Assembly: GCF_024509035.1 (NCBI RefSeq)
Contig: NZ_JANINT010000117.1
Location: 1 to 39,362, forward strand
DNA length: 39,362 nt
From: Nocardioides sp.
GTDB lineage: Bacteria > Actinomycetota > Actinomycetes > Propionibacteriales > Nocardioidaceae
Direction of reading: 5' to 3'
Positions 1-39,362 of the stretch are shown here, piece after piece. A program made the position numbers and the translations under genes. The notes under the pieces are model-generated. The model was not told the DNA's origin. It searched no databases and was given only the letters and a program-made list of their open reading frames with translations. Each line of letters opens with the position of its first letter. Within the stretch, counting starts at the first letter, position 1.

Positions 1-345
1 GACTACCTCAGGGAGCAGCGGGTGTCCGCCCAGCTGTCCCTGCGGCAGCTCGCCGAGCAGGCCGGCGTCTCCAACCCCTACCTGAGCCAGATCGAACGCG
101 GCCTGCGGCGGCCCTCCGCGGAGGTGCTGCAACAGATCGCCAAGGCGCTGCGGATCTCCGCCGAGCAGCTCTACATCCGGGCCGGCATCGTCGACCCGCA
201 TGCCGGAGCAGCCGGATCGGTCGAGCTCGCGATCCTCGGTGACCCCAAGCTCACCGAGCGCCAGAAGCAGTCCCTGCTGGACGTCTACGCGTCGTTCCTC
301 GCCCTCAACGGGGCGAACGACGAGACCGACGGACCGGCCCGCTGA
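1..345 (+). CDS. XRE-family helix-turn-helix transcriptional regulator (5' end truncated by window edge)
   Basis: Frame open from base 1 (DYLREQRVSAQLSLRQLAEQAGVSNPYLSQIERGLRRPSAEVLQQIAKAL...); classic HTH_3 motif LRQLAEQAGVSNPYLSQIERG. Confidence 0.9.
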   Translation, partial: DYLREQRVSAQLSLRQLAEQAGVSNPYLSQIERGLRRPSAEVLQQIAKALRISAEQLYIRAGIVDPHAGAAGSVELAILGDPKLTERQKQSLLDVYASFLALNGANDETDGPAR

Positions 346-394
346 ACTCACCGCCCGGCGCCGCGCCGGGCCACCCCAACCGAAGGAGCAGGAC

Positions 395-1054
395 ATGGCC
401 AAGGCCAAGTTCGACATCAAGACCGAGGCGACCCGCCCGATCTACGCCGGCGTCGGCGTCACCGACCTCGCCGTCGAGCGCGTGCGCGAGTACGTCACGG
501 ACATGCAGAAGCGCCTCACCGAGGTGCAGAAGGACGTCCAGGCCCGGGTGAAGGGCATCGACTTCGAGCCGGAGGCCCTGCGCAAGCAGACCGTCACCTT
601 CGTCAACGCCCGCGTCGAGGCGCTCACCAAGGACGCCAAGGCCCGCCGCGCCGCGATCGAGGCCCGTGTCGAGGAGCTCCAGGCCGACGCTCGCGAGGTG
701 CCGACGAAGTGGCAGCACGTCCTCGACGAGAACGTCTCCGCGCTGAACGACTACTACACCGACCTCGCCAAGCGCGGCGAGACGCTGGTCGAGCGCGTGC
801 GCCGTCAGCAGTCCACCAAGAAGACCGTGACCTCGGCCAAGACCACGTCCGCCAAGGCGAAGACCACCAAGACGCAGGCGACCAAGGCCACCAAGACCAC
901 GGCCAAGAAGACCGCCAAGAAGGCCACCACGACCGCGAAGAAGACCTCGGCCGCTCCCAGGAGCAGCGCCAAGGCCACCGCGACCGCGGCCAAGAAGACC
1001 GCCTCCAACGCCGCGCAGGCCACCACTGACGCTGCGTCGAAGGTGGGTGACTGA
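395..1054 (+). CDS. HbhA-like heparin-binding hemagglutinin / histone-like protein with Lys/Ala-rich C-terminal tail
   Basis: ATG at 395 after AAGGAGCAGG; helical N-terminal region and long KKTAKKATTTAKKTSAAP-type tail; located between XRE and DUF2516 genes as in M. tuberculosis Rv0474-Rv0476. Confidence 0.8.
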   Translation: MAKAKFDIKTEATRPIYAGVGVTDLAVERVREYVTDMQKRLTEVQKDVQARVKGIDFEPEALRKQTVTFVNARVEALTKDAKARRAAIEARVEELQADAREVPTKWQHVLDENVSALNDYYTDLAKRGETLVERVRRQQSTKKTVTSAKTTSAKAKTTKTQATKATKTTAKKTAKKATTTAKKTSAAPRSSAKATATAAKKTASNAAQATTDAASKVGD

Positions 1055-1084
1055 CGAACAGCTGACGCTGTTCTAGCAAGCCGC

Positions 1085-1119
1085 GAGGCCCCCGGGAGGC
1101 ATGAGCCCTCGGGGGCCTT
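1085..1119 (+). terminator. Strong GC hairpin downstream of HbhA-like gene, possible terminator
   Basis: AGGCCCCC (1086-1093) pairs with GGGGGCCT (1111-1118), shortly after the stop codon at 1054; only a short T-run follows. Confidence 0.55.
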
Positions 1120-1214
1120 GTCGTGTCTGGACGCGGTGTGACGTGTAGGCATCGCTCGCGTTGGGAACGATAGGGGAGCACGTGTGATCGGGACACGGAA
1201 GGAGCGGGTGTCAG

Positions 1215-1319
1215 ATGTCTGCAGAGCCACTGCCCGCCGATGTGATGGAGTGGATGGGCATGGACGAGGCGATGGTGCCGTTCGTGCTCGACCTCGCCCA
1301 GACCGAGGTCCACTGCTAG
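1215..1319 (+). CDS. Putative 34-aa small protein
   Basis: ATG at 1215 preceded by GGAAGGAGCGGG; translates MSAEPLPADVMEWMGMDEAMVPFVLDLAQTEVHC*; acidic/hydrophobic composition. No homology check possible. Confidence 0.35.
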   Translation: MSAEPLPADVMEWMGMDEAMVPFVLDLAQTEVHC

Positions 1320-1384
1320 ACAGCCGGGTCCCCGACCACCTCTCGCTCATCGGGCCGATCCCGGTCCTCGCGTAGGCTGACCGC

Positions 1385-1675
1385 GTGCTGCACGTGTTCC
1401 AGGCCGAGGCGAACCTCATGCTGCTGATCGAGCTCGCCCTGCTGGTGGTCAAGCTGTTCGCGTTCATCAACAGCCTGATGTACTCCGCCGCGGCCTACGA
1501 CGCGGCCAACAAGCTGACCAAGCCGGCCTGGACGATCATCCTCGGGCTGGGTCTGGTGGTGCAGGTCGTCTTCGGCGGGCCGCTGGGGCTCATCAACCTC
1601 GCGTTCACCGTGGCGGCGTTCGTCTACCTCGCCGACGTGCGTCCTGCGCTCTCCTCGCTCACCCGCCGTCGCTGA
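1385..1675 (+). CDS. DUF2516 family membrane protein
   Basis: 96 aa, hydrophobic segments, ANKLTKPAWTIILGLGLVVQVVFGG; position after the HbhA-like gene matches actinobacterial synteny. Confidence 0.75.
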   Translation: MLHVFQAEANLMLLIELALLVVKLFAFINSLMYSAAAYDAANKLTKPAWTIILGLGLVVQVVFGGPLGLINLAFTVAAFVYLADVRPALSSLTRRR

Positions 1676-1775
1676 ACAGACCTTCCTCCAGATTCCCGCA
1701 AGTTCCCTCAGGTCTCAGCCGACCCGGTCGGCGCGGTCCTAGCGTTGGCTCACCAACGACGACTGGGGGGTAGTC

Positions 1776-2165
1776 ATGGGGATGTCGGACGTGCGTCCGT
1801 GGGGATCCTGGGAGATCCTCGACGAGGGTGAGGGCTACAAGGTCAAGCGGTTGGTCGTGAGGCCGCGGCAGCGGCTCTCCTACCAGACCCACGCCTACCG
1901 CTCCGAGCACTGGGTGGTCGTCAGCGGTACGGCGACGTACGTGCTCGACGGCGTCAAGCGTTCCGCGGGCCCGGGTGAGACGGTCGACGTCCCGCTCGGT
2001 GCAGCCCACCGGCTGATCAACGAGCACGCCACCCCGTTGGTGGTCATCGAGGTGCAGCGCGGTCGCTACACCGGCGAGGACGACATCGTCCGTCTGCAGG
2101 ACGACTACGGTCGCGCCGGCGTGATGCTGGAGACCGTCGGACGGCTGGTCGACTCGCGGCTCTGA
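1776..2165 (+). CDS. Stand-alone cupin protein, similar to C-terminal phosphomannose isomerase (ManC/AlgA type II) domain
   Basis: RPWGSWEILDEGEGYKVKRLVVRPRQRLSYQTHAYRSEHWVVVSGTATYVLDG... typical PMI type II cupin. Confidence 0.85.
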   Translation: MGMSDVRPWGSWEILDEGEGYKVKRLVVRPRQRLSYQTHAYRSEHWVVVSGTATYVLDGVKRSAGPGETVDVPLGAAHRLINEHATPLVVIEVQRGRYTGEDDIVRLQDDYGRAGVMLETVGRLVDSRL

Positions 2166-2233
2166 GTCCGGCATCCGCGCCCGGGCTCGGGCGCCGCCTC
2201 CATGCAATTCTCGGCGCAGGCTTCTCAAGCAGC

Positions 2234-2288
2234 GTCCCCTTAAGCCGATCTGTTCAGCGAACGAAACGGAATTCGCTGACAAGGGGAC
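2234..2288 (+). promoter_or_regulatory. Nested inverted repeats forming a candidate 5'UTR hairpin overlapping the Shine-Dalgarno of the downstream protease
   Basis: Outer arms GTCCCCTT (2234-2241) / AAGGGGAC (2281-2288); inner arms TCAGCGAA (2254-2261) / TTCGCTGA (2272-2279); start codon at 2293. Confidence 0.5.
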
Positions 2289-2292
2289 ATGG

Positions 2293-3768
2293 ATGTCCAC
2301 GAAGCTCTCGAGCGCGCCCGCACGCCGTCTCGCCGACGCCCGCACCCCTGCGACCGTCGCGTTGCTGGCGGCCGCGATCATCGTCATGCCGGGCGCGTCC
2401 GCGCCGCAGCTGGCCGCCCGGGCCGCCGGGGCCGTCTCGCCGTCCGCCACGCCGACCTCCGCCGGGGCGAGGTCCGCGCCCTCCCAGGCCGTCCTGGAGC
2501 GTCAGCCCGAGACGAGGCGCTCGGGCACGCGCATCGTGGTCGACTGGGGCGACCTCACCCCGGTGCAGGGCGAGCGCACGGCCATCGCCGGCAGCGTCCC
2601 CGTGCCGAGGAACGGCGGCCCGCGCTGGGTCTACCTCGAGGAGTGGAACTTCGAGGACGGCGTCTGGGCCTACCGCAAGGACACCCGCTCGGGTGCGGGG
2701 GGACGGTTCCGGCTCGCCGTCACCCTCGACCGGGTCAACGAACCGCGCCGGTTCCGCATCTCCGTGGGCAAGGGTCCCGGGGTGCCCCCGCTCGCCTCGA
2801 AGGCGGCCACGTTCACGGCCGTCTGGCAGCCGGCGGGACCCGTCACGAGGACCTACCCCGGGATGACGGTCGTCTGGCCTGGGGCGAAGGTGCTCGTCGG
2901 GTCGGCCCAGGTCGTCCGCGGGACGGTCACGGCCCGCCTCGCCAAGCCGAGCGTCGCGCTCCAGCGGGAGGTTGGCGGACGCTGGACGGAGATCGCACGT
3001 ACGACGGCCACCGGGGCAGGAGACTTCGCGCTCCGGCTGCCCACGGCGTACCTCGGCACCGGGTCCTACCGGCTCTCCATCACCGACGGCGCCGGGGGAG
3101 CCGTGGAGACTCCTGCCGAACGGTTGTCGATCATCCCCGACTACACCCCGGCGGGACGCGCCGCCAACTACTCGCTCGTGAGCGCGAGCCCGGTCGGCCG
3201 CTGGGATCCCTGCGCCCCGATCGGCTACCGGGTCAACCTGGCCAAGGCGCCCTCGGGTGCACTGCCCGACGTGCGGTCGGCCCTCGCGGAGGTCGCCGAG
3301 GCCACCGGGCTGCGGTTCGAGTACCGCGGCACGACGAGCGTGGTCCCGTTCGCTGCGGGCGACACCTTCGATCCCGCGGTCGCCGACCTGGTGATCGCCT
3401 GGGCCGATCCGGCACAGATGCGTGGGCTGTTCCCGACCGGCACGCTGGGGGTGGGCGGCCCGGAGTTCCGCCCGACGCTCGCCGTCGACCCGTCGGGTAC
3501 GCCGGTGCGCGAGATCTACCAGGGTGGGGTGACGATCAACACCGCCTTCAACAAGGCCCTCAAGCCCGGCTCGGGCGAGGGGCTGACCCGGGTCGCCGCC
3601 CTCATGCACGAGATCGGGCACGCGGTCGGTCTCATGCACGTCGACGGGGACCCGGCGCAGCTGATGTCGCCGTCGGTCGGCTACGGCCTGGACCGGTGGG
3701 GCGCCGGGGACCTCGCCGGCCTCGAGACCGTCGGAGCCGCCGGAGGGTGCCTCACCCCCGGCGCCTGA
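2293..3768 (+). CDS. Secreted matrixin-like zinc metalloprotease with N-terminal beta-rich domains
   Basis: N-terminal hydrophobic segment; HEIGHAVGLMH zinc motif (HExxHxxGxxH) followed by LMSPSVG Met-turn-like segment. Confidence 0.8.
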   Translation: MSTKLSSAPARRLADARTPATVALLAAAIIVMPGASAPQLAARAAGAVSPSATPTSAGARSAPSQAVLERQPETRRSGTRIVVDWGDLTPVQGERTAIAGSVPVPRNGGPRWVYLEEWNFEDGVWAYRKDTRSGAGGRFRLAVTLDRVNEPRRFRISVGKGPGVPPLASKAATFTAVWQPAGPVTRTYPGMTVVWPGAKVLVGSAQVVRGTVTARLAKPSVALQREVGGRWTEIARTTATGAGDFALRLPTAYLGTGSYRLSITDGAGGAVETPAERLSIIPDYTPAGRAANYSLVSASPVGRWDPCAPIGYRVNLAKAPSGALPDVRSALAEVAEATGLRFEYRGTTSVVPFAAGDTFDPAVADLVIAWADPAQMRGLFPTGTLGVGGPEFRPTLAVDPSGTPVREIYQGGVTINTAFNKALKPGSGEGLTRVAALMHEIGHAVGLMHVDGDPAQLMSPSVGYGLDRWGAGDLAGLETVGAAGGCLTPGA

Positions 3769-3775
3769 GCCGGCC

Positions 3776-5248
3776 CTAGGAGCGGCGGTTGCGCCGACGC
3801 CGGCGGTCGGGTCCGCGGGTGCCCGCGGGATTGTTCGCCGGAGCCGGGCGACTGGCGTAGCCGTAGTAGCCGTACCCGCCGTAGCCATAGCCCCCGTAGC
3901 CGTACCCGCGGCGCTTCTTGATCGTGGGCGCCAGGTTGACCACGACTCCGACCGCCTTGCCGCCGACCGCCTCGATCCGCTCGATCGCGTGGCCGAGCTG
4001 GTCCCGGGTCGTCTTCCCGTGCCGCAGGACGACGAGCGCGCCGTCGGCCTGGGCCGCGAGCAGGGCCGCGTCGGTGACCGGGAGCAGCGGCGGGGCGTCG
4101 AGGATGACGATGTCGAAGTCGTCGCGCAGCTCGCCGATCAGCTTCTCCATCGCGTTGGACTGGAGCAGCTCGGACGGGTTCGGCGGGATCGGGCCACTCG
4201 AGAGGACCCAGAGCCCGGTGTCGGCGTACTGCTGCATCGCGTCGCGCAGGTGCACCTTGCCGATGAGCACGCTGGTGGTGCCGACGCTGTCGTCGAGGCC
4301 GAGCCGGGCGGCGATGAGGGGGCGGCGCAGGTCGCACTCGACGAGCACGACCCGCTGCTTGGCCATCGCGAGCGTGATCGCGAGGTTGGTGGCTGTGGTG
4401 GTCTTGCCCTCGCCGGGCAGCGAGCTCGACACCACGAAGACCTTCTGGTCGTGGTCGACCTCGACGTACTGCATGTTGGTGCGCAGCACCCGGAAGGACT
4501 CCGACCACGGGGTCGCGTCGCTCAGGACCTCGGCCGGCGGGCGCCGCACGGCCGCGGTGTCGGCGTTGATGCGGCCCAGCACCGGAGCCGAGGTCACCTC
4601 GGCGATGTCCTCGCTGGAGGACAGTGAGGTGTCGAGGAGCTCGCGGAGGACCGCCGCGCCGACGCCCAACAGCAGGCCCAGGACGAACGCGAGACCGAGG
4701 TTGCGGACCGGCTGCGGGCTGACCGGGGTGCTGGAGACTCGAGCGTTGTCCACGATCGAGGCGTGCACGAGGGCGTCGGTCTTGCCCGGCGGGGTCTCGA
4801 GCGTGGCGACCTCGTCGCTGAGGGCCTCTGCGTAGCCCTGCGCGATGTCGCGCGCGACGACCGGGTCGGGGTCGGTCGCGGTGATCTCGAGGATCACGGT
4901 GTCGGGGTGCACGGTCGCTGAGACGGCGGCCTGCAGCGTGGAGGGGTCCAGACCAGTGCCGAGGTCGTTGGCGACCTGCTCGGCCAGCTTGTGCTTGCCG
5001 ACGAGCTCGGCGTACGACGTCACCCGCTGGGTCGCGAACAGGTTGTCCTGGTAGGCGTCGGCGGTGTCCGAGGGGCTGGTCGACACGAAGATGCTGACCG
5101 TCGAGGAGTACTGCGGCGTGGCCTGCCAGGTGAGCAGGGCTGCTGCTCCGACCGACAGGAGAACCAGGAGGACGACGATGCGCCAGCGGTGACGGATCGC
5201 GACCCAGTAGTCCTTGAGCTCCACGTGAGTCCGGTCCCGTCCCCCCAT
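3776..5248 (-). CDS. Wzz-type chain length determinant / tyrosine autokinase (BY-kinase) with Tyr-Gly-rich C-terminal tail
   Basis: N-terminal Wzz segment (ELKDYWVAIRHRWRIVVLLVLLSVGAAALLTW), Walker A SSLPGEGKTTTATNLA, Walker A'-like VVLVECDLRRP, DIVILDAPPLLPVTDA, tail RRGYGYGGYGYGGYGYYGYAS. ATG at 5248 chosen; the ORF extends to a TTG at 5281. Confidence 0.88.
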   Translation of the reverse strand: MGGRDRTHVELKDYWVAIRHRWRIVVLLVLLSVGAAALLTWQATPQYSSTVSIFVSTSPSDTADAYQDNLFATQRVTSYAELVGKHKLAEQVANDLGTGLDPSTLQAAVSATVHPDTVILEITATDPDPVVARDIAQGYAEALSDEVATLETPPGKTDALVHASIVDNARVSSTPVSPQPVRNLGLAFVLGLLLGVGAAVLRELLDTSLSSSEDIAEVTSAPVLGRINADTAAVRRPPAEVLSDATPWSESFRVLRTNMQYVEVDHDQKVFVVSSSLPGEGKTTTATNLAITLAMAKQRVVLVECDLRRPLIAARLGLDDSVGTTSVLIGKVHLRDAMQQYADTGLWVLSSGPIPPNPSELLQSNAMEKLIGELRDDFDIVILDAPPLLPVTDAALLAAQADGALVVLRHGKTTRDQLGHAIERIEAVGGKAVGVVVNLAPTIKKRRGYGYGGYGYGGYGYYGYASRPAPANNPAGTRGPDRRRRRNRRS

Positions 5249-5488
5249 GCGTCCGCCCCATGCGTCGACGCTGTCCGGCAACAGTAACGGTCGCCGCCGG
5301 GCCGCGCGGGCGATCCGCGGGACCCGATTTTGCCATTCCGCTCCCGCGGGGGAGATCCGCCGTTAGCGTGAGCCCGACCTCTGCGCGCGCCATGGCACAG
5401 GGGCCCTCCGATCGGGCGGGTGGAGCCCCCTCGGTGCGAGCCCACCCGGGCGCCGACGAGGGTGGGGACGATTTCGGGGGAGATCATC

Positions 5489-7336
5489 ATGAGCGATCTG
5501 ATCGGCCACTTCCGCCGGCGCAGGGCAGCACTGGCTGTCGGGTACGACACCGCCGCCTGGCTGGTCGGCTACGCCGCCTTCGCCTGGCTGCGGCTGGACA
5601 GCGACAGCTCGAGCGTTCCGTGGAGCGAGGTGATGACGATCGCCGCGGCCACGGCCGCGCTGTACGTCGTGGTCGCCATGCCGATCCGTCTCCACCAGGG
5701 CCGGGCGCGCACCGCGAGCCTCGAGGAGATGGTGCTGCTCGGCGTGGTGATGGGGGGTCTCGGCGGGTCCGTGTTCCTCGTCAACCTGGTCACCCACTGG
5801 GTGCCCCGGAGCATCCCCGCCGGCGCCACGCTCGGCGCCCTGGTGCTCGCGGGCTGGGCCCGGGCCACCTGGCGCACCCTCCAGGAGCACGACGAGCGGA
5901 CGGTGGCTGGCGAGGACTCCCAGCGGACCCTGGTGGTCGGCGCGGGCGAGGCCGGCCGTGAGCTCATCACCTCGATGCGGCGTGATCCGCTGCGCCGGTA
6001 CGACCCGGTCGGCCTCGTCGACGACGACCCCTACAAGCGGCACCGTCGGGTCCGCGGGGTGCCCGTCCTGGGCACCACGTGCGACCTGGCCACTCACGTG
6101 GCCCGCACCGGCGCCACCACGGTCGTCATCGCGATCCCGAGCGCGAGCGCCGAGACCGTCAACCGGTTGCGGCTCGCGGCCCTGGCCGCTCACGCCGCGG
6201 TGAAGGTCCTCCCGTCGACCACCCAGCTGCTCACCGACAGCGTCGGCATCCGAGACCTGCGTGACATCAACATCACCGACGTACTCGGTCGCAACCAGCT
6301 CGACACCGACATCGACGCCATCGCCGGCTACCTCACCGGCCGCAAGGTGCTGGTGACCGGTGCCGGCGGCTCGATCGGCTCCGAGCTGTGCCGCCAGATC
6401 CACCGGTTCAACCCGGCCGAGCTGATGATGCTCGACCGCGACGAGTCCGCGCTGCACGCCGTCCAGCTCTCGATCCACGGACGCGCGCTGCTCGACTCCG
6501 ACGACGTGATCCTCTGCGACATCCGCGACGAGGCCGCGGTGCACGCCGTCTTCGCCACGCGGCGACCCGACGTCGTCTTCCACGCCGCCGCCCTCAAGCA
6601 CCTGCCGATGCTCGAGCAGTATCCCGCCGAGGCCGTGAAGACCAACGTCATCGGCACCCGCACGGTGCTGCGCGCAGCCGACCTCGTGGGCGTCGACAGG
6701 TTCGTCAACATCTCCACCGACAAGGCCGCCAACCCCTCGAGCATCCTCGGCTACTCCAAGCGGGTCGCCGAGCGCATCACCGCGGAGCAGGCACGCCAGG
6801 CCAGCGGCACCTACCTCTCGGTCCGGTTCGGCAACGTGCTGGGCAGCCGTGGGTCGGTGCTGTCGGCGTTCGCCAAGCAGATCGCCGCCGGCGGGCCGAT
6901 CACGGTCACCCACCCCGACGTCAGCCGCTTCTTCATGACGATCGAGGAGGCCTGCCAGCTGGTCATCCAGGCGGCCGCGATCGGCGGCCCCGGCGAGGCC
7001 CTCGTGCTCGCCATGGGCGAGCCGGTGCGCATCGTCGACGTCGCCCAGCAGCTCATCGAGCAGTCCGGCACCCCGGTCCGCATCGAGTACACCGGCCTTC
7101 GCGAGGGCGAGAAGCTGCACGAGGAGCTCTTCGGCGACGGCGAGCCGCGCGACCAGCGCCCCCGCCACCCGCTGGTCTCCCACGTCCCGGTGCCGCCTAT
7201 CGAGGACCAGGACGTGCTCGCCCTCGCCCGCCACACCGCACCCGAGGACGTCCGCCTCACCCTGCGGCTCGCGTGCGAGGGGGCGGTCACCGAGACGCGC
7301 GTGCACGGCGGCGCACCGTCGCCGATCGCCGGGTGA
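5489..7336 (+). CDS. Membrane-bound nucleoside-diphosphate-sugar 4,6-dehydratase/epimerase (WbpM/CapD type)
   Basis: N-terminal TM segments, CoA-binding-like region (LVVGAGEAGRELI), SDR motif VTGAGGSIGSELCRQI, STDKAANPSSILGYSKRVAE; RBS GGGGGAG before ATG 5489. Confidence 0.92.
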   Translation: MSDLIGHFRRRRAALAVGYDTAAWLVGYAAFAWLRLDSDSSSVPWSEVMTIAAATAALYVVVAMPIRLHQGRARTASLEEMVLLGVVMGGLGGSVFLVNLVTHWVPRSIPAGATLGALVLAGWARATWRTLQEHDERTVAGEDSQRTLVVGAGEAGRELITSMRRDPLRRYDPVGLVDDDPYKRHRRVRGVPVLGTTCDLATHVARTGATTVVIAIPSASAETVNRLRLAALAAHAAVKVLPSTTQLLTDSVGIRDLRDINITDVLGRNQLDTDIDAIAGYLTGRKVLVTGAGGSIGSELCRQIHRFNPAELMMLDRDESALHAVQLSIHGRALLDSDDVILCDIRDEAAVHAVFATRRPDVVFHAAALKHLPMLEQYPAEAVKTNVIGTRTVLRAADLVGVDRFVNISTDKAANPSSILGYSKRVAERITAEQARQASGTYLSVRFGNVLGSRGSVLSAFAKQIAAGGPITVTHPDVSRFFMTIEEACQLVIQAAAIGGPGEALVLAMGEPVRIVDVAQQLIEQSGTPVRIEYTGLREGEKLHEELFGDGEPRDQRPRHPLVSHVPVPPIEDQDVLALARHTAPEDVRLTLRLACEGAVTETRVHGGAPSPIAG

Positions 7337-7403
7337 GGCCCAGTAGGAATCATCGAGCACCATCTGCGGGTCGTGCAGTCAGCGGCAGGCCCGCTCGCCT
7401 GGG

Positions 7404-8207
7404 TCAGGCGGAGGCGCGACCCAGGGGTGGCGCCATTGGTTCGCGATAGTCCTCGTCGAGCCAGTCGTCGAGACAGAGTCCGGTGAGCGCGGCCGTGCGA
7501 CGGATGTCCTCGGCGAAGTGCTCGGTGAGCTGTGCTTGCTCGTCGCGGCGCATGGCCCCAACGTGTGCCGCCATGACCGGCACGATGTACTGCTGGTCTT
7601 TGTGTGCGAGTGGCGCCTCCTCCAAGCTCAGAAACGACTCGAGACGTCTGAGCTCGACAACCGGCTCGGACCAGAGCTGATCGGTCCGAAGGAAGTGGAC
7701 TCGCGTCGGCGAGAAGAGCTCGAATGCTCGCTCGATCTGGTCCGCATAGAAGCCCCGCTCGACGTACGAATAGATGCGATGAACGCCCATCGGGGCCCGG
7801 CGCACTCGTTCGCGCACGGGCACCGAGGTGGCGTCGGCGAAAGACATGGTTTCAAGGTTGCGCGCGATCTCCATCCGCCAGTGCGAATATGCCCGGAGGG
7901 CTGGCTGCCGCAGGGCGATCACGAGTCTCGCAGCTGGGTTGTAGTCGTGGAGGCGCGCGAGGGCCGGCGGCCAGTAGCTGTAGATGGGGGTGGCCTCGCC
8001 TCGAAGTTTGCCGGGCGTATGTCGCGGAAAGTGAGCATGGAGATCCCCATAATCGGGATCGCTCCAGTCGACTGCCTCGTCATCGAAGAAGTGTGGCTCT
8101 TTGATCCACGACATCTCGACCCCAGGATGCCGCTGCAGGTGGTGGGCGAGCGCCGTCGTGCCCGCCTTCTGGGCGCCGACCACGAAGAAGTCGACCAAAC
8201 CGGTCAT
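7404..8207 (-). CDS. Sulfotransferase domain protein (heparan sulfate sulfotransferase-like)
   Basis: MTGLVDFFVVGAQKAGTTALAHHLQRHPGV (5'-PAPS loop), KEPHFFDDE, LVIALRQPALRAYSHWRMEI. ORF could start upstream at 8357. Confidence 0.85.
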   Translation of the reverse strand: MTGLVDFFVVGAQKAGTTALAHHLQRHPGVEMSWIKEPHFFDDEAVDWSDPDYGDLHAHFPRHTPGKLRGEATPIYSYWPPALARLHDYNPAARLVIALRQPALRAYSHWRMEIARNLETMSFADATSVPVRERVRRAPMGVHRIYSYVERGFYADQIERAFELFSPTRVHFLRTDQLWSEPVVELRRLESFLSLEEAPLAHKDQQYIVPVMAAHVGAMRRDEQAQLTEHFAEDIRRTAALTGLCLDDWLDEDYREPMAPPLGRASA

Positions 8208-8381
8208 CGGCTGAGTCGCGGGGACCTCGGAGGTCTGAGCACGGACACAACCTACATTGCGGACGGCGTTGGTCCGTGATTTCTCGGCCACGTCGCTGAC
8301 GTCGTCGGTCTCTGTCGGTCGTTGCTGCCCGGCCGTCACCCCCCGCTCGGTGGACACGTCACCGTGCGCGACCCTGCGGCT

Positions 8382-9059
8382 TCAGCGTCGACGCAGCCAC
8401 CCGTTCGGGTTGTACGTCGCGTTGTGGCCATAGCGGTCGCACAGGTCGGTGTCGATCTCGTAATCAACTCCGTGCCGGTCGAGGAAGTCGGCCACGCCGC
8501 GGTTGGGGCCGTGGTCATACCGGCGATACTGTTCGCCGCTCAGCCGGGACACGACGCCGTCCTCGACGACGATGTAGTCGCCGGTGCGGAGGTGATCGTG
8601 GAAGTAGTTGAGGACGGCCGTGGTCTCCCGGTATTGGTGGCTGCTGTCCTCGACGACCAGGAACGGGCGCGGGCACCGGGCCAGTAGGTCCTTGGTCAGG
8701 ACCTTGTCCAAGCTGTTCGCGTCGCCGTGCAGGAAGTCGATGCGCGCGTCGTCGAAGTCGACGAGGTGCTCGATGTCGACCGAGACGACCCTGCCGTCTC
8801 GGTTGCCATGAGCCGTCAGCATGTCTGCGAACCAGAGCGCACTGCCACCGAACTTCGTACCGATCTCGATCACGGTGCCGGTGCGCTGGCGTGACAGCAG
8901 TTGCAGATAGAGAGCGATGTCGAAGGGGCTCTTGAAGAACGGCACCCCGCGATACACCGTGCGCATGGTGCCCTGCTGCATGCGGTCGAACACCGCGTCG
9001 GGCACCGAAGATGTCCAGGCGCGGCCACGCACTGGTGGCGGTCCAGGCGTCTGGGTCAT
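8382..9059 (-). CDS. CmcI / cephalosporin hydroxylase-like SAM-dependent methyltransferase family protein
   Basis: TVYRGVPFFKSPFDIALYLQLL, VIEIGTKFGGSALWFADML, FLVVEDSSHQYRETTAVLNYF; ATGA overlap (9056-9059) with the upstream GT2 gene. Confidence 0.8.
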   Translation of the reverse strand: MTQTPGPPPVRGRAWTSSVPDAVFDRMQQGTMRTVYRGVPFFKSPFDIALYLQLLSRQRTGTVIEIGTKFGGSALWFADMLTAHGNRDGRVVSVDIEHLVDFDDARIDFLHGDANSLDKVLTKDLLARCPRPFLVVEDSSHQYRETTAVLNYFHDHLRTGDYIVVEDGVVSRLSGEQYRRYDHGPNRGVADFLDRHGVDYEIDTDLCDRYGHNATYNPNGWLRRR

Positions 9060-9961
9060 CGGCCGTCCTCGACCTGGATCAAGCCTGCGGACTGCAGGAC
9101 GCTGGGCCAAGCGGACTCGGGGAATCGGCCGAAGAGCAGCGGACGGCGCTTCGGAGGTAGGAAGTCATGCCCACGGATTGCAACGTACTCGTCGTGGAAC
9201 TCCTGCCAGGGGTGCACCAGCGCGTTCGTCGCTACCCCGCCGTGGAACTGATGAAAGGTGCCCTCGCCCAAGAGCATGATCACCTCGACGCTCTCGTCGC
9301 CGCAGAGCCGCTCCCAGATGTCGAGATTTGCTAGGCCACCTCCGGGGGCCCTGAACGTCGGGTCAAGACCGCCGATCTCGTGCCAGTGGTCTCTCTTCAA
9401 GAACAACGCGTTCGTCTCCTGGGGAACCTGGAACCAACCTCCCGCCGAAGACGCGGCGAAGACAGATATCCGGAATAGTTCGTAACCGTCGTTTCGCCAG
9501 GCGACCGTGTTCAGCAACTCATCTTCCGTTCGCTGGTCATACCCCGCGTGCACCGACGTTGACTGGACGTCTGGCCCCAGGTGAAAGGCGAGGGTTCCCA
9601 CCGCCGGACGCGGGTGGAGATCGGCAGCTTCGAGCGCGCTGGCGATCAGTCGCGGCGAAGCCATGCGGGCGCCGTCGATGAAGACGCCGATGAGGTCGCC
9701 CCGTGCCAGCTTCAATCCGCGGTTCACGGCGGCTACGGGAGAGGGGGCGGCATCCGTCATCCTGTGGATCGTGAGACGCGGGAACATGTCCGCGAGAGCG
9801 TTAAGGTAGGTGTCGTCCGGCGAGCCATTGTCGACGACGACGACCTCGTAGTCGTCTGGGTCGATGTCACGTTGATTGGCAGGCGAGAGTGTGTGGAGGG
9901 TCCTCGGCAGTTCCCGGGCCATGTCGTAACTGACGACAACAACGGACGCTCTGACGGTCAT
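9056..9961 (-). CDS. Glycosyltransferase family 2
   Basis: RASVVVVSYDMARELPRTLHTL, YEVVVVDNGSPDDT, RGLKLARGDLIGVFIDGARMASPRLI. Confidence 0.88.
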   Translation of the reverse strand: MTVRASVVVVSYDMARELPRTLHTLSPANQRDIDPDDYEVVVVDNGSPDDTYLNALADMFPRLTIHRMTDAAPSPVAAVNRGLKLARGDLIGVFIDGARMASPRLIASALEAADLHPRPAVGTLAFHLGPDVQSTSVHAGYDQRTEDELLNTVAWRNDGYELFRISVFAASSAGGWFQVPQETNALFLKRDHWHEIGGLDPTFRAPGGGLANLDIWERLCGDESVEVIMLLGEGTFHQFHGGVATNALVHPWQEFHDEYVAIRGHDFLPPKRRPLLFGRFPESAWPSVLQSAGLIQVEDGR

Positions 9962-11298
9962 TCCGGCCGCGCCTCGACCGCTTCGCGAAGTACTCGTTGG
10001 GCAGCCGGCGCGGGGAGCCCGGCATCCCGCACGTGTCGGAGCGCCTGCAGGAGATCCTCGACCTGGGGAGCATCAGGGGAGATGGCGGAGGACCGAGTAA
10101 TCACATGGGCCGGGGGCTCGTGATGGCCGGACCATTGTCGAACGAGTGGGTTGTACTGGTCCCAAAGCGCGCGGTTGTCCGGGTCTAAGCCAGCGATCAG
10201 GAGGAGACCCGTCGGCGCCGTATCCAGCATGACGAGGATGAGATCGGGTCGGGCGGCGCGCAGCATCTCTGTGAACTTCCAGATGTCACCGGTCCACACG
10301 CGAGTACGTCGATCCCGCTCCGCCTGAGCCGGATGACACGGGAGCACATCATCAACGACCACCAGAGTCGCGGGATGGGCGCGACGCTCGATGTTCATGA
10401 AGTCGCGCAAGGCGTACTCGAAGAGGTGCATGCCATCGATGAAGGCAAGGTCCAGCCGCTCGGTGAACGTCTCGTGCCCGGCCTCGGCAAAGAAGCCGTC
10501 GCTGGTCGTCTCGACGATCGTTGTCGAGTCGGGGAGGCCTACCTGCACTTCCGGGGAGGGGTCCACGCCCACCGCCGGCCCGTTTGCGAGTGCGAGGCTT
10601 CGCCCATGGCGGACCCCGATCTCAAGATAGAGCGCGGGCTCCAGAGCCTGGTGCATGTGAGCGAGGGTGTCGAGATAGCGCATCGCGCCGCTGATCGACT
10701 CTTCCTCCTCAGTCCCGGTGGGCGAGGCCGCGAGATCGTAGCTCGACTGCGGTGCGGGGATCATGGCCGGTTCGGGGTTGAACCACAGAGGCTGCCAGGC
10801 AAACACGCCGACTAGGTCGCGCCACGGGCCGCGCTCGTCGTGGTCTAAATGGAGCAGTTGGCAACCCGCGTACTTGGCGAGCGCTCGGTAGCCGTCAGGG
10901 TAGTAGCGGTAGCAGTCGACGGGGTATTGATGAATCGGACCGGCCGAAGGGGCGATCAAGATGAGGAGTCCGTTCCTCTTCAGCACCCGCATCATCTCGA
11001 CGAATGCCTGCCAGAAGAACTCGCAGTGCTCGAGCATCTGTCCAGACAGGACGATGTCCACGGAGTGATCGTCATACGGCAGCACATAGGGGTCGTCCAG
11101 TACGACGTCGACACCCTCGGCGTCCTCAAGGTCGACGGTCTGGTATCGGTAACGAGGGTCCTCGAACAAAGGTCGGTAGCCACCGTTGACATCCGCGCCG
11201 CCGATGTCAGCCACCAAGATGTGGTCGAGTCCGCGCATCGCTGGGGTGACGAACCTGCTTTGGCAGAGGGCCATGTTCTCGAACGACGAAGCATGCAT
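9958..11298 (-). CDS. Protein with two class I SAM methyltransferase domains (Methyltransf_11-like N-terminus, Methyltransf_24-like C-terminus)
   Basis: N: ILVADIGGADVNGGY ... VDIVLSGQMLEHCEFFWQAFVEMMRVLKRNGLLILIAPS; C: ALYLEIGVRHGRSLALA ... LDLAFIDGMHLFEYALRDFMNIER.. LVVVDD. ATGA overlap with downstream GT2. Confidence 0.8.
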   Translation of the reverse strand: MHASSFENMALCQSRFVTPAMRGLDHILVADIGGADVNGGYRPLFEDPRYRYQTVDLEDAEGVDVVLDDPYVLPYDDHSVDIVLSGQMLEHCEFFWQAFVEMMRVLKRNGLLILIAPSAGPIHQYPVDCYRYYPDGYRALAKYAGCQLLHLDHDERGPWRDLVGVFAWQPLWFNPEPAMIPAPQSSYDLAASPTGTEEEESISGAMRYLDTLAHMHQALEPALYLEIGVRHGRSLALANGPAVGVDPSPEVQVGLPDSTTIVETTSDGFFAEAGHETFTERLDLAFIDGMHLFEYALRDFMNIERRAHPATLVVVDDVLPCHPAQAERDRRTRVWTGDIWKFTEMLRAARPDLILVMLDTAPTGLLLIAGLDPDNRALWDQYNPLVRQWSGHHEPPAHVITRSSAISPDAPQVEDLLQALRHVRDAGLPAPAAQRVLREAVEARPE

Positions 11299-11741
11299 CT
11301 TGTGCTCACAATCTCGCGGTAGGCGTGAACGGTTGGCAGTTTCGGGTCGAGTGCCTTCACTCCGTCGCAGGGACTGGGGTCCTCGGTGTAGTCGAGTCCG
11401 GGGATCAACTTATCGGCATCACTAGCCCCACGCGACCTGGATCACGCGCCGTCTCCACATCGAAGGCGCTCCTGGCCCCCGGCGTGTCCGAAGACTGGTC
11501 TGTCCTGGTTCTGCGGAGTCGAGATTGCTGGATTCTCATGCCACAGTGATTTGGTGTTGACGGATTCGAACCTTGCCGCTGCGAGGCATCCGAGTTGGCT
11601 GCCTATGGCGCGACTATCAACAAGCCGCAGCCCACATAGAGGCGGCGGAGATCGTGGGGCGCTTCCGACACCACGAACGACCAGGATTAACTAAGTCCCC
11701 CGCGCCGAACACCTTGCCAGGAACTTCCACTTCCGGTTGAA

Positions 11742-12587
11742 CTACCTGGTGCCGTGAGGGGCGGTGCCGGCGAACCAGTCGCGCAGAGATACGGCGTCGA
11801 CGCCGAACCGGCTACGCTCGATTGCGTCCACGATCCGGCGATAGTCCTCGCGGAATCGGTCGAGCTCGAGGTCCCTGTCGTCGCTGTACTTGATCGCTGT
11901 GGACGTCGGCTCAGTGCCGCGATCGACTGCCGCGATCCGCTCCTCGGACTCACCGAGGTCGCGCAAGATCGTCCACACCGTCCCCCACGGATCCGCGACC
12001 AGATCCTCGTAGGCGATGAACCGAGGCGTATGTCCATAGTAGGCGCAGAACGACGAGGCGTACTCCTCCATCCGCCGGATCCTCACGACCTGGGCGGCAA
12101 CCTCGAGTGTGGTGGGGAGGCCCTCGCGCGGGGTCAGGGCCTTGAGTTCGGACGTGTGCCAGATGCCCGTCTTCATCGCGTGCGCGAACGAGTACGCCTG
12201 AGCAACGATGTCGCGACGGTACAGGAAGAACGTCGGCGTCAAATCGGGCGGGAAGACATCTTCCCAGTCGATCAGCGGCAACATGTCTCGAAGGCGATCC
12301 GGGTCAACCTGTAACCCGAACCGATGTCCGGCGTTGTTCTTGGTGAGCACAGTCGCGAAGTAGCCGCCCAGTGTCTCCGTCTCGAGGTGGCGGGAGTGCA
12401 ACGCCACCCCGTAGTTCAGCCACTCGCGAGGGTTACCAGCGAGGCCCGTCTCGGCCAACATCTCGCTCAGCCAGGTCGACCCGCACCGGCCCATGATGAA
12501 CATGACATAGGGCCGCACAGAGCCCCAGTGCGTGCGCTCGATGCGACCCTCGCCCGCCACCCCTACCAGTTGCTGCGCGTGATTCAC
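11742..12587 (-). CDS. Stf0-family sulfotransferase
   Basis: PYVMFIMGRCGSTWLSEMLAETGLAGNPREWLN, FFLYRRDIVAQAYSFAHAMKTGIWHT, RFIAYEDLVADP: Stf0 signature layout. Confidence 0.85.
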   Translation of the reverse strand: MNHAQQLVGVAGEGRIERTHWGSVRPYVMFIMGRCGSTWLSEMLAETGLAGNPREWLNYGVALHSRHLETETLGGYFATVLTKNNAGHRFGLQVDPDRLRDMLPLIDWEDVFPPDLTPTFFLYRRDIVAQAYSFAHAMKTGIWHTSELKALTPREGLPTTLEVAAQVVRIRRMEEYASSFCAYYGHTPRFIAYEDLVADPWGTVWTILRDLGESEERIAAVDRGTEPTSTAIKYSDDRDLELDRFREDYRRIVDAIERSRFGVDAVSLRDWFAGTAPHGTR

Positions 12588-13198
12588 CCCAGCAGCATAG
12601 GGCTAGAGGTAGATGTGGCGGACCTCATCGCGAGGCATCATCTTGAGTTCGTCGGGCGGGGAACAATGGGTCTTGTCACGCTGGAGTCAGCGCGCACGAC
12701 GTCAACGGCATTGCGAGCGACGGGGCGTTGATGACGTTGCAGCCGGCCTGCAGGTCTCGTATGCCCTGACGTGCGGGTGGACACCACCCTCGCAGGTTCC
12801 CGTGCGGCGAGCATCATCACGAGCACCAGCTTCGCTGTTGGCGCAGCACCTGCGCGCGCCGTTCGATTGACAAATCGAACACTCTTAACTCGAAGATCCT
12901 AGGCACGCCTACCGACGTCTCTGGGTTGACGGTCAGCAGTGCCCCGACGGGCTGTCGGTGGGTGCGCAACGACAACCGCCCACCGTCTCAGGCATAATCA
13001 ACGTGATTTTATTGCAGTCGCCCTGACATGGCTAGGCCGGCATCTCATTCCGTGTGGCTTCGGATCTCCCGAGGACCAACAACGACCGCGCAGAGATGCG
13101 GCATCCGGACGCGTTTACCGCCAGTGCAGCGCTGTATTTGTGTACAACGAGGACGTGCGCTAGGCCCACGGCCACTGCCCCCATCCTATGCTGATGGG

Positions 13199-14053
13199 GT
13201 GCCGATCATCGTCTCCGCGACTCTGACCGCGCCGAACTACGACAACGAGACATCGCGGCTAACGGGCGCGGTCTATGACGAAGACGGCACCCTGGTGGCC
13301 ACATGCCTGCGCGACTCGCGGCTGGCTTGGAAGCACGACGATCCGGAGACCCTGCCCTCGCCTCCAACCAATGCCGAGCGGCTGCGGGAGGCGCGCTACC
13401 TCGGCCGGTACATCGGCCACTTCGGACACTTTCTCATCGAGACGCTGCCCGCGCTCGCGCGCGCAGGCTTCGATGACCTTCCTCTACTGTTTCATCCGTG
13501 GGGCGTGCCGGATGCGCCGGGGGCGGGCTATCGGGCGTTTCTCCTAAACGCCCTCGGCATCGACGAGGCGCGGATCGGGTTTGTACGACGTGTCACGGTC
13601 GTTGACAAGCTCCACGTTCCCGACTCACTTCCGAACGTGATCCTCGGCGACGTAGACAGGGCGACTCTCGACGCCTACGCCTTCATCCGGCAGGCCGCTC
13701 TCCGAGTGACTCAGGCGACGCCCCACGGCGGCGCCATCTATCTCTCGCGCCGGGCCTTCGACGGCAGGCGGGAAGTCAAGGGCGAAGACACGGTAGAGGA
13801 TGCTTTCCGCCGCGACGGCTACACCGTCATCCACCCGCAACAGCTACCCATCCACGAGCAGATCGGCCTGGTCGCCCGAGCGGAAGCGGTAGCCGGATTC
13901 GAAGGAAGCGCACTACACCTGTGCGGCTTCATGCGCCCCGGGAGTCGGGTTACTGTGGTCACGCAAGACAGGCCCGTCCCGCTCGCGATCTTGGCCGTGA
14001 ATGACGCCCTGGGGCACGTCACGACAGTCATCCCGTCCACCGGCGTCGGCTAA
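13199..14053 (+). CDS. Glycosyltransferase family 61 (DUF563) protein
   Basis: GTG at 13199; ARYLGRYIGHFGHFLIETLPALARAGFDDLPLLFHPW, AIYLSRRAFDGRR, AVAGFEGSALHLCGFMRPGSRV. Confidence 0.78.
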   Translation: MPIIVSATLTAPNYDNETSRLTGAVYDEDGTLVATCLRDSRLAWKHDDPETLPSPPTNAERLREARYLGRYIGHFGHFLIETLPALARAGFDDLPLLFHPWGVPDAPGAGYRAFLLNALGIDEARIGFVRRVTVVDKLHVPDSLPNVILGDVDRATLDAYAFIRQAALRVTQATPHGGAIYLSRRAFDGRREVKGEDTVEDAFRRDGYTVIHPQQLPIHEQIGLVARAEAVAGFEGSALHLCGFMRPGSRVTVVTQDRPVPLAILAVNDALGHVTTVIPSTGVG

Positions 14054-14255
14054 ACTACGCGCCCGGGATGGCCGGGGCGGGGGTGTTCTCGAGCCAGAAG
14101 CGATGCACTCGCTCGAGCCGTTCCAGGTCGACGGCGTACGACGGTCCCTCGCCTCGGCCGGACTCGAGGAGTCAGTGCTGCAGCGACCATCGTTTGGGCT
14201 ATCAGGGCAGCATCCCTCGATGCGCCATCTCGCTGGGGCGCGATAGCATGCCGCT

Positions 14256-15713
14256 GTGGCCGTAGACGATTGGCATACAGACATATCCGCAGAGGGCGTT
14301 AACGCCTTCGCAGAGGCACAGATGGGCTCGCGGCTCGTTTCTACTAAGGACGCGATACAACCACGATTGCCCGACTGCATCACCTTCCTTTGTGGCACCT
14401 TCAGTTATGGCGTGCCTCACGTCTGGGCTGAAGTTCAAGACCTCCCGCGGAGGTTTGAGATCGGCGAATTCTGCAGTATCGGCCCAGAGGTACAGATATT
14501 CGTCGGTCGTCATGGGCGGCATGAGACGAAGGCGCTGTCGACCTATCCGATGGGAATGTTGGCTACGCCGGAGTGGCGTCCGGCGGTAGCCTCACCCAAG
14601 GAGGCGCAAGAAAATCTTGATGTTACGATCGGCTCGGATGTGTGGATCGGATCTCGCGTCACAATCCTTGCCGGAGTCACGGTCGGGCATGGGGCGGTGA
14701 TTGGAGCGGGGTCAATTGTCACCCGGGACGTGGAACCATTCGCTATCGTTGTCGGGGCGCCGGCGCGAGTTGTGAGATACCGCTTCGAAAGCGAAATCGT
14801 TCGATCGGCCCTGCTACGATCTCGTTGGTGGTTGTTGAAGCCGGCTCAACTCTGGCCAATCTATCCGCGCACGGCGGATGACGATGCATTGATCGCATTC
14901 GCGACCGCCGCACAGCAGCGTGTAGAGGAAGAGTTTGACGACGTACCGAGGGTGAGTCGCTCTGTCGCGAGCCTGGCCGCGTGGAATTACCCGAGTTTGA
15001 GCGAGTACGCCGACGCCCTTCTGAAGGGCGTCCTCGATGCTCCCTGTCTGCCGCCCGAGCAAGTGCAGCTGCAATACACCGGTGCCGCTGGGCAGCAACT
15101 CATGGAGCGCAGCGTGCATTTCGTAACCTATCTCAGTCAGCAGATCCCCGAACTGAGCACTGCTTCCTGGCGCGGCTTGGACTTTGGTGTCGGTTGGGGC
15201 AGGTTGGCGATGTTAATGCGGCATTTCGGAGCCGCCGAGCGGCTTGATGTCGCCGATGCCTGGCCGGCATCTCTCGAGCTTCTCAATATTACCAAGCTCG
15301 ACAATCGCCGGATACTTGTCCCTGACGTAATCGACTCGGTTTCTAACCCTTTGCAATCTGGGCACTACGACTTTATCTACTCATTCTCGCTGTTTACCCA
15401 TCTTTCTCGCGTCGCTTACCTCAAAACGGTTGATGCCCTGATTGATTCACTTGCCCAGGGTGGCAAGTTGGTCATCACTGTGAGGCCGGAGAGTTTCGTC
15501 GAGTACTTCGCATCCCGCAATCCGGAGCTTGAGGTGCCCTCGTGGAACGGCGAAGAATGGTTCGTTCCCACTTACTCTGATACCTACGGCGAATCGGTGC
15601 TGTCTTTGGACATTCTCATTCGAGCGATTGATGGGCGAGCGAAAGTCGTGGATGTTAGCCGAACCGATCTTGATCCATTCCAGATCTATGTAACTATCCG
15701 GCGGAACTCATGA
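14256..15713 (+). CDS. Fusion: N-terminal hexapeptide-repeat acetyltransferase + C-terminal SAM methyltransferase
   Basis: [34 protein letters not shown] ... [69 protein letters not shown] ... [14 protein letters not shown] ... [11 protein letters not shown]. Confidence 0.88.
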
Positions 15714-15735
15714 GCCTCGCGTAACGCGGCTCGCT

Positions 15736-15835
15736 GGCCCGCCTCCCGGGCCCGGGTGGCGTGGTTGTAGCCCGAGCTAAGGTTGCCTGCCCGCGGTCGA
15801 GCGGGCAACAGCCGGCGGTGCGATGCCGGCCGGCG
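15736..15835. other. Cluster of intergenic inverted repeats (candidate terminator / structured RNA)
   Basis: CGCCTCCCGGGCCCGGGTGGCG (15740-15761); TGCCCGC (15788-15794)/GCGGGCA (15801-15807); GCCGGC (15811-15816)/GCCGGC (15825-15830). Confidence 0.4.
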
Positions 15836-16066
15836 AAAGGAAACTCGACTCGATACCTGACCTGAGGGGAGGCGGGCACTTGAACCTAGCGGCGCGCATG
15901 TCACCGATTCCTGCAGCTCGCGACGTGCCAGACAATCCACGCCGCTGCTGAGAGCCCATCTGGGCATCGCTGACCATCGAGCCACTGTGCTGGCCGGATC
16001 AAACGGATCGGGCATCTAGTTCTGCTGGTCAACGGCTTCCCGACGCTTCCATCCGAACTCCGGGGT

Positions 16067-16975
16067 TCACTGTGGGAGCCGACGGGCGCGGACCACGATC
16101 TGATGGGGATCACCCGGAGCCCATTCGAGTTGTGGTTGCGCTAACCCGTTCTCACGACAAAGCCGGTCAAGGTAGCCCAATGACACTGATGTGTTTCCGT
16201 ACTGATCGTGACCCGGATCGGGCCGGAAGTAGAATTCGGCCCGCTCTGCCTCCCGCAGTGCGCCCTCAAGCTCCGGTCGCAAGGACCAGTACTCAGGCGA
16301 GCGAACAGTGAAGACGACAACACCCCCCGGCTTGAGCATCCGTGCGAGCCCGGCTAGGCACGAGGCAAATGCTTGAGGCCCAAAGCTGGTGAAGACCGAG
16401 AACGCGTAGACGACATTCAGACTGCGCTCGGGCGCAGGCAAAGTCTCGAGAAGCGGGTCGCTCTGGACGAGCTCGACGGGAACCCGCAACTGCCGCGCCT
16501 CCTCCAGGCTCGACTCCCACGCATCGCAGCCGGTGAGGTTCGCGGGCTTCGAGTACTTCAACCACAGCATCGCCAAACGCCCCCAACCCACACCGAAGTC
16601 AAGCACCTTGGCGTCGGCCGGCCTCACCCCTGCTTCGGCGCAAGCAAGTAAGACCTGGTTGACGTGGGCAACCGATTGTCGGAGGAGTTGACCGCCCGAC
16701 AGGCCCGTCCACTCCTTTTGGAGTGAGGCGTCCGGCATCCGAGGGAGGAGCAGGTCGGCTCGGCCGAAGTGCTCTTCAGGCGCATTAAGCAACTGGCCCC
16801 AGATCGCGACTGGAATCCGCCGAAGGAGGTCGACCAGATTGGTTAAGTCTGGACGGAGTTCTCTGTCTAGGCGGGCAACTTCCTCGCGCCACGGTGTCAG
16901 GTGGGTCCACGAGCTGTCGTCGAGGAGGGCGCCGGACGTATCGCCGCTCAGCGCGCCGGCGCTAGGGCGCTCCAT
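16067..16975 (-). CDS. Class I SAM-dependent methyltransferase
   Basis: [68 protein letters not shown]; start overlaps end of the upstream giant gene. Confidence 0.85.
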   Translation of the reverse strand: MERPSAGALSGDTSGALLDDSSWTHLTPWREEVARLDRELRPDLTNLVDLLRRIPVAIWGQLLNAPEEHFGRADLLLPRMPDASLQKEWTGLSGGQLLRQSVAHVNQVLLACAEAGVRPADAKVLDFGVGWGRLAMLWLKYSKPANLTGCDAWESSLEEARQLRVPVELVQSDPLLETLPAPERSLNVVYAFSVFTSFGPQAFASCLAGLARMLKPGGVVVFTVRSPEYWSLRPELEGALREAERAEFYFRPDPGHDQYGNTSVSLGYLDRLCRENGLAQPQLEWAPGDPHQIVVRARRLPQ

Positions 16976-19900
16976 GCCCGCTCGCGCCCTTGTCGATCTC
17001 GGTCGCATCGTGTCGATCGTCGCTTCGAGTCCTGCCGCTCGAAACTATCTTCGCCACCAAGGGTGCAAACTGCTCATCTTGATGGAGCGCAGAAGCGCGT
17101 CCGAGGTTGAATTGCTCGTAGAGACGCTCGGCATAGGCGACCGCTAGGCGCCGCACAGGCTCGGAGACGGAGAACCTCTCGGCGATGTCGGCCTGCATGG
17201 CCATGATCTCCATCAGGTGTCGCCGCCCGAGGCCGCTCGCAACGACGCTGTGTTGATGGCGGCGGTGGCCGTTCAGTGCGCGCGACACGAACACGAGGTC
17301 CCCGTGTTGCAGCACCTCCAGGTAGACCCGCCAGTCTCCAGCGGTGGGCAGTTCGCTCAGGTCCACCCGCTCCATCGCCAGTCGAAGGGTGGTGGCGTCG
17401 AACAGCACGGCACTCACGTTTGGGATCGTGTTGCGAATGGCGAGGCACTCCGTGATCTCGTCACGGCCCGAGGCGCGGTAGCGCCGGGTCCAGTCGCGCG
17501 CGTGGATGTCCGAGACGTAGTCACGGTAGTGGTGGGCGAGGACCGAACCGTCGGCGCCTAGTTGTCTCGACTCGCTGTAGACCAAGGCGGTCCCTGAGGA
17601 CCAGAACTCTGGTACGAGCGATGCGAGGAACGTGGGGTCTGCCACGTCGTCGGCCTCGGCGATCCACACTAGATCGCCGGTTGCCAGTTGCGACCCCAAA
17701 CGCCACTGGGCGAACACCGATCCGCTGTTCTCCTCGTTCACGACGACACGGACGTGCGGTGCTGCGTCCGAGATCGCCTCGTGGATGGCGGTCACACTCC
17801 CGTCGGTGGAGGCGTCGTCGAGCACGATCAGCTCGTAAACCGGGTAAGTCTGGTCGAGAACCTGTCGAAGTCGGTCGCCGATGAACCGCTCGTAGTTGTA
17901 GTTGGGCACGACAACGCTTACTCGAGGAAGGGCGGCGGGTGTTGCAGCGAGTAGGTCGAGCATGTAGCGCTGGAAGTTGAACTCGCTGGTGACAAGTGCC
18001 CGGCGGGCGTGCGCGTCGGCTGGCGAGTCCGACCTGACAGCATCGATGACCCCGGCGGCGAGACTCTCGCCCGACAAGGTCTCGACCAACCTTCCACCAG
18101 ATCGGACAATCAGGTCGTCCTGTCCTGTGCGATCGCGTCCTGCCACGATCGGAAGCCCGCACATCAGTGCCTCGAGAACCACGCTGGGGAAAGGGTCCTC
18201 CCGCGAACTGAGGACCAGCACGTCGGCGGCTTGATAGTAGGCCTCTGGGTCCGAGACGTAACCGACGAGGTGCAGCCTGTCCGAGCCGGCCGCTGCAACG
18301 GCATCGACGATGCGCCGATCGTAGGTGTCATGACGGCCTACCCACACGAAGTGGACGGCGCTGCCGTCCGCGGCGGTCGGGCGGTTGGCGGCCATCTCGG
18401 CGAAGAGATCCAGACCCTTGCGATGATCGCCGTACCCCACTCCGAGGGCCACCGTCGCGTCGAAAGGCAATCCCAACCGCTCGCGCAGCGCTTGGCGCTG
18501 AGCCGCGGATCGCTCCCCGCGGATCGGCTTGTAGATACCTTGAGGGCGGATGATCGCGTCGGTGTCCTGGGGCAGTGCATGGGGGTAGTCGCGCGCCACC
18601 TTGTCGGCAGGGAACACGATCCGATGTGCGCCGCTGGTCAAGGACTCCGCGCGCTGGCTCACCGCTGGGTCGGAGAGAACACTCGGCAACTCGTGCACAA
18701 GGCCGGTGACATCAGCCCCGGCTCGACGCAGTCGAGAAGCGAAGCCGCCGGAGACAGACGTGTTGCAGATGGCCGTGGTGAATCCGCGTTGGACCAGCCG
18801 ATCAGCAAGCATCTCGGCGGACGCGTCCTCGTCGCGCGCCAGAACATGTAGCGGCGCGGTCCTGGCGAACTCGGATGCGAGCTCGCCCTCGCCGAGCGCC
18901 ACCACTTCCACGTGCAGGCCGAAGCGGCCAAGGGTGCGGGTCATAGCGAGCGCCAGCAGTTGCGCACCGTGCGGGTGCATGTCGTGCGTGACGACGACTA
19001 CTCCTGCCCCATGGGCGCTCACCGGACCGTCGGCAAGCGTGATCTGCGCGTCACGGACGGCGTGGAGCCATTGGTAGCCCTGGGCCTCGTCCGGCTCCAG
19101 ATAGGCGCCTTCTGCCCACTCGTTCCATGCGTTGATGAAGACCAATCGCCAGGAGGGCTCGCAGCGGGCGATCGTCTCCGCGCCGGCGTTGACGAGCCAT
19201 TGGCAGAAACCATCCGGGTTGGCGCCCCACAAGATGGCAGCCGACTTCCCACGCCGCGCGGTGTTGTCCCACGAGGGACATACCCCGCGCCACACCGGGT
19301 AGGTCGGTTCTGGGTAGCTGTTGCTCCGGTTGGCCAGTTCTACCCAGTCGTAGACCTGTCCCTCGAAGCCTGGCGTCGCCTCGAGTTCGGGCACGTGGAG
19401 TGGGCCGGTGTTGTTGGGCGGGAACTCGACCGCGACGTCGAAACCGAAGTCTGCCGGGTCGGTCTTGTCGAAGGACTGCACGTACGCCAGCAGGATCTCC
19501 CCGACGCCGTTCTCCCGACACCAGGTGCGCCATCGAGTCGCCGTCGCGACGGGATCGGGCAGGAGAGATGGCCGATAGACCAGAAGCACGGGCTTTCCGT
19601 CTACGCGGAGGTAGCGGCGGTCGCGAAGGTAGCGGGACATCTCGGAGATGAAGGCGACGTCGTCCTCGGGGGAATGGCTCTGGCCGATCAGCACGTCCTG
19701 TGCTCGGCCATCCCATGTCCGGGTCCAGTTCTCGTTGGCCCAGCAGACGAGAAACTCGAGGTCCAAGGTGTCGTCGGCTAGAAAGGCCTCGAGGGGGCCG
19801 TCGAGCAGTCTCTTGCCAGCGAACCAGTAGGCATAGAAGCAGAAGGCTGAGACCCCATGCAGCACGGCCAGCTCGATCTGCCGACGCATGATCGCGGGAT

Positions 19901-20564
19901 CGCGCAGGTCGTAGTAGCCCAGCTCTCCCGGAACGTTCGGCTGCTGGTGTCCGCCGAAGGACGGCGTTCCGCGCACGACGTTCGTCCACTCGGTGAAGCC
20001 CTCGCCCCACCATTCATCGTTCTCCGGGATGGGGTGGAACTGCGGCAGGTAGAACGCGACCGTTCGTAACGCCGTTGCTCCGGGTGGTGACCCTGCCGGC
20101 GATCCCGAACGCTCAGCAAGAGTTGGCAGCGCCGGTCGAGGATCCGACGCTGGCACCGGCCGCGACTCGGACTCGCTCGGGCCTGCGGATGCCGCGGCTC
20201 CTGCGAGCTCGATCGTGAGCGGGGAGAAGTCCTCCAAGCCTGCAGGAGGCCGCGACACGAAGCTGTCCCGGGGCGCCCTGCCCTCACGCCACCCATACAG
20301 GGTGTAGTGCACGAGCGGGTTCATGCCGCTCTCGGCCACGTCTGGATTGGCGTCGAGGTAGTACTGCGTCGAGAAGCCCGGACCTGGGTCGCGTCCCTCG
20401 ACCCAGCCCTGAGTCAGGTAATGGATCAAGGGAGGGACACCCGCGTCTGCCACGTCGACGTAACGAGCGCGGTACCACTCCTCGTCGATCGCACCGCTCG
20501 CGGCAACCTCTGCGAGCTCCTCGGGGGTGATCGGGGGCTCCCAGGCTGCTGGTGACTGTCTCAC
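16962..20564 (-). CDS. Trimodular glycan enzyme: N-terminal ANPDV-type repeats, WbsX/GH99-like domain, GT4, GT2
   Basis: GTG at 20564 with GGAGGAAGC RBS; WbsX: TVAFYLPQFHPIPENDEWWGEGFTEWTNVVRG..., VCWANENWTRTWDG; GT4: LGVGYGDHRKGLDLF ... VLVLSSREDPFPSVVLEALMCGLPIVA; GT2: RVSVVVPNYNYERFIGDRLRQVLDQTYPVYELIVLDDASTDGS. Confidence 0.88.
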   Translation of the reverse strand: MRQSPAAWEPPITPEELAEVAASGAIDEEWYRARYVDVADAGVPPLIHYLTQGWVEGRDPGPGFSTQYYLDANPDVAESGMNPLVHYTLYGWREGRAPRDSFVSRPPAGLEDFSPLTIELAGAAASAGPSESESRPVPASDPRPALPTLAERSGSPAGSPPGATALRTVAFYLPQFHPIPENDEWWGEGFTEWTNVVRGTPSFGGHQQPNVPGELGYYDLRDPAIMRRQIELAVLHGVSAFCFYAYWFAGKRLLDGPLEAFLADDTLDLEFLVCWANENWTRTWDGRAQDVLIGQSHSPEDDVAFISEMSRYLRDRRYLRVDGKPVLLVYRPSLLPDPVATATRWRTWCRENGVGEILLAYVQSFDKTDPADFGFDVAVEFPPNNTGPLHVPELEATPGFEGQVYDWVELANRSNSYPEPTYPVWRGVCPSWDNTARRGKSAAILWGANPDGFCQWLVNAGAETIARCEPSWRLVFINAWNEWAEGAYLEPDEAQGYQWLHAVRDAQITLADGPVSAHGAGVVVVTHDMHPHGAQLLALAMTRTLGRFGLHVEVVALGEGELASEFARTAPLHVLARDEDASAEMLADRLVQRGFTTAICNTSVSGGFASRLRRAGADVTGLVHELPSVLSDPAVSQRAESLTSGAHRIVFPADKVARDYPHALPQDTDAIIRPQGIYKPIRGERSAAQRQALRERLGLPFDATVALGVGYGDHRKGLDLFAEMAANRPTAADGSAVHFVWVGRHDTYDRRIVDAVAAAGSDRLHLVGYVSDPEAYYQAADVLVLSSREDPFPSVVLEALMCGLPIVAGRDRTGQDDLIVRSGGRLVETLSGESLAAGVIDAVRSDSPADAHARRALVTSEFNFQRYMLDLLAATPAALPRVSVVVPNYNYERFIGDRLRQVLDQTYPVYELIVLDDASTDGSVTAIHEAISDAAPHVRVVVNEENSGSVFAQWRLGSQLATGDLVWIAEADDVADPTFLASLVPEFWSSGTALVYSESRQLGADGSVLAHHYRDYVSDIHARDWTRRYRASGRDEITECLAIRNTIPNVSAVLFDATTLRLAMERVDLSELPTAGDWRVYLEVLQHGDLVFVSRALNGHRRHQHSVVASGLGRRHLMEIMAMQADIAERFSVSEPVRRLAVAYAERLYEQFNLGRASALHQDEQFAPLVAKIVSSGRTRSDDRHDATEIDKGASGHGAP
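20259..20483 (-). repeat. Protein-level tandem repeat (two ~38-aa units)
   Basis: EEWYRARYVDVADAGVPPLIHYLTQGWVEGRDPGPGF / STQYYLDANPDVAESGMNPLVHYTLYGWREGRAPRDSF. Confidence 0.8.
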
Positions 20565-22075
20565 GCTTCCTCCTCCCGAGTCGAAGGCCCTCTCAACGGG
20601 CCAGCGAGCTTGCGCCCCCAGCGCCACGCCCTCGATGCTCGCACCGCGCGGCCAGCGGCTTCCTCGGCCCGCCGCTGGCCCTCCACGACGCTGAGGGCGC
20701 GAACCAGATGCTCGCGCTCGTGCCGTCGGACCAGTTCTCTCGCGTGCGCAGCGGCAAGGTCTCCTCGCAGCCGCTCTAGCAGCACCTGCGCCTCATGGCT
20801 CTCCTGAGCCATCGCCTCGATGCGCCGGGTTTGCTCGAGGCGTCGCACTCGGAGCTGCTCGACGTGCTCGTCCATCAGCCGCCGCTCTTCGGCAAGCCGG
20901 GTCAGGAGCGCCGAAGAGCGTACGATCTCGGCGTCCTGACGTGCTCGCACCGACTCGTGGTGTCTGACATGATCTCTGAATACGGCTAGCTCGATCGTCG
21001 CGGCTCGGAGTGCCTCGGCGTTGGCGTCGCGGGACTCCCTGAGTTTCTGCTCCGATCGGAGAATCTCCTCATTGAGGTCCCTGGCCTCCTGCAGCGCCAG
21101 CTCCAGTGCTGATCGAACCTCGGAACCCTGCTTCAACGCCGAGGCTGACTCCTCCAAGGCTTGCCGGAGCACGTCGACCTGAGACTGGAGCGCCGCAGAC
21201 TTGCGACGGCTCCTGACCAGCTCGATCGAACGCTCGCTCGCCCCCCCGGGGACATCGTCGAGATCGATCCGGTCCACCGACCCTGGCAATCGCTCGATCC
21301 AGTCCCAGAGAGCGCTCTGACTTGCAGACAGCGGCACCTCACAGGCGCCCTCTCGATTGCGGTAGAGCTCCGGGCGGATGGCTTGAAGCCGGTCCCGCGG
21401 AACGGTGGTGCCGAGTGCCTCGGCCAGGCTCTGAATAGCATCAGCTGGCTGATCGATAAGCGCTCTGTACCGAACGACGACCGCGCCCCGATCGCCCACT
21501 GCCACGAGGGACCGACGCACGTACTCTTCCCAGAGGGCAAGCCCAGTGACGAGAGGCAGGCTGTCTCGCTTGTGCAGCGAGGCAGCGACCTCAGCTGGGT
21601 GCCGAAATATCAGAACAAGCTTGGCGTCTGGCGGCAGATGTCGCTCCCAGACGGGCCAGAGCACGCAGAGCCGAGGATCCTTCACGGCAAAAGGTGCCGC
21701 TGCTGCGTCCTTGCTCAGTGTCGCAAGCAACGCCGCGACCTGCTCGCCGACTTCTGCCTCAAGGTCAAGCAGTTCGCAGACGTCCGGCGGCCCGTCCCAA
21801 GATGCACCGACCTGAGACAGGATTCGGTCGTTCAAGACCTGGACATCAGTGCGTTCGAAGAACCCGTCTGGGTTGTCCTCTCTCGGTCCGAGGAGTTCCT
21901 CCGGACGCCCTAGGTACCAGCCGAGATCACTGAGGAGCCGGGCCATAAGGCTCGTCCCCGAGCGGTGCATGCCGAGCACAATCAGCGGTCTGGTCGACGT
22001 ACTCTCTTCGCGCGCCATCGACTCAACGATGTGTCTCACCGGCGCCTCACTTCTTTCTTCCCGAGAATGGCTCAT
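20561..22075 (-). CDS. Sulfotransferase domain followed by long C-terminal coiled coil
   Basis: RPLIVLGMHRSGTSLMARLLSDLGWYLG (PAPS loop), AKLVLIFRHPAEVAASLHKRD; C-terminal heptad-rich segment from about residue 290 onward. Confidence 0.85.
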   Translation of the reverse strand: MSHSREERSEAPVRHIVESMAREESTSTRPLIVLGMHRSGTSLMARLLSDLGWYLGRPEELLGPREDNPDGFFERTDVQVLNDRILSQVGASWDGPPDVCELLDLEAEVGEQVAALLATLSKDAAAAPFAVKDPRLCVLWPVWERHLPPDAKLVLIFRHPAEVAASLHKRDSLPLVTGLALWEEYVRRSLVAVGDRGAVVVRYRALIDQPADAIQSLAEALGTTVPRDRLQAIRPELYRNREGACEVPLSASQSALWDWIERLPGSVDRIDLDDVPGGASERSIELVRSRRKSAALQSQVDVLRQALEESASALKQGSEVRSALELALQEARDLNEEILRSEQKLRESRDANAEALRAATIELAVFRDHVRHHESVRARQDAEIVRSSALLTRLAEERRLMDEHVEQLRVRRLEQTRRIEAMAQESHEAQVLLERLRGDLAAAHARELVRRHEREHLVRALSVVEGQRRAEEAAGRAVRASRAWRWGRKLAGPLRGPSTREEEA

Positions 22076-22082
22076 CACCCGG

Positions 22083-22832
22083 TCATCGCTCCGCCGCTGC
22101 GAAACTGCCCCGGTAGTCCGCCAACACGGAGTCGACCGATCCTTGAGATGACACGACGCCCGCGTCAAGCCACACCGCATCTGTGCACTGCTCCTGCAGC
22201 AAGGCGTCGCCGTGACTGGCAAGGACAAGTATCCCGGCCGAAGACATGAATTCGTTCAGTCGGCGGTTCGCCCGAGAGGTGAATTCGGCATCGGCGGTTC
22301 CGATGCCCTCGTCGAGAAGGAGCACATCAGGGCGCAGGGAAGTGAGGATCGAGAACCGCAATCTAGCTTGCATTCCGCTTGAGTATGAGTAGACAGGGTG
22401 CACGATTCGTTCGCCCAGCCCGGAGAACTGGGCGATGTCCTCGATCCGTCCGCGCATTGCCCGGGGAGACTCTCCCAACTGCACACCCATACTGACAATG
22501 TTGTCGCGCCCGCTTGCCTCCTGGTCAAGACCTGCAGCGGACCCGCCAAGCAGCGCGAGGACCCGGCCCTGCACCCGAACAGTTCCGCAAGTCGGGGGCA
22601 GCAGCCCAGCCATCACCGATAAGAGTGTGGACTTGCCGGACCCATTGGCCCCAACTAGGCCAACTCTTGAGCCCTCTGCAATGTTGAGATCTATAGACCG
22701 CAAGGCATCGATCACCACTGGATCATGAAATTTACGTCGTGCCGTCTGAACGAGACGATTCTTGAGGTTGTAGTCCCTGACTGAGAGCAACTGGTACTTG
22801 ACGTGGACATTGCGGAGGGCGACCGAAGGCAT
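22083..22832 (-). CDS. Polysaccharide ABC transporter ATP-binding protein (Wzt/TagH type, no C-terminal carbohydrate-binding extension)
   Basis: GLVGANGSGKSTLLSVMAGLLPPTCGTVRVQGRVLALL, YSSGMQARLRFSI, VLLLDEGIGTADAEF; 249 aa. Confidence 0.92.
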   Translation of the reverse strand: MPSVALRNVHVKYQLLSVRDYNLKNRLVQTARRKFHDPVVIDALRSIDLNIAEGSRVGLVGANGSGKSTLLSVMAGLLPPTCGTVRVQGRVLALLGGSAAGLDQEASGRDNIVSMGVQLGESPRAMRGRIEDIAQFSGLGERIVHPVYSYSSGMQARLRFSILTSLRPDVLLLDEGIGTADAEFTSRANRRLNEFMSSAGILVLASHGDALLQEQCTDAVWLDAGVVSSQGSVDSVLADYRGSFAAAER

Positions 22833-23722
22833 CAGGACACCCAGTATGGCAAGCGCGACCGAGCCCGGCTAAATACCCAGGCCGCGAGCACCAGATTGAT
22901 TGCAGTGACGCCAACTACTCCAGTCCACGTTGTCGCGGATGGAAACTCTCCCAGCAAAGGGTCGCGGAAGAGATTCAGCAAGTGCGCAAACGGATTCCAT
23001 GTGACCAAGACGCCACGTCCGCTGGCATCGACGTCGTCCGCGCGCCAGAAGACCGGCGTGAAGAACATCAGCATCTGCATGATCGATACGACCAAGGGCC
23101 CCACATCACGGTACCTCGCGACCGTAGGGCCCAGCCAGAGCCCAATCGCCACGCCGTTCAGCACGATTACGGCGATAGCGGGGACGACGAGGAGGAGCTT
23201 GAGGCTGAGCGGCACCAACCCGAGGGCAACGAGTGCGGCAACGATCACCAAGTTGTGCCCGAACTGCAGTAGCTCATGGGTAGCTGACTGAAACACCAGC
23301 GCGGAGAGCGGCTGGCGGGTGCTTATCAATGTCGAGGCATTGCTCACGAACACGCTGGCGCCTTGACCTGTAAGGCCGGTCAGCAACCAGAAACCGATGA
23401 AGCCACCGGCGATGTAGGGCAGAAAGTCGCTCAGGGACTGTCCGAAGATTGAGCCGAAGAGAACAGCGAGGCCAGAAACCATGGCTGCTGTCTGGAGAGT
23501 GAGCCACCACGGTCCGATGACCGTGCGCCGGTACTGATTCTTCACCTGCTCGATAGCGAGATAGGTCCACGACTGCCACCGACGAATCCCCTCCGCGACG
23601 TCACCGGCGGCCGCGCTGATCTGAGCGCCGATCGAAGCGTCGATGGGTGCGTAACCCTGCCAAGACAAGCCGGCTGGATCGTTCGCCCTCCGGGCGCCGG
23701 CGCGCGGGTGCCGAGGACTCAC
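22832..23722 (-). CDS. Polysaccharide ABC transporter permease (Wzm/TagG type)
   Basis: YLAIEQVKNQYRRTVIGPWWLTLQTAAMVSGLAVLFGSIFGQ..., MQMLMFFTPVFWRAD, NPFAHLLNLFRDPLLGE; GTG start 23722 overlapping upstream stop (GTGA). Confidence 0.9.
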   Translation of the reverse strand: MSPRHPRAGARRANDPAGLSWQGYAPIDASIGAQISAAAGDVAEGIRRWQSWTYLAIEQVKNQYRRTVIGPWWLTLQTAAMVSGLAVLFGSIFGQSLSDFLPYIAGGFIGFWLLTGLTGQGASVFVSNASTLISTRQPLSALVFQSATHELLQFGHNLVIVAALVALGLVPLSLKLLLVVPAIAVIVLNGVAIGLWLGPTVARYRDVGPLVVSIMQMLMFFTPVFWRADDVDASGRGVLVTWNPFAHLLNLFRDPLLGEFPSATTWTGVVGVTAINLVLAAWVFSRARSRLPYWVS

Positions 23723-24933
23723 GAGCTGCTCTCCTCGATGAATGGCGCGGTGGGCGCTGTGGGGTGGGACGGCGTCGAGTTTATAGAACGGACGGCGAAG
23801 GCGAGTCGTCGGCCGGCAGGGAGGCCTGTGATGGCACTGCGGGCGACGTCGTCGGCTGCCGACCACGTCGTCGAAACGTCCGGGGATTGAGCGGCCGCCG
23901 GTGCGTAGACCGCGCTGACCGTCGAGGACGCAATCCGTCGCAGAGGTTGGCGGAGCGCGCGCGGCAACATGGCCACTCCGAGGCCCGAGGCCGCGGTGTC
24001 GACGGGCAGGGAGCGAGGGAGGGCGAAGCCGGCGGCGCGCAGTCGACGCGTCGACCACACCCACGCGCCGGCGATCTGCTCCGCGTCCGTGCCGCGACGA
24101 AGACGACGCCGCAGCCGCCGCCAGGCCAGGGCGACCCAGGCGACGCGCACGGCCACGGCCGCCAGGGCGGAGAGCACGACCGCCAGCACGGCGAGCCAGA
24201 TCGCCCTGAGAGGGGCGCCCGGCTCGCTCGGCGGCGTGTCGACCTGGACGGTCTCGTCCGACGGCTCGGGAAGTGGCGTCCGACGCTGGGCTGAGTCGCC
24301 GAGCACAGGGGGCGGTTGGATCGACCGGTCCACGGCCCCCGGGGCCAGGACGGCAGGTTCGCCCTGCAGGCGACGGTCGGCCTGCAGCGCGATCGCGGCC
24401 GCGAGGCCACCGATCAGCAATGCCAAGGCGACCGTCGCGATCAGGTGGGGCGCGCGGCCGGTCCACCGCCGGCTTTGGCCCTCGACAACAGCTACCGCGA
24501 TCGTCGTGACCAGGGCGGTGGCGACGGCGACCGCGGCGACTTCGGCGCCCGCCCCGAGGCCGAGTGCGCCGACGAGGACACCGACGACCGCGGCGGCGAA
24601 CAGCGCGGGTGCTGGACCCCGTACGGCCGCTACGGCAAGGGCGGTGAAGGCTGCCGCGGCGAAGGTGGACCGTGCTGCGGGGCCGTGCCCGGTCCCCGAA
24701 GCGACGTTCACGACCTCGGCAATCGCCAGCGCGGCGGCAAGGCCACCGGCCGCCGCAAAGCGAACTGACAACCGGGCGATCGCCGCCGTCACCACGACCA
24801 CGCCGACGACGCCCGGGAGGACGAAGGCGAGCAGCGCGAACAGCGACACCGACCCCGAGTAGGCGAGGGACGCCACCGCACAGCACACGCCCGCCGCAGC
24901 GGTCCGTGCGTCCACTGCCGGTGCCGCGCTCAC
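23719..24933 (-). CDS. Multi-TM protein with C-terminal DUF4129-like domain, transglutaminase core not seen
   Basis: N-terminal consecutive TM helices, single TM before [38 protein letters not shown] (DUF4129-like); GTGA overlaps at both ends. Confidence 0.65.
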   Translation of the reverse strand: MSAAPAVDARTAAAGVCCAVASLAYSGSVSLFALLAFVLPGVVGVVVVTAAIARLSVRFAAAGGLAAALAIAEVVNVASGTGHGPAARSTFAAAAFTALAVAAVRGPAPALFAAAVVGVLVGALGLGAGAEVAAVAVATALVTTIAVAVVEGQSRRWTGRAPHLIATVALALLIGGLAAAIALQADRRLQGEPAVLAPGAVDRSIQPPPVLGDSAQRRTPLPEPSDETVQVDTPPSEPGAPLRAIWLAVLAVVLSALAAVAVRVAWVALAWRRLRRRLRRGTDAEQIAGAWVWSTRRLRAAGFALPRSLPVDTAASGLGVAMLPRALRQPLRRIASSTVSAVYAPAAAQSPDVSTTWSAADDVARSAITGLPAGRRLAFAVRSINSTPSHPTAPTAPFIEESSS

Positions 24934-26069
24934 AGGTCCTCCAGGCCAGTGGCGTCCGGCACGTCCACCACTCGCACCCCTGCCAAGCTGCTGCCTGCAG
25001 CGTCGGCGCCGACCCGGACGACCGTGAGCGGGGCGATGGTGGCGAGCCGGCGCAGCGAGCCCGCCGTGCGCGGGTCGGGTGCCGAGGTGATGACGATCGT
25101 GTGAGCGGCCCGGGTCCGCGCGACGACGGCAGGCAGCTCGTCCGCCGCGGTGTCGACGGGTGGCAGCAGCTGGACGGTCGCGAGAGCGTCGAGCAGGCTG
25201 CTCGCAGCCCCCGCGGAGGCACTCGTCACGCGTGCTCCTCGGGCGGTGGTGACGAGGTGCACCTGCTCGGCCCGGGTGAGCTGGCTGGTCGCGAGTGACG
25301 CGGCGACCTCGACCGCCGACTCGAAGCGCTCCGTGTCCCAGCTGGAGCTGAATCGGCCGCTCGTCGCGTAGGCCGAGCCGTCGACGTCGAGCACGATCGT
25401 GGTGCCCGTGGAGGCCTCGGAGACCTGCTGCCGCACGACGAGCTTCCCCGCCCGAGCCGACGAGCGCCAGTGCACCGACCGCGGCTCGTCGCCGAGCACG
25501 TAGTCGCGCAAGGCGTGGAAGTGCTGGTCCCCGGATCGACGGCTCGCGGAGTCGGACTCCCCCTCGCGGAAGGCCGTCGTCAGGGACCGACGCACCCGCA
25601 CCGACCTCGGCCGCACCGTCAGCACGCCGCCGTCGGCCGACGCGACGACCCGACGGACGACGCCCCACGGGTCACCGTGCACGAGCGAGTAAGGCCCGAG
25701 CGGCCGCTGACCGCGCTCGCTCGTGTCGACCGGCATTCGCAGCGAGGCAGCGCCCGACCGAGCCGAGCGCGGCAACCGCACCGACCGCAGCGGCGCCCGC
25801 ACCGGGCCGTCGACGATGCGCAGCCAGCGGCGCGGGCCACGGATCTCGACGATGAGACGGACGTCGGCGGGCTGACCTCGGACGACCTGCACCGACGACT
25901 GGTCTGGGCGGATGCTCCCGCGCGGAGTGCGGAGCGTGGCGAGGAGCGCGAGCACCACGAGCCCCCCGGCGCCGGCGCCGAGCGCCATCAGCTCGGGCCA
26001 GCTCGCCCGCCATCCCCACAGTGAGAGACCCGCGGCGGCCAGCACCAGCCCGGCGCCGCGCACGGTCAT
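24930..26069 (-). CDS. DUF58 family protein (MoxR-associated, vWA-like)
   Basis: GPYSLVHGDPWGVVRR ... FHALRDYVLGDEPRSVHWRSSARAGKLVVRQQVSEASTGTTIVLDVDGSAY. Confidence 0.92.
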   Translation of the reverse strand: MTVRGAGLVLAAAGLSLWGWRASWPELMALGAGAGGLVVLALLATLRTPRGSIRPDQSSVQVVRGQPADVRLIVEIRGPRRWLRIVDGPVRAPLRSVRLPRSARSGAASLRMPVDTSERGQRPLGPYSLVHGDPWGVVRRVVASADGGVLTVRPRSVRVRRSLTTAFREGESDSASRRSGDQHFHALRDYVLGDEPRSVHWRSSARAGKLVVRQQVSEASTGTTIVLDVDGSAYATSGRFSSSWDTERFESAVEVAASLATSQLTRAEQVHLVTTARGARVTSASAGAASSLLDALATVQLLPPVDTAADELPAVVARTRAAHTIVITSAPDPRTAGSLRRLATIAPLTVVRVGADAAGSSLAGVRVVDVPDATGLEDL

Positions 26070-27082
26070 CGCTGTCCGTCCCCCGGAGGGGGCGCGATCG
26101 CCTGCACCGCTTCGTCGGCGGCGTCGGCGGCGGAGCCGCCGGACGCCTCGAACGACGGGCTCACCAGCATCCGGTGGGCGAGCACGGGCTGGGCAAGGGC
26201 TTGCACGTCGCTCGGGACGACGAAGTGGCGGCCGTCCAGCGCGGCCCGCACCCGCGCGGTGCGCAGCAGCCCGATCGCGCCGCGTGGGGAGGAGCCGAGC
26301 CGCAGTTGCGGCATCGTGCGGGTGTGGCCGACCAGCGCGGCGACGTAGTCGAACACGGCGGGCGCGACGTGCACTGCGCGTGCCGCCGCGACCAGGGAGG
26401 CGATCTCGTCGGGCGAGCTCACCTGGGGGACGTTCCCCACGCCGGTGCCGGCGTGCTCGGCCTGCAGCACGCGGACCTCGGCGGCGTGGTCGGGGTAGCC
26501 GACCGTGGTCTTGACCAGGAAGCGGTCGAGCTGTGCCTCGGGGAGCGGGTAGGTGCCGTCCATCTCGACCGGGTTCTGCGTGGCCATCACCAGGAAGGGC
26601 CGCGGCACCGGATAGGGGCGTCCGTCGACCGTGACCTGCCGCTCCTCCATGACCTCGAGGAGGGCGGACTGGGTGCGCGGCGCGGCGCGGTTGATCTCGT
26701 CCGCCAGCACGATGTTGGAGAAGATCGGGCCGGGGTGGAAGTTGAAGCTGCTGGTGTCCTGGTGGAACACCGACACGCCGGTCACGTCGCCCGGCAGCAG
26801 GTCGGGGGTGAACTGGATCCGCTGCCAGGGCGCTCCGAGGGCCGAGGCGAAGCTGCGCGCCAGCGAGGTCTTGCCGACCCCGGGGACGTCTTCGAGCAGC
26901 AGGTGGCCCTCGGCGAGCAGGCACGTCATGGCCAGCCGCACGACCTCGGCCTTGCCCTGCATGAATCCGTTGACCGCCTCGGCGATCCGGTGGGCCGCCG
27001 CCTGGAAGGTCGCGGCCTCCTCGGAGGTGAGCGGGCCAGGGCCCCGGTCCTGCAGCACGTCCACGGTTCCCCCAGAAGTCAC
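26066..27082 (-). CDS. MoxR family AAA+ ATPase
   Basis: GHLLLEDVPGVGKTSLARSFASALGAPWQRIQFTPDLLPGDVTGVSVFHQDTSSFNFHPGPIFSNIVLADEINRAAPRTQSALLEVMEE. Confidence 0.96.
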   Translation of the reverse strand: MTSGGTVDVLQDRGPGPLTSEEAATFQAAAHRIAEAVNGFMQGKAEVVRLAMTCLLAEGHLLLEDVPGVGKTSLARSFASALGAPWQRIQFTPDLLPGDVTGVSVFHQDTSSFNFHPGPIFSNIVLADEINRAAPRTQSALLEVMEERQVTVDGRPYPVPRPFLVMATQNPVEMDGTYPLPEAQLDRFLVKTTVGYPDHAAEVRVLQAEHAGTGVGNVPQVSSPDEIASLVAAARAVHVAPAVFDYVAALVGHTRTMPQLRLGSSPRGAIGLLRTARVRAALDGRHFVVPSDVQALAQPVLAHRMLVSPSFEASGGSAADAADEAVQAIAPPPGDGQR

Positions 27083-27174
27083 GTCTCGGCATGCTACCGG
27101 CCCGGACCGAGGGAGGCCCGATCGGCGGCGCGCTTAGGATGAGGCGGCCACGATCAGTCAGGGAGACCCTCGGA

Positions 27175-29388
27175 GTGAACCCGCACGACCCGGAAGACCT
27201 CTTGGAGGCGCTCCGTACGGAGAACGACGAGCTGCGGATGCGGATCTCCGTGCTCGAGGCCACCGCCGAGGAGTACCGACGGCAGATGTCCGCCGTGCTG
27301 ACGTCGGCGTCGTGGCGATGGTCGGCGCCGTTGCGTGGCTCCGCGGGCAAGGTGCGGCTGCTCAGAGCCCGGGCCCGAACGCTCGTGAAGCGGCTCGTCC
27401 GGCGCGACATCCCGCCTGCGACGACATCGACCGCAGGACTGTTCGCTCCGGTCGCCCGCAAGGGCGCGTCCGGCACCCCCCACCCGTCACCGCTGCTCAA
27501 TCGGCCGCTCGTGCACGGGGTCCGGTCGTCGCGGCTGGAGCTCGATCCTTTGCCGACCCACGATCAGGCGCGGGTCCTCGTGGTTGCGCACGTCTTCTAC
27601 CCCGAGGTGTGGCCGGACATCGAGGATCGCCTCTCGCGGATGCCGGAGGCCTTCGACCTCATTGTCACGCTGGTGCAGGGCCCCGCCGAGAGCCTCGAGG
27701 GACGCATCGGTGGGCGCTTCCCGCGCGCCCGGATCCACCACGTCGAGAACGTCGGCCGCGACACCTGGCCCTTCGTCGAGCTCGCCCGACGCGGAGCCTT
27801 CGAGGGTTACGACGCCGTGCTCAAGGTGCACACCAAGCGCTCGGTGCACCGCATCGACGGCGACGCCTGGCGCCTCGACCTGCTGGACGGGCTGTTACCT
27901 TCCCCCGAAGGGGTTCGGCGGATCGTCGACCTGCTGCGCCGGGACCGTAACGTCGGCGTCGTCGTTCCCTCCGGGCATCTCAAGGGGCCGGAGACCTGGG
28001 GCTCCAACCAGGAGCTCGTCGAGGCTCTCACCGCTCGGATGCCGTTCGCCTTCGATCCCGACGCCCTGCGCTACCCGGCGGGCTCGATGTACTGGGCACA
28101 ACCGTGGCTGCTCCAGCGGCTGGCGGACCTCGAGCTGGACAGGGAGCACTTCGAGTCCGAGGCGGGTCACCTCGACGGCTCGACGGCGCATGCCATCGAG
28201 CGGTTCGTCGGGGTGATGGCCACCGCGGCCGGCCTGGACCAGGTGGAGACCGGCGAGGTGCCGTCCCGACTCCACCAGGCGCGCCGAGCCGACGCGGACG
28301 GCAACGCGCCGCGCGTGCTGGCCTTCTACCTCCCGCAGTACCACCGGATCCCGGAGAACGACGAGTGGTGGGGCGAGGGGTTCACCGACTGGGTCAACGT
28401 CGACCGCGCGCGGCCGCTCTACCGCGGGCACGCGCAGCCGGTCGAGCCCGGCGAGCTGGGGCGCTACGACCTCTCCGACGTCAAGGTGATGCAACAGCAG
28501 GCCGACCTCGCCGCCGAGCACGGGGTCGACGGGTTCGTCATGTACCACTACTGGTTCGACGGGCAGCCCCTGCTCGAGACTCCCTTGCGCAACCTGCTCG
28601 CCGATCCGTCCGTCGAGTTCCCCTTCGCGCTCTGCTGGGCCAACGAGTCCTGGACGCGGCGGTGGGACGGGCTCGACAAGGACGTCCTCATCGCCCAGAC
28701 CTACCCGCCGGGCTGGGAGGACGCGTTCTACGACGACCTGCTCCCGGCGCTGCGCGACCACCGCTACCTGCAGGTCGAGGGGAAGCCCTTGCTCGTGATC
28801 TACCGCATCGGTCAGCTGCCCGACGCCGCGGCGACGATCGCGCGGTGGCGTGAGCGCGCCGAGGCCGACGGCCTCGGCGGGCTCCACATCCTCGCGGTCA
28901 TCCCCTCACGCGACTTCGAGGGCATGTCGGCCTCGGCAGCGGCAGCGGTCGACGGCCTCGTCCACTTCCCGCCCGGCTCGGGGATCGGGCTGCAGTCGCT
29001 CCGCGACCTCGCGCCCGACCTCGACCCCACCCACTCGGGGGACATCTACTCCTACGACGCCGCCGTCGACGGGGCCGACCTGCGCACCACCGGTCCGCAC
29101 GGCCTGCGCGTCCATCCCGGAGTCATGCCGGGTTGGGACAACACGGCTCGGCGCGGCGCGGCGGCGTACGCGTTCCACCGTGGCAACCCGGTGTCATTCC
29201 GTCGCTGGCTCTCTCGTGCCGTCGACGCGGCGACGGCCGCCGGCGGTGAGCCGCTCGTCTTTGTCAACGCGTGGAACGAGTGGGCCGAAGGCGCCTGCCT
29301 CGAGCCGGACGCCCGTTTCGGACGGGGCAACCTCGAGACCGTGCGTCAGGTCACGGGCGCCCGTCCCGGGCAGCCCCGATCGCGCTGA
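27175..29388 (+). CDS. Coiled coil + RgpF-like (rhamnan synthesis F) domain + WbsX/GH99-like domain
   Basis: RVLVVAHVFYPEVWPDIEDRLSRMPEAFDLIVTL... VGRDTWPFVELARRG..YDAVLKVHTKRS (RgpF); VLAFYLPQYHRIPENDEWWGEGFTDWVNVDRARPLYRGH (WbsX). GTG 27175 chosen; in-frame ATG at 27139 also possible. Confidence 0.88.
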   Translation: MNPHDPEDLLEALRTENDELRMRISVLEATAEEYRRQMSAVLTSASWRWSAPLRGSAGKVRLLRARARTLVKRLVRRDIPPATTSTAGLFAPVARKGASGTPHPSPLLNRPLVHGVRSSRLELDPLPTHDQARVLVVAHVFYPEVWPDIEDRLSRMPEAFDLIVTLVQGPAESLEGRIGGRFPRARIHHVENVGRDTWPFVELARRGAFEGYDAVLKVHTKRSVHRIDGDAWRLDLLDGLLPSPEGVRRIVDLLRRDRNVGVVVPSGHLKGPETWGSNQELVEALTARMPFAFDPDALRYPAGSMYWAQPWLLQRLADLELDREHFESEAGHLDGSTAHAIERFVGVMATAAGLDQVETGEVPSRLHQARRADADGNAPRVLAFYLPQYHRIPENDEWWGEGFTDWVNVDRARPLYRGHAQPVEPGELGRYDLSDVKVMQQQADLAAEHGVDGFVMYHYWFDGQPLLETPLRNLLADPSVEFPFALCWANESWTRRWDGLDKDVLIAQTYPPGWEDAFYDDLLPALRDHRYLQVEGKPLLVIYRIGQLPDAAATIARWRERAEADGLGGLHILAVIPSRDFEGMSASAAAAVDGLVHFPPGSGIGLQSLRDLAPDLDPTHSGDIYSYDAAVDGADLRTTGPHGLRVHPGVMPGWDNTARRGAAAYAFHRGNPVSFRRWLSRAVDAATAAGGEPLVFVNAWNEWAEGACLEPDARFGRGNLETVRQVTGARPGQPRSR

Positions 29389-29526
29389 TCGACCAACGCG
29401 GTGGCCGAACCGCAGTTCCCCCCGAACCTTCGCCACATCCGCTCGTCTGACGTAGGGTCGGTGGCCGCGGGCGTTCCTGTGGGGGAAGCCGCCCGATCCC
29501 ATGCCGTCTGCCTCGGAGGACCGACG

Positions 29527-30801
29527 ATGTCATTGCCAGCTCACCGATCCGGCTTGCGTGCCGTTCTCCTCGGTCTGATCCCGCTCCTGATGGTCGGCGC
29601 CTCGCTCGTGTCGGCGCCTGCGCAGGCCCAGCGCGTCTCTCCGGACTTCTTCGGGATGCATGACGCCAACATCGCCGGCGGTTCGGTGCCCGGTGTGGCG
29701 GTCGGCTCCGTCCGGCTCTGGGACACCGGGACGGCGTGGAGCCAGATCGAGAAGAAGCGGGGACGCTTCGACTTCACAGCGCTCGACACCGCCGTCAACA
29801 CCGCTCGCAACGCCGGCCTCCGGCCGCTGGTCGTCCTCGGCCAGACGCCGCGGTTCTACGCCTCCAAGCCGAAGGCCGCGGGGTGGTACGGCAAGGGCGC
29901 CTCCAGCATGCCGAAGACGATCTCCGCCTGGACGAAGTACGTCACCAAGGTGGCCAAGCGCTACAAGACCTCGGTCGACTACCAGATCTGGAACGAGCCG
30001 AACGTCGTCGGCTTCTGGAGCGGCAGCGTGAGCCAGATGGCGAAGCTGACGGCGACGGGCAGCGCGGCCATCAACAAGGCCGCCGGGCGCCGGGCCACCG
30101 TCGTCGCCCCCTCCTTCCCGCTGCGGCTCGCGAGCCAGAAGACGTGGTTCAAGAAATACTGGGCCGCGAAGGTCGGCCGCAAGAGCATCGCCGCCATGGT
30201 CGACGTGGTGGCGGTGAACCCCTACCCGCTGGCCGACCAGGCGCCTGAGGCCTCGGCCAGCCTGCTGTCGTTCGCCAAGCGGGTCCTGCCGAAGCAGGCG
30301 CGCCGCAAGCCGATGTGGAACACCGAGATCAACTACGGGCTCCTGGGCGGCGACACCGCCAAGTCCATCCCCGACGCCACTCAGGCGGCGTACGTCGCGC
30401 GCACGCTGCTGCTCAACGCCGGAGCCTCGGTCGACAGGGTGTACTGGTACAGCTGGCGGATCAACGGCATCGCCAACACCCACCTCGTCGAGGACGACGG
30501 CACCACCCTCACTCGGGCCGGACGCGCCTGGCAGGTCGCGCGGGGCTGGATCGTCGACACCGACGTCTCCTGCGCCGTCACCTCGAAGGGGGCGCTGAAG
30601 GGCCTCTACACCTGCACCGCGCGCGTCGGCACCAACGACGTCCGGCGGATCTACTGGAAGCCCAGCGGCGGAGCGGTCCGGGTCGCGACGTCGTCGACGA
30701 CGACCTCGTCCACCGACCTCGATGGCACCACCACGGCGCACGACGGGCAGGTCACTCTCACGGTCCACGACGCGCCGGTGATGGTCTCCTCGCGGAGCTG
30801 A
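29527..30801 (+). CDS. Secreted GH-A-clan glycoside hydrolase-like protein, paralog 1
   Basis: Signal peptide (LRAVLLGLIPLLMVGASLVSAPAQAQ), VDYQIWNEPNVV and MWNTEINYGL as candidate acid/base and nucleophile strands. Confidence 0.8.
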   Translation: MSLPAHRSGLRAVLLGLIPLLMVGASLVSAPAQAQRVSPDFFGMHDANIAGGSVPGVAVGSVRLWDTGTAWSQIEKKRGRFDFTALDTAVNTARNAGLRPLVVLGQTPRFYASKPKAAGWYGKGASSMPKTISAWTKYVTKVAKRYKTSVDYQIWNEPNVVGFWSGSVSQMAKLTATGSAAINKAAGRRATVVAPSFPLRLASQKTWFKKYWAAKVGRKSIAAMVDVVAVNPYPLADQAPEASASLLSFAKRVLPKQARRKPMWNTEINYGLLGGDTAKSIPDATQAAYVARTLLLNAGASVDRVYWYSWRINGIANTHLVEDDGTTLTRAGRAWQVARGWIVDTDVSCAVTSKGALKGLYTCTARVGTNDVRRIYWKPSGGAVRVATSSTTTSSTDLDGTTTAHDGQVTLTVHDAPVMVSSRS

Positions 30802-30850
30802 CGTCTCGGCTGAGCTGGCCGGCCCACCACATCCCATCGGGGGGATCCGC

Positions 30851-32125
30851 ATGATCGCTTCGCTCGTCCGCTCGTCCGTTCGTCTGGTGGCGGTCCCGAT
30901 CCTGGCACTGGGGCTCGTCGTGTCGGTGCTGGCGCTCGCTGCGCCCGCTGATGCGAAGCGGGTCCGTCCAGGCTTCTTCGGCATGCATGACACCCGGATC
31001 AGCGGCGGCACCCTGACGACGCTGCCGATCGGCGCCGTGCGGGTCTGGGACTCCGGAACGTCGTGGCGCGAGATCGAGAAACGCCGCGGTCACTACGATC
31101 TGGGCCGACTGCGCACGGCCGTCCGCACGGCGAGGTCAGCCGGCGTGCGCCCGCTGATCGTGCTGGGCCAGACGCCCCGGTTCCACGCGAGACATCCCCA
31201 CGCCCCGGGCGCCTACGGTCGCGGAGCGACCAGCATGCCGCGCCTGACTCCGTGGAAGCGCTACGTGGCGAAGCTGGCGAGAACCTTCGGGACCACGGTC
31301 GACTACCAGATCTGGAACGAGCCCAATGTCGTCAACTACTGGACGGGGTCGGTCTCGCAGATGGCGCTGCTCACCGCCACCGCCGGGAGGACGATCGAAC
31401 GGGTCGCCGGTCGGAGGGCCGTCGTGGTGGCGCCTGCGTTCCCACTGCGGTTGTCCTCGCAGCGGGCGTGGTACCGCGCCTACTGGCACGCCTCGGTCCG
31501 CGGTCGCGGGATCGCCCGCTTCGTCGACGTGGTCTCGGCCAATCTCTACCCCCTGGAGCATCAGGCGCCGGAGGCGTCGATGAACCTGGCCAGGTTCGCT
31601 CGGCGAGCCCTGCCGAAGGCGGCTCGCCAGAAACCCTTGTGGAACACCGAGATCAACTACGGGCTGCGGGGAGGACCCGCCGCCAAGGAGATCTCGCCAC
31701 GGAAGCAGGCGGCGTACGTCGCCCGCACCTTGGTCCTGAACGCTGCGAGCCCGGTGAGCCGGGTCTACTGGTACGCCTGGGGTCTCGGCTCGATCGCGAA
31801 CACCCACCTCGTCACGCCGGACGGCAGCGAGCTGACCCGGGCCGGACGCGCCTGGGTCGTCACCGCGACATGGCTCAGCGGAGCCGAGGTGCGGGGCTGC
31901 TCGCACACGGGGCGAGGTCGCCTCCGGGGCGTCTACGTGTGCACGTTCCGCGACGGGGCCGAGGGCCGGCGGATCTACTGGAAGCCTCGCGGCCGTCCGG
32001 TCGGCGTCAGGACGCCGAGCACGACGCGCTCGTGGTCCAGTCTCTCGGGCACCACCACCGAACGTTCAGGGCACTTCCGGATCCGGGTCGGCCAGGCGCC
32101 CGTATTGGTGACCTTCCGCCGCTGA
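30851..32125 (+). CDS. Secreted GH-A-clan glycoside hydrolase-like protein, paralog 2
   Basis: Signal peptide; FFGMHDTRISGG, VRVWDSGTSWREIE, VDYQIWNEPNVVNYWTGS, LWNTEINYGLRGG. Confidence 0.8.
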   Translation: MIASLVRSSVRLVAVPILALGLVVSVLALAAPADAKRVRPGFFGMHDTRISGGTLTTLPIGAVRVWDSGTSWREIEKRRGHYDLGRLRTAVRTARSAGVRPLIVLGQTPRFHARHPHAPGAYGRGATSMPRLTPWKRYVAKLARTFGTTVDYQIWNEPNVVNYWTGSVSQMALLTATAGRTIERVAGRRAVVVAPAFPLRLSSQRAWYRAYWHASVRGRGIARFVDVVSANLYPLEHQAPEASMNLARFARRALPKAARQKPLWNTEINYGLRGGPAAKEISPRKQAAYVARTLVLNAASPVSRVYWYAWGLGSIANTHLVTPDGSELTRAGRAWVVTATWLSGAEVRGCSHTGRGRLRGVYVCTFRDGAEGRRIYWKPRGRPVGVRTPSTTRSWSSLSGTTTERSGHFRIRVGQAPVLVTFRR

Positions 32126-32181
32126 GCCGGACAACCCGGGCCCCCACCTCACGCCGCTGCTGAAGTCGTTGGGAGAACGCC

Positions 32182-33522
32182 GTGGTCAGACCCCGCCGAA
32201 CCCTGGTCTCGCTCGCCTGTGCCGTCCTCGTCGCGCTCGGCGCCGGCTGCAGCACGAGTGATCCCTCCCCTCAGGGGGGTGGCATCACCCCCAGCGCCGA
32301 GGCGACCACGCTCACGCCCTCCGTGAGCCCCACGGATCCCGTGCAGCCACCGCCGCCACGGGGCCAGCGGATCCGGAGCACGTTCTTCGGCATGCACGAC
32401 GGTCTCGTGAGCCAGGGGCGCGCGCCGGACGCCCCGATCGGCGCCCTGCGCCTCTGGGACTCCGGGACGAGCTGGCGCGACCTCGAGACCAGACCGGGTG
32501 GGTTCACGTGGACGACGCTGGACACGGCCGTCGCCACGGTCGAGCGGATGCGCGCCCGGCCGCTTCTGGTGCTCGGCCAGACCCCGACCTTCCACGCCTC
32601 GAAGCCCCGGGAGGAGGCGCCGTACGGCGCCGGCGCGGCCTCGATGCCCGATCTCGGCGCCTGGCGTCGCTATGTCACCGCCGTGGCGCAGCGCTACGGG
32701 GACCGGATCGACTACCAGATCTGGAACGAGGCGAACGTCGTCCAGTACTGGACCGGCACGCCCCGGCAGATGGCGCAGCTGACCCTGACGGCGTCGAAGG
32801 CGATCCGCAAGGTCGTCCCGAAGGCGACGATCGTGGCTCCGGCGTTCCCGTTGCGGCTCGAGAGCCAGCAGGCCTGGTTCGCGGACTTCTGGTCGCTGCA
32901 GTCGACCCGCGTCGACCTGGCCGGCGCCGTCGACGCCGCGTCCGTGCAGCTCTATCCGTCCGCGGAGGGCCTCCCGGAGGACCAGGCGACGCTGCTCGAC
33001 ATCGCCCGAGAGGTGCTGGCCGAGAACGGGATCGACCTCCCGGTGTGGAACACCGAGATCAACTTCGGGCTCCAGGGCGGGCCCGAGCCGCCGGCGATCC
33101 CCGCCGAGCTCCAGCGAGCGTTCCTGATGCGCACCTACCTGCTCGACGCCGGTCTCGGTCTGCCGCGGGTCTATTGGTACAGCTGGAACATCGGACGGAT
33201 CGCCAACACCTACCTGACCGAGGAGGACCTCACCACCGAGACCCTGGCCGGGAAGTCGTTCGACGTCGTCCGCGACTGGCTCGAGGGCACCCGCGTTGAG
33301 GGCTGCACCCTCGGGGACCGGGAGCCCGGCGTCTGGGAGTGCGTGGCGCGCGGCGAGGGCGAGGTCCGGACGTTCTGGTGGAAGCCCCGGGGCCCCGCCG
33401 TGCGGGTGACCTCCCCGGACGCGACGTCGTGGAGCGATGCCGGCGGAGCGGTCACGCGCTGCCGGGAGTCGTGCCGGGTCCCGGTCGGGGCAACACCGGT
33501 GATGGTCGTTCGCCCCGGCTGA
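32182..33522 (+). CDS. GH-A-clan glycoside hydrolase-like lipoprotein, paralog 3
   Basis: Lipobox LGAGC; FFGMHDGLVSQG, LRLWDSGTSWRDLE, IDYQIWNEANVVQYWTG, VWNTEINFGLQGG. Confidence 0.8.
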   Translation: MVRPRRTLVSLACAVLVALGAGCSTSDPSPQGGGITPSAEATTLTPSVSPTDPVQPPPPRGQRIRSTFFGMHDGLVSQGRAPDAPIGALRLWDSGTSWRDLETRPGGFTWTTLDTAVATVERMRARPLLVLGQTPTFHASKPREEAPYGAGAASMPDLGAWRRYVTAVAQRYGDRIDYQIWNEANVVQYWTGTPRQMAQLTLTASKAIRKVVPKATIVAPAFPLRLESQQAWFADFWSLQSTRVDLAGAVDAASVQLYPSAEGLPEDQATLLDIAREVLAENGIDLPVWNTEINFGLQGGPEPPAIPAELQRAFLMRTYLLDAGLGLPRVYWYSWNIGRIANTYLTEEDLTTETLAGKSFDVVRDWLEGTRVEGCTLGDREPGVWECVARGEGEVRTFWWKPRGPAVRVTSPDATSWSDAGGAVTRCRESCRVPVGATPVMVVRPG

Positions 33523-33528
33523 CAGGGC

Positions 33529-34943
33529 TCAGCTCGCCGGCTCGCTCTGGCAGTAGCGGACGAGTGCCGCGCGAGCGTCCTCCGAGACGAATCCGGTGCG
33601 CGCCAGCTTGTCCAGGCTCAGGACGCTGCGCGCCGGTCGCGGGGCCAGGGCCTTGCCGGCTGCGTACTCCTCGGTGCTGACCGGCGTCACGTCGCCGGGA
33701 TCACGGCCCGTCAACGCGAAGACCTCGCGGGCCAGGTCCGCCCACGACGTCGGGGGGCCGTCGTTGGTGACGTTGTAGGTGCCGTACGCCGCGCCGCTCT
33801 CCACCAGGTGCCGGGTGGCGCGGGACAGCTCGCCGGTGAACGTCAGCCGTCCCACCTGGTCGTCCACGACCGACGGCGAGATCCCGCGCTCCGCGAGCGA
33901 CTGCATCGTCCGGACGAAGTTGCGGCCCTCGCCGATGACCCAGGAGGTCCGGAGCAGGTAGTGACGGGGCGCGGTGCTGACGGCGAGGTCGCCCGCTGCC
34001 TTCGACTGGCCGTAAACCCCGAGCGGCGAGAACGGCTCGTCCTCGACATGGGTGTCCTCGGTCCCGTCGAACACGTAGTCGGTGGAGTAGTGCACCAGGG
34101 TGAACCCGTGCTCCTGGGCGAGCCGCGCGAGCACGGCCGGTGCCTGGGCGTTGGCGGCCCAGCACGCGGGGCGGCCCGCGGTGGTCTCCGCGTCGTCGAC
34201 GGCGGTGTAGGCGGCGGCGTTGAGGACGAGGTCGTACTCGTGCCACGGCCACGCCCCGACCGCCGTCGGGTCGGTGAGGTCGAGGACGGGATCGGTGCCG
34301 ACGAGATCGACGCGGTCGGCCTCGGGGAAGTCGAGCGCGAGCGCCCGGCCGAGCTGGCCGTTCGAGCCGATGATCAGGGTGCGACGCGGCTCCATCGGGA
34401 CCACGTCGGCCAGCAGCGGATTGCGCTGGTCCTTCTCGGAGATGTCGGCGTCGTCGAGGGCGATCGGCCACGGGACCGCGACAGCGGGATCCCCGAGGTG
34501 GACCGCGGGATAGGAGACGCCCGCTCGCCAGTGGTCGTTGACCAGGTAGCTGTAGCTGGTGCCGTCCTCGAGCGCCTGGTAGGAGTTGCCGACCCCCCGG
34601 GGCACGAACACCGTCACGGACGGGTCCACCTCGATGTGGAAGGTGGTCCCGAACGAGTCCCCACGGCGCAGGTCGACCCACGCCGCGAAGACACGGCCCG
34701 TGGTCACCGAGACGAGCTTGTCCCACGGCTCGGCGTGGATGCCGCGGGTGGCGCCACGGCGGGCGTTGTAGGAGACGTTGTTCTGGACCGGGCCGAAGTC
34801 GGGCAGCCCGAGGGCCACCATCTTCTCCCGTTGCCAGTTCTCCTTGAACCAACCCCGATCGTCCTCGTGCACGGGCAGCCGCAGGACCAGCAGGCCCGGG
34901 ATCGGTGTCGTCTCGACGCTCAGTTCCTTCACCGCGGGCTCCA

Positions 34944-34944
<1 letters not shown>
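33529..34944 (-). CDS. Bifunctional dTDP-4-dehydrorhamnose 3,5-epimerase / dTDP-4-dehydrorhamnose reductase (RmlC-RmlD fusion)
   Basis: RmlC cupin (DDRGWFKENWQ..., RGIHAEPWDK) followed by RmlD SDR (RTLIIGSNGQLGRALALDFP, LVHYSTDYVFDGTED, PLGVYGQSKAAGDLAV). Confidence 0.9.
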
Positions 34945-37111
<2,167 letters not shown>

Positions 37112-37222
37112 GCTTCCTTTCGGGTGTGGTGGGACGTCGGTTCATCCTAGGCGTGGCAGTTTGGCCATCCCTCAACCTGGGAGCCGACCGCAGTGGTCAT
37201 CTCCCTCCGTACGATGGCTCCC

Positions 37223-38086
37223 ATGCGCGGCATCATCCTGGCAGGCGGCACGGGTTCGCGGCTCCACCCGATCACGCACGCCGTGAGCAAGCAGCTCATG
37301 CCGGTCTACGACAAGCCGATGATCTACTACCCGCTCTCGACGCTGATGCTGGCAGGGATCCGTGAGGTGCTGGTCATCACCACGCCCCACGAGGCCGAGC
37401 AGTTCCGTCGCCTGCTGGGCGACGGCAGCCAGTTCGGCATCGAGATCACCTGGGCGGTGCAGGCCAGCCCGGACGGGCTCGCGCAGGCCTTCCTCATCGG
37501 CGCCGACCACGTCGCCGGTGGACCGTCGGCCCTGGTGCTGGGCGACAACCTCTTCTACGGCGCGGGTCTCGGCAACCAGTTGCACCGGTTCCAATCTCTG
37601 ACGGGGGCAGCCGTCTTCGGCTACCGCGTCGCGGACCCGACGGCGTACGGCGTCGTCGAGTTCGACGCCGACGGCCGCGCGCTGTCGTTGGAGGAGAAGC
37701 CCGAGAAGCCCAGGAGCAGCTACGCCGTCCCCGGTCTGTACTTCTACGACGAGACCGTCGTCGAGCGCGCTGCCTCGCTGAAGCCCTCCGCGCGCGGCGA
37801 GCTCGAGATCACCGACCTCAACCGGCTCTACCTCGAGGCGGGGGAGCTGCACGTCGAGGTGCTGCCCCGCGGTTCGGCATGGCTCGACACCGGCACGTTC
37901 GACGAGCTGAACGAGGCCAGCAACTACGTCCGGGCGATCGAACGCCGCCAGGGGACCAAGATCGGTGCCCCCGAGGAGGCCGCCTGGCGGATGGGCTTCA
38001 TCAGCGACGAGGAGCTGGCGGCACTGGCGGCGCCGCTGCTGAAGAGCGGCTACGGCCGCTACCTCCTGGACCTCCTCGACGAGTGA
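37223..38086 (+). CDS. rmlA: Glucose-1-phosphate thymidylyltransferase
   Basis: [55 protein letters not shown]; start could also be 37214 or 37193. Confidence 0.95.
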
Positions 38087-38087
38087 G

Positions 38088-39038
38088 TCAGCCCGAGGCG
38101 GCGAGGTCGGCAGCGACCATCTGGGCCACGACCTCGGCGAACCCGAGCGTCGGCGCCCAGCCCAGCTCGCTGCGAGCCTTCGAGGAGTCGCCGACCAGCT
38201 CGGACGCGTCCGCCGGACGGACCAGCTCCGGGTCCACGAACACCCACGGCTCCCAGTCGGTGATGCCTACCTGCTCGAACGCGGCGGCGACGAAGTCCCG
38301 CACCGAGTGAGCGGTGCCGGTGGCGATCACGTAGTCATCGGGTGACGCGGCGCGCGCCGCGCGCACCAGTGCGTCGACGTAGTCGGGCGCCCAGCCCCAG
38401 TCGCGACGGGCATCGAGGTTGCCGAGAGTCAGGCGGGTCGCCCGGCCCTGGGCGATCGCGGCCACCGTCGAGGTGATCTTGCGGGAGACGAAGTGCGTCG
38501 GCCGGCGCGGCGACTCGTGGTTGTAGAGGATGAGGCTCACCGCATGGAGGCCCCGGCGCCGATAGACGTCGACGAGCAGGTGGGCGTACGCCTTGGCCGC
38601 GCCGTACGGGTTCACCGGACGCACGGGCGTCGTCTCGTCCTGGGGGCTGTGGTCGGGCTGCCCGAAGATCTCCGCGCTCGAGGCCTGGACGAACCGCACC
38701 TGCCGGCTGTGCTTGTCCTGTGCCGCCAGCGCGGCGTCGAGCAGCGCGGCGGCGGCCAGGCCGTTCACCCGACCGGTCAGCACGGGCTCGCTCCACGATC
38801 GCGCGACCGAGCTCACCGCCGCGAGGTTGTAGACCTCGTCGGGGGCCAGGTCGAGGAGCAGGCGGCGTACGTCGCCGGTGTCGGTCACGTCCCCGACGTG
38901 GAGGTGCACCCCGGGCAGGTCCGGCAGCGGCTCGAGGTCGTGGGCGAGCGCATGCACCTCGACGCCGTCGGCGAGCAGACGCTCGACGAGATAGCTGCCG
39001 TCCTGGCCGTTGACCCCGGTGACGAACGCCCGGGTCAT
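38088..39038 (-). CDS. GDP-mannose 4,6-dehydratase family protein (short, divergent)
   Basis: AFVTGVNGQDGSYLVERLLADG, YNLAAVSSVARSW, ASSAEIFG, NPYGAAKAYAHLLVDVYR, YNHESPRRPTHFVSRKIT, LGNLDARRDWGWAPDYV. Confidence 0.88.
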   Translation of the reverse strand: MTRAFVTGVNGQDGSYLVERLLADGVEVHALAHDLEPLPDLPGVHLHVGDVTDTGDVRRLLLDLAPDEVYNLAAVSSVARSWSEPVLTGRVNGLAAAALLDAALAAQDKHSRQVRFVQASSAEIFGQPDHSPQDETTPVRPVNPYGAAKAYAHLLVDVYRRRGLHAVSLILYNHESPRRPTHFVSRKITSTVAAIAQGRATRLTLGNLDARRDWGWAPDYVDALVRAARAASPDDYVIATGTAHSVRDFVAAAFEQVGITDWEPWVFVDPELVRPADASELVGDSSKARSELGWAPTLGFAEVVAQMVAADLAASG

Positions 39039-39039
39039 C

Positions 39040-39362
<323 letters not shown>

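Follow-up and report, generated by a model that had tools for sequence, protein, structure and literature searches.

The window analyzed here, i.e., the entire stretch of 39,362 nucleotides of DNA from a soil bacterium, Nocardioides sp. (contig NZ_JANINT010000117.1), encodes three adjacent GH39-like proteins, termed copies A, B, and C, which we consider, with somewhat better than even confidence, to be exported PslG-like retaining glycosidases, probably of the endo type, that act on the rhamnose-containing surface polysaccharide of their own locus, with copy C being anchored and copies A and B being free. The fold, catalytic residues, anchoring pattern, gene context, and purifying selection described below were computed here, and the corresponding features are listed in Table 1.

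TABLE 1 Features of the PslG-like array and its neighborhood, in window coordinates
Feature	Position	Strand	Remarks
RgpF-like and WbsX-like fusion	27091..29388	+	Adjoins the array in L004 and L005 too
Copy A, GH39/PslG-like, ordinary signal peptide	29527..30801	+	424 residues
Copy A, predicted catalytic Glu	Glu157 (acid/base), 29995-29997; Glu267 (nucleophile), 30325-30327	+
Copy B, paralog, ordinary signal peptide	30851..32125	+	424 residues
Copy B, predicted catalytic Glu	Glu157, 31319-31321; Glu267, 31649-31651	+
Copy C, paralog, predicted lipoprotein	32182..33522	+	446 residues
Copy C, predicted lipoprotein signal MVRPRRTLVSLACAVLVALGAGC	32182..32250	+	Ends at lipobox Cys23; PROSITE-like lipobox pattern
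Copy C, Pro/Ser/Thr-rich linker from Cys to catalytic core	32251..32364	+	~39 residues; read from sequence
Copy C, predicted catalytic Glu	Glu183, 32728-32730; Glu292, 33055-33057	+
RmlC-RmlD fusion, dTDP-rhamnose synthesis	33529..35022	-
RmlB-like dehydratase	34944..35942	-	Named by sequence and context
GT4 glycosyltransferase	35954..37111	-
RmlA-like nucleotidyltransferase	37193..38086	+	Read from translation; ortholog adjacent in L004 and L005

Organization of the three-gene array

The first-pass annotation of this DNA had described three adjacent paralogs with common motifs, and the open reading frames of A, B, and C were found at the given positions, each with FFGMHD, WD(T/S)GT(A/S)W, VLGQTP, YQIWNE(P/A)NVV, VAPxFPLRLxSQ, and WNTEIN(Y/F)GL. 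Copies B and C share 57% and 45% identity, respectively, with copy A, which is far above chance, and the three represent the sole copies in their own genome (E ≤ 0.001). The proposed starts (ATG at 29527, ATG at 30851, and GTG at 32182) are supported by the Shine-Dalgarno-like sequences that precede them (GGAGG, GGGGG, and GGGAG, respectively), while GC3 values of 0.88 to 0.93 fit those of real genes. These start signals, coupled with intergenic gaps of approximately 50 to 60 bases within the array, make it likely that A, B, and C are cotranscribed, perhaps together with the RgpF-WbsX gene located 138 bases 5′ of copy A. A scan for promoters and terminators returned nothing exceeding chance.

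Fold and predicted catalytic residues

The assignment of the paralogs to clan GH-A, also made previously, can be narrowed to the GH39 kind and is well supported, as Pfam GH39, PDB sequence searches, and Foldseek comparisons of AlphaFold2 models are in agreement. Copies A (39.2 bits) and C (27.1 bits) pass the Pfam GH39 cutoff of 26 bits, and copy B clearly belongs to the same family despite a score of 15.4 bits, which on its own falls below this cutoff. PDB sequence searches returned PslG as the top relative, followed by GH39 beta-xylosidases. The AlphaFold2 models of copy A (pLDDT, 71.8) and copy C (pLDDT, 75.7; pTM, 0.79), for which nine sequences from the window and from relatives were used, were likewise matched first to PslG by Foldseek (E = 2.6e-15 and TM 0.69 on query for copy A; E = 1e-17 and TM 0.74 on query for copy C). 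The anticipated (beta/alpha)8 barrel was recovered, in that strands and helices alternate in the models and all Foldseek matches are GH-A-type barrels; the first, N-terminal strand is poorly modeled, and loops near the active site are of low confidence. A match of copy C to the NCBIfam alpha-1,4-L-rhamnosidase model (E = 4e-4) was far below the cutoff and too weak to assign an activity.

The glutamates of the WNE and NTEIN motifs, which had been put forward as acid/base and nucleophile, align with E165 and E276 of PslG, to which these respective functions are assigned (PMC11912335), and are predicted to sit after presumed strands 4 and 7 of the barrel. In the copy C model, the glutamates at core positions 122 and 231 come after strands 116 to 119 and 227 to 229, the numbering of which as strands 4 and 7 assumes an unmodeled first strand. 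Both glutamates are invariant across 34 sequences, and so are an Asn located two positions past each glutamate, several Trp residues, and two Cys residues of the C-terminal module, the latter suggesting a disulfide in the exported protein. GH39 is a retaining family (PMC11912335), and the conserved Glu pair suggests a retaining mechanism for A, B, and C.

The Asn directly preceding the acid/base Glu is kept in A, B, and C and is replaced in 13 of the 34 sequences, by Pro in 10 and by Ala in 3. Members with WPE include L035, L038, L039, L042, L043, L067, and L068:18052-19185, and those with WAE are L037, L045, and L068:1721-2887; these substitutions may mean that the enzymes of the sublineages concerned meet a different sugar, or a substituted one, where they cleave.

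Export signals and membrane anchoring

The earlier description of all three proteins as secreted holds in its simple form for copies A and B, which carry ordinary signal peptides whose cleavage regions are rich in Ala (the signal peptide of copy A at about 29527 to 29628), and requires amendment for copy C, a predicted lipoprotein. In a pattern scan, the copy C signal displayed the expected n-region with Arg/Lys, a hydrophobic stretch, and the lipobox Cys. The lipoprotein pattern matched all four C-type proteins (those of the window, L004, L005, and G071), whereas the six A/B-type proteins scanned all lacked it; signal and lipobox assignments were made with patterns rather than with a trained predictor. 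Copy C is probably membrane anchored, and copies A and B are apparently free. The term "periplasmic," as formerly applied to these proteins, is a loose one for an actinobacterium.

Locus context

The location of the array inside a glycan locus was confirmed, as the window harbors rml genes, glycosyltransferases of the GT4, GT2, and GT61 kinds, three sulfotransferases, methyltransferases, an ABC exporter, and a Wzz/kinase-like gene (read from translation). The array had also been placed beside export genes, a description which calls for correction: the ABC export genes are located at about 22 to 23.7 kb, and the immediate neighbors of the array are the RgpF-WbsX fusion and rmlCD/rmlB. The gene order from RgpF-WbsX to rmlA is conserved in L004 and L005, with one inserted gene in L004. 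A strict link with RgpF-WbsX was rejected as a rule, since G071 has A-C yet lacks a gene closely matching the fusion. Based on the rml genes, the polymer specified by the locus is predicted to contain rhamnose, and the sulfotransferases suggest that it is possibly sulfated.

Several further features of the window were apparent. The stretch from 7404 to 24000, with a G+C content of about 0.59 to 0.69 (versus 0.70 to 0.75 around it), holds the three sulfotransferases, several methyltransferases and glycosyltransferases, and the ABC exporter, and is possibly an acquired glycan cassette. A 1221-residue frame (16962 to 20627, minus strand) joins a WbsX-like domain to GT4 and GT2 glycosyltransferase domains. 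The ABC exporter and RgpF-WbsX are separated by a MoxR-like ATPase gene and a DUF58 gene (24930 to 27082, minus strand), an arrangement that L004 and L005 share. As read from the sequence, an exported-looking protein with the zinc-protease-like motif HEIGHAVGLMH (2293 to 3768, plus strand) adjoins the Wzz/kinase-like gene.

Distribution, ancestry, and selection

Relatives at this depth were detected in 17 of the 220 Nocardioides genomes, 14 of which carry at least two copies, and one unclassified Actinomycetota metagenome-assembled genome (L006) also has a full-length relative. The possibility that these represent generic GH39 enzymes, widespread in Actinomycetota, was rejected, as matches outside Nocardioides were nearly all confined to the barrel, and full-length members were seen solely in Nocardioides and the above-mentioned unclassified genome. 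Phylogenetically, each of the three copies clusters with its own positional counterparts in other Nocardioides, the gene order being A-B-C in L005 and A-C in L004 and G071, and copy B most likely arose later, by duplication of A. Pairwise dN/dS values between orthologs range from 0.20 to 0.48, and each copy is, therefore, under purifying selection. The A-B-C array is thus an old, conserved arrangement; a recent amplification or an assembly artifact was rejected, since the copies are 42 to 54% apart in protein sequence, with dS of 0.64 to 0.75, and each has orthologs elsewhere. A viral origin of the array was also discarded, as no relatives were present among viral contigs.

A second clade, with WPE instead of WNE, also pairs free and anchored copies, approximately 5 to 16 kb apart, in G082, G206, and G068; the anchor is a lipobox in the first two and, in G068, what by visual inspection appears to be a transmembrane segment that is not cleaved. 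Anchored copies from one clade do not cluster in the tree with those from the other, and at least four changes of anchoring state are needed. Anchoring was likely gained separately in the two clades, with loss of an ancestral anchor as a possible alternative. The pairing is not universal, as G077, G253, and G337 each encode two copies, both of them free.

Several other family members are located in glycan loci (L035, L037, L039, L042, L044, and L045). In L044:10365-13597 (G120), a GH16 enzyme gene is located directly upstream of the family member, with a flippase-like gene nearby. One clade (L040:7107-10482, L041:7332-10472, L046:6162-9571, and L047:8093-9547; genomes G024 and G050), which includes a 1047-residue frame with two fused enzyme domains, adjoins purine/nucleoside genes rather than glycan genes, and not every family member need, therefore, serve a glycan locus.

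Comparison with known systems

Hydrolases encoded within exopolysaccharide loci are common, and the kind of enzyme described here is already known; the conserved PslG-like set with its recurring free-plus-anchored arrangement is real. The closest counterpart is PslG of the Pseudomonas aeruginosa Psl locus (PDB 4zn2, 5bx9, and 9g17), which represents the top sequence and fold match, possesses the same catalytic Glu pair, aligns across the C-terminal beta domain of the A/B/C type too, and is likewise exported and encoded in an exopolysaccharide locus; it differs in sharing only about 20% identity, in being encoded by one gene rather than three, and in its polymer. We know of no description of a lipoprotein paralog of PslG. 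As PslG is a GH39 endo-beta-glucosidase (PMC11912335), its specificity cannot be transferred to A, B, and C.

The GH39 beta-xylosidases (e.g., 2bs9, 1w91, and 4ekj) share the same barrel and the motifs around the acid/base, but they yield weaker matches, mostly to the barrel only, and have no tie to loci for polysaccharide synthesis. Ulvan degradation involves a GH39 endo-rhamnosidase that acts within a sulfated, rhamnose-rich polymer (PMC8360166); this enzyme, however, is catabolic. The PelA hydrolase of Pel loci, which generates the secreted Pel of low molecular weight (PMC9894940), offers an analogy of role only, i.e., that of a locus-encoded hydrolase acting on the product of its locus, which in this case is alpha-1,4-GalNAc. 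Searching the literature for Nocardioides together with GH39 yielded nothing relevant, and no description of the free-plus-anchored arrangement was found in open-access papers.

Proposed function and alternatives

Because the array is located between RgpF-WbsX and rmlCD/rmlB, its likeliest substrate is the rhamnose-containing, possibly sulfated, polysaccharide of the locus, and action of A, B, and C on this glycan is plausible by context. The activity, endo mode, substrate, and division of labor of the three copies are all inferred. Copies A and B would be released beyond the membrane, while copy C would be held on the external face of the membrane by its lipid anchor and flexible linker. The anchored/free split suggests, as a working hypothesis, that C acts at the export site, where the chain emerges, and may there set its length or release it, with A and B trimming or releasing the polymer farther out.

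In P. aeruginosa, PslG activity and an inner-membrane pool of the enzyme promoted Psl production, and more periplasmic PslG lowered Psl (PMC6813494); another group did not find PslG required, as the same study notes. By analogy, and more tentatively than the proposal above, the synthesis-supporting (membrane) and polymer-releasing (soluble) roles of the single PslG could in this genus be divided between anchored and free paralogs, a split that would have arisen more than once, with length and release being set by two enzymes at different distances from the membrane.

The same double-displacement chemistry could also serve retaining transglycosylases, which would pass the polysaccharide to a wall glycan or other chain, the anchored copy being the ligase at the membrane. 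Such transfer is chemically possible since GH39 is a retaining family (PMC11912335), and a membrane-anchored copy with a linker would be well placed for it; however, the sequence holds nothing that separates transfer from hydrolysis, and the closest characterized relative, PslG, is a hydrolase, and we judge this reading unlikely. We attach a similarly low probability to a scavenging or defensive role, in which the enzymes would cleave foreign polysaccharides and be present in the glycan locus by chance or linkage. While many GH39 enzymes degrade environmental glycans and some family members are found outside glycan loci, the window shows no gene for sugar import, sugar catabolism, or regulation next to the array, the biosynthetic genes surrounding the array are syntenic in three genomes, and further glycan loci contain members of other clades. 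That the proteins have lost catalysis and serve as glycan-binding or scaffold proteins is highly improbable, for although the Pro and Ala replacements before the acid/base indicate an active site that is not canonical family-wide, the window copies retain Asn-Glu, both Glu residues are invariant, and the orthologs are under purifying selection.

Significance

Glycosidase action on the locus's own polysaccharide, the reading favored here, bears on a wider issue, as it is disputed even for PslG whether the hydrolases of exopolysaccharide loci help to build the polymer or only degrade it (PMC6813494). With the free and anchored forms being different genes, these two roles would be separable by single-gene deletions. 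The array widens the range of PslG-like enzymes to include a Gram-positive genus, and A, B, and C represent candidate enzymes for a probably rhamnose-rich glycan.
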